A stretch of DNA of 64,000 nucleotides from Gluconacetobacter dulcium (GTDB lineage: Bacteria; Pseudomonadota; Alphaproteobacteria; Acetobacterales; Acetobacteraceae): NCBI RefSeq assembly GCF_014174165.1, contig NZ_JABEQN010000002.1, positions 124,001 to 188,000 on the forward strand. Direction: 5' to 3'. The position numbers and the translations under genes were made by a program. Below the pieces are notes generated by a model. It worked only from the letters and a program-made list of their open reading frames with translations, was not told where the DNA came from and did not search any database. Of the stretch, positions 1 to 64,000 are shown piece after piece; the stretch's first letter is position 1; each line of letters opens with the position of its first letter.

Positions 1-167
1 AGGTGCGAGGTGACCAGCGTATGCGCGGCCTTGGTATCGCCCTTGTCCCGCCAGCTCCGCGACAGACGCTGCTCGTCTTCCGGCGAGAGCATCGGAAACT
101 TGCGGATATCCTGGAGGTACCTTGAAAGGTTGGTCTCGGGACCAACATTGAGAACTGAAGAGGCCAT
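1..167 (-). CDS. rpoH: RNA polymerase sigma-32 factor RpoH, N-terminal part (runs off the window)
   Basis: The reverse strand encodes about 55 residues starting MASSVLNVG and continuing with SRYLQDIRKFPMLSPEDEQ, the conserved start of alphaproteobacterial RpoH (sigma-70 region 1.2). RpoH directs RNA polymerase to heat-shock promoters. An AAGGAG ribosome binding site lies 8 bases before the ATG at 167. The gene continues beyond base 1. The 250 bases between it and the end of rluD must hold its promoter; no convincing -35/-10 pair was found there. Identification rests on the N-terminal sequence only. Confidence 0.88.
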   Translation of the reverse strand, partial: MASSVLNVGPETNLSRYLQDIRKFPMLSPEDEQRLSRSWRDKGDTKAAHTLVTSH

Positions 168-417
168 TGGTCGGACTCCTTTTCCCTGAGGGAGGCCATG
201 TCCCGCTGATGTCCTAAAGGCACATCTGGCGACAGGGTTGCATGGCCGGCCCGTATGACGCGTGGATGGACTTCACGTCCCCGCGTGGCACCCCCTCCGA
301 GGGCCGCACCGTCGCGGGACGTCCATTCCGACGGTAGCGTCACCCGTCGAAGCATGGACCAAGCCTATCGGCCCGGTCTGGGAGCGTCAAGGAAGCTCCT
401 GGGATATTGCCTTAAAA

Positions 418-1386
418 CTAAGCAATCTTTGCCATGAGCGCCTTGAAATCGGCCGGCGGGGCGGTCTCGAACAGCATGGCTTCGCCCGTGCGGGGATGGG
501 TGAAGCCCAGGCGCGCGGCGTGGAGGGCCTGGCGCGGGAAATCCAGTGCGGCGCGTTTCGCGTCGTCGGGCAGGGTGCGTGCGGCGGCGGGGATGCGGCG
601 CAGATAGACGGGATCGCCGACCAGCGGGTGGCCGCCATGCGAGAAATGGACGCGGATCTGATGGGTGCGGCCGGTCGCCAGCCGGCATTCCACCAGGCTG
701 AGCGCGCCATGGTGGGTGGAGAGGGTGCGGTAATGCGTCAGTGCCGCCTTGCCGCCGTGGGTGACCACGGCCATGCGCTTGCGGTCGCGCTTGTCGCGGC
801 CGATCGCGCCTTCGAATCCGCCGCTGGCGGGAGTCATCAATCCCCATGCCAGGGCCAGGTAGGTGCGGTCGATATCGCGGGTCGCGAAGGCGTCGGACAG
901 GGCTTTGTGGGCCTGTTCGGTTTTGGCCACGACCATGACGCCCGACGTATCCTTGTCCAGGCGGTGGACGATGCCGGGGCGTCGCTCGCCGCCGATTCCC
1001 GTCAGGCTGTCGCCGCAATGGGCCAGCAGGGCGTTGACCAGCGTGCCGTCCTCGTTGCCCGGTGCCGGATGCACCACCAGACCGGCGGGCTTGTCCAGCA
1101 CGATCAGGTCGGCGTCCTCGTACAGGATGGCGAAGGGGATGTCCTGGGCCTGGGGTGTGGCGGGGATTGCCGGCGGAACCCTGATTTCATAACACAGACC
1201 GGGCCGCACCGGATCGGCGGGCTCACGCAGGATCTGGCCGTCGCGGAGTACGTGACCGGCTTCCATCAGCGCCTTGACGCGCGAACGGGACAGCGTATCG
1301 AGCGCGTCGGCCAGGAAGCGGTCGGTTCGCTGGCCGGTATGCTCTTCGGTCGCGCTGACGCGGAGGGGGGGCGTGTCGTCGGTCAT
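418..1386 (-). CDS. rluD: 23S rRNA pseudouridine synthase RluD
   Basis: A 322-residue RluA-family pseudouridine synthase. An N-terminal S4-like RNA-binding region (about residues 15-75, RTDRFLADAL...SRSRVKALMEAG) is followed by the catalytic domain with HRLDKDTSG, which holds the catalytic aspartate, and later GRTHQIRVH. The family converts uridines in helix 69 of 23S rRNA to pseudouridine during large-subunit assembly. Length and domain order are normal. It lies upstream of rpoH on the same strand, an arrangement common in alphaproteobacteria. RluC/RluA assignment is possible in principle, but the S4 domain and the rpoH linkage favour RluD. Confidence 0.9.
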   Translation of the reverse strand: MTDDTPPLRVSATEEHTGQRTDRFLADALDTLSRSRVKALMEAGHVLRDGQILREPADPVRPGLCYEIRVPPAIPATPQAQDIPFAILYEDADLIVLDKPAGLVVHPAPGNEDGTLVNALLAHCGDSLTGIGGERRPGIVHRLDKDTSGVMVVAKTEQAHKALSDAFATRDIDRTYLALAWGLMTPASGGFEGAIGRDKRDRKRMAVVTHGGKAALTHYRTLSTHHGALSLVECRLATGRTHQIRVHFSHGGHPLVGDPVYLRRIPAAARTLPDDAKRAALDFPRQALHAARLGFTHPRTGEAMLFETAPPADFKALMAKIA

Positions 1387-1452
1387 GCACGGCTCTTAAC
1401 GGAAATCGCCCGGCCGGAACATCATGCCGGGCCAAGTTGGATCAAGACAATC

Positions 1453-1857
1453 ATGAATGGACAGGGCGTGAGTGGACCGGGAACGAGCGTGGCGGCCTCC
1501 AGGGGGTTGCTGGCTGCCGTGATCGGCATGGGGGTGCTGTTGGCGGTGGGCTCTCTGGTGCTGGTCGGTGTGCTGGTCCATCGGATATCTCATCCGAAGC
1601 CGGCGGCGATTGCCGGGCTCGACGCTGAACCGGCCGCGCTGGCGGTGGCGGCGGGAAATGATGGCGAACTGGTGCTGGGCGAACCCGCCGGCACGCATGT
1701 CAGCGGCATGACGCGGGAGCGGGAAGGGGTGCTGGCGGTGGCGCTGACTGGCGGCGGTGGCCCCGACCGGGTGCTGCTGTGGGACGTTCAGAACCGACGA
1801 ATCGTTGGCCGGCTGGTCATGAGCCCGGCGGCGCCGCAGGCCGTGCCTGCTCCGTAA
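1453..1857 (+). CDS. Small membrane-anchored protein, DUF6476-like
   Basis: A 134-residue protein with one predicted transmembrane helix near residues 18-45 (LLAAVIGMGVLLAVGSLVLVGVLV), followed by a soluble tail that includes RVLLWDVQNRRIVGRL. That tail and the position divergent from rluD match the uncharacterised DUF6476 family of Acetobacteraceae and Rhodospirillales. The ATG at 1453 is chosen because it places the helix near the N-terminus; the open frame extends far upstream only because it runs antisense to rluD in GC-rich sequence. Function is unknown. The start could be one or two codons off. Confidence 0.7.
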   Translation: MNGQGVSGPGTSVAASRGLLAAVIGMGVLLAVGSLVLVGVLVHRISHPKPAAIAGLDAEPAALAVAAGNDGELVLGEPAGTHVSGMTREREGVLAVALTGGGGPDRVLLWDVQNRRIVGRLVMSPAAPQAVPAP

Positions 1858-1921
1858 TCGCCTGAAAAGCTTCGCACTTGGAAAAAATGTGCCGCAAACC
1901 AATTTTCCTGCTTCGGGTGGG

Positions 1922-1950
1922 TTGCGTCCCCTCTCGCGATGTCATAGAAG
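1922..1950 (+). promoter_or_regulatory. Possible promoter of tRNA-Glu
   Basis: TTGCGT at 1922-1927 and TAGAAG at 1945-1950 are 17 bases apart and end 14 bases before the tRNA. Agreement with the consensus is partial (3/6 and 4/6), so this is a weak prediction based mainly on spacing and position. Confidence 0.35.
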
Positions 1951-1964
1951 CTGCCTCGTCCAAC

Positions 1965-2040
1965 GTCCCGTTCGTCTAGAGGCCTAGGACACCGCCCTTT
2001 CACGGCGGTAACACGGGTTCGAATCCCGTACGGGACGCCA
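1965..2040 (+). tRNA. tRNA-Glu (anticodon TTC)
   Basis: A complete cloverleaf: acceptor arm GTCCCGT pairs with ACGGGAC, anticodon loop CTTTCAC reads TTC (glutamate), T-arm GGGTTCGAATCCC, and the 3' CCA is encoded. The 3' 47 bases (1994-2040) are repeated perfectly at 11669-11715, marking this gene as the integration site of the adjacent element. The gene is intact because the element restores its 3' half. Confidence 0.96.
1994..2040 (+). repeat. attL: 47-bp direct repeat, 3' half of tRNA-Glu
   Basis: Identical over 47 bases to 11669-11715. It runs from the anticodon stem through the encoded CCA. The sequences diverge immediately on both sides, as expected for a site-specific recombination core. 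Confidence 0.95.
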
Positions 2041-2088
2041 TTGATTTCCTTGAGTTTTTCGAGGAAACGGCATGATAAAATTTGGGTT

Positions 2089-2108
2089 TTTGAGCCAGAT
2101 TTGAGCCA
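2089..2108 (+). repeat. Candidate integrase arm-type sites, left end
   Basis: Two copies of TTTGAGCCA at 2089-2097 and 2100-2108, just inside attL. The same motif recurs just inside attR. Short direct repeats inside both ends are what tyrosine integrases use as arm-binding sites; the assignment is inferred from pattern and position. Confidence 0.55.
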
Positions 2109-2134
2109 TCGCGAGGAGGATGCTATCCTCGCGA
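2109..2134 (+). promoter_or_regulatory. Hairpin covering the integrase ribosome binding site
   Basis: TCGCGAGGA (2109-2117) and TCCTCGCGA (2126-2134) form a perfect 9-bp stem with an 8-base loop, ending one base before the integrase ATG at 2136. The only Shine-Dalgarno-like purines (GAGGAGG) lie in the 5' arm and loop. Folding would hide them, so the hairpin probably limits integrase translation, especially on transcripts reading through from tRNA-Glu. Confidence 0.6.
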
Positions 2135-2135
2135 C

Positions 2136-3332
2136 ATGGCAAGCAGCAGCGATAAAACACGAGATCAGGCCGTGACCAGGGCCAAGGGGGACATAGACCC
2201 TGCGACTGGTAAGACCTTGCCGGCTGGCATCTCGTGCCGCGGCCCTAAGCAGTATCAGGCTCGCAAGCAAGTCGATGGCAAGCGCTACCGCAAGACCTTC
2301 TCGACCGCCGCGCTGGCTCGACGGTGGCTCAACGAGACCGCCGCCAAGGTCGAACTCGGCCAATTCAAGGACACCAGCGCGCTCGACAAGCAGACCATCG
2401 GCGACCTTGTGGACAGGTATGCCAAGGAGTGCATGGATGGGCGTGGCGCTGACCTGACAGGGCATATCCCGGCCATTCTCCGGGACAAGGATCTGCCTGG
2501 AGTCCGGCTGTCCAAATTCTGCCTGGCGGATGTGCGCGGCTTCCGGGATCGGATGATGTCTGCCGACTATTCCCCGGCCACGGTCGTCAAACGTCTAAAC
2601 CTACTTGCCTCGGTCATCCAGCACGCCATCAGCGAGTGGGATACCTCCATCGTCAACTACGCCTCCGGACGGTTCGTGAAGCGGCCGGAAGGTGCGGACA
2701 AGAAGCGCAATAGACGGCTCGACGAAGACAAGGACAAGGACGGGAAGACGGAGTTCGATAGGTTGATCGTGGCTGTCTCGGACTCTGTCTATCCGGACGA
2801 TGTGTGGCTGGTCCGCTGGTCGATCGAGCAGGGCACAAGACGCGGTGAGGCGATCGGCCTGCGATGGTGCGATGTCGATATCGAACGCAGCTTGATCAAG
2901 CTGGGGGGCGAGTCCGGCAAGACCAAGACGCACAAGACCCAGGAAGAACAAGGCCCTGAAATCCGCCCGTTGACGCCGGGAGCAAGGCGACTCCTGCTTG
3001 AGAAACGGGACACATACGAGACGCCGCCGGAGCCCGGCGACAGCGTGTTCAGCGTAGGCAAAGAGTCTACATTCAGCATGCGTTACGGGCGGATGGTCAA
3101 ACGCACCGGGCTCCACAACCTGACGTTCCATGACCTGCGCCACGAAGCGACCAGCCGCCTCGCGCGTCTGCTGCCGAACCCGCTGGACCTCAAGAGGGTC
3201 ACGGGACATCGTGATCTGAAGAGTCTGGACCGGTATTATCAGCCGGTCCCGGAATCCATCAGCAAGCAGATCGAGGAGGCTGAGCGGCTGGCCGGCATCA
3301 TCGCCGCCGAGGAAGGCGACGATGACGAGTAA
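2136..3332 (+). CDS. int: Tyrosine recombinase / integrase of the element
   Basis: A 398-residue site-specific recombinase. The N-terminal arm-binding region (about 25-75, KQYQARKQVDGKRYRKTF) is followed by a core-binding helical domain and the catalytic domain. Catalytic residues are visible: the first arginine in GTRRGEAIGLRW, HDLRHE, and GHRDLKSLDRYYQP with the histidine and the nucleophilic tyrosine. It should catalyse recombination between the tRNA-Glu site and the element site. It reads away from attL and overlaps the next gene by 11 bases, suggesting coupled expression with the excisionase-like protein. Confidence 0.93.
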   Translation: MASSSDKTRDQAVTRAKGDIDPATGKTLPAGISCRGPKQYQARKQVDGKRYRKTFSTAALARRWLNETAAKVELGQFKDTSALDKQTIGDLVDRYAKECMDGRGADLTGHIPAILRDKDLPGVRLSKFCLADVRGFRDRMMSADYSPATVVKRLNLLASVIQHAISEWDTSIVNYASGRFVKRPEGADKKRNRRLDEDKDKDGKTEFDRLIVAVSDSVYPDDVWLVRWSIEQGTRRGEAIGLRWCDVDIERSLIKLGGESGKTKTHKTQEEQGPEIRPLTPGARRLLLEKRDTYETPPEPGDSVFSVGKESTFSMRYGRMVKRTGLHNLTFHDLRHEATSRLARLLPNPLDLKRVTGHRDLKSLDRYYQPVPESISKQIEEAERLAGIIAAEEGDDDE

Positions 3333-3663
3333 GGAAGACGAGTCACGCCGTCTGCCGGCCGTGATGGACTACAAGCAGGCCGCCGAGTATCTGGGCGTCT
3401 CCCATGGGCGCCTGCGGAATCTGATGTGGCTCGGCTGCGGACCCAAATCGTTCAGCTTCGGCAAGCGTGACCGCCGCTTTCGTGTCTCTGACCTGGATGC
3501 GTTCATTGGCGCCAAGGTTGGAGACGTGGCGCCCGCGACAGTGATCAAGCGCGGTCCAGGTCGGCCACGAAAAGGACGGACGTGCTTCGGCGCAATGCTC
3601 GCGGTGGGGTTATTGTCGATCGCGATAGCCGCTCTGTCGCTGCTTGCTAAAATCCTGTGGTAA
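3322..3663 (+). CDS. Excisionase-like HTH protein with AT-hook-like motif and C-terminal membrane helix
   Basis: A 113-residue protein whose start overlaps the integrase end. Residues about 15-60 (KQAAEYLGVSHGRLRNLMW...RFRVSDLDAFI) fit the AlpA/MerR-like winged helix of excisionases. A basic KRGPGRPRKGR segment, which resembles an AT-hook, follows, and residues about 88-112 are a hydrophobic helix ending ILW. Xis or AlpA-type proteins bend DNA or activate excision; the location supports this. The membrane tail is unusual for a recombination directionality factor. It could instead be a transcriptional regulator held at the membrane. Confidence 0.7.
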   Translation: MTSKEDESRRLPAVMDYKQAAEYLGVSHGRLRNLMWLGCGPKSFSFGKRDRRFRVSDLDAFIGAKVGDVAPATVIKRGPGRPRKGRTCFGAMLAVGLLSIAIAALSLLAKILW

Positions 3664-4206
3664 CCACGCCCTCACGCCGACACTTCGCGCCTTACGCCGC
3701 TCCCGGTCCTCGCTCGCTCGGCGTCAGCACCAACTATTTGTCGGGCGATCCTGTCTGCTCATGAAGCAGAGGAGCAGCCATGGTCGCGCGGGGCGGTTAT
3801 GCGTGCGGCCCCTGCGATGGCGAGAATCGCGGTGGATGTCCAGCCCTCTTCCGCTTCTGCCCTCATCTCGGTCACCCGGTCGGGACATGTACCATTCCAA
3901 AACCGGACGTAGATTTCAAGTGCTGACCCCGGGCGGGTTGGGATGGCTGTAGTAGGGCTACTTCCAAGCGCGAGGCTTGGGAAAGCTGTCATCCAGCGAG
4001 AAGCGCCTGCCGATTGCTATGTTTACATTTTCGAGCCTAAGGGTAGGATTGATACAACTGGAGCTAGCTAACTTGGTTCCTGCTAGATAGATTCGATTAG
4101 AAAGACGATCTTTTTGAGCAAAACGAAGCAAGCCTTTGACCGATTTCGCCACACCTATCCGGAAAGAGAATGTCCCCCCGTAGGTCATGAGGACGAACGT
4201 CGTGAG
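3664..4206. other. Gap in the element without a supported gene
   Basis: About 540 bases between the excisionase-like gene and the next coding region. Short open frames exist on both strands (for example 3759-3992 reverse), but none has a good ribosome binding site or recognisable sequence. Bases from about 4000 to 4130 are markedly more AT-rich than the surroundings, so the promoter of the following two-gene unit may lie there. Confidence 0.4.
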
Positions 4207-4629
4207 ATGACAAGCGCTGATGGGCTCGAACAATGGCGCGACGGGACGGGCGAGGTCGCTGAGGGTGAGCCGCCGATGCTAATGAAAAATCATCCGAAGT
4301 TGCGCTTGTGGGTCGTGCGCGCCGAAGATGTTGTCCATGCGCCGGAATGCGGCGGCTTTGCAGATACGCTCAACGGGAAAGAAATCAAGCATAGCAATCT
4401 CACAGGCGCTCGTCCTGCGCATTGCGGCGGCCAGCTCGTCTTTGTCGAGAACGATGCAGTTGCGCTTGACGGAGGTTCAGGTCGTTATGGTCCACGTAGC
4501 AAAGAAGAGATGACTGCGGTCGCTAGGGCGTTTAAGAATTCGGGCTATGGGGTGTGGAGTTACGGGTGGGACGATGAAAATGCGTGGCCTTTTCGTATTG
4601 GGTCTCGTCTGCCGCAATGGGTAAAATGA
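4207..4629 (+). CDS. Unknown protein coupled to the XRE/ImmA-type gene
   Basis: A 140-residue protein I do not recognise. Its core reads PKLRLWVVRAEDVVHAPECGG, has a second CGG about 30 residues later (ARPAHCGGQLVFV), and ends SYGWDDENAWPFRIG. No signal peptide or membrane helix is seen. Its TGA stop overlaps the ATG of the metallopeptidase gene, so the two are probably translationally coupled and act together. The start is uncertain: ATG 4207 is used, but a TTG at 4114 or the ATGs near 4276-4282 are possible. The partner suggests a regulator/effector or toxin-antitoxin-like pair; this is inference. Confidence 0.6.
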   Translation: MTSADGLEQWRDGTGEVAEGEPPMLMKNHPKLRLWVVRAEDVVHAPECGGFADTLNGKEIKHSNLTGARPAHCGGQLVFVENDAVALDGGSGRYGPRSKEEMTAVARAFKNSGYGVWSYGWDDENAWPFRIGSRLPQWVK

Positions 4630-6059
4630 ATCTCCCATTGAAGGCCGAACTTGACCGCGTGTTCGGTCTGGAGTCGTGTGGCGATACACCAGAAGATCGG
4701 GCCGCCAGTTCCCCACGTCGTTTTGTCAGAAGTCAGTCGCAACTTTCCCCCGACCGTCCCGCTGCGACCGGACCACGCATGACCGCTCGGTGGGCATTAA
4801 AACAATTCGGCTACGCTGCACTCCGCGAGGCGGTCGATGAGGGTGCGACCGTCATTAGTGTCAGTCTTGATGAGCCTGCGCGCTCGCTGCGGGAGCAGCG
4901 TGTGAGGCTCGGACTCACGCAAGAGCAGGTGGCTCGGGCTAGCATGCTTACGGTCAACGACGTGCGGCGCGCTGAGCAGCTAGGGGCGATCTCGCCGGTT
5001 CGTCGCCTGCAACTCCTTGCCCAAACTCTTGGGCTCAACGATGAGCAACTGGGCGTCCGACCAGATGCGAGCGCCGACCAGCAATTAGCAGTCCGCCTGC
5101 GGACGCTCGGGAGTGCCGGACACAACGTACGCTTCTCACCCTCCCTGGTGCTCAAGCTTGCGGAGGCGGCGTGGACGATATCGCGGCAAAACTTGCTCGC
5201 GGTCGAGCTTGGTGTTGTTCCGAATATACTCAAGCACTTTGATGCGAGCGATGATTATTATGCTCCAGTATGGCGCCGGGGGTATGATCTGGCAGAACGA
5301 ACGCGCACCCTGCTGAACTTAGATCCACTTGCCCCAATCCCATCAGTGCGTGAGCTCATTGATCAACTGGGGATTCCGCTGATTCAGGCCGCAATGGGAG
5401 CGGCCTTCGCAGGCGCAACGGTAGTTAATGGTGACGATCGAGGGATCGTCATCAATACTGAAGGTGACAACCAGAATGTCTGGGTGAGGCGGATGACCTT
5501 GTGTCACGAGCTTGGCCATTTGCTTTGGGATCCACCAGCTCGTCTGCGCCGCCTTCATGTCGACCGTTACGATGACTTGCGCACTGCCGAGGCCGGCGGC
5601 GGCGACGAAGTAGAGGCGCGTGCTAATGCCTTCGCCATTTCCTTTCTGGCACCGCGTGAGGCTGTAATCGAAATCGTCAAGCGTGGTGCAAGTCCGACTG
5701 ATCAGGTGATCGAGCTCATGAAACGCTTCGGCGTTGGCGCAACGGCCGCGAAGTATCACATCGCGAATGTCTCGCGCAACTGGGGTGCCGAGGTCGATAC
5801 CCGGCATGTCGCATCTAACCAGCTTCCGCCACCTGATGATTATTGGACAACAAACGAGAACTGGACGGCGGACTATTTTCCCGTCGCCGGCGTTCCTATT
5901 AGTCGTCGTGGGCGCTTCTCCGGGTTGGTAGCTATTGCCGCTTCCCGAGAACTGATTTCGACCGATACGGCGGCATCATGGTTGCAGGCGGCACCCTCGG
6001 CTTTGGCTCAGCAGTTGGCGACAATTGCCGAACTGACTGCTCAGGATCTTGCTGTTTAG
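4626..6059 (+). CDS. XRE-type HTH and ImmA/IrrE-type metallopeptidase fusion
   Basis: A 478-residue protein. Residues about 85-135 (SLREQRVRLGLTQEQVARAS...VNDVRRAEQLG) form an XRE-like helix-turn-helix. Residues about 235-375 match an ImmA/IrrE (COG2856) domain with the zinc-binding HELGH at about 294-298 and downstream EARANAFAISFLAP. Members cleave a repressor or antitoxin in response to damage or phage signals. The region before the HTH is unassigned. The start is set by a 4-base overlap with the upstream stop. The pair is the main cargo of the element and could control excision, defend the host, or be an addiction module. Confidence 0.85.
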   Translation: MNLPLKAELDRVFGLESCGDTPEDRAASSPRRFVRSQSQLSPDRPAATGPRMTARWALKQFGYAALREAVDEGATVISVSLDEPARSLREQRVRLGLTQEQVARASMLTVNDVRRAEQLGAISPVRRLQLLAQTLGLNDEQLGVRPDASADQQLAVRLRTLGSAGHNVRFSPSLVLKLAEAAWTISRQNLLAVELGVVPNILKHFDASDDYYAPVWRRGYDLAERTRTLLNLDPLAPIPSVRELIDQLGIPLIQAAMGAAFAGATVVNGDDRGIVINTEGDNQNVWVRRMTLCHELGHLLWDPPARLRRLHVDRYDDLRTAEAGGGDEVEARANAFAISFLAPREAVIEIVKRGASPTDQVIELMKRFGVGATAAKYHIANVSRNWGAEVDTRHVASNQLPPPDDYWTTNENWTADYFPVAGVPISRRGRFSGLVAIAASRELISTDTAASWLQAAPSALAQQLATIAELTAQDLAV

Positions 6060-6267
6060 ATCACTCAAGGGGGGGGGAGGTGGGCTTGGGCCGCTCTTGT
6101 CGGCCTTAAGTCTTCGCGACATCGGGGCGTATAGCTCTCATGAAGGACGGTAGTGCGAATGGCAGCTTTTCTACCCTCGCAGACCCGAACCAAACATTCC
6201 GCTTCCTCCCCTCCCGCATAGCTGCCGGTCTAACATGCGCTTATGGCAGGCCGTCGGAAGCCGTTCA

Positions 6268-6828
6268 TCACGCGACCTCTAGGCACCGGTAGACCGAAGC
6301 CCGACCGATCCCCAGCCGCTTCGCGATTTCGGTAGGACTGACACCTTCGGCTGACATCGCCCTGACATGGACGGCCTTCGCGCGCGCGGTCGGCTTGCGT
6401 CCGCGATATTTTCCTTCAGCCTTCGCTTTTGCGATCCCCTCCGCCTGCCGCTCCTTCATAATGTCGCGCTCGAATTCGGCTACGGCTGCCAGCAAGGTCA
6501 GCGTCAGCTTGCTGGTCGGACTGCTGGTATCCAAAGGCTGCCCCCCCATAGACAGGATAACCAGATCAGCGCCCTTGGCCTGCACCCGATGCACGAACGA
6601 CAGTAAGTCCGTCGTCGATCGCGCCAAGCGGTCGGGCTTCGTCACCACCAACGCATCGCCTTGGCGCAGATAGTCGATGGCCGCCTCCAGTTCCGGCCTG
6701 ACAGTGATGGTGCCTGACACTTGTTCCGCGAAGACCCGATTGCATCCCTGCGCTTCGAGATCACGGACTTGCGCCGCCAACCCCGCCGCCTGCTCCGTCG
6801 TGCTGGTCCGAGCATATCCGATCCTCAT
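6268..6828 (-). CDS. Serine recombinase, Tn3 resolvase/invertase family
   Basis: A 186-residue protein starting MRIGYARTSTTEQ, with the catalytic serine in YARTST, the resolvase core (DYLRQGDALVVTKPDRLARS), ERDIMKERQAEGIAKAKAEG and a C-terminal helix-turn-helix (SPTEIAKRLGIGRASVYRCL). ATG 6828 is chosen because GGAG lies 6 bases upstream and it gives the usual family length; ATG 6840 is possible. Such enzymes resolve plasmid multimers or cointegrates. The region just upstream has matching inverted motifs that look like its res site. Confidence 0.9.
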   Translation of the reverse strand: MRIGYARTSTTEQAAGLAAQVRDLEAQGCNRVFAEQVSGTITVRPELEAAIDYLRQGDALVVTKPDRLARSTTDLLSFVHRVQAKGADLVILSMGGQPLDTSSPTSKLTLTLLAAVAEFERDIMKERQAEGIAKAKAEGKYRGRKPTARAKAVHVRAMSAEGVSPTEIAKRLGIGRASVYRCLEVA

Positions 6829-6857
6829 GCCCAGCTCCATAGAATCTAAGACCTCAT

Positions 6858-6959
6858 TGAGATGGTATCTCAAAAAGAGATTTCAATCCGTGTGAGACAG
6901 AAAATGATGATTGTCGCCTGCATCGTAATCATCTCATACGACCCTGCCCTAATGAGACG
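6858..6959. promoter_or_regulatory. Candidate res site of the serine resolvase
   Basis: Directly upstream of the resolvase gene: palindrome TGAGAT-GGT-ATCTCA at 6858-6872, an outward pair TGAGACA (6893-6899) and TCTCA (6933-6937), and TGAGACG at 6953-6959. Multiple inverted TGAGA half-sites next to a resolvase gene are the classic layout of res and would also autoregulate the gene. Confidence 0.5.
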
Positions 6960-6960
6960 T

Positions 6961-7203
6961 TCAGAATGGGACATCGTCGTCTTCGTCCAGCACGAGCTTC
7001 GCTCGTGAAGCCCCACGCCCTTCCCTGGCGCCTGCCACTGCGTGGCACCGCCCTTCCCCCGCTGCCACGCTTCGCGTGGCAGCCGCCGAAGGCGCTGGCG
7101 CTGACGACGGGCACGAGTTCTCCATCTCCCATTCCCACAGGTCTTGATCCTGCTGCTGACGCCGCGTCTCAGCATCATGGGCCAGTTCCGCAATGCGTCC
7201 CAT
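6961..7203 (-). CDS. Small protein with SSB-like acidic C-terminal tail
   Basis: An 80-residue protein starting MGRIAELAHDAETRRQQQ and ending DEDDDVPF. The acidic tail ending in Pro-Phe resembles the tip of single-stranded DNA-binding proteins (DDDIPF), which recruits replication and repair proteins. No OB fold is visible, and the middle is low-complexity, encoded over three short DNA hairpins. GGAG lies 8 bases before ATG 7203; ATG 7218 is an alternative. Two 17-bp palindromes lie just upstream. It belongs to the mobilization/maintenance region. Whether it is expressed is unproven. Confidence 0.45.
   Translation of the reverse strand: MGRIAELAHDAETRRQQQDQDLWEWEMENSCPSSAPAPSAAATRSVAAGEGRCHAVAGAREGRGASRAKLVLDEDDDVPF
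6991..7083. repeat. Cluster of three short perfect hairpins
   Basis: Perfect inverted repeats CACGAGC/GCTCGTG (6991-7007, loop TTC), TGCCAC/GTGGCA (7033-7047, loop TGC) and GCTGCCACG/CGTGGCAGC (7061-7083, loop CTTCG). They lie inside the small SSB-tail gene. Such clusters can be single-strand initiation signals of plasmids or REP-like sequences. Confidence 0.5.
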
Positions 7204-7221
7204 CGTTTCATCTCCCATTGA

Positions 7222-7267
7222 GTTACGCGCGGCGCAACATCCACCACGTTGTTACGCCGCGCGTAAC
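7222..7267. promoter_or_regulatory. Tandem palindromic operator-like sites
   Basis: Two related 17-bp palindromes, GTTACGC-GCG-GCGCAAC (7222-7238) and GTTACGC-CGC-GCGTAAC (7251-7267), lie in the short gap between two reverse-strand genes and just upstream of the SSB-tail gene. Two spaced copies of one dyad indicate binding of a dimeric repressor. The binding protein is not identified. Confidence 0.55.
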
Positions 7268-7268
7268 A

Positions 7269-7595
7269 TCACATCCCGAGCCGACCGGCGGCATACCCGC
7301 CGCCAGCCGCGACCAACGCCATCGCCGCACCGACCAGCCCCGCGACCAGCAGCGGCAGGACCGGACGTCGCGTCATCGCCTGTTCCGAGACGCGCGCGAT
7401 CTTGCCGGCCATCCTCACGATCTTGATGGCCTCGGCCTGGATCGCGGCCTGTTTCGCAGCCTGTTCCGCGCCGACAATCGCCAGCTTCTGTCTAGCCTGC
7501 CGGTCGGCGTCGAGCGCCTCGACCAAGCCGACGAACAACAACGTTGTTCTGTCGAGAACAGCGTCGTCGTTGTCATCATCAAGTGGCGCTGACAT
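7269..7595 (-). CDS. Small mobilization-region protein with C-terminal membrane helix
   Basis: A 108-residue protein with an acidic N-terminus (MSAPLDDDNDDAVLD), a long alanine/glutamine-rich helical middle (AEQAAKQAAIQAEAIKIVRMAGKIARV) and one C-terminal hydrophobic segment (LPLLVAGLVGAAMALVAAGGGYAAG). It overlaps the TraD-like gene by 17 bases and so is in the same operon. Proteins of this form sit beside MobA/MobL relaxases on alphaproteobacterial plasmids (DUF6118-like or Mbe-like accessory proteins), but I cannot name the family. A role at the membrane in relaxosome docking is inference. Confidence 0.6.
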   Translation of the reverse strand: MSAPLDDDNDDAVLDRTTLLFVGLVEALDADRQARQKLAIVGAEQAAKQAAIQAEAIKIVRMAGKIARVSEQAMTRRPVLPLLVAGLVGAAMALVAAGGGYAAGRLGM

Positions 7596-7830
7596 TGAAC
7601 AGCGCCTTGTCCCGATCCGACTTCAGACCATCAATCACAACATTCAGCAGAGACGCCGCACGATCGTCTGAATCCACCATCGCCAAGACGGCACCACCGA
7701 CGATGATCTTTCGCCTCAAATCCTCTTTCCGTGCCTTCTGGCTCTCGACCGACGACACTTTCTCGTATCGGGCTTGAGCCTGCGTCAGCCGCTGTTTCGC
7801 TCGCTCTAAACGTCCAACCGACTTTTCCAC
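7579..7830 (-). CDS. TraD-like conjugal transfer accessory protein
   Basis: About 83 residues, VEKSVGRLERAKQRLTQAQARYEKV..., followed by a basic hinge and KIIVGGAVLAMVDSDDR. The coiled-coil N-terminus and short hydrophobic turn resemble the small TraD family (PF06412-like) encoded divergently from plasmid relaxases. GTG 7830 is preferred because GGAG lies 7 bases upstream; the open frame extends to 7905 but would run into oriT. It is transcribed away from the relaxase. In related systems the product helps the relaxase work at oriT. Confidence 0.6.
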   Translation of the reverse strand: MEKSVGRLERAKQRLTQAQARYEKVSSVESQKARKEDLRRKIIVGGAVLAMVDSDDRAASLLNVVIDGLKSDRDKALFNVSAT

Positions 7831-7904
7831 TTCGCCGCTCCATAACTGGTGACATGCTATTATAGCCGACGACGGCCATTCCTTTGGCGAGCGCAAGCGA
7901 GACA

Positions 7905-7934
7905 AAGGCGCACTTACGAGTCCTGGCGGACTCG
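7905..7934 (-). other. oriT: Origin of transfer (oriT), IncQ/MobA-type
   Basis: Read on the reverse strand, a perfect 7-bp hairpin CGAGTCC-GCCA-GGACTCG (7934-7917) is followed at once by TAAGTGCGCCTT (7916-7905). This matches the known layout of the RSF1010/R1162 and pSC101-type oriT: an inverted repeat next to a TAAGTGCGCCCT-like nic region. It lies between the divergent TraD-like gene and the MobA/MobL relaxase gene, where such origins occur. Confidence 0.85.
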
Positions 7935-7988
7935 ACGTGCGACGCAGCGGCGTCGGTCACCTGCGGCGGCGGAACAGAGGAAACAGCG

Positions 7989-9395
7989 ATGGCGATCATG
8001 TCCCTGTCCAGCAAACCAATCTCTCGATCAGCCGGACGATCCGCCGTCGCCGCTGCCGCCTACCGATCTGCTGAGAAACTGACCGACGAGCGCACCGGCC
8101 AGATTCACGATTACAGAAACAAAAACGGCGTCGTTGCGACGGCTTGCAGTGTTGGCAACCAGCGCGTCGATCGCGAGACATTGTGGAACGCTGCGGAGGC
8201 AGCAGAGAAGCGGAAAGATGGTCGAACGGCTCGCGAATGGCTCCTGGCTCTACCAGCCGAGCTATCACCCCGAGATCGACAGCGCCTCGCCGCCGAATTC
8301 GCGAAGATGCTGCACGAACGCTATGGCGTAGCGACTGACATCTGCATCCACGAGCCGAGCCGGACCGGAGACGATCGCAACCATCATGCTCACCTCATGG
8401 CGACGACCCGGATCGTCACCATCGAAAACGGCGGCAAACCGATATTCGGCGCCAAGGCCACATTCGAGCTTGAGAACAGAGAACGCCAGAGGCGCGGTTT
8501 GCCATCCACGATGCAAGAGATGAAGGGCATCCGCCGGGAATGGGCCGACATGGTCAATCACGCCCTGGAACTCGCGGGGTCCACAGAACGTATCGACCAT
8601 AGATCGCACGCAGACCGTGGAATTGATGACGCACCATCACAACATCTGGGACCCGCTGCAACAGCAATCGAACGCAAAACAAATCAACCATCTGAACTTC
8701 GTCTTCGTCAAAGGGCGGAAAGAATGGCGGCGTTCCAAAAAAAACTTGCGGCACGACGTGCAGTCAAAGCGGCGCGCGATGAGCAGCGTAAAGCTAAAGA
8801 CGAAGCCTACATTGCGAAATCTGTTGCTCGTGGACTAGACATCGCTGCATCACGAAACGATCGTTTGACCGCAATGCTGCATAACGAAGCACAGCGCGCA
8901 CGCAATAACTCAATATCAGCGATGCAGCGGGCCGCTTCATCTGCCGCTAGAGCCGCGTCCCTGTCTCAGCAACTGTCTGAACTCGCTGACGAAGACGGCG
9001 ACGATCCGCAGACCGCAGCACGCAAGGCGTTTCAAAGAGCAAAGATCGCGGGCGATATGCTGCGCGAGGCTGCACAATCGGCTGCCGAGGCATTCATGCG
9101 TCGTATCGCTAAACCCACAGACGGACAGATTGCGTATCAAGAACGCCGCACAAAACTAATAGCTCAGGTTGCTGTTGACCAGTCGACGACGATCGCTGAT
9201 CGCGAGGCCGAGGCACGACAGAGACAAGCAGAACGCAAAACGCAATGGGCGGCTGAGCGTGCAGAGAAGAAGCAGCAAAACAACGAACAGTGGAAGGCCG
9301 CCAAATCATTTTTCGGCATAGACGATCAACACACACAACAGAACGACAACCATCAGAAACAGAAAAGGAAGAATGACGAACCAAGACAACCCTAA
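7989..9395 (+). CDS. mobA: MobA/MobL family relaxase
   Basis: A 468-residue protein beginning MAIMSLSSKPISRSAGRS, with tyrosine 25 in AAAAYRSAEKL at the same position as the nicking tyrosine of RSF1010 MobA, and the metal-binding motif NHHAHLMATTR at about 128-138. The enzyme nicks oriT and carries the strand into the recipient. The C-terminal half (about 230-460) is a charged alanine/glutamine/arginine-rich helical region with no primase domain. ATG 7989 is chosen from the family start and an AGAGGAAA ribosome binding site. The matching oriT lies about 60-80 bases upstream. It ends in a 4-base convergent overlap with rep. Confidence 0.92.
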   Translation: MAIMSLSSKPISRSAGRSAVAAAAYRSAEKLTDERTGQIHDYRNKNGVVATACSVGNQRVDRETLWNAAEAAEKRKDGRTAREWLLALPAELSPRDRQRLAAEFAKMLHERYGVATDICIHEPSRTGDDRNHHAHLMATTRIVTIENGGKPIFGAKATFELENRERQRRGLPSTMQEMKGIRREWADMVNHALELAGSTERIDHRSHADRGIDDAPSQHLGPAATAIERKTNQPSELRLRQRAERMAAFQKKLAARRAVKAARDEQRKAKDEAYIAKSVARGLDIAASRNDRLTAMLHNEAQRARNNSISAMQRAASSAARAASLSQQLSELADEDGDDPQTAARKAFQRAKIAGDMLREAAQSAAEAFMRRIAKPTDGQIAYQERRTKLIAQVAVDQSTTIADREAEARQRQAERKTQWAAERAEKKQQNNEQWKAAKSFFGIDDQHTQQNDNHQKQKRKNDEPRQP

Positions 9396-11200
9396 TGCCG
9401 CCCAATACTTGACGGCAGTTTAGCTATTTCAGCTTCTCTTCTTTGGCCGTTTGCCAACATGACAAGATACACGTCGGGAAGGCCGCGAGACAGGACCTCA
9501 GGAGGCAGGACGGAACGGGCCGCAGCCACGTCCTCATCCGAATGCGGACGATACTGGGAAGGCAGCGGAGCGGCCTCGGCTGGCGCTGGAATCGACGATG
9601 GCGGTATGGTCTCAGAAATCGTTTCGATATCGTTTTGAGTTGCGAAATTAGCGTGCATAAAAAGGCTCTGATCATCAGGAATATGGGTCTCGGCGGCGGC
9701 AAGACCGGCAGCCAGTCGCGCCAGAGGGTCGCCGACCTTGCCTTTCCATCCATTAGCCCGAGCCTGACCCACCGCCTGCCGGTGATGCCTAAGAAGGATC
9801 GCCAACCCTCGCTCACCTTCCTCTGTCTCTGGCCTCAACGTCAGGTTCATGACCTGAGTCCAGGTCTCCCAAATCCCAGCCATGGTCGGCGAGGGGCGCT
9901 CGCGGGCGATCACAAGGTTCTCGACATGGCCGCGTGACTTCTTCGTTGCGAAATCGGAACCGTTGGCGGAATTAGCATACACAGACCCGTCAAGCCCTTG
10001 ATCCAAAACAGAATTGCCAGGCGACAGACAGGCCCCCGATGCTAGCCCCCCAGAGGGGGGCGTCGCTCCCAGCGGCGAGGCGGCGGCGGCTTCACGGTTC
10101 GATGCGATGTCGGAATGGCTGGCGGAATTAGCATACACAGGGTCGCCAACATGCTGATCTTCATAACGAACCCTTGGCGGACCCTCGACGAAGCCAGGCG
10201 GGAACGGCGAGTCGTCCGCGCCAGCCAGGATGCGGGGTGATAAACGCTTGGCGACGACAAGGCTGTGCTCGCGGGGCCGAGGTGGCACCAGTGCCTCGAC
10301 GACCTGGCCATCCGTCATCCTGACCGGCTTCCTGACCGGCACGGCGCGCTTACGGACCACCCTCTCCTTGTCCGTCTTGAGGCCAGCACGGAACGCCTTG
10401 AAACCAGACAACGGCGTCAGGTTCCACATCTGATCGACCTGTCCTAGAAACCAGGCGGCGACATCATCAGACAGGTCGGAGAATAAGATTTCGTCGGTCC
10501 GGGTTCGCTTGGCCTTGTATAACTTCGTCATGTAATCGAGTAACGTTGAGAGGTCGGTCACGGGACCAGTGACGTAGAACCCAAGGTCAAACTTCTCCCG
10601 AACGGCGCGGCGGAAGTCTTCCCAGATTTCAGGCGGCATAGGAGACTTCATCGTGTAACAGAAATTGACGTGTCCGTTGACGAATACACCGGTCAGAGGA
10701 CGAAACTGGAAGGCGAAATCGTTCGCTAGCATCAAAACATCAAAGCCATAGCCAGAGAATGGCCCTCTTTGACACCATCTCAACATTTTATTAATTTGGC
10801 CGCGTAGATGCTTCATATCTCCAACTAGGTCGCCCCCGATGGGGGTCATGTCCGAGCAGGTGAACGTGCCTGAACAAAGTGGCGTCCGCAGGTAATTCTC
10901 AGCATAAAAGCGCAGTTCATCGCCCCGCTCGCGCCGCAGTCCGTAAGCCTGTGAAGGTATAAGTAGCGTGCGGCGCAGACGTTCTTGCGGCATCTTCTCC
11001 ACGTGGAGCGTGACTTCACTTATCCTGTAGATGTCGCGGCCATTGTGTGTGTGCGTCTTAATTCCAGAAAGCTGCATGATACGCAAAACATGGGCGTCCA
11101 TTGCTGCAAGCCTACCTTGCAGGTCATAGTCGATGCCGGTCTTGCGGCCGACCAGGGGGGCCGCCAACTCGGTGAAAGAAGCGAAGGGGCGTCGAGCCAT
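9392..11200 (-). CDS. rep: Plasmid replication initiator protein, possible HUH/rolling-circle type
   Basis: A 602-residue protein. Residues about 60-260 contain TPLCSGTFTCSD, FQFRPLTGVFVNGHVNFCY and LLDYMTKLYKAKRT; the second and third resemble motifs II (HxH-like, here HVN) and III (YxxK) of rolling-circle Rep proteins. This assignment is tentative. The C-terminal half is low-complexity and contains a repeated VYANSA...SD(I/F)A peptide. Similar proteins accompany MobA/MobL on small acetic acid bacterial plasmids. ATG 11200 has GAGG 8 bases upstream; ATGs at 11239 and 11254 are alternatives. Its presence implies that the excised form may replicate. Confidence 0.7.
   Translation of the reverse strand: MARRPFASFTELAAPLVGRKTGIDYDLQGRLAAMDAHVLRIMQLSGIKTHTHNGRDIYRISEVTLHVEKMPQERLRRTLLIPSQAYGLRRERGDELRFYAENYLRTPLCSGTFTCSDMTPIGGDLVGDMKHLRGQINKMLRWCQRGPFSGYGFDVLMLANDFAFQFRPLTGVFVNGHVNFCYTMKSPMPPEIWEDFRRAVREKFDLGFYVTGPVTDLSTLLDYMTKLYKAKRTRTDEILFSDLSDDVAAWFLGQVDQMWNLTPLSGFKAFRAGLKTDKERVVRKRAVPVRKPVRMTDGQVVEALVPPRPREHSLVVAKRLSPRILAGADDSPFPPGFVEGPPRVRYEDQHVGDPVYANSASHSDIASNREAAAASPLGATPPSGGLASGACLSPGNSVLDQGLDGSVYANSANGSDFATKKSRGHVENLVIARERPSPTMAGIWETWTQVMNLTLRPETEEGERGLAILLRHHRQAVGQARANGWKGKVGDPLARLAAGLAAAETHIPDDQSLFMHANFATQNDIETISETIPPSSIPAPAEAAPLPSQYRPHSDEDVAAARSVLPPEVLSRGLPDVYLVMLANGQRREAEIAKLPSSIGRH
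9964..10140. repeat. Pair of 21-bp direct repeats inside rep
   Basis: TGGCGGAATTAGCATACACAG occurs at 9964-9984 and 10120-10140, 156 bases apart, and both copies encode VYANSA in the Rep tail. A weaker third copy is near 9640-9658 (encoding MHANFA). Either a duplicated peptide or a DNA site such as an iteron is possible. Confidence 0.6.
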
Positions 11201-11329
11201 AGCGCGGACCTCGGTGGTCCGTCCCCAAATTTGCGACATGCACGGAGGTCGCATACAATGGGAGACATCTCGTTCCAGTGGCCGGGAAGCTCAGAGGAAC
11301 GCGGACCTTGATTGTTGTTGACTGCGCGG

Positions 11330-11355
11330 CAGGCGGCTGGTGATCCAGCCGCCTG
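11330..11355. terminator. Strong GC-rich hairpin upstream of rep
   Basis: CAGGCGGCTGG (11330-11340) and CCAGCCGCCTG (11345-11355) form a perfect 11-bp stem with a TGAT loop, followed on the plus strand by TTTGCGTT. It may terminate a short plus-strand transcript antisense to the rep leader; the T-run is weak. Confidence 0.5.
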
Positions 11356-11517
11356 TTTGCGTTAAATGCTCAGATCGTCGGCGCGAGGCCCGCGCGGGAC
11401 GAGAGACAGATGCGGATCGAAAGCAGTCATGTTGCGTTCCTCATAGGGCGTGGCTCCGAACAGCCACATGCAACAGTCCTATTAGCGCCGATTTGCGCTT
11501 AAACTCAAAAATCCCGC

Positions 11518-11562
11518 TTGAGCCAAAATCCTCGGCCAAAATCATGAGCCATTTTTGAGCCA
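11518..11562 (+). repeat. Candidate integrase arm-type sites, right end
   Basis: TTGAGCCA at 11518-11525, TGAGCCA at 11545-11551 and TTTGAGCCA at 11554-11562, all in the same orientation as the pair at 2089-2108. They lie about 110-150 bases inside attR. Confidence 0.55.
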
Positions 11563-11668
11563 CAACGGAGGTGTTTTAGGGTGACAATGGGTGACGGGGG
11601 ATGACATAATAAGTGTGTGAGTTCAACGCGATAACCACGGAGCCCGCAGTTGTCCAAGGCTAAGTTTT

Positions 11669-11715
11669 GCCCTTTCACGGCGGTAACACGGGTTCGAATC
11701 CCGTACGGGACGCCA
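11669..11715 (+). repeat. attR: 47-bp direct repeat, displaced tRNA-Glu 3' end
   Basis: A perfect copy of 1994-2040 with no tRNA 5' half in front of it. This is the original chromosomal 3' end of tRNA-Glu, pushed 9.7 kb away by insertion. The hairpin that follows at 11712-11735 is probably the original tRNA terminator. Confidence 0.94.
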
Positions 11716-11735
11716 ACGACGATTTGGTCGTTGGC
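11712..11735 (+). terminator. Displaced tRNA-Glu terminator hairpin
   Basis: GCCAACGAC (11712-11720) and GTCGTTGGC (11727-11735) form a perfect 9-bp stem starting inside the displaced tRNA CCA end. It was probably the terminator of tRNA-Glu before the element inserted. The region from 11736 to 11988 shows nothing else supported. Confidence 0.5.
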
Positions 11736-11988
11736 ATAGTTGAAGCACTCAGGTTAAAGACTTTCATGCTCTTGCATGAAATGTTGAGAACCTGATGTTT
11801 CTTTGGGTCTGCAACTGAGAGTTTTAAAAGACGGCTCTGATGGCATCGTCGCCGGCTGGCGGGATTGCTCTGATGTGTCGCGCATAAGCGCGGTGTATGC
11901 CGTGCTTATGGCCTGACAGGCTCCAAGGGTTTGCTCCATTGGGAGAACTGCCGCGTTCTATTCTGAACGTAAGAGGTTGGCTGGTCAT

Positions 11989-12936
11989 TCATTCGGGTAT
12001 GAATTCAAGCCGCGCGAAACCGAGCTTTCCGGTCGCCTTGCAGATTTGCAGCATGTCCGATGGTTTTCGGCGCAGCATCCATAAAATGCCGAAAGCCGAC
12101 ATCTGTGCGAGTGCGATGAAATAAATATTCATCCGCGTTATGATTTTATGCTGGCTGATCGCGACGCGGACTTCCGCTGAATGCCTGGAACTGCGTTGGA
12201 CGCGGCGGCACATATAGCGGAAATTCTGTCGGCCGCTCTCGTTGAATTCGATGACCGGGGCATCCGGACACCAGACGAAATGTCTTCCGTCTCTGGCGAG
12301 ACGGAGCAACAGCATTGTATCTTCGCCGCCGGTCCTTCCAAATTCTTCGTCGAACGGTTTGCTCTGCGCCAGACAAGAAGAGCGTTTGAGCATGACATTT
12401 GCCGTGCTGACGCCCCTGGGGCGGGGAGGAAACCATTTCAAAGGATCGATCCGGGTATCGGGCGGCAGACCGAAATCGGTCGTATAATAACGGCCCTGCG
12501 GATCCCATGACGGTGGAGTGCCTCTTTCGAAAATCGGGTAGACAGCTCCGAAACTGGCATCGGCTCCGGTGCGCAGGAGGCATCGGTAATGGGCCATGAG
12601 CCAGTTCGGCTCGGGCGCCTCGTCATCATCGACGAATGCGATGAAGGCGCCGTTTGCTGCCTGTATGCCCATATTGCGTGCGGCGGCGATATTGCGCTCG
12701 CCCGCTTCGACGTGCCGTAACGGGATATCGCTGTGGAATGTCGCGACCAGGGAACGTGCCAGGCGGGCAGGGTGATTGTCAGCTATGATGATCTCCCATG
12801 AAACGCCAGCATCGACCACCTGACACAGGCAGGCTGTGATGGTGCGTTCCAGCAGGGCCAGGCGATCAAAGCATGGGATCACGATGCTGACATGTGGGGT
12901 ATGATCAGGGGCTCCCGACTGTCCTGCCTCTATCAT
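11989..12936 (-). CDS. Family 2 glycosyltransferase
   Basis: A 315-residue GT2 enzyme. VSIVIPCFDRLALLERTI opens the nucleotide-binding fold, FVDDDEAPEPNW carries the DxD-type metal/sugar-nucleotide motif at about 113-124, and FGRTGGEDTMLLLRL supplies the later acidic (E/D)D motif. The C-terminus has a weakly hydrophobic stretch (YFIALAQMSAFGILWML) that may touch the membrane. It should add a sugar to a lipid-linked repeat unit in the inner leaflet. It is a paralogue of 19792-20748: both share PPSWDP, GGED and FVWC in the same order. The donor sugar cannot be told from sequence. Confidence 0.85.
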   Translation of the reverse strand: MIEAGQSGAPDHTPHVSIVIPCFDRLALLERTITACLCQVVDAGVSWEIIIADNHPARLARSLVATFHSDIPLRHVEAGERNIAAARNMGIQAANGAFIAFVDDDEAPEPNWLMAHYRCLLRTGADASFGAVYPIFERGTPPSWDPQGRYYTTDFGLPPDTRIDPLKWFPPRPRGVSTANVMLKRSSCLAQSKPFDEEFGRTGGEDTMLLLRLARDGRHFVWCPDAPVIEFNESGRQNFRYMCRRVQRSSRHSAEVRVAISQHKIITRMNIYFIALAQMSAFGILWMLRRKPSDMLQICKATGKLGFARLEFIPE

Positions 12937-13016
12937 CTGCTTGCCAATTCCTTCACAGGCTTGCGCGAGGAACGATTGTTTTTGAATTTGACAGACCCCT
13001 TGGGCATAAAGAACTT

Positions 13017-14459
13017 ATGATGGCAGAACCAGCTTCCGTTCTTAAAGAGTATGCTCCTACCCGACGACCCCAGCAATTCGCGGTGCTCATTCTGCTGCTC
13101 GTGTTTGGATATGTCATCATCGGCATTCCGAGTTTCGACAGAAATGCGCCCCTCGCTTCGGAGATGAACCAGGAATATGTAAGTCCTGTCAATCGCTTCA
13201 TCTGGCTGGCTTTTTTTGCGGCATGCCTTCCATTTGCAATTTCCTCCGGTCAGAAATTACGACGCCTCTTGTTGGCGGCGTGGCCGCTCGTCGGGCTGCA
13301 TGTCTATTTTTTGCTAAGCGCTACGTGGGCATTGGATCCGTCAACTTCGGCACGCCGCATTCTATTTGCCTGGGTCCAGATCCTCGTGGCGGCCAGCCTC
13401 GTTACGACCATAAAAAAAGCCCAGACCCTCCATAAATGTATCGCTTTCATATGCTTTGGCGGCGCGGTGGCGGATCTGCTGATCTGGATCGCCCGGCCAG
13501 GCTATGCGATGACCAGTGAAGGGCTGGCGGGGTTTCAGGAGCAGAAGAATTCGGCTGGTCTGCTCATGATGTATGGACTTCTTGCGACGGGCTCCTTTCT
13601 GCTGTCATGGCTTTCGACAGGGAGGCGGTGGGTTTACGTCGCGGAATGCGTGCTGATGTTCGGCCTATTGCTGGCGACGAAGTCGAAGACAAGTCTTGTA
13701 ATCGTTCTCTTGATGCCGATGCTGCTGGCTGCGGGATATCGTCTGAGAACAGCCTCTGAGGTGATGCAGATTTTTGTGGCCGCATTTGCAGTGGGCATCA
13801 TCGGGATGAGTATTCTTGCCTACATGACCTGGTGTGCCATGAGCGGGCAGGACATATGGTCGGTTCTTCAGGGAATTACATTCACGAGCCGCACTGACAT
13901 CTGGTCATTCATGTTGGATGAGATCTCTCAGCGACCCATTTTGGGGGCTGGATATTCGTCTTTCTGGTCAATCAAGCCTTCTTTGCAACCGAGCTTGAAG
14001 ACATCGATGTGGTTCGGAAGTGAGGCAAATATTAACGAAGCCCATAATGGTTATCTGGATCTTTTGGCAACAGGTGGATGCGTAGGCTTTGTTCTGGGAA
14101 TATTCGTCGTGGGGCGGTATCTTTATCTGAGCTTCAAAGCGATCAAATATAATAGACATAGAGACAAGAGGGCCTCGGCTTTCTTTAGTCCGGAAACGGC
14201 GATATTCCATTTTTCATTTATGCTTGCATTGATCATTCATAATTTTACGGAATCAAACCTGTTTACCGGTAGTGGCATGATTATGGTTTGTTTCTATTTT
14301 ATCGCGTTTGATCTGGAAAAATGGGAGTTATACCGGAAATCCGACGAGGATGGGGTGCTTTCGGATGATGAGCGTGCGCGCCTTGGGCAGAAGAAGAAGA
14401 GTTTCAGATCAGAGCACCAGCCCGGCACAGATATGGACGCTAGAGCAGATCCTGTTTGA
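13017..14459 (+). CDS. O-antigen/exopolysaccharide polymerase (Wzy/ExoQ-like)
   Basis: A 480-residue protein with about ten hydrophobic segments and the periplasmic loop typical of the O-antigen ligase/polymerase family, including SRTDIWSFMLDEISQRPILGAGYSSFW and NEAHNGYLDLLATGG. Wzy enzymes join lipid-linked repeat units in the periplasm. ATG 13017 is followed by a second ATG at 13020; the frame upstream overlaps the divergent glycosyltransferase. The stop codon sits inside the end of the inverted-repeat element at 14450-14866, so the last residues may have been altered by that insertion. Confidence 0.85.
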   Translation: MMAEPASVLKEYAPTRRPQQFAVLILLLVFGYVIIGIPSFDRNAPLASEMNQEYVSPVNRFIWLAFFAACLPFAISSGQKLRRLLLAAWPLVGLHVYFLLSATWALDPSTSARRILFAWVQILVAASLVTTIKKAQTLHKCIAFICFGGAVADLLIWIARPGYAMTSEGLAGFQEQKNSAGLLMMYGLLATGSFLLSWLSTGRRWVYVAECVLMFGLLLATKSKTSLVIVLLMPMLLAAGYRLRTASEVMQIFVAAFAVGIIGMSILAYMTWCAMSGQDIWSVLQGITFTSRTDIWSFMLDEISQRPILGAGYSSFWSIKPSLQPSLKTSMWFGSEANINEAHNGYLDLLATGGCVGFVLGIFVVGRYLYLSFKAIKYNRHRDKRASAFFSPETAIFHFSFMLALIIHNFTESNLFTGSGMIMVCFYFIAFDLEKWELYRKSDEDGVLSDDERARLGQKKKSFRSEHQPGTDMDARADPV

Positions 14460-14866
14460 ATGCGTGCATTCAGATAGGTGAAGATGCTTGCAAAACAATA
14501 AACCAGAGCATTTCCATCGAACCGATTTTCGATGAAAATGCTCCAGTCAGGTTTCTCGCTTTTCTGATGGTCCTGAATATATCCGCCGAGCACCGCTGTC
14601 CTGATCGCGGGCACGACGACGTAGGCGGATATCACGGTAGAAATGGTGTGCACTTGTTTCGATAACGAGCACGCACAGGCCGTAATCGATCTTCCGTTTC
14701 ATATTTTTTGTCAATGAAGACATCGAAGCACGGTCCGCGCCTGGGGGGTATTTGCACGCTTCAGGGGAGTATGAGTATTTCCGTCGAATACCGGGGCGAA
14801 GAAAAAGCGCTAGTTTATTGTTTTTGCGACCGTGGTTACCTCTTTGAATGCACGCATTCAAAGAGG
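14450..14866. mobile_element. MITE-like element with imperfect terminal inverted repeats
   Basis: Both ends carry the same sequence in inverse orientation: TTTGAATGCGTGCATTCA at 14455-14472 and its complement ending near 14862, with similarity continuing inwards for about 55 bases to AACAATAAAC. The ends are themselves palindromic; the right one is a perfect 13-bp stem (14839-14866). An inner hairpin (14507-14544) contains GAGCATTT and AAATGCTC. There is no transposase. It separates convergent polymerase and phosphatase genes and may also act as a two-way terminator. Confidence 0.65.
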
Positions 14867-14883
14867 AACCGCTTTAGCAGGTT

Positions 14884-15471
14884 CTAGAATGATGGAGCCC
14901 ACTTGGAAAAATCGGTCTGAAGCATGATTTCTGTGTCGGAGTGATATCCATAGAAAGAAAAGATAACGATCGTCAGGACGGCAAATGTCGGCAGGATTAC
15001 GCGACGGGGCATCGGGACGAGCAGGCATGTTGACGCCACGGCCACCGATATGCCGAGTGCCCCCCCCAACAGGACTTCAGGCAACGTATGAGAATGAAGG
15101 ACGAGGCGTGTGTATGAAAACATGTAAGCGATGACAACCGGAACGGGCAGGTAGAAAGGGAAAAGGCGTTTTTTCCGGAAGATTAGAATGTTGATGAGGC
15201 TACCGTAGATCGCCGTTCCCGCGGAGACGTGACCACTGACGCTAAGGGGCCTGCCCAGACTGTCGGAAAGATAGGCCCACTCCAGTCCAGCGAGTTTGGC
15301 TAGCATCAGTACGGCGAGCGCAGTTCCTGATATTGCTCCCCAGATGATGGCGCCACGCATCCATCCGAAAGCGGCAAATAGAATGATAGAAACACCTACG
15401 ATTGGAAGCAGCACGGCGCCGTCTCCAAAATCAGTGAGAAATCTATCGAGTTCCAAGGGATGCAAAATCAT
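14884..15471 (-). CDS. PAP2-family membrane phosphatase
   Basis: A 195-residue membrane protein with about five or six hydrophobic helices. SGHVSAGTA and TRLVLHSHTLPEVLLGG correspond to the second and third phosphatase motifs of the PAP2 superfamily; the usual final Asp is Glu here. The first motif (KxxxxxxRP) is not evident, although GRPLSVSGH keeps the RP. A natural role is dephosphorylating undecaprenyl diphosphate released by polymer assembly. It overlaps the upstream CpsD-like gene by 4 bases (ATGA) and is the last gene of the reverse-strand GumC-CpsD unit. Confidence 0.75.
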   Translation of the reverse strand: MILHPLELDRFLTDFGDGAVLLPIVGVSIILFAAFGWMRGAIIWGAISGTALAVLMLAKLAGLEWAYLSDSLGRPLSVSGHVSAGTAIYGSLINILIFRKKRLFPFYLPVPVVIAYMFSYTRLVLHSHTLPEVLLGGALGISVAVASTCLLVPMPRRVILPTFAVLTIVIFSFYGYHSDTEIMLQTDFSKWAPSF

Positions 15472-16163
15472 ATGGGAAGATGATAAAGAATGCTGGGAAT
15501 GTGAGAGCGACGTTTGTTGAATACGGCGCCTAGTATGTTGCCTTTTACTTCTTCAATTCTATAGATAAGATCCTTTGCCTCGCTTTTTTTTGTTTCTTCA
15601 GCACCGATGACGATAATGGATGCGTCGATGTAGGAAGAAAGAGCGACGCCCAGATAGGATGCCCGAAGGGGAGGAGCATCGATGAAAATCACTTCATAAC
15701 GAGGCTTCCATTTTTTGATCTGCTCAATCCAATCGATCGGATGTTTTTGCGCGTCGGTGGACGGCATCGCAATGCTGAGCGAAGAATCTTTGACCTTTCG
15801 GACTTGAAGCCAGTCGCCGTCCGGCTGCGCATCGGAAGCACTGCTGGCCGGAGCGATCAGGCGCGAGGCAGGAATATAATATTTGCGGACGATTGACTCT
15901 TCGAAAGAACCGATCGGGCCGTCAAGCGAGATGAGAAGGGTTTCAACACCCATATCGCCGCCGGATACGACCGAGAAATCACGCGCGACGCTCGTGGTCC
16001 CGATTCCGGATTGTGTTGCGATGAACTGAAGGACAATCGCGTTGCTCTTTTGACGCGGCAGCATATAAAGCAGCCGCTTTATTTCCGTCTCAAGGATCAG
16101 ATGGGGAGGCAACGTGGACGCATTGCCAACGGAAGGAGGGGGGGAAGACGCTGTGCCGTTCAC
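15468..16163 (-). CDS. CpsD/CapB-like tyrosine-kinase-family protein, degenerate Walker A
   Basis: A 231-residue protein with the fold of bacterial tyrosine kinase/MinD ATPases: EIKRLLYMLPRQKSNAIVLQFIATQSGIGTTSVARDF, a Walker A' like LLISLDGP, and YEVIFIDAPPL for Walker B. The P-loop reads SGIGTTS rather than GxGKTT, so the ATP-binding lysine is missing. There is no tyrosine-rich tail (it ends SILYHLPI). It sits directly downstream of the co-polymerase gene, 3 bases apart, as CpsD does after CpsC. It is probably a non-catalytic partner of the co-polymerase. Confidence 0.8.
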   Translation of the reverse strand: MNGTASSPPPSVGNASTLPPHLILETEIKRLLYMLPRQKSNAIVLQFIATQSGIGTTSVARDFSVVSGGDMGVETLLISLDGPIGSFEESIVRKYYIPASRLIAPASSASDAQPDGDWLQVRKVKDSSLSIAMPSTDAQKHPIDWIEQIKKWKPRYEVIFIDAPPLRASYLGVALSSYIDASIIVIGAEETKKSEAKDLIYRIEEVKGNILGAVFNKRRSHIPSILYHLPI

Positions 16164-16166
16164 AGT

Positions 16167-17519
16167 TCATTGTTTCTCATAGAGAGGAATGGACAGAAGT
16201 ACGGGTACGTGGAGGCCATGCTCGACATCGCGGACGGTGACGAAAATCTTCTGGGTCACGACCCGGAAAGCAAGCATGCCGACTGCTGCAACAAGCCCGA
16301 GCATGAGCCCCATTCCCAGAAGCGGCAGTCTGAGTGTCGACCCCTGAAGCGGTGCATTGGGGGGATGAACAATCCGGATGTTTGCGCTGGCCAATTGGGA
16401 AAGAGAGGAACTCAAGGTTGTGGCTTCGACATTGTTTTCGAGTGTTTTGTAGCTGTCGGCGAGCGTATCGCGCGTTGTCTGAAGATCACGATATTGGCCC
16501 GATAGCTGGGTCAACTCGGCCAGACGCAACTGAAGTGCATTCCGGTCATTCGTTACCGCATCGCGTTTGGAACGCAGGCCCGCTGCACGGGATTCCAGAA
16601 GGACCTGTTGCTGTTTCAGCTCCTCGTATATGGTGCTGGTTCCATTGCGCTTCACATTCGTCTCGCGGGCGGGCGATTTCCGAAGTTGTATTTCGATCTC
16701 CCTGATCTGATGGCGAATGTCGACCACAAGCGGGAATGTGTTCTTATAGCGTTGCCTCACGTCGGCAAGCTGAATCCGCAGTCGTAGCAGGCGATCGAGT
16801 AATGTTTTCCGCGCCTGCCCGATATCTGTCTCCGTGAACAGTTCGATTCGCGATGGAAGCGTCGACAAGGTTCCATTCAGGACTTTGGTCTGGGCATCGA
16901 GATTGTCGATTTCGCTGTCAATGCCGGTCTGTTCGTCGGCCAGATCGGCCGCCCTGCGCAGGATGATGCTGGTCTGCTGATTGAGGTCGCTGATATTGTG
17001 CGCCAGACTGAAGGCAACGATCTTGTCGTTGGCATCTTTCAGGCGGGCGGCCATCTGGGCGACCAGTCGCGCCGGCCCGTTGTCGCGATTGCCCATGAAA
17101 ATTTCACCATGATAAATGATATAATCATGGATGATCACGTCCAGCGCTTCAAGAGCGACCTGTCGGTCGCGATTGCGCAGTGAGACTTCGATAATATTGG
17201 ATTGAGGAACGCCGTCGACGCGGAGATCCCTGAGCAGGCGTGTCGCAGCCTGCTGTTCCCCCAGCGGGGTATCGGGCATCTCCGGATAGAGGCGCCGGAT
17301 ACCGACATCCTGAATCACGCGTGCGGCCAAGGCGGGGCTTTGAATGATTTCCAGTTCACCCTGGATAATCTGATTGCGATCGAGCGCGACATCGCCGCCA
17401 TTCTCCTGCCCGATCGGGTGGAAGACATATTCGCCACCATACAGGATCAGCAGGCGAGCCTGCGCTGTATAGATCCGATGGGCTCCGAGGATGGCGAGCA
17501 GACTTAATACGAGAGGCAC
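16167..17519 (-). CDS. Polysaccharide co-polymerase (Wzz/GumC-like), frameshifted at its 5' end
   Basis: The open frame encodes 450 residues: a cut-off first membrane helix (PLVLSLLAILGAHRIYTA), a Wzz-type periplasmic region with long coiled coils (about 120-360), PNAPLQGSTLRLP, and the second helix GMGLMLGLVAAVGMLAF. Such proteins set chain length and link polymerase to the exporter. A second frame from ATG 17639 encodes KESFQLRL...LAALFYYKKSVFF and joins this one perfectly if one base is added in the A8 tract at 17528-17535. The full gene is therefore 16167-17639, disrupted by a one-base deletion, slippage or a sequencing error. Confidence 0.82.
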   Translation of the reverse strand: MPLVLSLLAILGAHRIYTAQARLLILYGGEYVFHPIGQENGGDVALDRNQIIQGELEIIQSPALAARVIQDVGIRRLYPEMPDTPLGEQQAATRLLRDLRVDGVPQSNIIEVSLRNRDRQVALEALDVIIHDYIIYHGEIFMGNRDNGPARLVAQMAARLKDANDKIVAFSLAHNISDLNQQTSIILRRAADLADEQTGIDSEIDNLDAQTKVLNGTLSTLPSRIELFTETDIGQARKTLLDRLLRLRIQLADVRQRYKNTFPLVVDIRHQIREIEIQLRKSPARETNVKRNGTSTIYEELKQQQVLLESRAAGLRSKRDAVTNDRNALQLRLAELTQLSGQYRDLQTTRDTLADSYKTLENNVEATTLSSSLSQLASANIRIVHPPNAPLQGSTLRLPLLGMGLMLGLVAAVGMLAFRVVTQKIFVTVRDVEHGLHVPVLLSIPLYEKQ

Positions 17520-17639
17520 AAGCGCGGAAAAAAAACGCTCTTTTTATAATAAAACAGCGCCGCCAGGATATCTCTCGCCGAATGCCGCGCATACGACATC
17601 GATCTGTTGGTCAGGCGTAGTTGGAAGGATTCCTTCATG
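17520..17639 (-). other. Out-of-frame 5' end of the co-polymerase gene
   Basis: ATG 17639 starts MKESFQLRLTNRSMSYARHSARDILAALFYYKKSVFF (shown here as the predicted cytoplasmic tail and helix start; the frame ends soon after at TAA). Adding one T to the eight-T tract on the coding strand fuses it to the GumC-like frame. The ATG overlaps the stop of the upstream fragment, as in a coupled operon. Confidence 0.7.
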
Positions 17640-17880
17640 ACGCCCTCAGTTCGGCAGAATCATATTTGGCTGGTTGCGTCAAAACCGTCATTGATGCCAG
17701 GTCACCAACAGACACGATGCCGTTGTCGGCGGTCACGATCCCCACAGTCGGCGCTCCACTCGGAATTGAAGTGCTTGATGGCGCCCTCAAGTCGATTTGC
17801 ACCATGAAAGCGCGATCAGGGAGATCATGGAAGTCTCCTGAAGGCTCCCATTCCGCTTGCCGAGCCGATTGCCCTTGAAG
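17635..17880 (-). CDS. C-terminal fragment of a secretion/adaptor-like protein (possible remnant)
   Basis: On the reverse strand a coherent sequence, DRAFMVQIDLRAPSSTSIPSGAPTVG followed by IVSVGDLASMTVLTQPA, ends in TGA overlapping the co-polymerase ATG. The style resembles the C-terminal beta region of HlyD-type adaptors. There is no room for a full gene because the exporter gene starts at 17923 on the other strand, and no ribosome binding site was found. The start is not defined. I read it as the remaining 3' end of a gene lost by rearrangement, though a small real protein is possible. Confidence 0.35.
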   Translation of the reverse strand, partial: LQGQSARQAEWEPSGDFHDLPDRAFMVQIDLRAPSSTSIPSGAPTVGIVTADNGIVSVGDLASMTVLTQPAKYDSAELRAS

Positions 17881-17922
17881 AAGGAACGGCTTATTGAGAA
17901 ATACATTGCGTTCTGAAGGGAC

Positions 17923-18645
17923 ATGTTGGCTGTGACATTCTTGCGCCGGTTGCCTGTCGTGCTGCTTGCCGTGTGTTTCGCTGGCTGTGTCCAGCATCTC
18001 GATCCGAAACCTCATAGCGCCCGTAACTTTGCTCCATGGACCAATGATCCAGTCCCATACCGGCTCTCTCCGGGAGATGTGGTAGCCTTACAATTTACGC
18101 TTAACCCAGAACTCAATGAAAATGAACTCTCAATCGCACCTGACGGTACGATCACCGCGCCGCTGCTGGGGGCCGTCGATGCTGCGGGCCTGAGTCTTGT
18201 CGAACTGAAAAAAAACCTTCAGCGACGATATCGCGCTTATCTTCGCCAAGCGTCATTCGATGTCCTTATCCACAGCTACGGGGCGGCGCAGATCTATGTG
18301 GGGGGAGAGGTCAAGACGCAGGGAATTTATCCGCTAAAGGGCGCCACGGATGCGATGCAGGCCGTCGTGACCGCTGGCGGTGCCATCGATTCCGCAAAAT
18401 TGGCGCAGACAATCGTGATCCGACGCAGGGGCGACGGGCGTCCGATGATGCGGACGGTCGATTTGCGACATTACCTCAATACGGCGGATACGCGCGACCG
18501 GGTGATGCTTCAGCCAGGCGACCTGGTCTATGTGCCCAAGACCGAGATTGCCTCGTTCGACATCTTTATCGATCAGTATCTGGACAAAAGCGTGCCGTTC
18601 AACAAGACGTTCAACTACAATATGGGTTCGAGCGTCTTTTATTGA
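17923..18645 (+). CDS. Polysaccharide export lipoprotein (GumB/Wza-like)
   Basis: A 240-residue outer-membrane export protein. It has a lipoprotein signal peptide with the lipobox-like CFAGC near residue 22, a Poly_export domain (YRLSPGDVVALQFTLNPELNENELSIAPDGTITAPLLGAV shown by its LSPGD and PDGTI motifs) and one SLBB domain (YVGGEVKTQGIYPLKG...MLQPGDLVYVPK). AAGGG lies before ATG 17923. It is shorter than Wza and close to GumB in size. It starts divergently from the co-polymerase operon, with which it should form the trans-envelope export channel. Confidence 0.9.
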   Translation: MLAVTFLRRLPVVLLAVCFAGCVQHLDPKPHSARNFAPWTNDPVPYRLSPGDVVALQFTLNPELNENELSIAPDGTITAPLLGAVDAAGLSLVELKKNLQRRYRAYLRQASFDVLIHSYGAAQIYVGGEVKTQGIYPLKGATDAMQAVVTAGGAIDSAKLAQTIVIRRRGDGRPMMRTVDLRHYLNTADTRDRVMLQPGDLVYVPKTEIASFDIFIDQYLDKSVPFNKTFNYNMGSSVFY

Positions 18646-18716
18646 CCTGATGCGGATATCGGTCCAGCCGTGGGGAAACTGGGCTGCTTATGCGATGACA
18701 AGGGCTTGCTGATTTC

Positions 18717-19721
18717 ATGCGTGACAATCCGGTTTCCTTTCGCGTGCTGGGGATGTTCGGGGGGCGGGAGAAAGCCGCGGAATTGTCACGCAGGCTGATG
18801 AAAAAGGTAAAAAAAGCTGCGAATTTTTTAATATACCTTGTTCTTTTTCCACTATGGTATCGTCGTGGCGCACCTGAGCGAACGAATATTGATTATATTT
18901 CTTTTCCTGAAAAGGCGGGAGGGGGGCGACCGCTGCCGCGAATTGTCTGGATTTATTGGGACGACCCCGACTATCCGGAATATATAGATATTTTAGTGAG
19001 CCGAATACGTGACCTCAACAGGGATTTTGACGTTCGATTTCTGAATAGAAAGACGGTAACGCATTATATAGACGACTATATGAATGCGCAGCCTGGTCTT
19101 TCGGCTGTTACGCGGGCAGACCTGATCAGGCTGGAACTGATCAAGCGCTATGGTGGGATATGGATTGACGCGACGAGCATCGTCTTTGAAAATTTTTCCT
19201 GGATTGAAGAAAAATTTTGTGAAGGGGCGTATAATTTTGTCGGATATTTTTCAGCGTGTTTTACGGTAAACCCTAATTTTCCTATACTCGAAAACTGGTT
19301 GATTGCGGCCCTTCCGGAAGATGAATTGATTTGCGCCTGGCTGGATGAATTAAAGAAAATAGTACAGTTTGGTGCTGATGCGTATTTTTTTCATCTAAAG
19401 GCACGGTCGGATTATCAGGACATTCTTCAAAAAATTAAATATCCAGAATATTTTCTGGCATATCTGTCGTGTCAGGTCGCGATGCGGCAGGTTGCGTCCC
19501 TGTCGCTCCATGTTCGGGACTCAGGCCAGTCGGGGTTACTTTATCACGATCTGGTCAATTGGGTTCCTTACCGAATCGCCTTGATGTTGTGTGCCAGTGC
19601 GATGCCGGGATCTCCTCCGCCGCTCGTTAAAATTACGCATACCGAACGATATCTTATTAACGTCATACTGAAATTTAATCTGTTCAATAGGAGAAGTTTT
19701 GCAGGATTACTGAAGGGTTGA
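18717..19721 (+). CDS. Capsular polysaccharide synthesis glycosyltransferase (DXD type)
   Basis: A 334-residue protein of the Caps_synth/Gly_transf_sug type: PRIVWIYWDD in the nucleotide-binding fold and RADLIRLELIKRYGGIWIDATSIV (DxD-like IDAT near residues 144-150). An N-terminal hydrophobic stretch (ANFLIYLVLFPLW, about 35-47) may anchor it to the membrane. It should transfer a sugar to the growing repeat unit. The coding region is clearly more AT-rich than its neighbours, a sign of separate acquisition. The start is uncertain: ATG 18717 lacks a clear ribosome binding site, and the next in-frame ATG lies 12 codons on. Confidence 0.78.
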   Translation: MRDNPVSFRVLGMFGGREKAAELSRRLMKKVKKAANFLIYLVLFPLWYRRGAPERTNIDYISFPEKAGGGRPLPRIVWIYWDDPDYPEYIDILVSRIRDLNRDFDVRFLNRKTVTHYIDDYMNAQPGLSAVTRADLIRLELIKRYGGIWIDATSIVFENFSWIEEKFCEGAYNFVGYFSACFTVNPNFPILENWLIAALPEDELICAWLDELKKIVQFGADAYFFHLKARSDYQDILQKIKYPEYFLAYLSCQVAMRQVASLSLHVRDSGQSGLLYHDLVNWVPYRIALMLCASAMPGSPPPLVKITHTERYLINVILKFNLFNRRSFAGLLKG

Positions 19722-19791
19722 CTGGATTCGCGCGCTTTCGCTTCGACATCTCGGGGATGGCTGCATTATTTGCGGCGATGCGCGTGTCCTG

Positions 19792-20748
19792 TCAGTAAAG
19801 GGCGTGTCTCTTGAACCATGTGATCTTTCCCACGGCGGCCGCGAGTTTGAAGATCAGCATCGCGAGACGTGGGGAGGTTCCTTTTCTGGCCCAGAGGCTT
19901 TCGGCCGCGGCCCCCGGAAGGGCGAAGAGGCAGGCAATGCTTTGCAAGAGCCCCTGTATGCTCAGATGAAGCACAGCCAGATACGCGCTCCGGGCATTTC
20001 GGATGGTCGTAACGGCGTATATCTGCCCGCCACAATAAGAACGCTCGGCGAGGTGGCGTAACGTCATGCGATTTTGGGGAACATATTCGTAGACGTACCC
20101 GCTGCCGCACCACACGAAGCGGCGGCCGCGTCTATACAGTCGCTGGAAAAGGTCGATATCTTCACCGCCTGAAAGGCCGAATCGCTCGTCGAAAACGCTC
20201 TGATCGGTGAAGCATGTCTTGCGTCGCCACAGGCTGTTGCCGGTACCGATCGAGAAGGCGCGCGTCTTGTTCGGGCCGGCCGGGAAGACCGGTGTTCCAT
20301 CCTTCCTGTCCCATTGTCGGCCGAATATGCTGGCGTCTGGATCCCACGATGGGGGCTGGACGGCCGGATTGGGGCGCACCGCGCCAACGACTGCGTCGGC
20401 GCCGGTTTCCTGCATGATCGAAAAGAGATGAGCGAGCCAGTCGGGGCCGGCTTCCTCGTCATCATCAAGAAAGGCTACGGCACCGCCGGAGGATGCCGAG
20501 ATACCGGCATTGCGCGCCACGGCGATATTGGCGGGGTGCGCTTCTATCCAGTGGAGCGGTATTGAAGCCGACTGAAAAAAAGTCCGGAGGTCGCGTGTCG
20601 TGCCTTTCGCGCTGTTGTCCACGATAATGATTTCGAAGGTCGGGCCCGTCGGCGATGCCTGGGCGATACAGGAGCGGATTGCCTTGAGCAGCAATTCTCT
20701 GCGATCGACTGTGCAGATGACGATCGAGATGTCGGGGACAGCCGCCAT
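19792..20748 (-). CDS. Family 2 glycosyltransferase (paralogue of the 12-kb gene)
   Basis: A 318-residue GT2 enzyme: ISIVICTVDRRELLLKAI, NIAVARNAGI, AFLDDDEEAGPDWL (metal-binding acidic motif, about 100-113) and FGLSGGEDIDLFQRL. A C-terminal helix (YLAVLHLSIQGLLQSIACLFALPG) may contact the membrane. It shares the PPSWDP, GGED and RFVWC landmarks with 11989-12936, so the two are likely duplicates that diverged to different linkages. It is transcribed divergently from the GT4 gene at 21013. Confidence 0.85.
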   Translation of the reverse strand: MAAVPDISIVICTVDRRELLLKAIRSCIAQASPTGPTFEIIIVDNSAKGTTRDLRTFFQSASIPLHWIEAHPANIAVARNAGISASSGGAVAFLDDDEEAGPDWLAHLFSIMQETGADAVVGAVRPNPAVQPPSWDPDASIFGRQWDRKDGTPVFPAGPNKTRAFSIGTGNSLWRRKTCFTDQSVFDERFGLSGGEDIDLFQRLYRRGRRFVWCGSGYVYEYVPQNRMTLRHLAERSYCGGQIYAVTTIRNARSAYLAVLHLSIQGLLQSIACLFALPGAAAESLWARKGTSPRLAMLIFKLAAAVGKITWFKRHALY

Positions 20749-21012
20749 GCGTTACGTTCCATTGGGAGATCTGCGTGGAGAGAAGGCATCTATCGGGAGA
20801 CAATGCGTTTTGCACATTTCCCACAGCGCGCTTCCACGGGAAATGATCCATGCTTTACCCGTTGGGTTCAAGGTCCGCCAAATAGAGGGCATGGGTGCTG
20901 TGCCGTCAATTCGGGAACGGGCGCGAGCATGGGGCGGTATGCCGGGTTTGTTGCGCGCCCTGCCGGGAGGAATGCCTTGAATCATATGAAACAGCCTGCG
21001 AGACTCTCCTGA

Positions 21013-22407
21013 ATGTCCATGGCTCCTACAGAAGCGTTGAAGACGATGGCTGGGGGCGGAGGCTCCTCGTGGCGTCCGCGCGTCCTGATGCTTGCTGAAT
21101 CGTGCAACCCTGAATGGATCAGCGTGCCCTTGGTCGGCTGGTCGCATTATCAGGCGGTGGCACGGCTTGCCGACGTGCATCTTGTCACGCGGACCCGCAA
21201 TGTTGCCGCCCTTCGCCGGGTAGGGTTGAAAGAAGGAGACGATTTTACCGCGATCGACACGGAATTCGTCTTCGAACCTATGGTTCGGCTGGTCCGTTTC
21301 ATCAGTGGGAAGGGGCGCGGATGGACCCTGCTGATGGCCCTGACGCTTCCCTCCTACCTTTTATTCGAACATCTGGCATGGCGCCGATTTCGGCGCCGGC
21401 TTCGGAGCGGACAGTTCGATGTCGTTCATCGGGTGACGCCCGTCAGTCCCGCGGTGCCCAGTCCGCTTGCCTCGCGGTGCAGGCGTTTGAAGGTGCCGTT
21501 TGTATTGGGACCGCTTAATGGTGGCCTGGCCTGGCCGAAGCAGTATCCGGAACTTCGCCATAACGAACGGGAAGGATTTTCGCGTTTCCGGGATGTCTTC
21601 AAGCTGCTGCCGGGCTATCGGCGGACTCGTGAAGCCGCGAATGCGATCATCGTCGGTGGACGCAGCGCCCTGGCTGAAATCCCGCGGAGATGGCGTGCGA
21701 AGACGATCTATCTGCCCGAAAACGGTTACGATCCGGCACGTTTCCCCACGCCGCCGGTTCGGACGGCCGATGCCTATGTGGCGCGTCCGCTGCGTGCGAT
21801 CTTCATTGGACGCCTCGTGCCTTACAAGGGGTGCGACCTGTTGCTTGAGGCCGCCGCTGCGCTGATCGCTTCAGGCCGGTTGACGCTGGACATCATCGGG
21901 GATGGACCGGAAAATGGACGGCTGAGGCAATTGGCCGCGGATCTGGGGATTGAAACCGGTGTCAGATTCCTGGGCGAGTGTTGTCACCGCGTTTCGATGC
22001 AGCATCTTGTCGGGGTGGATATCCTGACCTTTCCGTCGTTGCGGGAATTCGGCGGCGCGGTCGTTCTGGAAGCGATGGCCATGGGGGTGGTGCCGATCGT
22101 GGTCAATTATGGCGGACCGGGAGAGTTGGCGTCGCCGGACTGTGCCTTTCTGCTCCAGATGAAGGAGCGATCCGGCCTTGTCCACGACCTGCGCGATATT
22201 CTGGCAGGTATTGTCGCCGACCCTGCCCAGCTTGTCGGGCGCGCGGAACGCGGCATGCGTCGCGCGCGCAGATTTTTTGCCTGGCCCCGCAAGGCAGAGC
22301 AAATATTGTGTGTCTATCGCTGGGTCGTCGGCCGGACGGATATCAGGCCGGATTGGGGAGCGCCGTTCTCTGACGTGGATGATGGCGGGGACGCTTGTTC
22401 CGCGTGA
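21013..22407 (+). CDS. Family 4 glycosyltransferase
   Basis: A 464-residue GT-B enzyme. The N-terminal acceptor domain includes FDVVHRVTPVSPAVPSP and PFVLGPLNGGLAWP; the C-terminal donor domain has RAIFIGRLVPYKGCDLLLEA, LDIIGDGPENGRLRQL and REFGGAVVLEAMAMG (the EX7E motif at about 350-360). Retaining transfer from a nucleotide sugar to the lipid-linked repeat is expected. Its last 94 bases overlap the 3' end of the convergent flippase gene. The start is the first ATG of the frame; a clear ribosome binding site is lacking. Confidence 0.86.
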   Translation: MSMAPTEALKTMAGGGGSSWRPRVLMLAESCNPEWISVPLVGWSHYQAVARLADVHLVTRTRNVAALRRVGLKEGDDFTAIDTEFVFEPMVRLVRFISGKGRGWTLLMALTLPSYLLFEHLAWRRFRRRLRSGQFDVVHRVTPVSPAVPSPLASRCRRLKVPFVLGPLNGGLAWPKQYPELRHNEREGFSRFRDVFKLLPGYRRTREAANAIIVGGRSALAEIPRRWRAKTIYLPENGYDPARFPTPPVRTADAYVARPLRAIFIGRLVPYKGCDLLLEAAAALIASGRLTLDIIGDGPENGRLRQLAADLGIETGVRFLGECCHRVSMQHLVGVDILTFPSLREFGGAVVLEAMAMGVVPIVVNYGGPGELASPDCAFLLQMKERSGLVHDLRDILAGIVADPAQLVGRAERGMRRARRFFAWPRKAEQILCVYRWVVGRTDIRPDWGAPFSDVDDGGDACSA

Positions 22408-23624
22408 GAGGTATCGTGCAGGGCGCCCTTCAAATAGAGGGCCATGCTGAGACACTGGACGGCCTGGCCGGCAAGCGTTCCGACGATGACCAGGGAGTAA
22501 TCGGCATTCCTGGAGAGTGCTGCCATGCACGCGCAGGTCGTGAGCGCGGCCAGGACATCGGTTATCGCCAGGGAGCGATATCGTTTCATGGCGAGCATGG
22601 CGGTGCCGCCAACGGCTGACAGGCCGCCCAGAACGACGTTGCATCCCCAGAGCAGGATGAGATGACCATTCCGCTCGTAGCGTCCTTTATACAGGAGCCG
22701 CGAGATCTCGGGCCAGCCGAGTTCCACGCCTCCGGTCCAGAGCAGGCTGCCGAGAAGCGGGAAAAGGAGTCCTGCCCCAAGCACGGCCAGAAAACGTCGA
22801 TGATTGTGATCCCGCCACAATCTGGCGAGCTGCGGCTGACTGACGGATGACCAGGCCGCGCTGAGCATCCAGGCCGGCCTGATCGCGACCTGCGTGGCCG
22901 ACAGCATGGCGAGGGAGTTCGCGCCGTAGCGTCCGGCGGTTACGAAGCTGAACAATCGATTGGTTAATTCCGACGATCCGGCGCCAAGCAGAATCCAGCC
23001 GGAACTCCGTAGATAATGAAGATGCGGGCGGATCGCCTGCCACTGAACGAGCGGTCGTCGGCCCTTTGTGAAGCCGACCAGCCAGATCAGCGCCACGATA
23101 CCATATGACGTGCCTGCGAGTGCCAGCCCGATATCAGGCGTGGGTGCGTATCCATAGAACGAACAGACAGATGCCATGCCGATGAAAAGGAACAAGGTGC
23201 TCGCTGTGAGCGCGGTTGCGCAATCCGGTCTGTGATGAGCAAAGAATAATGCTCTAGTATATTGATATATAAGAAAAAATGGAACAAAAAAAACGGCGCT
23301 TGACGCGTGGAACGGGCTGTTGCGATGGAGCAGGATGGCACTGGCGCCCGCGGTGATCGCAGCGGCGGCGAAAACAAATAAAATATGGATGGTCAGGAAG
23401 AAACGTTCAGCGGTTTCCCTTTCCTCCTGATCGGATGCATTCAGTCCCGCGAGATGTGAGGTGACCAGCGTCGACTGGGCGGCTCCGCTGATCCAGGCCA
23501 CGGCGAGCCACAAAGCATAGACACCATAGGCATCAGGCCCGCCTTCGCGCGCCATCCAGAGATTGACGATGAATGTCAGCAGGGCACCGAGAATTTGATC
23601 GGATAGGGAAATCAGGAAGCGCAT
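22314..23624 (-). CDS. Polysaccharide flippase (Wzx-like, MATE/MOP superfamily)
   Basis: A 436-residue integral membrane protein with about 12 hydrophobic helices, starting MRFLISLSDQILGALLTFIVNLWMAREGG, the standard first helix of Wzx/RfbX flippases. It should move lipid-linked repeat units across the inner membrane. ATG 23624 is preferred because it puts helix 1 at the N-terminus; the frame is open to 23714. The hydrophilic C-terminal tail (HAEQASPPSSTSENG...) is encoded entirely within the 94-base overlap with the GT4 gene. Confidence 0.83.
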   Translation of the reverse strand: MRFLISLSDQILGALLTFIVNLWMAREGGPDAYGVYALWLAVAWISGAAQSTLVTSHLAGLNASDQEERETAERFFLTIHILFVFAAAAITAGASAILLHRNSPFHASSAVFFVPFFLIYQYTRALFFAHHRPDCATALTASTLFLFIGMASVCSFYGYAPTPDIGLALAGTSYGIVALIWLVGFTKGRRPLVQWQAIRPHLHYLRSSGWILLGAGSSELTNRLFSFVTAGRYGANSLAMLSATQVAIRPAWMLSAAWSSVSQPQLARLWRDHNHRRFLAVLGAGLLFPLLGSLLWTGGVELGWPEISRLLYKGRYERNGHLILLWGCNVVLGGLSAVGGTAMLAMKRYRSLAITDVLAALTTCACMAALSRNADYSLVIVGTLAGQAVQCLSMALYLKGALHDTSHAEQASPPSSTSENGAPQSGLISVRPTTQR

Positions 23625-24158
23625 GGACGAATCATGCCTTGTTGCGAGGCCGGCCGAGGAAAAAGGGGAGGCGTGACAGGTGCCCGGCCATTCATGACGC
23701 GGGAGAGCGAACATAGGCGTTCGTTAAAATGCGATGAAGTGACAAAATCGAGGAACGGGACGTGGAACGGGCCTGTGCTGGATAGGCTCTGTTATATCCG
23801 GATGATGGTGCCTATATAGGGGAAGTGGCGGGCAACTGCGCGACTTGCATTTTTCTTTCGTCTCGTCGCAACCCTATTCTGGATCGCGCTTTGACGGAGC
23901 CCGGCACTTCCGTGGAGGTACTTTAATGTGCTGCGGCCACGGTACGGAATATTTTACCGGCTTGGCCGTGTAGCGCGGATGATCTCCCCCCGGTTTCTTT
24001 TCGGGGGTGAATGTGCCAGAGATGAAGTGGCTACGGCCAAGAGTGCTGCTAGAGTGGAATTGAATGATTCCTGGAATCGTGGAGCGGAGGGTGCTCATGA
24101 GCGCGGTGCCGAATCAGTGGGCCGGCGCGCTTCGGCATGTCGTTGGCGTTTTCTTCTG
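23625..24158. other. Gap between the flippase and the secreted-protein pair
   Basis: About 530 bases without a convincing gene. It must contain promoters for both flanking units. TATATAGG near 23813 is AT-rich, and a good ribosome binding site (GGAGG at 23913-23917) precedes a 15-codon open frame at 23926-23973, followed by a 6-bp C/G hairpin near 23986-24007. The frame of the next gene stays open upstream to 23928, but its sequence looks non-coding. Confidence 0.4.
23926..23973 (+). CDS. Possible short leader peptide MCCGHGTEYFTGLAV
   Basis: Fifteen codons starting MCCGHG, with GGAGG 8 bases before the ATG, then a CCCCCG/CGGGGG hairpin about 13 bases after the stop and the secreted-protein pair some 190 bases on. 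A strong ribosome binding site on so short a frame followed by a hairpin is the layout of a leader peptide/attenuator. The twin cysteines hint at a cysteine or redox signal. Chance occurrence is quite possible. Confidence 0.25.
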   Translation: MCCGHGTEYFTGLAV

Positions 24159-24491
24159 ATGGATCGCTCGCGCTGGCTGATCCTGCCAGGTCTCGCGATT
24201 TCCATGGCTGTGATCGTGCCGTGCATTGATATGCGGGCTCATGCCCAGCCAGTTGGCCGGCAGGAATGCAAATGGATATGGGACTGCACGAAGGGGCGGT
24301 GCAAACATACGCCGCAATGTGCAAATAATTATGACTTGATCCCACCTGAACCACAGGAGCTTCCTCCGCTTGTGCCGATTGATAGCGGAGCCTCGATCGT
24401 TCCAGATATTCTGCCTGCGGCTGGAAGCCATTGTCCGCCCAAACGGACGTGCGATCAGGATGGGAAATGCGTCTGGGAGGTGAAATGCTGA
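24159..24491 (+). CDS. Secreted protein with duplicated four-cysteine module
   Basis: A 110-residue protein. An N-terminal signal peptide (WLILPGLAISMAVIVP...AHAQ, cleavage about residue 30) is followed by two similar modules: CKWIWDCTKGRCKHTPQC (C-x5-C-x4-C-x5-C) and, 40 residues later, CPPKRTCDQDGKCVWEVKC (C-x5-C-x5-C-x5-C), separated by a proline-rich linker. The eight cysteines suggest four disulfides in the periplasm or outside. I do not recognise the family. ATG 24159 is chosen because it gives a proper signal peptide. It is coupled to the next gene, which begins inside its last codons. Confidence 0.62.
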   Translation: MDRSRWLILPGLAISMAVIVPCIDMRAHAQPVGRQECKWIWDCTKGRCKHTPQCANNYDLIPPEPQELPPLVPIDSGASIVPDILPAAGSHCPPKRTCDQDGKCVWEVKC

Positions 24492-24880
24492 TGCGCGCGG
24501 GATTCCGGAATGTGGTGTTGCCTGTTCTGACGGGCCTGATGGCTGTTGTTGCCGTCCTGCCATTCACGGCACACGCGCGCTGTTATGGCCCCGCGAAGTT
24601 CCAGACCTGTGAAAATCTCAATGATGGCGCGCGCATAATTGTTGCCCATGAAGGGCATAATAGTGTCATCATGGGCGCTGATCCGGGGACAGGGCATACC
24701 TTCCAAGGGTTTGCCACTACGCTTGGACAGACGACCTATTCCAGTAACATCGATTTTCATGCGCGCGTTTCGTTTGAATCGCTCGATAGTTATGCGCCAA
24801 GCCAATATCATATCGAAGGTCGTAATTTTGATAAAAGACCTTATACTTACCAATGCACTGTTCTTCTTGGTTGCTATTGA
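24485..24880 (+). CDS. Secreted protein of unknown function
   Basis: A 131-residue protein with a signal peptide (NVVLPVLTGLMAVVAVLPFTAHA, cleavage about residue 33) and a mature part beginning RCYGPAKFQTCENLNDG, ending with YTYQCTVLLGCY. Four cysteines lie in the mature chain. GGGAGGTGAA lies before the ATG at 24485, which overlaps the end of the preceding secreted-protein gene, so the two are translationally coupled and probably partners. No known family is recognised. The position within the polysaccharide locus suggests a surface or polymer-related role, as inference only. Confidence 0.62.
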   Translation: MLMRAGFRNVVLPVLTGLMAVVAVLPFTAHARCYGPAKFQTCENLNDGARIIVAHEGHNSVIMGADPGTGHTFQGFATTLGQTTYSSNIDFHARVSFESLDSYAPSQYHIEGRNFDKRPYTYQCTVLLGCY

Positions 24881-25011
24881 TAAAAATATCTTCAGCAGTG
24901 CGTTGCGTGTTGTTACGCCGTAAATTCATATTTCAATGGGGATATTTATGATAAATGCACAATATGTTCTATATCGAGATCGAGCCCGGTGATAAATTAT
25001 TCTAATCAGGC

Positions 25012-25806
25012 ATGGTTGAAGGCTTGAAATTTATGCCTGTCTCTGTTCCTCAATCGCTTGGGCCACTGTTCGGCCTGCATTTTACCCTTCTTTCAGAGAC
25101 AGAAATCGTGCGTCTTGTTGCGGAGCACGTGCCATCGCCGGAAGAAGGTGTCCATCTGGTCGTGACGCCCAACATCCAGCATGTCGCGCTCATGCGGGAG
25201 AACGGTGAATTCCGTAAGGCTTGCGAGCAGGCGGAGATCCTGACCTGCGATGGTTTTCCGCTCTATTATTATGCACGGTGTCGCGGTTTGCGGCTGCCGG
25301 GCAGGGTGACTGGGCGTGAAATTACCCAAGACCTGTTCGCGATGCCCGAAGCCCTGAAAAAACATCGGATATTTGCCGTCGTTGACAGTGAGCGCACGGG
25401 GCTGGTTGCCCGCCAGTGGGCATGCGCGCATGGGATGGAGGACCAGTTTGCCTTTTACGTGCCGCCTGTCGGCTTTGAGAACGATCCGGGCCTGTCGGGT
25501 TCTCTGGCACGGTTGATCCGCGATCATGCGACGACCCTGCTGTTCATGGGCGTCGGCGCCCCGCGGAGCGAGCTGTTCGTCAGCAGGCATCGGGCGGACC
25601 TGCCGCCCTGCTGGGCGTTGTGTATCGGACAGTCGTTGCTCGTCGCCCTGGGCCTTTTGCCAACGCCCCCGTTCCTTGTTCAGCGCCTTAATCTTGAATG
25701 GTTATGGAGAATCTGCCTGGAACCTCGACGTCTGACCGGGCGATATGTCCGGGCGCTGTTTGGCTTCGGTGTCGCCGTTTGCGAGGATCTTCTGCGCCTT
25801 GGCTGA
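25012..25806 (+). CDS. WecG/TagA/CpsF (GT26) glycosyltransferase, GumM-like
   Basis: A 264-residue enzyme with VVTPNIQHVALMRENGEFRKA (shown by its TPNIQH motif), LTCDGFPLYYYAR and LLFMGVGAPRSELFVSRHR, the conserved blocks of the GT26 family that adds ManNAcA, ManNAc or glucose-type residues to a lipid-linked sugar. It is a soluble enzyme that binds the membrane through its C-terminus. The gene ends one base before the start of the priming sugar transferase gene, so the two form an operon that starts and extends the repeat unit. Several ATGs are near the start; 25012 is the first. Confidence 0.88.
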   Translation: MVEGLKFMPVSVPQSLGPLFGLHFTLLSETEIVRLVAEHVPSPEEGVHLVVTPNIQHVALMRENGEFRKACEQAEILTCDGFPLYYYARCRGLRLPGRVTGREITQDLFAMPEALKKHRIFAVVDSERTGLVARQWACAHGMEDQFAFYVPPVGFENDPGLSGSLARLIRDHATTLLFMGVGAPRSELFVSRHRADLPPCWALCIGQSLLVALGLLPTPPFLVQRLNLEWLWRICLEPRRLTGRYVRALFGFGVAVCEDLLRLG

Positions 25807-25807
25807 C

Positions 25808-26899
25808 ATGTTCGATCTTCGGGCGGAAGCTGCCCATCTCGCCGCACGTATTTCCGCATCCGATGTCCATCAATCGCCGTTTCCGTCCGGTAGTAATCCA
25901 CTGGCACGGCGACGGAGTGTCGTGATCGTGGGAGGCGCGCCCGACGGGGAAATGATGGCCCGTCGGCTTTTGCAGTTTCCGGAACATTATGAGGTTCGGG
26001 GGATTTTCGACGATCGTGTGGGGCGGCTTGGTCATCTCGCTCACGTCGTTCCCTTTCTGGGCAATCTGGACGATCTTCTGATTTTCTGCCGGGAGAACCT
26101 GCCGGATATTATCATCATTTCTATATTTTCGCTGAGCCAGGAACGGTTCAGGAGTATTTTTGAGAAAATACGGGTGATACCAGCGGATATTTATCTGGCT
26201 GTTCAGGAGCATGGCGAAGACAAGATAGACGGGGAAGTGTTGGGAAAGTCTGAGTTCTCCGTCTTTCTCGTGGAAAAGCAGCCTTTGTCTGGTTGGAATT
26301 TTTTTGTGAAATTCCTGGAAGATCGGGTACTGTCCTTTTTACTGCTTTTTATATTCTCGCCACTTTTTGTAATGATATGTATTCTGGTCAAATGTGACAG
26401 TCGAGGACCGATCCTCTTCACGCAGACCCGCTATGGATTTAATTCGAAGCCTATTCGGGTACTCAAATTCCGGACCATGCGCACCGAACAGGCTGACCCG
26501 TCCGGAGCGAAGCGAACTGTGCGGGACGATCCTCGGGTGACGCGGGTCGGCCGCTATCTGCGCCGCTATTCTTTCGACGAACTGCCGCAATTGTTGAATG
26601 TGCTGAAGGGGGAGATGTCGATCGTCGCCCCCCGTGCACATGTTGCCGCGATGCAGGTCGACGGTGGATTATATGAAGATGTCGTGAAAAATTACTTGAG
26701 CCGGCATAAGATAAAACCCGGCATTACGGGGCTGGCCCAGGTCAAAGGATGCCGGGGAGAGGTGAAAACCCTTGTGGATGCCAAGAGGCGGCTGTGTTAC
26801 GACCTTTTTTATATTAATCATTGGTCGCTTTGTCTTGATCTTAAAATTATCCTCATGACAGTTTATATTGTTCTGTGTAAAAATAAAAATACGTATTGA
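25808..26899 (+). CDS. Priming sugar transferase (WcaJ/GumD-type) lacking the N-terminal membrane helices
   Basis: A 363-residue protein. Residues about 38-140 are a Rossmann-like domain (SVVIVGGAPDGEMMARRL). A hydrophobic hairpin (FLEDRVLSFLLLFIFSPLFVMICIL) and the bacterial sugar-transferase domain follow, with RYGFNSKPIRVLKFRTM, RRYSFDELPQLLNVLKGEMS and KPGITGLAQV. It should load the first sugar-phosphate on undecaprenyl phosphate. Full WcaJ/GumD proteins have four more N-terminal helices; here the ATG at 25808 leaves only about 37 residues before the Rossmann domain. It may be a natural short form or a trimmed one. Confidence 0.87.
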   Translation: MFDLRAEAAHLAARISASDVHQSPFPSGSNPLARRRSVVIVGGAPDGEMMARRLLQFPEHYEVRGIFDDRVGRLGHLAHVVPFLGNLDDLLIFCRENLPDIIIISIFSLSQERFRSIFEKIRVIPADIYLAVQEHGEDKIDGEVLGKSEFSVFLVEKQPLSGWNFFVKFLEDRVLSFLLLFIFSPLFVMICILVKCDSRGPILFTQTRYGFNSKPIRVLKFRTMRTEQADPSGAKRTVRDDPRVTRVGRYLRRYSFDELPQLLNVLKGEMSIVAPRAHVAAMQVDGGLYEDVVKNYLSRHKIKPGITGLAQVKGCRGEVKTLVDAKRRLCYDLFYINHWSLCLDLKIILMTVYIVLCKNKNTY

Positions 26900-27104
26900 C
26901 GGTCTTTCGGGAAATCTGACCACCTATACAGGCAGGTGAATGAACGTAGCCTCACGGTTTCGATGGGGCATCGGGGCTGGCCGAGTGGCTCGCTTCCGGT
27001 GACAACGAAATGGGGCGATATACCGGCCTGTTCACATATCGAAATTGATTGTGCGGGAGACGGCGAACCATTTCCCGTGAGTGTGACCAGCGAAAAAAGT
27101 CGGG

Positions 27105-27178
27105 TGGAGGTCCGGGCGGGAATCGAACCCACATACGCGGATTTGCAGTCCGCTGCATCACCATTCTGCCACCGGACC
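27105..27178 (-). tRNA. tRNA-Cys (anticodon GCA)
   Basis: On the reverse strand the acceptor GGTCCGG pairs with CCGGACC, the anticodon loop reads CTGCAAA (GCA, cysteine), the T-arm is GGGTTCGATTCCC and CCA is encoded. A TTTTTT tract follows the gene at about 27098-27093 on the reverse strand. Confidence 0.95.
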
Positions 27179-27195
27179 CGACATGGTGCGTTGGC

Positions 27196-27224
27196 TATAT
27201 CCACGCTCTGAGCGCGCTGGTCAA
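27196..27224 (-). promoter_or_regulatory. Promoter of tRNA-Cys
   Basis: On the reverse strand TTGACC (27224-27219) and GATATA (27201-27196) are 17 bases apart and end 17 bases before the tRNA. The match to a sigma-70 promoter is good. Confidence 0.65.
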
Positions 27225-27355
27225 GCCGTTGTGTGCAATGGGCCTGCTAGGCAGATGGCGCCTGGGGACATAAAACGGGCTCAGGCTAGGGAAATGCCCC
27301 AGGGAACCACCGATGATGGGGCCCGTGCCGTGGGTTACGTTGCGAAGGGAACGCC

Positions 27356-28036
27356 ATGAACCAGTCCGCGCCTGGAGATGCCATCCTAGATTACGATGCC
27401 GCGCGGCAGCGGATGGTGGATGCGCAGATCCGCCCCGTGCAGATCAATGATCCGCGAATCGTCGCCGCCATGCGTGTGCTGCCGCGCGAAGCCTGCGTGC
27501 CGGATTCGCTGCGGGCCATCGCCTATGCCGACCAGAGCCTGGAGCTGGGCCACGGGCGGGTGCTGACCGAACCGCGGATTGCCGGCCGCATGGTTCAGAT
27601 CGGCGAGCCCCAGGCCGGGCAGCGCGCGCTGGTGGTGGGGGCCGGGACCGGATACATCGCGGCCCTGCTGGCGCGCCTGGGCCTGAAGGTCGTGGCGCTG
27701 GAATCGGATGCGGCCCTCAGCGCGATCGGCAGGCGCTTCTGCGCCGCCGAGGCGCCGGATGTGGTGTGGCGGGATGGTGCGCTGGCGGCGGGTGCCGCGG
27801 GCGATTCGCCGTTCGACCTGATCCTGATCGACGGTGCGGTGCGTGCGGTGCCGTCGGCCTTGGCAGGGCAGCTTGCACCGCATGGCAGGATTGTCTGTGT
27901 GATCTGGCCCGAAGGTGGGGTAGCAACGGCCAGCATCGGGGAAGCCTCGGCAAGCGGGCTGGCGACGCGGCCTGTATTCGACGTTGCGCTGCCCCTGCTG
28001 CCTGAGTTGGAGCCGGCGCCTGCCTTCGCGTTCTGA
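27356..28036 (+). CDS. pcm: Protein-L-isoaspartate O-methyltransferase
   Basis: A 226-residue methyltransferase of the PCMT family. RMVDAQIRPVQINDPRIVAAM opens the protein; RALVVGAGTGYIAALLARLG is the SAM-binding motif I (about 83-101), and FDLILIDGAV lies in motif II. The enzyme methylates isoaspartyl residues so damaged proteins can be repaired. In alphaproteobacteria a pcm-like gene regularly precedes tolC, as here (78 bases). The usual PCMT active-site serine/threonine region is partly altered (SLELGHGRVLTEPRIAG), as in other alphaproteobacterial relatives, so the substrate may differ. Confidence 0.82.
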   Translation: MNQSAPGDAILDYDAARQRMVDAQIRPVQINDPRIVAAMRVLPREACVPDSLRAIAYADQSLELGHGRVLTEPRIAGRMVQIGEPQAGQRALVVGAGTGYIAALLARLGLKVVALESDAALSAIGRRFCAAEAPDVVWRDGALAAGAAGDSPFDLILIDGAVRAVPSALAGQLAPHGRIVCVIWPEGGVATASIGEASASGLATRPVFDVALPLLPELEPAPAFAF

Positions 28037-28114
28037 CGCCTGAAACCGTTTGACATATTCTTTACCTGGAAATGCGATACCCAACCCCGGATGGCATTTC
28101 CAGGGGAGGGGCGA

Positions 28115-29548
28115 ATGAAGCGCGGATGCGGAATCGGGGCGGGTCTGGCTGCCCTGTTATGCAGTTCGGCCGCGTGGGCGCAGCGTTATGACGGTAGCGG
28201 TTCGCCCAGTTTCGTTCCCCATACGTTGCAGGAGGCCATGGCGGCGGCCTACCTGACAAACCCGACCTTGCAGAAGGAACGCGCGACCCTGCGCGCGACC
28301 GATGAACAGGTGCCCACGGCGTTGGCCGGCTGGCGGCCGACCGTGACCAGCAACGCCGGCATGAGCTATTTCTCCGGCGTCAATCGCGTTTCGGCACAGG
28401 ATGGCTATGCCGGGTATGACCGGAAATATGACGTTCCGGGTTATACCGCCGGGGTCACGATCTCGCAGCCGCTCTATTCTGGCGGGCGGACGACGGCGAG
28501 CACTCACAAGGCCGTCAATGCGGTGATGGCCGAGCGGGCACGGCTGATCGCGACCGAGCAGCAGGTCTTCAGCGACGTGGTCAGCGCCTATGTGGGCGTG
28601 ATCGAGAACGAACAATTGCTGCAACTCAACATCAATAACGAAAAAGTGTTGCAGGAGCAGCTTCGGGCGACCTCGGAGCGGTTCCGGGTCGGTGAAATTA
28701 CGCGGACCGACGTGGCGCAGGCCGAAGCGGCCCTGGCCAGTGCCCGCGCCGCCCGGCAGGAGGCCGAGGGCACCTTGCAGACCGCCCAGGCGACCTATGC
28801 CCAGGTGATCGGCATGTCGCCGCCGCCCAATCTGGTGCCGCCGCAGCCGCTGGTGCTGCCGGCGCGTTCGCAGAACGAGGCGATCGCCCAGGCGGTGCAG
28901 AACAATCCGAACGTCATCGGGGCGCTGTTTACCGAGGCGTCGCAGAAGGATGCGGTCGGCGTCGCTTTGTCCGCGATCATGCCGAAAATCTCCGCCCAGG
29001 CGAGCTATTCGCGGGCCATCAACCAGAGTAGCGGCCGCTCTCTGATGGACGACAAATATGCGACGGTGAATATCCAGTTTCCGCTCTATCAGGGCGGGTC
29101 GGAATATGCGGCCGTGCGGCAGGCGCGTCAGCAGGTGTCCGAGGCGCATCGCGCGGTGGATATCGAACGCCGGGCGGCCATGCAGCTTGCCTCGTCGAAC
29201 TGGCAGCAACTGGTGGCCTATACGGCGGCGATCAAGAGCAACCGGATCGCCATTTCCTCAAACATCCTTGCCCTGGAGGGGGTCGAACGTCAGGCGATCG
29301 TCGGCACCAGTACCACGCTGGAAGTGTTGCAGCAGCAGCAGACGTTGCTTCAGGCGCAGGTGGCGCTGGTGCAGAGCCTGAGCAACCTCGTGACCGCATC
29401 CTATGGGGTGGCGGCCGCCATCGGCCGGCTGACGGCGCAGGACCTGAAGCTGGACGTGCCGCGCTATGACGAGACCGCCTATTACAAGGCCGTCAAGGAC
29501 CAGCTATGGGGAATAAGCGATCGGGCGGAGAACCAGCCGGGGCGGTGA
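28115..29548 (+). CDS. tolC: TolC-family outer membrane efflux protein
   Basis: A 477-residue protein with a signal peptide (GIGAGLAALLCSSAAWAQ) and two repeated outer membrane efflux domains. Examples of the paired helical strands are LQEAMAAAYLTNPTLQKERATL and RSQNEAIAQAVQNNPNVIGALF by their conserved N-P spacing. TolC trimers form the outer-membrane exit duct of type I secretion and drug efflux. GGGGAGGGG lies just before ATG 28115; an upstream ATG at 28091 would block the signal peptide. The order pcm-tolC-(small gene)-valS is conserved in the class. Confidence 0.92.
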   Translation: MKRGCGIGAGLAALLCSSAAWAQRYDGSGSPSFVPHTLQEAMAAAYLTNPTLQKERATLRATDEQVPTALAGWRPTVTSNAGMSYFSGVNRVSAQDGYAGYDRKYDVPGYTAGVTISQPLYSGGRTTASTHKAVNAVMAERARLIATEQQVFSDVVSAYVGVIENEQLLQLNINNEKVLQEQLRATSERFRVGEITRTDVAQAEAALASARAARQEAEGTLQTAQATYAQVIGMSPPPNLVPPQPLVLPARSQNEAIAQAVQNNPNVIGALFTEASQKDAVGVALSAIMPKISAQASYSRAINQSSGRSLMDDKYATVNIQFPLYQGGSEYAAVRQARQQVSEAHRAVDIERRAAMQLASSNWQQLVAYTAAIKSNRIAISSNILALEGVERQAIVGTSTTLEVLQQQQTLLQAQVALVQSLSNLVTASYGVAAAIGRLTAQDLKLDVPRYDETAYYKAVKDQLWGISDRAENQPGR

Positions 29549-29591
29549 TGCTCTTCCGGCGTCTGCCGGGTAATGGTGACCGGGGGACGAC

Positions 29592-30005
29592 ATGGCCGGG
29601 ATGGCGCGCCGAAACATGGTCCTGCTGGTGCTCGTGATGTCGGCGGCTTCGGGTGCTGTCGCCGCGCGACCGGTGCGGCGACCCTTCGACCCCAATCTCT
29701 ATGTCGCCATTCCGTCGCGGGCCGCGCCGGTGGCATCGTCCTTCACCGCCTCATCGCTGCCGGATGGCGGGGGAGAGCGGGTGGATGTCGTGGGCAAACG
29801 GACGGTCTATGAAGCCGCGCCGGTTCCCGATGAGCAGGTCCGCAAGCCGGCCGGGGACGATGAGTTCGGTATTCCGCTCGGTCCGCTGGGCACGTTCCGT
29901 TTAGGCGGCGGCGAGCCGGACCCGCATCATGATCCGGTGACGGGGACTTATCTGGCGCCCTTCGGCGCGTCGTATGAAGGGTCGAGCCCCCTGATGACGC
30001 GCTGA
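29592..30005 (+). CDS. Hypothetical secreted protein between tolC and valS
   Basis: A 137-residue protein with a signal peptide (NMVLLVLVMSAASGAVAARP) and a proline/glycine-rich mature part (DEFGIPLGPLGTFRLGGGEPDPHHD). I do not recognise a domain. In many alphaproteobacteria the gene between tolC and valS encodes the polar organizer PopZ; this protein shows neither its C-terminal helical region nor cytoplasmic character, so it is not a PopZ. ATG 29592 or 29601 could be used. It is likely lineage-specific in acetic acid bacteria. Confidence 0.6.
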   Translation: MAGMARRNMVLLVLVMSAASGAVAARPVRRPFDPNLYVAIPSRAAPVASSFTASSLPDGGGERVDVVGKRTVYEAAPVPDEQVRKPAGDDEFGIPLGPLGTFRLGGGEPDPHHDPVTGTYLAPFGASYEGSSPLMTR

Positions 30006-30142
30006 AAGCGTGTCTGGCAGGGTGTGTCGGCGGCGGTTCGACGCGCGGCGTTTCTTTCGGGGCTAAGTTCGCTATAAGCGGCGGACCGGCGGGGTGAACC
30101 CTGTCCGGGCCATTGTCCTTCATGCTCAGGTCTGGTTTTGCG

Positions 30143-32839
30143 ATGCTGAACAAGTCTTTCTCGCCCGGCGAGATCGAACCCGTCCTCTATGCGGAATGGG
30201 AGCGCGAAGGCGCGTTCTCGGCCGTGCCGGGCAGCAGCGCGCAGCCTTACACGATCATGATCCCGCCGCCCAACGTGACCGGCACACTGCATGTGGGCCA
30301 TGCGCTGACCATGACGTTGCAGGACACGTTGATCCGCTGGCGGCGGATGCAGGGCCGGGACACGCTGTGGCAGCCGGGTACCGACCATGCCGGCATCGCC
30401 ACCCAGATGGTGGTGGAGCGCACGCTTCAGAAGGAAGGTACCAGCCGGCAGGCGTTGGGGCGGGAAGCCTTCGAGCAGCGCGTGTGGCAGTGGAAGGGTG
30501 AATCGGGCGGTGGCATCACGACCCAGCTTCGGCGCCTCGGCGCCTCGCTGGATTGGCCGCGCGAGCGCTTTACCATGGATGAGGGATTGTCCAAGGCGGT
30601 GCTGGAGGTGTTCGTCACCCTGTATCGCGAGGGGCTGATCTATCGTGACCGGCGGCTGGTGAACTGGGACCCGGCGTTTCGCTCGGCGATTTCCGACCTG
30701 GAGGTGGATAACCGCGAGGTGCAGGGAAGCCTGTGGTATATCCGCTATCCCGTTGCCGATGATTCGGAAGGGCGGACCATCACGGTTGCGACCACGCGGC
30801 CGGAGACGCTGCTGGGCGACATGGCGGTGGCGGTGCATCCCGAGGACGAGCGTTACGCCGGTCTGGTGGGGCGTTTTGTGGTGCTGCCGCTGACCGGGCG
30901 GCGGATTCCCATCGTGGCCGACAGCTATTCCGACCCCGAGAAGGGCAGCGGCGCGGTCAAGATTACGCCTGCGCATGATTTCAACGATTTCGAGGTCGGG
31001 CGGCGGCACCAACTGGCGATGCCCAGCGTGCTGGACGAGGACGCGCGCGTGACGTTGGCGGAAATCGCCGACGACCTGCATGCGGTGGAGGGGCTGGCCG
31101 ATCCTGCCTTTACGCGCGGGCTGGAAGGGCTGGGGCGCGACGAGGCCCGCAAGGCCGTGGTCGCCGAACTGGAGCGTCTGGGCTGGCTGGAAAAGATCGA
31201 GCCGCATCGCAACCAGGTGCCGCATGCCGAGCGCAGCGGCGCGGTGGTGGAGCCGCGCCTGACCACGCAATGGTATTGCGATGCCGCGACGCTGGCCGGG
31301 CCCGCCATTGCGGCGGTGGAAACCGGGCAGGTGCGCTTTGTGCCGCAGCAGTGGGAGAACACGTTCTTCGCCTGGATGCGCGATATCCAGCCCTGGTGCA
31401 TCAGCCGCCAGCTCTGGTGGGGGCATCGCATTCCAGCATGGTACGGGCCGGACGGGCATGTGTTCGTGGCGCATGACGAGGCGCAGGCGCTGGATCAGGC
31501 GCGGGCGCATTATGGGCGCGACGAGGTGCTGACGCGCGACGAGGACGTGCTGGATACCTGGTTCTCGTCCGCGCTGTGGCCGTTTTCCACGTTGGGCTGG
31601 CCGGAAAAGACGGCGGATCTGGCGCGTTACTACCCGACCGACGTGCTGGTGACGGGGTTCGATATCATCTTCTTCTGGGTGGCCCGGATGATGATGATGG
31701 GCCTGCATTTCATGAAGGACGTGCCGTTCCGCACCGTCTTCATCCATGGGCTGGTGCGTGACGAGCGCGGCCAGAAGATGTCCAAGAGCAAGGGCAACGG
31801 CATCGATCCGCTGGATATGGTCGATCAGTACGGTGCCGATGCCCTGCGCTTTACCGTCTGTGCGCTGACCGGGTTGGGGCGGGATGTCAAACTGGGACAG
31901 AAGCGGATCGAGGAATACCGGTCGTTCGTGACCAAGATCTGGAATGCCGCGCGGTTCTGCGAAATGAATGGCGTGGCTCCGGTTGCGGATTTCCGGCCCG
32001 AGAGCGTGACTTCGCCGCTGGGCCGCTGGCTGCTGGACGAGGCCGCGCGCGCGGTGGCCGATGCCGACGCGGCGTTGGAAGCCTATCGGTTCGATGAATA
32101 TGCCGCCGTCTGCTATCGGTTCGTCTGGAACTGTTTCTGTGACTGGTTCCTGGAATTCGCCAAGCCGGTGTTCAATGGTGCGGACGAGGCTCTGGCGGCC
32201 GAGATCCGGGCGGTCGCGGCGCATGTGCTGGGGCTGATCCTGCGGCTGTTGCAGCCGATCATGCCGTTCGTGACCGACGAGTTGTGGGTGCAGTTTGGTT
32301 TCGGGGCGCGTGGCAGCCTGATGACGGCGGCCTGGCCGGTGCCGGAACGCCCTGCGGATGCGGCCGAGGCCGTGGCGGAACTGGATTGGGTGGTGCGCTT
32401 CATCTCCGCGATCCGGACCGTGCGGGCGGAAATGAATGTGCCGCCTTCGCGTCTGGCGCCGGTGCTGCTGCGCGATGCCGATGACCGGACCATCGCGCGG
32501 GCGGCGCGCTGGGCGGAGGCGATCGGCCGTATGGCGCGGGTGTCGGAGGTTGAGCCGCTGACCGGCGAGATGCCGCGCGGGGCCGCGCAGCTTGTGGTGG
32601 ACGAGGCGACGCTGGTGCTTCCGCTGGCGGGCATCATCGACCTGGACCAGGAGCGGCAGCGGCTGGAGAAGGAACGCGGCCGGCTGGATGGCGAGATCGT
32701 GAAGGTCGAGCGCAAGCTGGGGAATGCGGATTTCGTTGCCCGCGCCAAGCCTGAGGTGGTCGAGGAAAATCGCGAGCGTCTGGCGCAGTTCCAGAGCGAG
32801 CGGGCCAGGGTGGAGGCGGCGCTGGGGTATCTGGCCTGA
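30143..32839 (+). CDS. valS: Valyl-tRNA synthetase
   Basis: An 898-residue class I synthetase that charges tRNA-Val. PPPNVTGTLHVGHAL contains the HIGH motif, GQKMSKSKGNGIDP the KMSKS motif, the editing domain lies at about 190-340 (TTRPETLLGDMAVAVHPED), and the C-terminal coiled coil runs from about 830 (DLDQERQRLEKERGRL). Start ATG 30143 gives the family N-terminus LNKSFSPGEIEPVLY; ATG 30113 and 30122 are in frame. Length and order are normal. Confidence 0.96.
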   Translation: MLNKSFSPGEIEPVLYAEWEREGAFSAVPGSSAQPYTIMIPPPNVTGTLHVGHALTMTLQDTLIRWRRMQGRDTLWQPGTDHAGIATQMVVERTLQKEGTSRQALGREAFEQRVWQWKGESGGGITTQLRRLGASLDWPRERFTMDEGLSKAVLEVFVTLYREGLIYRDRRLVNWDPAFRSAISDLEVDNREVQGSLWYIRYPVADDSEGRTITVATTRPETLLGDMAVAVHPEDERYAGLVGRFVVLPLTGRRIPIVADSYSDPEKGSGAVKITPAHDFNDFEVGRRHQLAMPSVLDEDARVTLAEIADDLHAVEGLADPAFTRGLEGLGRDEARKAVVAELERLGWLEKIEPHRNQVPHAERSGAVVEPRLTTQWYCDAATLAGPAIAAVETGQVRFVPQQWENTFFAWMRDIQPWCISRQLWWGHRIPAWYGPDGHVFVAHDEAQALDQARAHYGRDEVLTRDEDVLDTWFSSALWPFSTLGWPEKTADLARYYPTDVLVTGFDIIFFWVARMMMMGLHFMKDVPFRTVFIHGLVRDERGQKMSKSKGNGIDPLDMVDQYGADALRFTVCALTGLGRDVKLGQKRIEEYRSFVTKIWNAARFCEMNGVAPVADFRPESVTSPLGRWLLDEAARAVADADAALEAYRFDEYAAVCYRFVWNCFCDWFLEFAKPVFNGADEALAAEIRAVAAHVLGLILRLLQPIMPFVTDELWVQFGFGARGSLMTAAWPVPERPADAAEAVAELDWVVRFISAIRTVRAEMNVPPSRLAPVLLRDADDRTIARAARWAEAIGRMARVSEVEPLTGEMPRGAAQLVVDEATLVLPLAGIIDLDQERQRLEKERGRLDGEIVKVERKLGNADFVARAKPEVVEENRERLAQFQSERARVEAALGYLA

Positions 32840-32940
32840 CCCTTGTCACGTTCCCTTCGTCATGAGTGCTTCTCTTTCAATCCATGCCGGGAGGGCACAT
32901 CTTCCTTGGAGACGGTGCGAATCCGGCACGGGAGAGAGAG

Positions 32941-33513
32941 ATGACGAACGCGACGAAGGGGCATGACCCATCCTGGCAAACCGCCTATCTGGCGGGTGGC
33001 TGTTTCTGGTGTACCGAAGCGGCGTTACGTGAACTGGCCGGTATCGAGGACGTGGTGCCGGGTTATGCGGGTGGCGATGTTGCGAGCCCGACATATGAGC
33101 AGGTGTGCACCGGCCGGACCGGCCATGCCGAACTTGTCCGCGTAACGTTCGATCCGGATGTGCTGTCCTATGCCGATCTGTTGCGGATTTTCTTTACCAT
33201 CCACGACCCGACGACGCTGAACCGGCAGGGCGAGGATGTGGGGACGCAATATCGTTCGGCCATCTTTTACGCGACGCCGGAACAGGAGCGGGTGGCGCGT
33301 GCGGTGCGTGACGAAATCGCGGCGGCGCGGTTGTGGCCCGATCCGATCGTGACCGAGATCCAGCCGCTGACGACGTTCTACGAGGCCGAACCCTATCATC
33401 ACGATTACTTCGCCAAGCATCCGGAGCGCGGCTATTGCGCTGCGGTAATCGCGCCCAAGGTGGCGAAGGTGCGGCGGCTGTTCTTCGACCGGCTGGCGCT
33501 GGCCCGCTCGTGA
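32941..33513 (+). CDS. msrA: Peptide methionine sulfoxide reductase MsrA
   Basis: A 190-residue enzyme with AGGCFWCTEAALREL, which contains the catalytic cysteine (GCFWC) at about residue 21, VVPGYAGG, and YHHDYFAKHPERGYC, with a likely resolving cysteine. It reduces methionine-S-sulfoxide in oxidised proteins. GGGAGAGAGAG lies just before ATG 32941. It converges with the ABC ATPase gene, 10 bases apart. Confidence 0.93.
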   Translation: MTNATKGHDPSWQTAYLAGGCFWCTEAALRELAGIEDVVPGYAGGDVASPTYEQVCTGRTGHAELVRVTFDPDVLSYADLLRIFFTIHDPTTLNRQGEDVGTQYRSAIFYATPEQERVARAVRDEIAAARLWPDPIVTEIQPLTTFYEAEPYHHDYFAKHPERGYCAAVIAPKVAKVRRLFFDRLALARS

Positions 33514-33523
33514 TCGCAGGGGG

Positions 33524-34885
33524 TTATTCGGTCTCGTCGTCCAGGAAAAGCTGGTCCGCTTCCTCGTCGTAATCGAACAGTTCGGCGTAGCGCGCCCAGC
33601 CGATCAGGGTTTGCAGGGTCTGCTTGGCGTAGTCGGGGGACATGCTGTCTTCCAGTTCCTCGCGGAACCGCTCGGCGCTGGCGCGGTGGTTGGGCCGTTC
33701 GTCCAGCACCGAGCGGATCACGCGGACCAGCGGGACGTTGTGCAGCAGGCTGTGCCAGAGGATCTGCCGCCGTTCGTCGTGGCTGCTCTGGACGAAGCGC
33801 GCGCCTTCGGCCGTCAGCAGGATGTCGCCATCCTCCAGTTCGGCGAATTCCAGCAATTGCAGCGATTCGCCCAGCGGGAAGAGATCGTCCAGCGCCAGTT
33901 GCAGGCGCGAGGCGAGGAGCGGCAGGTCGGCCCTTCCGTCCAGCGGGTCGGCGGCCAGGGTTTCCATCATGCCGACCATCGTGTTCATCGGCAGGTCGGG
34001 CAGGGCGATCTGGATCGGTGCCGTGGGCTGCGGCGCCGTTTCGCCGATGGGGAGTTCGGCTTCGGAGACGATCGGGGCGCGGCGGGTCATCAGCGCGTAG
34101 ATCTGGTCGACCAGTTGGCGGAACGCGGGATCTTCGCGGTTGCGGGGGTGGGCGAAGGGGACCGCCAGTTCGTGCGCCACGCGGCCCGGATTGGAGGAAA
34201 AGACCAGGATGCGGTCGCACATCAGGACCGCTTCCTCGATATTGTGGGTGACCAGCAGCATGGATTTGACCGGCAGCTTGCGCTCCGCCCACAGTTCGAT
34301 CAGGTCGGTGCGGAGGTTTTCCGCCGTCAGGACGTCCAGTGCCGAAAAGGGTTCGTCCATCAGCAGCAGGTCGGGCTGGACGACGAGCGCCCGTGCGAGA
34401 CCCACGCGCTGGCGCATGCCGCCCGACAATTCCTTGGGATAGGCGTTTTCGTAGCCGCCCAGGCCGATCAGGTCGATCGCGGCTTCGGCCAGGCGGTCGC
34501 GCTCGGCGGCGGCGATGCCCTTGGCTTCCAGCCCCAGCTCCACGTTCTTCTGCACTGTCAGCCATGGGAACAGGGCGAAGGACTGGAACACCATCGCGAT
34601 GCCGGGGACCGGCCCGGAGACCGGGCGGCCCTTCCACAGGATGCTGCCTTCGGTGGGCGGGAGCAGGCCGGCCACGATGCGCAGCAGTGTCGATTTGCCC
34701 GAGCCGGAGCGGCCCAGCAGGCCGACGATCTCGCCCGAGCGGAGGCTGAGCGTCACGTCGTCCAGCACCACAAGATCGGCCGCGCCGCCCTTGTGGTAGG
34801 CCTGGCGGCAGTCGATGACGCGGATCAGGTCCTCCTGGTCCTCGACCTGGGGCGTGGGGGCCGAGGGGGAAGGCGAGAGGGTCAT
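33524..34885 (-). CDS. NitT/TauT-type ABC transporter ATP-binding protein with AAA-associated C-terminal domain
   Basis: A 453-residue ATPase. GRSGSGKST (Walker A), LSGGMRQRVGLARAL (signature) and LLLMDEPFSALD (Walker B) occupy about residues 40-210. Residues about 300-450 (LPMNTMVGMMETLA...ERFREELEDSMSPDYAKQTLQTLIGWARYAELF by parts) match the AAA-associated C-terminal domain found on a subgroup of nitrate/taurine-type ATPases. It lies 20 bases downstream of the double permease, forming a two-gene unit without a substrate-binding protein. The substrate is unknown. Confidence 0.88.
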   Translation of the reverse strand: MTLSPSPSAPTPQVEDQEDLIRVIDCRQAYHKGGAADLVVLDDVTLSLRSGEIVGLLGRSGSGKSTLLRIVAGLLPPTEGSILWKGRPVSGPVPGIAMVFQSFALFPWLTVQKNVELGLEAKGIAAAERDRLAEAAIDLIGLGGYENAYPKELSGGMRQRVGLARALVVQPDLLLMDEPFSALDVLTAENLRTDLIELWAERKLPVKSMLLVTHNIEEAVLMCDRILVFSSNPGRVAHELAVPFAHPRNREDPAFRQLVDQIYALMTRRAPIVSEAELPIGETAPQPTAPIQIALPDLPMNTMVGMMETLAADPLDGRADLPLLASRLQLALDDLFPLGESLQLLEFAELEDGDILLTAEGARFVQSSHDERRQILWHSLLHNVPLVRVIRSVLDERPNHRASAERFREELEDSMSPDYAKQTLQTLIGWARYAELFDYDEEADQLFLDDETE

Positions 34886-34905
34886 GGCGCGGTCCCGGAT
34901 GATGG

Positions 34906-36633
34906 TCAGACGAAGGCGAAGTGGCGGCGGGCGTAATCGGCCAGCGGACGCCACACCGCGCGATTGAACAGCAGGACGAACGCCGCCATGACCGTCATGC
35001 CCAGCCCGACATGGGCGGTGTCGCCCGCCACCGTGGCGTGGGCGATATAGGCACCCAGCCCGTGGGCGGCCAGATGGTCGCTGCCCCAGCTTGCGACCTC
35101 GGCGGCGATGGCGGCGTTCCACGCTCCGCCGGAGGCGGTGATGGCGCCGGTGATGTAGTGCGGCAGGATGCCCGGCAGGGCGGCCCGCAGCCACCAGAGC
35201 GGGCCGCGCACCTGAAGGCTGCGTGCGACCTCCAGCAGGTCGGCGGGGTAGGACGATGCGGCGGCGACCACGTTGAACAGGATATACCACTGGGTGCCGA
35301 GGATCATCAGCGGCGTGAGCCAGATATCGCTGCTGAGATGGTAGTGGACGATCAGCACGACGAAGATGGGGAAGAACAGGTTGGCCGGGAAGGCGGCCAT
35401 GAACTGGGCCACGAACTGCGTGCGTCGGGCGCGGGTGGGGTCGAGCCCCAGCCAGATGCCTGCGGGTACCCAGACCAGCGAGGCCAGCAGGACCATGGAC
35501 ACCACCCGCAGCAGCGTGAACGTGCCGAGTTCGACGACATGCAACAGTTCAAGCGGTGCGAAGGTGGCCCGCGCATAGATCCAGACCTGCCACAGGGCGA
35601 GCAGGCTCAGCCCGGCCAGCAGGGCGGTCCAGCCCCAGTCGAGCAGGCGGGACGGGAGGATGGGGCCCTGGCGGACCTCGTGGGGGCGGCGGCCCAGGGG
35701 GAGCCCGCCGATGGCGGTCAGGCCGTCGCCGATGGCGTCGGTGATGCGGCGGAGCAGTGCCGTGCGGCGCAGCAGGACCAGCATCCACGGGTCCGACGCC
35801 GGGGTGGCATCCGACGACGCGGCGCCGAAGCGCGCGGACCAGGCGACCAGCGGCCGGAACAGCAACTGGTCGTAGGCCAGGATGACCACCAGCATGGCCA
35901 GGATGGCATACAGCACGGCCCACAGGTCGCGCTGGGCGATGGCGGTGCCGACATAGGAGCCGATGCCGGGGAGCAGGATATCGGTGTTGCCGACCGTGAT
36001 CGTCTCGGAATAGACGACCATGAACCAGCCGCCGGACATGGAGACCATGGCGTTCCAGACCAGCCCCGGCACGGCGAAGGGGACGTCCAGCCGCCAGAAT
36101 TTCTGCCAGGACGTGAGGCCGAAGCCCCGGGCGACTTCCTCCAGATCGGGCGGGACGGCGCGGAGCGACTGGTACATGCTGAAAGCCATGTTCCAGGCCT
36201 GGCTGGTGAAGATGGTGAAGATCGCCGCCAGTTCGGCCCCCAGGATGCGGCCGGGGAACAGGCCCATGAAGAAGACGACCGTGAAGGTGAGGAAGCCCAG
36301 GATCGGCACCGATTGCAGCACGTCCAGCACCGGCACCAGGATCAGCGCGGCGCGGCGGCTCTTGGCGGCCCAGACGGCGTAGGTGAAGGTGAACAGCAGC
36401 GAGGCGCCGAGGGCCGCGAACATGCGCAGGGTGGTGCGCACCGCATAGCCGGGCAGCCAGGCGGGATCGAGATGGATCACGGCGGCATTGGGCGCCGTGA
36501 TGGGCGCCAGCATGTGGCGCCCGGCCGTGGCCAGCAGCACGGCCAGCCCCAGCATGCACAGCAGGGCGGCCAGGTCGAACAGGTTGGGCCGGCTGTCGCG
36601 GGATAAAAAGGCGGGAAGCCAACGCGCCGTCAT
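34906..36633 (-). CDS. ABC transporter permease with two fused permease domains
   Basis: A 575-residue membrane protein made of two tandem binding-protein-dependent permease domains (about 80-270 and 370-560), each with the EAA-type loop, e.g. EEVARGFGLTSWQKFWRLDVPF and LEVARSLQVRGPLWWLRAALP by their conserved EVAR-G/R pattern. About 12 hydrophobic helices. With the ATPase downstream it forms the transporter core. Fused permeases of the NitT/TauT group are widespread near alphaproteobacterial housekeeping genes; substrates are not established and no binding protein is in the window. Confidence 0.87.
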   Translation of the reverse strand: MTARWLPAFLSRDSRPNLFDLAALLCMLGLAVLLATAGRHMLAPITAPNAAVIHLDPAWLPGYAVRTTLRMFAALGASLLFTFTYAVWAAKSRRAALILVPVLDVLQSVPILGFLTFTVVFFMGLFPGRILGAELAAIFTIFTSQAWNMAFSMYQSLRAVPPDLEEVARGFGLTSWQKFWRLDVPFAVPGLVWNAMVSMSGGWFMVVYSETITVGNTDILLPGIGSYVGTAIAQRDLWAVLYAILAMLVVILAYDQLLFRPLVAWSARFGAASSDATPASDPWMLVLLRRTALLRRITDAIGDGLTAIGGLPLGRRPHEVRQGPILPSRLLDWGWTALLAGLSLLALWQVWIYARATFAPLELLHVVELGTFTLLRVVSMVLLASLVWVPAGIWLGLDPTRARRTQFVAQFMAAFPANLFFPIFVVLIVHYHLSSDIWLTPLMILGTQWYILFNVVAAASSYPADLLEVARSLQVRGPLWWLRAALPGILPHYITGAITASGGAWNAAIAAEVASWGSDHLAAHGLGAYIAHATVAGDTAHVGLGMTVMAAFVLLFNRAVWRPLADYARRHFAFV

Positions 36634-36669
36634 GAGCCTCTTTCCTGTCTGCCCAATGCCGCCGGCCCG

Positions 36670-37128
36670 TCAGGCGGTGCCGGTGCTGCCGAAGCCGCCC
36701 GAGGCGCGGGAGGTTTCGTCGAGGCTCTCGGTTTCCTGCCAGGCGACGCGGACCACCGGGGCCAGCACGGCCTGGGCGATGCGCATGCCGCGCGTGATGT
36801 CCAGCGGCGCATCGCCCGTGTTGAGCAGGATGACGCCGATTTCGCCGCGATAATCCTCGTCGATCGTGCCGGGCGTGTTGGGCAGGGTGATCCCGTGCTT
36901 CAGCGCCAGGCCCGAGCGCGGGCGGATCTGCAATTCATAACCGGGCGGCAGGGCGATGCACAGGCCGGTGGGCACCAGCAGGCGGGCGCCGGGGGCGAGT
37001 GCGACCGGTTCGCGCACCGCCGCCAGCAGGTCCATGCCGGCGGCGCCCGCCGTGGTGTAGCCTGGAAGGGGGAGGTCGGCCGCGTGGGGCAGGCGGCGGA
37101 CGGCGACGGAAACGATGGGGGCGGTCAT
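36670..37128 (-). CDS. dut: dUTP diphosphatase
   Basis: A 152-residue enzyme with all five trimeric dUTPase motifs: [31 protein letters not shown] (substrate-binding loop), [10 protein letters not shown] and [10 protein letters not shown] (C-terminal P-loop-like lid). It hydrolyses dUTP to dUMP, keeping uracil out of DNA and feeding dTMP synthesis. It overlaps coaBC by 4 bases (ATGA), the conserved coaBC-dut arrangement. Confidence 0.96.
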
Positions 37129-38381
37129 GAGGCACTCCGGCCGGTAGCGGAAACGGGGGGGAAGAAGGCGGCGATCCGGTCGGCCAGATGGGTGGCCACG
37201 GCCTGCTTGGTCATGCGGGGCCAGTGCTCCGCGCCGTCGCCGGTGATCAGGGTGATTTCGTTTTCCGTGCCGCCCATGATGCCGGTTTCCGGCCGCACGT
37301 CATTGGCCACGATCCAGTCGCAGCCCTTGCGCTGACGCTTGGCCGTCGCGTGCTGCTCGACCGTATCGGTCTCGGCGGCGAAGCCGATGACGAGGGCGGG
37401 GCGGCTGGCGCCGGGGGTGGAGAGTTCGGCCAGGATGTCGGGGTTGGGCACCAGCGTCAGGACCGGGGGTGGGGCGCCGGTGGTCTTCTTGATCTTGCCG
37501 GTGGCTTCGCTTGCGACGTGCCAGTCGGCGACGGCGGCGGCGCACACCGCGATGTCGCAGGGCAGGGCGTCTCGGCAGGCGGCCAGCATCTGCCTGGCCG
37601 TTTCGACCCGGTGGAGGGTGACGCCCGCCGGCGCAGGCAGGTCGACCGGCCCGCTGACCAGCGTGACGCGCGCGCCCAGCGTGGCGAGGGCCGTGGCGAT
37701 GTCATAGCCCTGGCGGCCGGAAGAGCGGTTGGCGAGGTAGCGGACCGGGTCGATCGGTTCGTGGGTCGGGCCGGCGGTGACCAGCGCGTGCCGGCCGGCG
37801 AGCGGGCCGGGAGCGGCCGTGCCGGCGAGGTGGCGGAGAATGGCTTGGGCGATGGCGGGTGGTTCGGCGAGGCGGCCGGGGCCGGTTTCGTTGCAGGCCA
37901 TCAGCCCGATTTCCGGCCCGACCACGGCGACGCCGCGGGCGCGCAGGGTGGCCAGGTTGGCCTGGGTGGCCGGATGTTCCCACATGCGGACATTCATCGC
38001 CGGGGCGATCAGCACCGGTTTGTCGGTGGCCAGCAGCAGCGTGCTGGCCAGGTCGTCGGCCAGTCCGGCGGCCATGCGGGCCATGATGTCGGCGGTGGCG
38101 GGGCAGACCACCAGCAGGTCGCCGGAGCGCGAGAGGGCGATGTGGCCCATCTCGTTCTCGTCGGTCAGGGAGAACAGGTCCTCGTACACCTTTTCGCCGG
38201 TCAGGGCCTGGAGGCTGAGCGGGGTCACGAACTGCCGGCCGGCCGCCGTGAGCACGGTGCGCACGCGCAGGCCCGCGCCCGTGAGCAGGCGGATCAGTTC
38301 CAGCGTCTTGTAGGCGGCGATTCCCCCGCACACGATCAGCAGGACCGTGCGGCCGCCGATCGGGGCGGGGGCGGCTTGCAT
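37125..38381 (-). CDS. coaBC: Bifunctional phosphopantothenoylcysteine decarboxylase/synthetase
   Basis: A 418-residue bifunctional enzyme of coenzyme A synthesis. The N-terminal flavin-dependent CoaC domain (about 8-190) shows [12 protein letters not shown] and [13 protein letters not shown]. The C-terminal CoaB domain (about 195-405) shows [25 protein letters not shown] by its TAGPT and NRSSG motifs. It joins cysteine to 4'-phosphopantothenate and decarboxylates the product. It lies 2 bases after ubiE and overlaps dut. Confidence 0.95.
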
Positions 38382-38383
38382 CG

Positions 38384-39178
38384 TCAGATCCGCCAGCCGG
38401 AATGGATGGCCGCGATGCCGCCCGACAGATTGCGGACCGTCACATGTTCCAGCCCCGCATTGCGCATCATGCCGGCCAGGGTTTCCTGGTCGGGGAACAT
38501 GCGGATGCTCTCGGCCAGATACTGGTAGCTCTCGCGGTCGCCGGCGATGGCGGCACCCATGCGCGGCAGCACATGGAACGACCAGGCGTCATAGACCGGC
38601 GAGAGGGCCGCGACCTGCACGCGGGAGAATTCGAGGCACAGGAAACGCCCGCCCGGACGCAGTACGCGCCGGGCCTCGCGCAGCACGGCGTCCTTGTCGG
38701 TGCAGTTGCGCAGGCCGAAGGCGATCGTGACCCGGTCGACGGAGCGGTCGGGCAGGGGGATGGCCTCGGCGTCCACCACGGCGAAAGTCAGGCTGGAGAT
38801 CAGCCCGCGTTCCAGCGCCCGGCTGCGCCCGACGGAGAGCATGCTGGCATTGATGTCGGACAGGATGGCCCGGCCGCCGCCGGCGCGCAGCCAGCCGAAC
38901 GAGATGTCGCCCGTGCCGCCCGCCAGGTCGAGCAGCGTGAGGTCGGGGTGGGCGCCCATTTCGGTGACGAAAATCTTCTTCCAGGCCCGGTGGATGCCCA
39001 GCGACATGACGTCGTTCATGATGTCGTAGCGGGTGGCCACGCTGTCGAACACGGCGCGCACCATCGGCTTCTTTTCGGCCAGGGGCACGTCACGGAAGCC
39101 GAAATCGGTCGTCTCCGCGCCGGAGGGAGGGGCGCCGGCGGCGTCGGGGATGGCGGAGGGCTTGGTATTGTCGGTCAT
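38384..39178 (-). CDS. ubiE: Ubiquinone/menaquinone biosynthesis C-methyltransferase UbiE
   Basis: A 264-residue SAM-dependent methyltransferase. [20 protein letters not shown] is the family N-terminal block, [10 protein letters not shown] is motif I, and [21 protein letters not shown] and [12 protein letters not shown] are later family blocks. It methylates the quinone ring in ubiquinone synthesis, needed by the periplasmic dehydrogenase-based respiration of acetic acid bacteria. It is divergent from mutM, 29 bases apart, so the two promoters must overlap; the ubiE-coaBC-dut order is conserved. Confidence 0.95.
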
Positions 39179-39207
39179 GGTTCAGGGATATAACCTCAGA
39201 TCCACTC

Positions 39208-40080
39208 ATGCCGGAACTCCCTGAAGTCGAAACAGTGATGCGTGGGATGCGGTTGCATCTCGATGGCAGGACGATCGCCCGTGTGACGGTGCGGCGCGAG
39301 GGGATGCGCACGCCCTTTCCGCCGGACCTCGCCCGGCGGCTGGAAGGCGCGCGGATCCGCGGGTTTGCCCGCCGTGGGAAATATATCCTGATGCGGCTGG
39401 ATACGGGCGAGAGCATGCTGCTGCATCTGGGCATGTCCGGGCGGGTGCTGCTGTCGCTGCCCGGCAAGGCGCCCGCGCCCGACCGGCACGAGCATCTGTC
39501 GTTCGAAACCACGGATGGCACGCATTTCGGCCTGATCGACCCACGGCGCTTCGGCACCGTGGATATGATGCCGACGGCGGATGAGGGAACGCATCGGCTG
39601 CTGGCCCGACTCGGCCCCGAGCCGCTGGGGAACGGATTTTCGCAGGCGTGTCTGCATCAGGCGATCGCGCGGCGGAAGACCTCGATCAAGGCGGCGCTGA
39701 TGGACCAGTCGGTGGTGGCGGGCATCGGGAATATCTATGCCTCCGAAGCCCTGTTCCGCGCCGGCATCCATCCGGCGCGGATGGCCTGCGGGTTGGACGC
39801 GCCCGAGGAGGCGCGGCTGGTCGAGGCGATCCGCGCGGTGCTGGAGGAGGCCATCGCGGCCGGCGGATCAAGCCTGCGCGACTATGCGCAGCCGGATGGG
39901 GAACTGGGCTATTTCCAGCATGCCTGGCGGGTCTATGGTCGTGCGGGGCAGGGATGCCCGGATTGCCCTGGCGGCAAGGTCTGCGGTGGGGTGGTGCGGA
40001 TCGAGCAGGCGGGACGTTCGACCTTCTTCTGCCCTCGGCGGCAGGTGCTTCCCGTCGGCGCGCCGATCGCGGCCGGTTGA
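39208..40080 (+). CDS. mutM: Formamidopyrimidine-DNA glycosylase
   Basis: A 290-residue repair enzyme beginning [13 protein letters not shown], with the catalytic N-terminal proline and glutamate, [30 protein letters not shown] (helix-two-turn-helix) and a C-terminal zinc-finger-like part. It removes 8-oxoguanine and formamidopyrimidines. The zinc finger is irregular: it reads [12 protein letters not shown] and then STFFCPRRQ, so the usual last cysteine of CxxC is arginine and an extra cysteine occurs earlier. The protein may bind zinc in a shifted pattern. Confidence 0.94.
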
Positions 40081-40219
40081 TTGGCATGGCAGTATTTCCT
40101 GCCGTGCGGAAGAGTTGTCTTGACGGGGGTGGAGGGCTTGGACTAGATCGCCACCCTGATCTGGATGTCCGAGGCCTGCCGGCGACGGACCTCGTAACCA
40201 TATTTTTGAACTGAGAAAC

Positions 40220-40489
40220 ATGGCGAACACTGCTTCCGCGCGTAAGCGCATCCGTCAGAACGAGCGCCGCAATGCGCGCAACACGGCGCGCGTTTCGCGC
40301 ATGCGCACCTTCGTGAAGAAGGTCGAGGCGGCGATCGCCTCGGGCAACAAGGAAGAGGCGACCAGCGCCCTGCGTGCGGCCCAGCCGGAAATGCAGCGCG
40401 CTTCGGGCAAGGGCGTGATCCACGCCAACACCGTTTCCCGCAAGATTTCGCGCCTGTCGGCGCGCATCAAGGCGCTCGTCGCGGCTTGA
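40220..40489 (+). CDS. rpsT: 30S ribosomal protein S20
   Basis: An 89-residue basic helical protein, [18 protein letters not shown] at the start and [19 protein letters not shown] at the end, the standard S20 pattern. It binds 16S rRNA helices in the 30S subunit. It precedes dnaA as in many alphaproteobacteria, with a terminator at 40547. Confidence 0.97.
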
Positions 40490-40843
40490 TTGTCTGCGTC
40501 GGCTGGTATTGTTGAAATCCGGCAAGTAGACGCATAGAATTCGGCAAAAGGCCGTTCCTCTCTTTCAAGGAGGGGAGCGGCCTTTGCTTTTTGTGTAAAA
40601 GTTCCGGCTGATTGCTTCAGGTTCCCGTGACTGGTGCTGTTGTGTGTGGCGGGGGAGATTTTCCCGTTCCGCCGGCCCAGTTTTCCGTTGCCTCGATCGG
40701 GCCGGTGACCTATCTTCTGCTTCTTCATTCCGAGACGACTGAGCAGGACATCGTGGCCGCGCCTTTTTTGGTGCCGGGCAAGGGAGGCTTGTTTTCCTTT
40801 GCGTGGCGGGCTGGCGGCAGGTGGATTGCGTGGGATCATCGGT
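40490..40843. other. rpsT-dnaA intergenic region
   Basis: About 350 bases with the rpsT terminator and the presumed dnaA promoter. No cluster of DnaA boxes (TTATCCACA-like) and no AT-rich unwinding region were seen, so the replication origin does not appear to lie here. Confidence 0.5.
40547..40590 (+). terminator. Rho-independent terminator of rpsT
   Basis: AAAGGCCGTTCCTC and its near complement ending GAGCGGCCTTT form a long stem around a short loop, followed by GCTTTTTG. It lies about 60 bases after the rpsT stop. Confidence 0.8.
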
Positions 40844-42361
40844 ATGACGGAGACGGAAAACGCAGGGACGGATCTTCCGCATGATCGGAAGGGTACCGTC
40901 TCCATGGGACCGGGATGGAACATGACGGGCGAACTCAGTGGATATGATGCCGTCGCGGAAGCCCGGTCGGTCCGGAATGTTCTCGACATCCACTGGTCGC
41001 GGATCTGTTCACGCCTGCAAGCCGAGGTTGGCGAGGTCGAGTATCGCACCTGGCTGAAGCAGATCAGCATTGGTCCGGTCGATGGCGACGAGATCACGCT
41101 CAATCTGCCGACCCGCTTTCTGCGCGACTGGGTGCGTACGCAGTATGGCGACCGGCTGAGTGCGCTGTGGAATGCCGAACTGCCGTCGATCCGCCGGGTG
41201 GAATTGCAGGTTGGGCGGGCTGAGCCGGTTGCCGATCCGGCGGATGCGGGCGAGGGTGGCGGTTCGGCCGATGCCGCGCCGGTTGCCGCCGTGGACGAGC
41301 GGGTGGCCGAGGCGCGCAGCGAGCTGAGCCGGCATGACCTGGCCGCGCCGCTGGACCCGCGTTTTACCTTCGATACGTTCGTGGTCGGCAAGCCTAACGA
41401 ATTTGCCTATGCCTGCGCCCGCCGGGTGGCGGAGCGGCCGTCCAGCCCCGGTTTCAATCCGCTGTTCCTCTACGGGGGCGTCGGGCTGGGCAAGACGCAT
41501 CTGATGCATGCCATCGGCTCGGAACTGACGCGGGGCGGCAAGGTCTCGGTGGCGTATATGTCGGCCGAGAAATTCATGTACCGCTTTATCGCCGCGATCC
41601 GCTCGCAATCGACGATGGAATTCAAGGAACAGCTTCGCTCGGTCGATGTGCTGATGATCGACGACCTTCAGTTCCTGATCGGCAAGGATAATACGCAGGA
41701 AGAGTTCTTCCATACGTTCAACGCGCTGGTCGATGCCGGGCGGCAGATCGTGGTTTCCGCCGACAAGTCGCCGTCCGACCTGTCGGGGCTGGAAGACCGG
41801 CTGCGCACGCGGCTGGGATGCGGCATGGTGGCCGACATTCATGCCACGACCTTCGAACTGCGGATCTCGATCCTGGAATCGAAGGCGGCGGCGTCGGGTG
41901 TCGCGGTGCCGGCCAAGGTGCTGGAATTCCTGGCCCACAAGATTACGTCGAACGTGCGGGAACTGGAGGGCGCGCTGAACCGCCTGATCGCCCATGCCAA
42001 TCTGTTCGGCCGGCCGGTGACGCTGGAAGCGACGCAGGATGTGCTGCACGATATCCTCAAGGCCCATGACCGGCGGGTGACGATCGAGGAAATCCAGCGC
42101 AAGGTGGCCGAGCACTGGAACATCCGCCTGACCGACATGTCCTCGGCCCGGCGTGCGCGCGCGGTGGCGCGGCCCCGGCAGGTGGCAATGTATCTGGCCA
42201 AGCAGTTGACCAGCCGGTCTCTGCCGGAAATCGGGCGCAAGTTCGGCAACCGCGATCATACGACCGTCATGCACGCGGTGGCGCGAGTGACCGAGCTGAT
42301 GGAGCGGGATACCGCGTTCGCCGAGGATGTCGAACTGCTGCGCCGCATGCTGGAAAGCTGA
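40844..42361 (+). CDS. dnaA: Chromosomal replication initiator DnaA
   Basis: About 505 residues. The N-terminal DnaB-interaction domain (WSRICSRLQAEVGEVEYRTWL), an acidic linker, the AAA+ domain (Walker A GGVGLGKTHLMHA, Walker B MIDDLQFL) and the DNA-binding domain IV (ARPRQVAMYLAKQ, GNRDHTTVMHA) are all present. It opens the origin and loads helicase. The start is uncertain: ATG 40844 is used, but ATG 40922 (with GGGATGGA upstream, 479 residues) fits the family length equally well. dnaN follows after 152 bases. Confidence 0.95.
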   Translation: MTETENAGTDLPHDRKGTVSMGPGWNMTGELSGYDAVAEARSVRNVLDIHWSRICSRLQAEVGEVEYRTWLKQISIGPVDGDEITLNLPTRFLRDWVRTQYGDRLSALWNAELPSIRRVELQVGRAEPVADPADAGEGGGSADAAPVAAVDERVAEARSELSRHDLAAPLDPRFTFDTFVVGKPNEFAYACARRVAERPSSPGFNPLFLYGGVGLGKTHLMHAIGSELTRGGKVSVAYMSAEKFMYRFIAAIRSQSTMEFKEQLRSVDVLMIDDLQFLIGKDNTQEEFFHTFNALVDAGRQIVVSADKSPSDLSGLEDRLRTRLGCGMVADIHATTFELRISILESKAAASGVAVPAKVLEFLAHKITSNVRELEGALNRLIAHANLFGRPVTLEATQDVLHDILKAHDRRVTIEEIQRKVAEHWNIRLTDMSSARRARAVARPRQVAMYLAKQLTSRSLPEIGRKFGNRDHTTVMHAVARVTELMERDTAFAEDVELLRRMLES

Positions 42362-42513
42362 CGGGCCGCCGCTGGATCGCCCGGCGGGGCTTTGCGCGGC
42401 CGGGCGGGGACTGCTAGAATCACGGGACCGAAGGTCATATCTGGCAGTCCGGGCGGGTAGCCGGGGCGGCCATGATCCCGGTGGCGTATGCCGGGCAAGG
42501 AGAGTCTGTACCT

Positions 42514-43638
42514 ATGAAGCTGAAGGCTGACCGCGCGACATTGCTGAAGGCTCTGGCGCATATCCAGAGTGTCGCCGAGAAGCGGAATACCATTCCGATT
42601 CTGGCCAATGTTCTGATCAATGTCGCGGATGGTCGGCTGACGCTGACGGCGACCGATATGGAAATCGCGGTGGTCGAGGAAATCGGCGCCGAGACGGCCC
42701 GCAATGGTGCCGTGACCGCGCCTGCCGCCGTGTTGCATGAGATCGTCCGCAAGCTGCCTGACGGGGTGGGGGTCGAACTGGACCATGCGGGCGGCGATGC
42801 GCCGCTGGCATTGCGGGCCGGGCGGTACACCACTAGCCTGAATGTGCTGGATGTGGACGATTTTCCGTCGATGACGGCGGGCGATCTGCCCAACCGCTTT
42901 ACGGTGGCGGCCGCGGTGCTGCGCGGGTTGATCGACCGCACGCGCTTTGCGATCTCGACCGAAGAGACGCGCTACTATCTCAACGGCATCTTTCTGCATG
43001 TTGCCGCCGGCGATACCGGGCCGATGCTGCGTGCGGTGGCGACCGATGGGCATCGTCTGGCGCGGGTCGAGACCGAGGTTCCTTCGGGGGCGGAGGCGAT
43101 GCCGGGCGTGATCGTGCCGCGCAAGACGATCGCCGAACTGCGCAAGCTGCTCGATGAAGGCGCCGAGGATGTGGTGGTCGGTCTGTCCGACACCCGTATC
43201 CAGTTCTCGGTGGGGCCGGTGACGCTGACCTCGAAGCTGATCGACGGCACCTTCCCCGAATATGACCGGGTGATTCCGCGTGGCAACGACCGGGTTCTGC
43301 GCGTGGGGAAGAAGGATTTCTCCGACGCCGTTGCCCGCGTCGCCGCGATCAGCCAGGAACGCTCGCGGCCCGTCAAACTCTCGATCGGGCGCAATCTGCT
43401 GACGCTTTCGGCGATCAGCCCCGACCAGGGGACGGCGAAGGAAGAACTGGACGAGAACTACGTGACCTACGATGCCGACCCGATGGAGATCGGCTTCCAG
43501 GCGCGTTATCTGAACGACATTACCGACCAGATCGACCGTGACGTGGAATTCCTGTTTTCCGACAGTTCCGCCCCGACCATCGTGCGTGATGTCGCCAGCC
43601 CCTCGGCGCTGTACGTGCTGATGCCGATGCGGGTCTGA
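42514..43638 (+). CDS. dnaN: DNA polymerase III beta subunit (sliding clamp)
   Basis: A 374-residue clamp protein with three repeated domains, starting MKLKADRATLLKALAHIQSV and ending PSALYVLMPMRV, as is standard for the family. It forms a ring that tethers polymerase III to DNA. AAGGAGAG lies 9 bases before ATG 42514. recF follows after 22 bases. Confidence 0.97.
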   Translation: MKLKADRATLLKALAHIQSVAEKRNTIPILANVLINVADGRLTLTATDMEIAVVEEIGAETARNGAVTAPAAVLHEIVRKLPDGVGVELDHAGGDAPLALRAGRYTTSLNVLDVDDFPSMTAGDLPNRFTVAAAVLRGLIDRTRFAISTEETRYYLNGIFLHVAAGDTGPMLRAVATDGHRLARVETEVPSGAEAMPGVIVPRKTIAELRKLLDEGAEDVVVGLSDTRIQFSVGPVTLTSKLIDGTFPEYDRVIPRGNDRVLRVGKKDFSDAVARVAAISQERSRPVKLSIGRNLLTLSAISPDQGTAKEELDENYVTYDADPMEIGFQARYLNDITDQIDRDVEFLFSDSSAPTIVRDVASPSALYVLMPMRV

Positions 43639-43660
43639 TCGCGGGGGCGCTGGCCGCATC

Positions 43661-47339
<3,679 letters not shown>

Positions 47340-47379
47340 GGCAGGCGATTTCCATTATGTTGTGTCGTGGAGAGCAGTG

Positions 47380-48195
47380 ATGCGTCTGTCACGTAAGATC
47401 GCGGCGCGGGGACTTCCCGCGCTGGCTCTGGCGGCCATGCTCGGTGCGTGGACGCCGGTTGTTCAGGCGGCGGAGGCGCCCGCGTCCGGGCAGATCGTCC
47501 ATACCTATGGCGTGTTCAATCACGGCTTTCGGGCGCTGACGATTGCGGCGCGCTATGCCGTGACGCCGGATGGTTATGCCGTGCGGTCGACGATCCGCAG
47601 CGGCGGCCTGCTGGGGCTGCTGGTGCATATGAACGTCACCTCGCAGGCGACGGGGCGTTTCGTGCCCGATGGGGTGCAGCCGCTGACCTATGACAGTGCG
47701 GGCTATTCGCGCGGCGAGGATCGGCATGTCGTGCTGGATTACAGCGGCGGACAGACGCATATCGCGCTCCAGACCCCGCCCGAGCCCAGTCGCGACCCGA
47801 TTCCGGCCGCCGATCTGGCACCGGCGATGGATTCGCTCAGCGCATTGATGCGGCTGCAACAGGCGGTGCGGGCGCATCATCAGTGCGACGGGTCGGCGAC
47901 CGTGTTCGATGGGGCGCGGCTGCTGCGGATGGATGCCCATACGGTGGGCATGCAGGACATGGCGCGCGATTCCCGTCAGCCTTATCAGGGCGCGGCGTTG
48001 CGCTGTGATTTCAGCGACATGCAGATTGCCGGGTTCCGCAAGAGCGACGGGCCGGGTTCGGCGGCCCGCAAGCCCGTGAACGGCTCGGTCTGGTTTCAGG
48101 ATGTGCCGGGCGATGGGCTGACGATCGTCCGCATCGCCTTCGACCATCCGAAGCTGGGACATTTGACGGTGATGCTGTTGCCGGATGCCGCTTAG
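47380..48195 (+). CDS. DUF3108 family periplasmic protein
   Basis: A 271-residue protein with a signal peptide (GLPALALAAMLGAWTPVVQAAEA, cleavage about residue 28). The mature part is a beta-rich domain, e.g. YGVFNHGFRALTIAARYAVTPDG and GLLVHMNVTSQATGRFVPDG, typical of DUF3108 proteins. Function is unknown; a lipid- or ligand-binding periplasmic role is often suggested from structure. It follows gyrB by 40 bases on the same strand and converges on gph. Confidence 0.75.
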   Translation: MRLSRKIAARGLPALALAAMLGAWTPVVQAAEAPASGQIVHTYGVFNHGFRALTIAARYAVTPDGYAVRSTIRSGGLLGLLVHMNVTSQATGRFVPDGVQPLTYDSAGYSRGEDRHVVLDYSGGQTHIALQTPPEPSRDPIPAADLAPAMDSLSALMRLQQAVRAHHQCDGSATVFDGARLLRMDAHTVGMQDMARDSRQPYQGAALRCDFSDMQIAGFRKSDGPGSAARKPVNGSVWFQDVPGDGLTIVRIAFDHPKLGHLTVMLLPDAA

Positions 48196-48212
48196 GGCGT
48201 TTTCTGACGCCC
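48195..48212. terminator. Small hairpin between convergent genes
   Basis: GGGCGT (48195-48200) and ACGCCC (48207-48212) form a 6-bp stem between the DUF3108 gene and gph. It may act as a weak two-way terminator; there is no clear T-tract. Confidence 0.35.
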
Positions 48213-48217
48213 CCTGT

Positions 48218-48898
48218 TCAGGCTGGAATTAATTCGCCGGCGAGGTGCGGGATTTCGGTCATGGAATCGCCGCCTGCCGTGGCGCCGGCTTCCATCTCCG
48301 GGCGGCCATAGCCCCAGAGGGCGAAGATAGCGAGTACGCCGGCCCCTTCAGCGGCCGCGATGTCGTTGTGATGGTCGCCGACCATGACGGAACGCAGCGG
48401 CGTGCCGTGGGCCTGCTGAATGGTGCCGAGCAGGTGGATGGGGTCGGGCTTGCGGGCGGAGAAACTGTCGCCGCCGCCGATGGCGTCGAACACGCCTTCC
48501 AGCCCCAGCGCGTCGATGATGCGTGTGGCGGCGGCGACCGGCTTGTTGGTGCAGACCGCCAGCCGCCAGCCCTGCGCCCGCAGGGTCTTGAGCGCGTAGT
48601 CGGTGCCGGGGAAGAGGCGGGACTGCTCGGTGGAGCGGGGCGTGTAGTCGGCCATGTAGCGTTGCACGGCCTCAACGGCGTCGATCGGCGTTGCGGCCTC
48701 GCCGGCATGGGCCAGCAGGCGGCGCACCAGCGCGGCCACGCCGTCACCGACCATGGCGCGCACCAGGTCGGGCGCGATGCCGGGCAGGCCGTAGCTTTGC
48801 AGCATGCGGTCGGCGCTGGCGGCGAGGTCCGGCAGGCTGTCCAGAAGCGTGCCGTCCATGTCGAAAACGGCGAGGCGGGGTGGGGTCTGTGATGGCAT
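48218..48898 (-). CDS. gph: Phosphoglycolate phosphatase (HAD family)
   Basis: A 226-residue HAD hydrolase: VFDMDGTLLDSLPDLAAS (nucleophile Asp), the helical cap, VCTNKPVAAATRIIDALGL (motif II Thr), ARKPDPIHLLGTIQQA (motif III Lys) and VMVGDHHNDIAAAEGAGV (motif IV). Gph removes phosphate from 2-phosphoglycolate formed in DNA repair. Related HAD enzymes act on other small phosphates, so the substrate is inferred. It is divergent from glmU. Confidence 0.87.
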   Translation of the reverse strand: MPSQTPPRLAVFDMDGTLLDSLPDLAASADRMLQSYGLPGIAPDLVRAMVGDGVAALVRRLLAHAGEAATPIDAVEAVQRYMADYTPRSTEQSRLFPGTDYALKTLRAQGWRLAVCTNKPVAAATRIIDALGLEGVFDAIGGGDSFSARKPDPIHLLGTIQQAHGTPLRSVMVGDHHNDIAAAEGAGVLAIFALWGYGRPEMEAGATAGGDSMTEIPHLAGELIPA

Positions 48899-49014
48899 GG
48901 GCTTCTCCTGACACCGGGCCTTTCGGGCTGGATGCAGTAATTGGTAAACCTAAGTGATGGCCTTGGATCACCCTTTATTTGACAGGGCCGATCCTCGCCC
49001 GCTACCCGCATGAC

Positions 49015-50390
49015 ATGAATGCCCCGCCTCTGTCCGCGACGCCCGCGGACCTGACCGCCCGACGCCCCGCCACCGCCGTCATCCTGGCGGCGGGAATGGG
49101 AACGCGCATGAAGTCCGCCCAGCCGAAGGTGATGCATCCGCTCGCCGGCCGGCCGATGCTGCGCTACCTGCTGGATCATGCGGCCACGGTGTTCGACCGG
49201 ATCGTGGTCGTCGTCGGGCCGGGGATGGAGCAGGTGGCCGCGCTGGCGGCGCCGCATCAGGTCGTCGTGCAGGCGGATCGGCTGGGCACCGCCCATGCCG
49301 CCGCCCAGGCGGCGGATCTGTTCGGTGACGGCGATGTGGCCGTGCTGTATGGCGACAATCCGCTGATCACGCCGGAGAGCATGCGCAACCTGCTGGCCTG
49401 CCGGGCAACGCCCGGTGTCGGGCTGGCGCTGATGGCGATGCGGCCGCGCGATCCGGGCCGCTATGGCCGGATCGTCAGTGAAGACGGGCTGGTAAAGCGG
49501 ATCGTGGAATGGGCGGATGCGAGCGCGCAGGAGCGGGCGATCGGTCTGTGCAATGCCGGCGTGCTGTGCGCCGAGGCCGCGACCTTCCGGCGCTGGCTGT
49601 CGATGGTGCGCAACGACAACGCGCAGGGCGAATATTATCTGGGCGACGTGGTGGCGCTGGCCGTTGCCGAAGGGGAGCAGGTGCGCGCGGTGGAGGCGCC
49701 CGAGGACGAATTGCGCGGCATCAATTCCCGCGCCGAACTGGCCGAGGCCGAAGCCTGCGTCCAGAAACGCCTGCGCGCGGCGGCGATGGACGCGGGTGTG
49801 ACGCTGGTGGCGCCGGAGACGGTCTTTCTGTCGGCCGATACTGTGTTCGAGCCGGATGTGCTGGTACAGCCCCATGTGGTGTTCGGGCCGGGGGTGCGGG
49901 TGCATCGCGGGGCGGAGATCCGGGCGTTCAGCCATCTGGAAGGTTGCGTGGTGGGGCCGGGGGCGCTGATCGGGCCTTATGCGCGGCTGCGGCCGGGCAG
50001 CGATGTGGGGGCGGCGGCGCATGTCGGCAATTTCGTCGAGTTGAAGGCGACGACGCTTGGTGCCGGGGCGAAGGCGAACCATCTGACCTATCTGGGGGAT
50101 GCGGCGATCGGGGCCGGAACCAATGTCGGAGCCGGGACGATTACCTGCAATTATGACGGTGTGTTCAAGCACCGTACCGAAATCGGCGCGGAGTGCTTTA
50201 TCGGGTCGGATGCGATTCTGGTGGCGCCGGTGGCGATCGGTGACGGGGCGCTGGTCGCGGCGGGAAGTGTCGTGACCGAAGACGTGCCTGCCGGCGCGCT
50301 GGCCTTCGGCCGCGCGCGGCAGGAGAACAAGGACGGTCGGGGGGCGGCGTTGCGCGATGCCCTGCGCCGCAAGAAGAAGGAGCAGGGGTG

Positions 50391-50391
<1 letters not shown>
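49015..50391 (+). CDS. glmU: Bifunctional GlcN-1-P acetyltransferase / GlcNAc-1-P uridyltransferase
   Basis: A 458-residue enzyme that makes UDP-GlcNAc. The N-terminal uridyltransferase domain begins AVILAAGMGTRMKSAQPKVMHPLAG; the C-terminal left-handed beta helix (about 260-445) carries the acetyltransferase, with NFVELKATTLGAGAKANHLTYLGDA by its KANHLTY motif and GAGTITCNYDG. ATG 49015 gives the normal length. Its TGA overlaps the glmS start, forming a glmU-glmS operon supplying amino sugar for wall and possibly for the polysaccharide locus. Confidence 0.96.
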
Positions 50392-52214
<1,823 letters not shown>

Positions 52215-52338
52215 CCGGATGGCCCTGGGACGCTCGGTGCAGGTCGCACGCTGACGGGTGTTGTCTTCGGCCGGCGGAGGCAACATCCTCTCGCCCCGAA
52301 CCGCCGGCTGGCCCGGTGGCGGGAAGGGAGCGATATCC

Positions 52339-53349
52339 ATGACGAAAATGGAATCCGGCGGACGGCCGCGCGTTCTGGTGCGCGGGGCCGGCGTGGCGGG
52401 CCTGACCAGCGCGGTGACGCTGGCGGAACGCGGCGCCGACGTGGTGTTGCTGGAGATTGGTGGCCGCGAGGGCTCCGGGGCGTCGTGGATGGCGGGGGGG
52501 ATGCTGGCGCCGTGGTGCGAGGCCGAATCCGCGCCGCCGGAAGTGACGCGCGATTCGCTCGAATCGGTCGAATGGTGGGCCGCCCATGTGCCGGACGTGG
52601 CGCGGAATGGCACGCTGGTGCTGGCCCCGCCGCGCGATGTGGGCGATATCGCGCGTTTCGCACGGCGAACCAGCCATTTCCAGACCGTGGATGGTGCCCG
52701 CATCGCCGAACTGGAACCCGATCTGGAGGGGCGGTTCGACAAGGGGCTGTTCTTTCCCGAAGAGGGGCATCTGGACCCGCGCGAGGCGCTGGGGGCGCTG
52801 CGTGCGCGACTGGTCGCGCTGGGCGGCACGATCGTTGTCAATGCGCCGGCCGAACGCATGGCTGAAGTCCCGTGGCATGGCGCGCGGCCCGACTGGGTGG
52901 TGGATTGCACGGGAATCGCCGCCGAAAACCGCTTGACCGGACTGCGTGGCGTGCGCGGCGAGATGGTGTTGCTGCGCTGCCATGAGGTGACGCTGAGCCG
53001 GCCGGTCCGCATGCTGCATCCGCGGATACCGGTTTACATCGTGCCCAGGGCGGACCATCTGTTCATGGTGGGGGCGACGATGGTGGAGAGCGAGAGTCTG
53101 GCCAGCATGACCCTGCGCTCGATGGTGGAATTGCTGACCGCCGCCTATGTGCTGCATCCGGCCTTTGGTGAGGCGGAAATCGTCGAAACGGGCGTTGGCG
53201 TGCGGCCCGCCTATCCGGACAATGTGCCGGCCGTGACCGTGGAAGGGCGCACCGTTCATGTGAACGGGATGTATCGTCATGGTTTTCTGCTGTCGCCTTC
53301 GCGGGCCAGGCAGGTGGGCGACATCGTGTTCGGCGGCCCCGCCGCCTGA
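52339..53349 (+). CDS. thiO: Glycine oxidase ThiO-like FAD-dependent oxidoreductase
   Basis: A 336-residue DAO-family flavoprotein: RVLVRGAGVAGLTSAVTLAERGADVVLLE (FAD-binding GxGxxG) and SGASWMAGGMLAPWCEAE (typical ThiO segment), plus GVRPAYPDNVPAV near the C-terminus. It oxidises glycine to the iminoacetate needed for thiazole formation with ThiS and ThiG. ATG 52339 begins MTKMESGGRPRVLVRG. It starts the thiO-thiS-thiG-thiE unit. No TPP riboswitch was found in the 124 bases upstream. Confidence 0.88.
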   Translation: MTKMESGGRPRVLVRGAGVAGLTSAVTLAERGADVVLLEIGGREGSGASWMAGGMLAPWCEAESAPPEVTRDSLESVEWWAAHVPDVARNGTLVLAPPRDVGDIARFARRTSHFQTVDGARIAELEPDLEGRFDKGLFFPEEGHLDPREALGALRARLVALGGTIVVNAPAERMAEVPWHGARPDWVVDCTGIAAENRLTGLRGVRGEMVLLRCHEVTLSRPVRMLHPRIPVYIVPRADHLFMVGATMVESESLASMTLRSMVELLTAAYVLHPAFGEAEIVETGVGVRPAYPDNVPAVTVEGRTVHVNGMYRHGFLLSPSRARQVGDIVFGGPAA

Positions 53350-53393
53350 CGGTTTGGCGGGGCGACGGGCGAACGGGGCGGGGAGGAAAGACG

Positions 53394-53591
53394 TTGAGGA
53401 TACTGGTGAACGAGGAGCCGCGCGAGGTCACGACGGCGACCCTGGCCGGCCTGCTGGATGAACTGGGCTATGGCGACGCCAGGGTGGCGACGGCGGTGGA
53501 TGGCGCGTTCGTCCCGGCATCGCGCCGGGCGTCATGGACGATTGATGAGGGCGCGCGGATCGAGATCCTGGCCCCGATGCAGGGGGGATAG
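53394..53591 (+). CDS. thiS: Sulfur carrier protein ThiS
   Basis: A 65-residue ubiquitin-fold protein, [10 protein letters not shown] at the start and APMQGG at the end; the C-terminal Gly-Gly is thiocarboxylated to deliver sulfur to thiazole. The start is TTG 53394 with GGGAGGAAAG upstream; the first residues MRILVNEEP fit the family. It lies between thiO and thiG, 4 bases before thiG. Confidence 0.93.
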
Positions 53592-53595
53592 ACCC

Positions 53596-54366
53596 ATGCT
53601 GTTCTATGGTACCGAACTGTCGTCCCGCCTGATGCTGGGGACGGCGCAATATCCGTCGCCCGAAATCCTGGCCGATGCCGTGCGGGCGGCCCAGGCGGGG
53701 GTGGTGACGGTGTCGCTGCGGCGCGAATCGGTCGGCAGTCGCGCGGGGCAGGCTTTCTGGTCGCTGATCCGCGATCTGGGCGTGCCGGTTCTGCCCAATA
53801 CCGCCGGTTGCCATACGGTGAAGGAGGCGGTGACGACCGCCCACATGGCGCGCGAGGTGTTCGAGACCGACTGGATCAAGCTGGAAGTCATCGGCGAATC
53901 GGACACGCTGCAACCCGATATGTTCGCGCTGGTCGAGGCGGCGCGAATCCTGAGCGAGGATGGATTCAAGGTCTTTCCGTACATGACGGAGGATCTGGTC
54001 GGGGCCGAGCGCCTGTTGCGGGCGGGCTGCCGGGTGCTGATGCCCTGGGGGGCGCCGATCGGCTCCGGCAAGGGGCTGAACAATGTGTTCGGCCTGCGGG
54101 CATTGCGCGCGCATTTTCCCGATGTGCCGCTGGTGGTGGATGCGGGGATCGGCCTGCCGTCTCACGCCGCCCAGGCGATGGAACTGGGCTATGACGCCGT
54201 GCTGATCAATACCGCCGTGGCGCAGTCGGGCGATCCGGCGCGGATGGCGGCGGCGTTTCGGCTGGCGGTCGAGGCCGGGCTGATCGCGCGGGCCGCCGAC
54301 CCGATGGAGCAGCGCGACATGGCGGCGCCTTCGACCCCTGTGCTGGGCCGGGCGGTGCTGGCATGA
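53596..54366 (+). CDS. thiG: Thiazole synthase ThiG
   Basis: A 256-residue TIM-barrel enzyme. [16 protein letters not shown] opens it, [14 protein letters not shown] is a conserved block, [10 protein letters not shown] includes the catalytic lysine region, and [15 protein letters not shown] and [28 protein letters not shown] by parts close it. It condenses DXP, iminoglycine and ThiS-thiocarboxylate. thiE overlaps its end by 4 bases. Confidence 0.95.
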
Positions 54367-54995
54367 GCCTGCCGTCACGGATCTATCCGGTCGTCGATCG
54401 GGCGGTGTGGGTCGATCGTCTGGGCGGGGCCGGGGCGCGGCTGATCCAGTTGCGCGTCAAGGATCTGGAAGGCGCCGTGCTGCTGGGGGAGATCCGCGCC
54501 GCGCGTGCCCATGCCGCGCGCCATGGCGTGTGCCTGGTGCTGAATGATTACTGGCGCCTCGCTCTGGATGAAGGAATCGACTTCATTCATCTGGGCCAGG
54601 AAGATCTGGACGATGCCGATCTGGCGGCGATTCGGGCTGGTGGGATTCGTCTGGGCGTGAGTACCCATTCCACCGGTGAACTCGATCGTGCCCTGTCGGT
54701 GCGGCCCGATTATGTCGCGCTCGGCCCGGTCTGGCCGACCCGGCTGAAGAAGATGCCCTGGGGGCCGCAGGGTGTGGAGCGGCTGAGGGAGTGGAAGCGG
54801 CTGGTCGGGTCGGTGCCGCTGGTCGCCATCGGTGGCATTACGCTGGCGCGCGTGGCATCCTGCATCGCGGCCGGGGCGGATTGCGTTTCCGCCGTGTCCG
54901 ACTTCATCGGCCAGCCGGACCCCGAGGCGCAGGTCCGGGCGTGGCTGGCGGCCACGGCTGAGGGCGCCGTGTTTCAGGACGGCAGCATAACGTGA
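54363..54995 (+). CDS. thiE: Thiamine phosphate synthase ThiE
   Basis: A 210-residue TIM-barrel enzyme: [38 protein letters not shown] (pyrophosphate-binding Asn/Asp), [36 protein letters not shown] and [11 protein letters not shown]. It joins the HMP-PP pyrimidine and thiazole phosphate to thiamine phosphate. It ends the operon. thiC and thiD are not in the window. Confidence 0.92.
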
Positions 54996-55155
54996 CCGTC
55001 TGGTGCCGTTGCCGGTAACCGGCCGGTATGCTTTTTCGGGGCATGAGCACGGGCGAGGGCACCGGCGCCGCATCGCGGGGCCGGAAGGCCATCGGAATGT
55101 CATACTCTCGGGCCATGATGAATGGGCCGGGCGTAGGACGACAGGGAGTTAACGG

Positions 55156-57783
55156 ATGGCGGTGACAGGTCTGGCTGCGGTTCTTCTGGCGATCGCCGCG
55201 CTTCTGGTGGTCGTCAGCGCGGTTCAGCCGGTCGCAAGACGCCTGGAAATCTCGGAAACGGTGCTGCTGGCGCTGGCGGGAATCGTGCTGGGTGGCAGCG
55301 CCGACCTGGTGTTGCGGTCGTCCTATACCGAACTGTTCAACGGCGCGGCCGAGACCCTGCTGGATTTTCCGCTGAACAGTGAAGCCTTTCTGCTGATCTT
55401 CCTGCCCGCGCTGGTGTTTCAGGGGGCGCTGGCCATCGATGTGCGCCGTCTGGCGCATGAGACGGCGACCGTGCTGCTGCTGGCGGTGGTGGCGGTGGTG
55501 GTCTCGACCGCGACCATCGGGCTTGCGCTGTTTCCCTTTGCCGGGCTGCCGCTTTCGGTCTGCCTGCTGCTGGGGGCGATCGTGGCGACCACCGACCCGT
55601 CGGCGGTGGCGGGAATCTTTCGCGATATCGGGGCCAGCAGCCGGCTGACCCGTCTGGTCGAGGGGGAGGCGCTGCTGAACGACGCGGCGGCGATTTCGAT
55701 CTTCTCGCTGCTGCTGGCGGCCGTGACCTCGCATCACAGCATCGCGCCGGGCAGCGCCCTGCTGGAATTCCTGGTCTCGTTCATCGGCGCCATCGTCATG
55801 GGCGTGCTGTTCGGGCGGCTGACGCTGCTGATGATCACCACCATCGGCGCGGCGCCGGCGGCGGAGATTACGCTGACCGTGGCGCTGCCCTATATCGTCT
55901 ATATTCTCTGCGACGAGTTTCTGGGGTTCTCCGGCGTCGTGGCCGCCGCGTCGGCGGGGTTGACCATGTCGGTCTATGGACCTTCGACGTTTCGGCCGCA
56001 GACATGGCGCTTTCTCAACGAACTCTGGCAGCAGCTTGTGTTCTGGGCCGGGTCGCTGGTGTTCGTTCTGGCGTCGATGCTGGTGCCCCGGCTGCTGGTG
56101 GGCATGACGCGCTGGGATTGCGTGCTGATCCTGCTGGCGACGGGGGCCGGGCTGCTGGCGCGCGGCGCGGTGGTGTTCGGCCTGCTGCCGCTGCTGGCGG
56201 CCACGCGCCTGTCGCCGCCGGTGCCCACGCCCTTCAAGATCACGATGGTCTGGGGCGGGTTGCGGGGGGCGATCACGCTGGCGCTGGCGTTGGCGGTGAC
56301 CGAGAACCAGCATGTCTCGACCCCGGTCGCGCATTTCATCGGGATCATCGCGACCGGGTTCGTGCTGATTACGCTGTTCGTCAACGGCACCACGCTGCGG
56401 TATCTGGTGCTGTTCCTGAAGCTCGACCAGCTTTCGCCGATCGACCAGGCGTTGCGGCATCAGGTGCTGGGCATCGGGCTGGGCGAGGTGCGCGACCGCA
56501 CCAGCGAGGTCGCCGAGGAACTGGGCTTCTCCCGCGCGGTGTCGGACACCGTCATCAGCCAGCTTGGCCGGCAGGTGGAGGAAGAGGAGCAGGCCAATAC
56601 GTTCGACACCGCGTTGGGCGACCGGCAGAGGGTGACACTGGCGCTGATCGTGATCGCGAACCGCGAACGCTCGATCCTGCTGGACCTGTTCCGCATCCAG
56701 GGCCTGTCGCGCCCGGTGATGGAGACATTGCTACGCTCGGCCGAAGCGATGGTCGATGGTGCCCGGCTGGAGGGGCGTTTCGGCTATGTGCGCGCGCTGC
56801 GCCGGCGGCTGCGGCCGTCGCTGCGGTTCCGGCTGGCGCAGGCGATCCATCATGGCTTCCATTTCGACCAGCCGCTGATGTCGTGCATGACCGAGCGGTT
56901 CGAGATGCTGATGATCAGCTATTTCGTCTCGCTGTCGCTGATCCGCTTCATGCGCACGCGCATGGAGCCGACGCTGGGCAGCCGCATCGGCGAAATCGTC
57001 GGCGAGGTGCTGGAGCGGCAGCGCAAGCTGCTGAACGAGGCGTTGCATACGCTGCGGCTGCATTATCAGGGCTATTCGGAGGCGCTGGAAATGCGCCTGC
57101 TGCAACAGGTCTCGTTGCGGCTGGAAGGAGAGGAATATGACTCCCTTCTATCGGAGTCTCTGATCAGCGACGAATTGCACCGCGAACTTCATCGCGATGT
57201 CGAGCGGCGGCGCGGACATCTGGGTGCGCCGCTGGTCTTCGACATCAAGGCGGGGATCGAGGCGCGGATGCGCGCGCTGCCGGTTTTCCATGGCCTGTCG
57301 GATGAAGTGCTGCATGCGATCGCGCCGCAATTTTCTATCCATTTCACCTCGCCGGGCGAGCGGCTGTATCGGCGTGGGCGGCGGGTGCGAACCGTCTATT
57401 TCATCAGTGCCGGGCTGGCGGAAACCCATTTTCCCGAACATGACGTGCGGTTCGGGGCCGGCGATGTGATCGGGGCGGAGGAAGCCCTGTCGCGCATGCC
57501 GGCGCGGGCGGTGACGCGGTCGTTGCAGTTCGGCCAGTTCCTGACCATCAGCACGCGCCGTTTCCGCCGGCTGGTGGCCGAGTACCCCGACATTCTGGCC
57601 AACCTCGATGAACTGACGCGGGAGCGGCATACGACCGAACGCTCCGGCGTCGCGTTGCTGCCGGGCGACAGCGCCGTTGTGAGAGCGTCTGACGATGCGA
57701 TCGCGCTGGCGACGGCCGACCTGGCGGACGCGCTGCCCGAATCGGCCGACAGGCCGGACCATCAGCAGGGGCCGTCTCCCTGA
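55156..57783 (+). CDS. Na+/H+ antiporter (CPA1/NhaP type) with C-terminal cNMP-binding-like domain
   Basis: An 875-residue protein. Residues about 1-420 form the CPA1 exchanger with about 12 helices, e.g. LLLGAIVATTDPSAVAGIFRDIG and EGEALLNDAAAISIF, in which the paired acidic residues of the transport site are expected. A long helical linker follows (about 430-690). Residues about 700-840 (MRALPVFHGLSDEVLHAIAPQFSIHFTSPGERLYRRGRRVRTVYFISAGLAE by its VFHGLS and PGERLY landmarks) resemble a cyclic-nucleotide-binding fold. It probably exports Na+ or K+ under acid or salt stress. Confidence 0.85.
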   Translation: MAVTGLAAVLLAIAALLVVVSAVQPVARRLEISETVLLALAGIVLGGSADLVLRSSYTELFNGAAETLLDFPLNSEAFLLIFLPALVFQGALAIDVRRLAHETATVLLLAVVAVVVSTATIGLALFPFAGLPLSVCLLLGAIVATTDPSAVAGIFRDIGASSRLTRLVEGEALLNDAAAISIFSLLLAAVTSHHSIAPGSALLEFLVSFIGAIVMGVLFGRLTLLMITTIGAAPAAEITLTVALPYIVYILCDEFLGFSGVVAAASAGLTMSVYGPSTFRPQTWRFLNELWQQLVFWAGSLVFVLASMLVPRLLVGMTRWDCVLILLATGAGLLARGAVVFGLLPLLAATRLSPPVPTPFKITMVWGGLRGAITLALALAVTENQHVSTPVAHFIGIIATGFVLITLFVNGTTLRYLVLFLKLDQLSPIDQALRHQVLGIGLGEVRDRTSEVAEELGFSRAVSDTVISQLGRQVEEEEQANTFDTALGDRQRVTLALIVIANRERSILLDLFRIQGLSRPVMETLLRSAEAMVDGARLEGRFGYVRALRRRLRPSLRFRLAQAIHHGFHFDQPLMSCMTERFEMLMISYFVSLSLIRFMRTRMEPTLGSRIGEIVGEVLERQRKLLNEALHTLRLHYQGYSEALEMRLLQQVSLRLEGEEYDSLLSESLISDELHRELHRDVERRRGHLGAPLVFDIKAGIEARMRALPVFHGLSDEVLHAIAPQFSIHFTSPGERLYRRGRRVRTVYFISAGLAETHFPEHDVRFGAGDVIGAEEALSRMPARAVTRSLQFGQFLTISTRRFRRLVAEYPDILANLDELTRERHTTERSGVALLPGDSAVVRASDDAIALATADLADALPESADRPDHQQGPSP

Positions 57784-57894
57784 TTTCAAGGGATGCGGGG
57801 ATATGGTCGTTTCGATACTGTTCTGATGGCGGTGCGGCGGACTGGTGGGTAATCGCCAGTCCGTGCCCCGGTTTGTCTGGTCCGGAGGATTTGT

Positions 57895-58350
57895 ATGCTG
57901 ACATTGCAGGTAAACGGTACGGCGCATCAGGTGGATGTTCCCGATGACATGCCGCTGCTGTGGGTCCTGCGGGATGTGCTGGGGCTGCCGGGCACGAAGT
58001 TCGGTTGCGGGATCGGCCAGTGCGGGGCCTGCACCGTGCATGTCGACGGCAAGGCGGTCCGGGCCTGTTCGCTGCCGGCCTCGCTGGTGGGCCAGCGGCC
58101 GGTCACGACGATCGAGGGGCTGGCCGAGGACGAGGTGGCGGCGGAGGTGACGAAAGCCTGGCTGGAGATCGATGTCGTCCAGTGCGGCTATTGCCAGCCC
58201 GGCCAGATCATGGCGGCCATCGCGCTGCTGAAAAGCAATCTGCACCCCTCCGACGACGAGATCGATCAGGCGATGTCGGGCAATATCTGTCGCTGCGGTA
58301 CCTATCGGCGGATCAGGGCGGCCATTCGTAACGTGGCCGGAGCGGTTTGA
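57895..58350 (+). CDS. [2Fe-2S] small subunit of a molybdenum dehydrogenase
   Basis: A 151-residue ferredoxin-type protein with two [2Fe-2S] sites: [22 protein letters not shown] (plant-type) and the C-terminal CGYCQPGQ ... [12 protein letters not shown] pair. It passes electrons from the molybdenum subunit towards cytochrome c. It begins an operon with the large subunit (TGATG overlap) and a cytochrome c, the make-up of the membrane-bound aldehyde dehydrogenases and related isoquinoline oxidoreductase-type enzymes of acetic acid bacteria. Confidence 0.92.
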
Positions 58351-60509
58351 TGGCGATGACGACGATTGCCGTTTCGCGCCGCCGGGCTTTGGCCGGGGCC
58401 GGCGGGTTGTTGATGGCGGTGGTGCTGCCGCGCGCGCGGTCGCGCGCGGCGACGGTGACGCGGATCGTGGAGGACCAGACCGGCCCGTTCGCGCCCAATG
58501 CCTTCGTGCGGATTGCGCCGGATGGCAGCATTACCCTGATCCTGCCGAATGTGGAGATGGGGCAGGGGATCTATACCGGCGAGGCGATGCTGATCGCCGA
58601 GGAACTGGATGTGGGGCTGGAGCAGATCCAGATCGAGGCCGCGCCGGCGGATGAGGCGTATGTCACCAAGGCGTTGGGGACGGAGGCCACCGGCGGCTCG
58701 ACTTCGACGATCGCGACCTGGAAGAGCCTGCGCGAGGCCGGCGCGGTGGCGCGGACGCTCTTGATCCGGGCGGCGGCCGATCGGTGGGTGGTCGAGCCGG
58801 CGTCGTGCCAGAGCGAGGCTGGCGTGGTGCGGCATGTGCCCACCGGGCGGACCCTGACTTATGGCGAGCTGGCGGTGGAGGCGGCGGCGCTGCCGGTTCC
58901 CTCCGGCCCGGTTGCGTTGCGCGCCCCCTCGACCTTTCGCCTGATCGGCCATGCCCAGCATCGGCTCGACGGGCCGGCGAAGGTGAACGGCACGGCGACC
59001 TTCGGCATCGACATCCAGCAGCCGGGCATGAAGATCGGCACCGTCGCGGCCTGCCCGGTGATGGGGGGTGTGCTGCTGCATGTCGATGACCGCGCGGCGC
59101 GGCAGGTGCCGGGCGTGCGGGAGGTGCTGACGATCGGCAATGCGGTCTGTGTGGTCGGCGACCATTACTGGGCGGCGCGCAAGGGGCTTGAGGCCCTGGC
59201 GATCACCTGGGATGAAGGCGTCAATGCCACCGTGTCCACCGGGACGGTCTATCGGCAATTGCATGAAGCGCTGCAAGGGCCGGCCATCGTCGCCAACACC
59301 AAGGGCGATGCCAGGATGGCCATCAGGGGGGCCGCGACGCGGGTCGAGGCCGTGTATCAGCAGCCGCTGCTGGCGCATGCGCCGATGGAGCCGATCAACT
59401 GCACGGTGCATGTGACACCCGAGCGATGCGATGTCTGGGTCGGGACCCAGGTGCCGATGCGCGCCCGCGATTCGGCGGCCGAGGTGACGGGCCTGCCGAA
59501 GGAAAAGGTCTTTCTGCACAACCAGTATATCGGTGGTGGCTTCGGGCGGCGGCTGGAGCATGAATATGTCACGCAGGCGGTGCAGTTTGCCCGCCAGGTG
59601 TCTTATCCGCTCAAGGTGATCTGGAGTCGCGAGGAGGATCTGACGATGGACCGGTACCGCCCGGCCTATGTCGATCATCTGGTCGGCGGGCTGGACGCCC
59701 ACGGGAAACTGGTCGGGCTGTCGCACCGCATCGTGGGGCCGGCGGTCGTTGCCCGCTGGGCGCCCGAGGCCCTGCTGCCGAATGGCGTGGATGACGATCT
59801 GCTGGTCGGCACCGTCGAGACGCCCTACGCCATCCCGGCCATGTTCCTGGATTACGCGCGGCGCGAGACGCCGGGCGTGGTGACGGCATGGTGGCGTGGG
59901 GTCGGCGGCACGCGCGGGGTCTTCGTCATCGAGAGCTTTATCGACGAACTGGCGGCCAGCGCGAAGGTCGATCCGGTGGCGTTCCGCCGCCGCATGACGG
60001 GGGACCGACCGCGTGCGCGCGCGGTTCTGGACCTCGCGGCCGAGAAGGCGGAATGGGGGACGACCTTGCCGGAGGGCGTCGGGCGCGGCGTGGCGCTGCA
60101 ATATGTCTTCGGGTCGTACCTCGCCACGGTCATGGAAGTCGAAATGTCGACGATGGGTACCGTGCGGGTGCGTCGTGCCGTGGTGGCCGTCGATTGCGGG
60201 CGGGTGGTCAATCCCGATCAGGTGGTGTCGCAGATCGAAGGGGGGCTGATCTTCGGCCTGAGTGCCGCACTGTTCAACGAGGTGACACTGGAAAACGGGC
60301 GGGTGCGGGAGAAGAACTTCAACACATACAGGGTCCTGCGGATGAACGAATCCCCCGCCATCGAGGTGCATCTGATCGACAGCACCGAGGACCCCGGCGG
60401 CATTGGCGAGACCGGAACCGCCGCGGCCGCGGCGGCTCTGGCCAATGCGATGGCCGCCGCGACCGGCCGCCGCTATCGCCGGTTGCCGCTGACGGGGCCG
60501 CAAGCATGA
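58350..60509 (+). CDS. Molybdopterin-binding large subunit, aldehyde dehydrogenase/isoquinoline oxidoreductase type
   Basis: A 719-residue protein of the xanthine dehydrogenase family. A twin-arginine-like signal (SRRRALAGAGGLLMAVVLP) points to periplasmic export. LPNVEMGQGIYTGEAML, GTEATGGSTST, YIGGGFGRRLEHEYV and GGIGETGTAAAAAALANA are cofactor-binding blocks, the last with the catalytic glutamate. Acetic acid bacteria use such enzymes to oxidise aldehydes or other periplasmic substrates to acids. The exact substrate is not determined by the sequence. It overlaps the cytochrome gene by 4 bases. Confidence 0.88.
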   Translation: MAMTTIAVSRRRALAGAGGLLMAVVLPRARSRAATVTRIVEDQTGPFAPNAFVRIAPDGSITLILPNVEMGQGIYTGEAMLIAEELDVGLEQIQIEAAPADEAYVTKALGTEATGGSTSTIATWKSLREAGAVARTLLIRAAADRWVVEPASCQSEAGVVRHVPTGRTLTYGELAVEAAALPVPSGPVALRAPSTFRLIGHAQHRLDGPAKVNGTATFGIDIQQPGMKIGTVAACPVMGGVLLHVDDRAARQVPGVREVLTIGNAVCVVGDHYWAARKGLEALAITWDEGVNATVSTGTVYRQLHEALQGPAIVANTKGDARMAIRGAATRVEAVYQQPLLAHAPMEPINCTVHVTPERCDVWVGTQVPMRARDSAAEVTGLPKEKVFLHNQYIGGGFGRRLEHEYVTQAVQFARQVSYPLKVIWSREEDLTMDRYRPAYVDHLVGGLDAHGKLVGLSHRIVGPAVVARWAPEALLPNGVDDDLLVGTVETPYAIPAMFLDYARRETPGVVTAWWRGVGGTRGVFVIESFIDELAASAKVDPVAFRRRMTGDRPRARAVLDLAAEKAEWGTTLPEGVGRGVALQYVFGSYLATVMEVEMSTMGTVRVRRAVVAVDCGRVVNPDQVVSQIEGGLIFGLSAALFNEVTLENGRVREKNFNTYRVLRMNESPAIEVHLIDSTEDPGGIGETGTAAAAAALANAMAAATGRRYRRLPLTGPQA

Positions 60510-61762
60510 GCCGTGCTTTCGTGATGCGCTTCGGGCGCCGGGTGGCCGGCGCGGCGGTGCTGGCCGGGATTGTGCTGGCGGGCACGGCGCAGGCGCAGGA
60601 TGCCGATCTGGTGCGGCGTGGCGCCTATCTGGAACAGGCGGCGGATTGCGAGGTCTGCCACACGAAGCCGGGGGGCGTGCCCTTCGCCGGGGGGCGCGCG
60701 TTCGACCTGCCGGGGATCGGCACCCTCTATGCGCCGAACATCACGCCCGATGCGGAGACCGGAATCGGGCGCTATACCGACGCGCAGTTCGATTCGGCCG
60801 TGCGGCGCGGCGTGGGGCCGGGATGGCGGCATCTTTATCCCGTCATGCCCTATGCGTCCTACGCGAAGATGACGGCGGAGGATGTCCGCGCCATTCGCGC
60901 CTATCTGATGAGCCTGCGCCCGGTCCATGCGCCGGCGCCGGCCAATCAGGTACGGTTTCCCTATAATATCCGCCTGGCGATGATCGGGTGGAACCTGCTC
61001 TATCGCCCGTCCGGCCCGCTGCCGGACGATCCGGCGCGGACGGCGGCCTGGAACCGGGGGCGCTATCTGGTCGAGGCGGCCGGTCATTGCGGCGAATGCC
61101 ATACGCCCCGGACCATGCTCCAGGCGCTATCGATGACGAAATCCTATGCCGGGGCCATGATCGATGGGTGGCTGGCCTATAATATCTCGTCGGATGTCGA
61201 TAGCGGCATTGGGGCGTGGAGCGATACGCAACTGGCGGCGTATCTCTCCACGGGCCATGCCGACGGGCGGGGGACGGCCGTCGGGCCGATGGCGGATGTG
61301 GTCAGTCACAGCCTGCGGTTTCTGACGCCCGAGGATGTCGCGGCGATGGTGACCTATCTGCGCAGCCTGCCGGCGCGGCGGTCGGACGAGACCATCGGGG
61401 TCGTTTCGCCCGAGACGCTGGCTCAACTGGCGCCGATCCACAGCAATGGCGAGCGGCTGTTTGCCGGGGCCTGCACCGGGTGCCATCTGACGGACGGGCA
61501 TGGACGGCAGGTCGATTTCGCCGCCCTGTGGGGGGCGCGCAGCCTGGGCGAGATCGACGGGCGGAATCTGGTCCGGACCATGGTCGAGGGAGGGACTCTG
61601 CAAACCGCGCATGGCGCGATGGTCATGCCGGCGTTCGGGCCGGAATATCGGAACCAGGATCTGGCCGACATCGCGAATTATGCCATCAGCCATTTCGGGA
61701 ATCGGGAGGGCCATGTGACGGCCCGGGATGTCGCGGTTGCTCGGGGGGGCGTTTCGCCCTGA
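60506..61762 (+). CDS. Tri-heme cytochrome c subunit of the dehydrogenase
   Basis: A 418-residue secreted cytochrome. A signal peptide (VAGAAVLAGIVLAGTAQAQ) is followed by three heme c sites: CEVCH (about residue 50), CGECH (about 197) and CTGCH (about 325). This is the electron-transfer subunit that passes electrons to ubiquinone in acetic acid bacterial dehydrogenases. The start overlaps the large-subunit stop (ATGA), so the three genes form a coupled operon. Confidence 0.92.
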   Translation: MSRAFVMRFGRRVAGAAVLAGIVLAGTAQAQDADLVRRGAYLEQAADCEVCHTKPGGVPFAGGRAFDLPGIGTLYAPNITPDAETGIGRYTDAQFDSAVRRGVGPGWRHLYPVMPYASYAKMTAEDVRAIRAYLMSLRPVHAPAPANQVRFPYNIRLAMIGWNLLYRPSGPLPDDPARTAAWNRGRYLVEAAGHCGECHTPRTMLQALSMTKSYAGAMIDGWLAYNISSDVDSGIGAWSDTQLAAYLSTGHADGRGTAVGPMADVVSHSLRFLTPEDVAAMVTYLRSLPARRSDETIGVVSPETLAQLAPIHSNGERLFAGACTGCHLTDGHGRQVDFAALWGARSLGEIDGRNLVRTMVEGGTLQTAHGAMVMPAFGPEYRNQDLADIANYAISHFGNREGHVTARDVAVARGGVSP

Positions 61763-61939
61763 GTGGGGGAGGCCACGAGGTTGCATGCCGGGCCTGCCAA
61801 TGCGCGGCGCCCGGCATAGCTTTCTGGTGCCGGCCAATGCGATACTGCATATCACGGGCGGCCGCGAAGCTGATGCTGTGCGGCGGTTCATCACTGGCGC
61901 TTTGAGACAGGCACCGCAGGAAAGGGAAAGACCGACCGA

Positions 61940-62014
61940 TGGTAGCGGCGGACGGATTTGAACCGCCGACCAAGGGATTATGATTCCCCTGCTCTACCGC
62001 TGAGCTACGCCGCC
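61940..62014 (-). tRNA. tRNA with anticodon CAT (tRNA-Met, elongator)
   Basis: On the reverse strand the acceptor GGCGGCG pairs with CGCCGCT (G-U at the first pair), the anticodon loop is ATCATAA (CAT), the T-arm is GCGGTTCAAATCCGT and CCA is encoded. The first-pair mismatch of initiator tRNA is absent, so elongator Met is likely. A CAT tRNA modified to read Ile is possible. Confidence 0.88.
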
Positions 62015-62032
62015 ATCGCGTCGGTGACGTGG

Positions 62033-62061
62033 GAAATATCGCCCCGTCCGGGCAAAGTCAA
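62033..62061 (-). promoter_or_regulatory. Promoter of the CAT tRNA
   Basis: On the reverse strand TTGACT (62061-62056) and TATTTC (62038-62033) are 17 bases apart and end 18 bases before the tRNA. This is a good sigma-70 match. Confidence 0.7.
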
Positions 62062-62188
62062 CCCACGGATGACGTTTGAAGTGAGGCTTCCCATCGTGGT
62101 TAAAGAAGCACCTCGTCCCCATTGATATGGCGCCATTCAGGCCATCGCCAGCCCGCGTCGCCCCCATGGAAAGAGTGAACCCGGATTC

Positions 62189-63361
62189 GTGAAAAACGCC
62201 TTTATCGACCTTCTGACCCAGATTCGTATCTCCTTTGACTGGTTGCCCGGCACCATGGCCTCGATTGTGGTGCTGTGCGCGGCCGTGCTGATGGCCGAGA
62301 TATGCAGTCGGATCATGACCAAGCTGGTCCTGCGCATTCCCGGACAGAAGAAGGGCGCGTTCATCCGGTTGTTCACGATGGCGATGCAGCGCCCGGCGCG
62401 GGTGATGCTGGCGATCGTCTTCGTGGCGACGGCGCTGCCGGCCTCGGGCTTTTCGTACCGCACCATGCAATGGGGCGGCCATGCGCTGCTGGTGCTGTTC
62501 GTGCTGATGGTGGGGTATGCCGCGATCGTGGCGATGCGCATTCTCTCCGATGCCTATCTGGCGCGCATTACCGGCACGGACGACCGTGACGATATCCTGC
62601 TGCGCACCCACATGACCCAGGTGCGCGTGCTGCGGCGCATGGCGGATATCCTGGTGGGACTGCTGACGGTCGGCTCGGCGTTGATGACGTTCGAATCGGT
62701 GCGGGAATATGGGCTGAGCCTGTTTGCCTCGGCGGGTGCGGCCTCGGTGGTTGTGGGCCTCGCCGCCCGGCCGCTGCTGACGAACCTGATCGCGGGCATG
62801 CAGATCGCCATGACGCAGCCGATCCGCATGGAAGACCTGATCATCATCAATGGCGACTGGGCGTGGGTGGAGGAAATCACCGCCACCTATGTCGTGCTGC
62901 GGGTGTGGGACTGGCGGCGGCATATCGTGCCGATTTCATGGTTCCTGGAAAATCCGTTCCAGAACTGGACCCATAATTCGGCGGCGCTGATCGGGGTGGT
63001 GTTTCTGTATGTCGATTTTCACGCGCCCATGGACCGTATCCGCGCGCGCCTGCGTGAGATCGTGCATGGCAGCGCGTTGTGGGACGGCAAGGTGTTCGAC
63101 GTTCAGGTGGCCGATTGCAGCGCCCATGTCATGACCATCCGGGTCATCGCCAGTGCGCGGTCGGCCTTGGTGAGCTGGGACCTGCGGTGCGAGATCCGCG
63201 AGAAGATCATCGTCTTCATGCGTGACGAATGTCCGGAGGCGCTGCCGCGCGAACGGTTGGCCCATGTCTCGTCCCTGGCGGGCCATGAGGCGCTGATGGT
63301 GGCGCCGCCGATCGACCGGCCGCCGCCGGGCGCCTATACCGGGCCGTCCGGTCCGGTATAG
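62189..63361 (+). CDS. MscS-type mechanosensitive channel
   Basis: A 390-residue membrane protein with about four or five hydrophobic helices, then the MscS core helix FASAGAASVVVGLAARPLLTNLIAGMQIAMTQPIRMEDL by its glycine/alanine-rich pore-lining segment, and WVEEITATYVVLRVWDWRRHIVPISWFLENPFQNW in the cytoplasmic beta domain. Such channels open on hypo-osmotic shock. The start is GTG 62189; the sequence begins KNAFIDLLTQIRISFDWLPG. Confidence 0.87.
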   Translation: MKNAFIDLLTQIRISFDWLPGTMASIVVLCAAVLMAEICSRIMTKLVLRIPGQKKGAFIRLFTMAMQRPARVMLAIVFVATALPASGFSYRTMQWGGHALLVLFVLMVGYAAIVAMRILSDAYLARITGTDDRDDILLRTHMTQVRVLRRMADILVGLLTVGSALMTFESVREYGLSLFASAGAASVVVGLAARPLLTNLIAGMQIAMTQPIRMEDLIIINGDWAWVEEITATYVVLRVWDWRRHIVPISWFLENPFQNWTHNSAALIGVVFLYVDFHAPMDRIRARLREIVHGSALWDGKVFDVQVADCSAHVMTIRVIASARSALVSWDLRCEIREKIIVFMRDECPEALPRERLAHVSSLAGHEALMVAPPIDRPPPGAYTGPSGPV

Positions 63362-63382
63362 GGCCTTCCGCCGGCTGCGCCG

Positions 63383-64000
63383 TCAGGCGCGGCGGCGGGT
63401 GGGGGCGCGTTCGTCGAACAGGTCGGAGAGTTCCTGCATCATCGTGCCGCCCAGTTCCTCGGCATCCGAGATCGTGACCGCGCGCCGGTAATAGCGCGTG
63501 ACATCATGGCCGATGCCGATGGCCACCAGTTCGACGCCGCTGCGATTTTCGATCTGGGCGATGACCTGGCGGAGATGCGTCTCCAGATACGAACCCGGAT
63601 TGACCGAGAGCGTGCTGTCATCGACCGGGGCGCCGTCGGAAATCACCATCAGGATCTTGCGGCTTTCCGGCCGACCCTGAAGGCGCTTCCATGCCCAGAG
63701 CAGGGCTTCGCCGTCGATATTTTCCTTCAGCAGGCCCTCGCGCAGCATCAGGCCCAGATTCTTGCGCGACCGGCGCCACGGCATGTCGGCCGATTTGTAG
63801 ATGATGTGCCGCAGGTCGTTCAGCCGGCCGGGATTGGGGGGCTTGCCCTGCGCCACCCAGCGTTCGCGGCTCTGGCCGCCTTTCCAGGCGCGGGTGGTGA
63901 AGCCGAGGACTTCGACCTTCACCGCGCACCGCTCCAGCGTGCGGGCCAGGATGTCGCCGCACATGGCGGCCACCGAAATGGGGCGGCCGCGCATCGAGCC
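63383..64000 (-). CDS. cobT: CobT-like VWA protein, C-terminal part (runs off the window)
   Basis: About 205 residues from the reverse strand: [25 protein letters not shown] opens the VWA/MIDAS domain (the DxSGS motif continues beyond base 64000), [17 protein letters not shown] supplies the second MIDAS aspartate, and [27 protein letters not shown] follows. This matches the C-terminus of CobT, which with CobS and CobN inserts cobalt in aerobic cobalamin synthesis. Only the C-terminal part is visible, and the gene extends off the right edge. Confidence 0.85.

Follow-up and report, generated by a model that had tools for sequence, protein, structure and literature searches.

Two unnamed families of small exported proteins in a gum/acetan-like polysaccharide locus of Gluconacetobacter dulcium

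Two neighbouring genes in an exopolysaccharide (EPS) locus of Gluconacetobacter dulcium, here called A and B, encode members of two unnamed exported protein families; the setting is ordinary and the parts are new. The genes lie within the window, the whole stretch of 64,000 nucleotides that was analysed. We propose, at a probability of about 0.45, that both proteins are exported and serve as accessory factors, which bind the locus's own polymer or its export machinery or help to process that polymer, a reading drawn from sequences and predicted structures in which the binding is inferred. To our knowledge, the trimming, retention and anchoring of Wzy-made gums outside the inner membrane are poorly understood. 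A and B are small exported parts that accompany the EPS loci of food and cellulose-producing acetic acid bacteria.

A preliminary description of this DNA had proposed two small exported proteins encoded in overlapping frames. Both frames were confirmed (Table 1), with an overlap of 7 bases (ATGCTGA) if B starts at 24485. An alternative B start is ATG 24491, within TGATG; the K. swingsii junction, AAATGCTGATA, keeps the first ATG alone. Because only this first ATG is common to both species, the start at 24485 is preferred, and the two accordingly have the 7-base overlap in common. The GGGAGG sequence before B lies 4 bases from ATG 24485 and 10 from ATG 24491. Upstream of A, a leader reading frame of 20 codons (24097–24159), with a GGAGGG site just before it, ends as TGATG on the A start codon; no similar peptide was seen in five other species examined, in some of which the A start is uncertain.

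Hydropathy and visual inspection were used to judge the signal peptides. Each protein has one hydrophobic N-terminal segment (residues 7–25 of A and 10–28 of B) and, by eye, an A-x-A-type cleavage site, with no lipobox visible in either. Thus, Sec export of both proteins to the periplasm or beyond is likely. Purifying selection was assessed by comparing pN with pS in 15 species pairs for A (6 species) and 6 for B (4 species), and pN was the smaller in all 21. Between G. sacchari and G. liquefaciens, A has a dN of 0.15 and a dS of 1.12; many of the other synonymous distances are saturated, and therefore the direction of pN/pS alone is safe. Both frames thus have homologues and are under purifying selection; the preliminary description would have been refuted by the lack of these, or by conservation of just one frame.

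Table 1. Coordinates of the A/B gene pair, of the parts of A and of the polysaccharide genes in the window
Feature	Position	Strand	Basis or remark
Family 2 glycosyltransferase	11989–12936	−	Pfam
Wzy_C protein (polymerase/ligase); true start maybe internal	12894–14459	+	Pfam
Copolymerase-like protein (GumC-like, label inferred)	16167–17519	−	homologous across loci
Export protein (Poly_export, SLBB; Wza/GumB-like)	17923–18645	+	Pfam
Caps_synth protein (probable glycosyltransferase)	18717–19721	+	Pfam
Family 2 glycosyltransferase	19792–20748	−	Pfam
Group 1 glycosyltransferase	21013–22407	+	Pfam
Putative flippase (Wzx), divergent from A; true start maybe internal	22317–23714	−	label inferred, polytopic protein in Wzy locus
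Gene A, exported 8-Cys protein, 110 aa	24159–24491	+	orthologues in 7 species; two hairpins in AF2 model
A module 1, residues 37–54, C-x5-C-x4-C-x5-C, invariant W39, W41, H50	24267–24320	+	alignment; model strands 38–44, 47–53
A linker, residues 55–91, Pro-rich, exactly 37 residues in 7/7 species	24321–24431	+	
A module 2, residues 92–110, C-x5-C-x5-C-x5-C, invariant G102, W106	24432–24488	+	alignment; model strands 95–98, 104–107
GGGAGG, possible ribosome binding site for B	24475–24480	+	read from junction
A stop/B start overlap	24485–24491	+	identical in K. swingsii
Gene B, exported beta-repeat protein, 131 aa, Cys33, 42, 124, 130	24485–24880	+	
WecG/TagA/CpsF glycosyltransferase (GumM-like)	25012–25806	+	Pfam
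Initiating sugar transferase (GumD-like, Bac_transf)	25745–26899	+	Pfam

Judged from its gene content, the surrounding locus (about 12–27 kb) is a Wzy-type gum/acetan-like EPS locus. Its Pfam content comprises a Bac_transf initiating transferase, WecG, Wzy_C, Poly_export/SLBB, a PAP2 protein and glycosyltransferases. The flippase (Wzx), GumC-like and kinase-like proteins had no Pfam match above cut-off, and these labels were assigned from position, size and hydropathy; the putative flippase is polytopic, with 8 segments by hydropathy. The tie to polysaccharide genes that had been suggested from the window alone holds across species: all seven species that carry A have it in a polysaccharide locus together with a flippase orthologue, the other six flippases being 46–66% identical to that of the window. 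In six of the seven, A adjoins the flippase gene divergently, and in K. swingsii the two are ∼6 kb apart in the same locus. A search of 110 relatives gave flippase orthologues in 4 (the sample presumably excludes genome G072, whose flippase is 50% identical), and A stands beside the flippase in three of these four. Those three are the A-bearing genomes of the window's genus. The fourth, G019, has flippase, Wzy and glycosyltransferase genes with neither A nor B at the locus; thus, A follows a subset of these loci.

The order of genes around A varies. It is flippase(−), A, B, wecG, gumD in the window and flippase(−), A, acyltransferase-3, wecG, gumD in G. sacchari and G. liquefaciens. On a plasmid of K. 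saccharivorans, and in G072 and G762, it is flippase(−), A, GH5, B, while K. swingsii has GH5(−), A and B with the overlap, the flippase gene being the distant one. In the 19.5 kb of G072, the flippase is the sole reference gene found besides A, GH5 and B, so the wider locus is not constant. The idea of a coupled pair is borne out in part: the A–B overlap is kept in two of the five B-bearing species, but a GH5 gene intervenes in the other three, and A occurs in seven species where B occurs in five. The EPS region (12000–27000) has a G+C content of 0.546 against 0.627 for the window, and it was possibly acquired as a block, ending near a tRNA-Cys gene (27105–27178). To its left, a tRNA-Glu gene (1965–2040) is followed by integrase-like (2136–3332), resolvase-like (6268–6873) and relaxase-like (7884–9395) reading frames, labelled by eye; 1965–9395 is probably an integrated element.

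A was found in seven Gluconacetobacter/Komagataeibacter-type species: that of the window, G. sacchari (L008/L012, G007), G. liquefaciens (L009/L013, G006), K. swingsii (L014/G771), K. saccharivorans, G072 and G762, species with several records being counted once. B was found in five of these and not in G. sacchari or G. liquefaciens. With single-protein searches, A was recovered from 4 and B from 2 of 147 relatives, the window's own genome included in each. Profile searches gave A in 6 of 176 relatives (4 credible) and B in 2 of 176, and across the class A in 2 of 385 genomes, of which the own genome alone is credible, and B in one of 240, again the own genome. Among 14 listed genomes of the window's genus, three have A and one has B. 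Of 19 genomes of the genus of G072, the same 3 carry both A and B, and searches at E 0.001 found neither in the other 16; as the genes are neighbours, this co-occurrence counts once, as a linked trait, rather than as two independent observations. A pattern scan of the species collection for A returned K. swingsii, G. sacchari and G. liquefaciens, the plasmid collection gave the single relative in K. saccharivorans, and the viral contigs contained no relative of A. A match to A in G104 (E 8.9e-4) was rejected, its locus (L011) holding no small secreted Cys protein, as were matches in G105 and G064, which have internal stops.

Neither protein was recognised at the outset, and this stands: no match at cut-off was obtained for A or B in Pfam, NCBIfam (for A, the window protein only) or PDB sequences, and B had no PHROGs match. 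Weak matches to UPF0176_N (E 0.07) and TrhO (E 0.046) were dismissed.

Profile comparison shows B to be a member of an unnamed family of small exported proteins with predicted 23-residue beta repeats. Alignment of four Acetobacteraceae B proteins with five others by hhalign gave a probability of 99.5% (E 2.5e-22) over 109 columns, the full length, and the family profile repeats at an offset of 23 (z 6.1). The 23-residue period is not clear in the window's B alone, where the best offset is 42 (z 3.3) and offset 24 reaches just z 2.2. Relatives were found in 43 viral contigs (duplicates included), 2 phage records and 12 plasmid records of five genera, a prevalence in phages and prophages that may reflect the collections searched; in bacterial genomes, the broad B profile was run on the relatives and one genus, and a 4-row profile on 240 class members. 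The phage and prophage family (L045–L087) likewise gave no hit to Pfam or NCBIfam at cut-off or to PHROGs at E 0.001 in the 35 rows scanned. A match of B relatives to the NCBIfam PA0050 family was rejected, since it spans the signal peptide only in the one protein checked, and Shiga-toxin B matches were dismissed as far from cut-off (E 0.018 and 0.049). The gene at one of the phage-type loci (L071) was not found in E. coli genomes by blastn.

The structural model of B has a mean pLDDT of 81.7 (82–93 per block from residue 31) and a pTM of 0.58, and it predicts a meander of nine to ten antiparallel strands. The best Foldseek hits had E 0.05 (PDB) and 0.04 (viral structures), and the best VIA hit, a designed barrel, had Z 9.5, little above the stated background of 7–8. 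No PDB or viral structure thus matched the model convincingly, which is silent on whether the fold is new; these scores neither place B among the known beta-barrel or single-layer beta folds (lipocalin-like, OspA, MORN) nor set it apart from them.

The four cysteines first counted in the mature B of the window are confirmed, and the family gives them a pattern: of 43 proteins, 35 contain four cysteines and the remaining 8 contain two, and the C-terminal pair is the one absent in those 8. From these counts, the cysteines come as two pairs, the C-terminal pair being present or absent as a unit. The 43 are 33 viral rows, the B proteins of the window and K. swingsii, and those of L010, L015, G762, L021, L024 and L042–L044; 10 duplicates or near-duplicates of the 43 viral loci and the short Sinorhizobium proteins L022 and L023 were left out. 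In the five acetic acid bacteria that have B (loci outside the window: L014, 8839–9596; L015, 9896–11855; L010, 8816–10726; L098, 9461–11484), the four-Cys form occurs in the two species with the A–B overlap and the two-Cys form in the three with the order A–GH5–B.

A phage-type surface function is the strongest rival for B. B would then be a surface-conversion (moron) protein in a variable polysaccharide locus, guarding the surface of the cell (against other phages, for instance) or altering it, with no part in polymer making, and A would be separate. The relatives in viral contigs, phage records and several plasmids, the full-length profile match to them and the lower G+C content of the EPS region (0.546 against 0.627 for the window) all speak for this explanation. 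However, in the relatives searched, B was seen only beside A or one gene off (2 of 176 relatives; 3 of 19 genomes of the G072 genus), and the phage bias may stem from the collections used. On balance, we consider the moron explanation unlikely.

The enzyme gene that accompanies A and B in some loci is, by its Cellulase domain and its similarity to solved enzymes, a predicted GH5 endoglucanase gene. All three GH5 proteins tested matched PF00150 (Cellulase) above cut-off, and the nearest solved relatives are endoglucanases such as 4ee9 (E 8.8e-43 for one GH5), which we take to be RBcel1. The proteins begin with RRxxL, a form of the twin-arginine motif, which suggests that they are exported too. 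Five of the seven A loci carry a GH5 orthologue. In three of them it separates A from B, in K. swingsii it neighbours the pair, and in G. sacchari it lies at the far end of the locus; neither the window nor the G. liquefaciens stretches examined contain it. A genome-wide search of the window's genome gave two weaker GH5 matches elsewhere. This arrangement would also fit A and B being proteins that regulate, inhibit or aid the export of the glucanase, and the linkage to GH5 is the sole support for the 'inhibitor pair' proposed earlier. Yet the G. liquefaciens locus has A, and the window has both A and B, in the absence of that GH5, and control or export of the enzyme seems a rather improbable role for the pair. 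A BcsZ-like role is discussed for a relative of RBcel1 in the available excerpt of PMC8900817.

The architecture read from the single sequence of A, two four-cysteine modules joined by a proline-rich linker, recurs in all seven species, with the linker constant in length, and shuffling the mature A of the window 200,000 times with its composition preserved never produced two such modules. The modules are CKWIWDCTKGRCKHTPQC (residues 37–54) and CPPKRTCDQDGKCVWEVKC (residues 92–110); the window protein has an extra cysteine, Cys22, within the signal peptide. In the alignment of six species, all eight module cysteines are invariant, together with W39, W41, H50, W106 and others. The cysteine spacing within the modules is mirror-symmetric, which in a hairpin places C1 opposite C4 and C2 opposite C3, all on one face. 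To this face, module 1 would add W39, W41 and H50, and module 2 would add W106.

Each module is therefore predicted from its cysteine spacing to be a beta-hairpin with nested disulphides, and the AlphaFold model supports this. Registers 91 and 202, which pair C37–C54, C43–C48, C92–C110 and C98–C104, were written down before the AlphaFold result, and the predicted strand limits (Table 1) are symmetric about them; the comparison uses the reported strand limits only. The model is weak overall (mean pLDDT 59.9, from 4 sequences), with block values of 72–83 for residues 41–70, 75–76 for residues 91–110 and below 50 for residues 1–33 and 73–89. The conserved Trp and Cys residues of A also fit protein binding. 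That A is the precursor of a secreted antimicrobial or signalling peptide, its two hairpins active after release, is most improbable: the window protein has a basic module 1 and nested-disulphide Trp hairpins resemble beta-hairpin antimicrobial peptides such as tachyplesin, but module 1 differs in charge among species, the linker never changes in length, no processing site was seen in A and the gene stays in polysaccharide loci.

Our preferred reading remains that of accessory proteins acting on the polymer or its export machinery. A would be a two-headed spacer, its disulphide-laddered hairpins each presenting Trp on one face and held apart by the 37-residue Pro-rich linker, and B would be a beta-meander of about four 23-residue repeats with disulphides pinning its ends. 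Both may bind the locus's own polymer or its export machinery, in the periplasm or at the surface, so that polymer could be held for processing by GH5 (where present), for acylation or for retention on the cell. Polymer binding is suggested by the aromatic face of A and its fixed two-headed form, by the repeats of B and by the GH5 or acyltransferase genes that accompany them, although the loci of the window and G. liquefaciens are without that GH5. We infer the A–B partnership and its site of action. Two species have A without B and one related locus has neither, which argues for A and B being accessory rather than core parts, and the presence of A without B in G. sacchari and G. liquefaciens means that an obligate A–B complex is not needed. 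The 'surface complex' or 'polymer-modifying factors' suggested earlier are possible and come near this explanation. A more specific and speculative variant, to which we give little credence, is that a recruited phage-type B, a two-headed hairpin ruler A and a transglycosylase-like GH5 form a device acting on a cellulose-like polymer backbone; such a device would cut, join or anchor the backbone outside the inner membrane.

Several known systems can be set beside this locus. In the available excerpts of PMC5050591 and PMC6528568, the acetan/gum-like EPS clusters of acetic acid bacteria have gumD, gumM and gumB/C-like genes, as the window does, and some gum/acetan clusters include an endoglucanase gene and hypothetical proteins; A and B are undescribed in the excerpts of openly licensed PMC papers that were searched. 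PslG, AlgL, PgaB and BcsZ, as far as the excerpted literature describes them, are exported products of EPS loci that act on their own polymer, as A and B may do; these are enzymes, whereas A and B match no enzyme family.

For A, the nearest likeness is to Cys/Pro proteins at two loci (L028 and L029) in two genomes of 7–9 Mb from one other genus. Both share with A a signal peptide, a Cys module, a Pro linker and a closing C-x5-C-x5-C-x5-C with Trp; they differ in a first module of CxCxC... form, a shorter linker and no EPS genes seen within 3.2 kb. The match is weak (E 2e-4 and 2e-3 per genome among 299 genomes). That search gave 13 matches at E 0.05, the window's own and 12 others, of which L028–L031 were inspected; L030 and L031 were dropped, L028 and L029 were kept as possible module 2 relatives, and the 8 others (E 0.003–0.045) stand outside the count. 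The L028 protein had no plasmid match. At L029 (1498–1776, minus strand), the C-terminal module of an A-like protein is without both inner cysteines, a single case of joint loss that fits C2–C3 pairing.

For B, the comparison is with exported beta-repeat proteins of phages and prophages, for example Phage CBW1004C-Prop1 gp55 ('putative exported protein'). Common to both are the signal peptide, the full-length profile match, a mature start with C-x-G, the C-x8-C spacing and a C terminus that is either a Cys pair or a Cys-free tail; the 23-residue repeats of the family are clear in its profile and less so in the window's B alone. The window's B shares 16–35% identity with the other 34 rows, retains little of the GNTT-type motif and, unlike them, sits in a bacterial EPS locus. 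It is thus a bacterial relative, with a meaningful genetic setting, of a phage-exported family, and may help to reveal that family's role.
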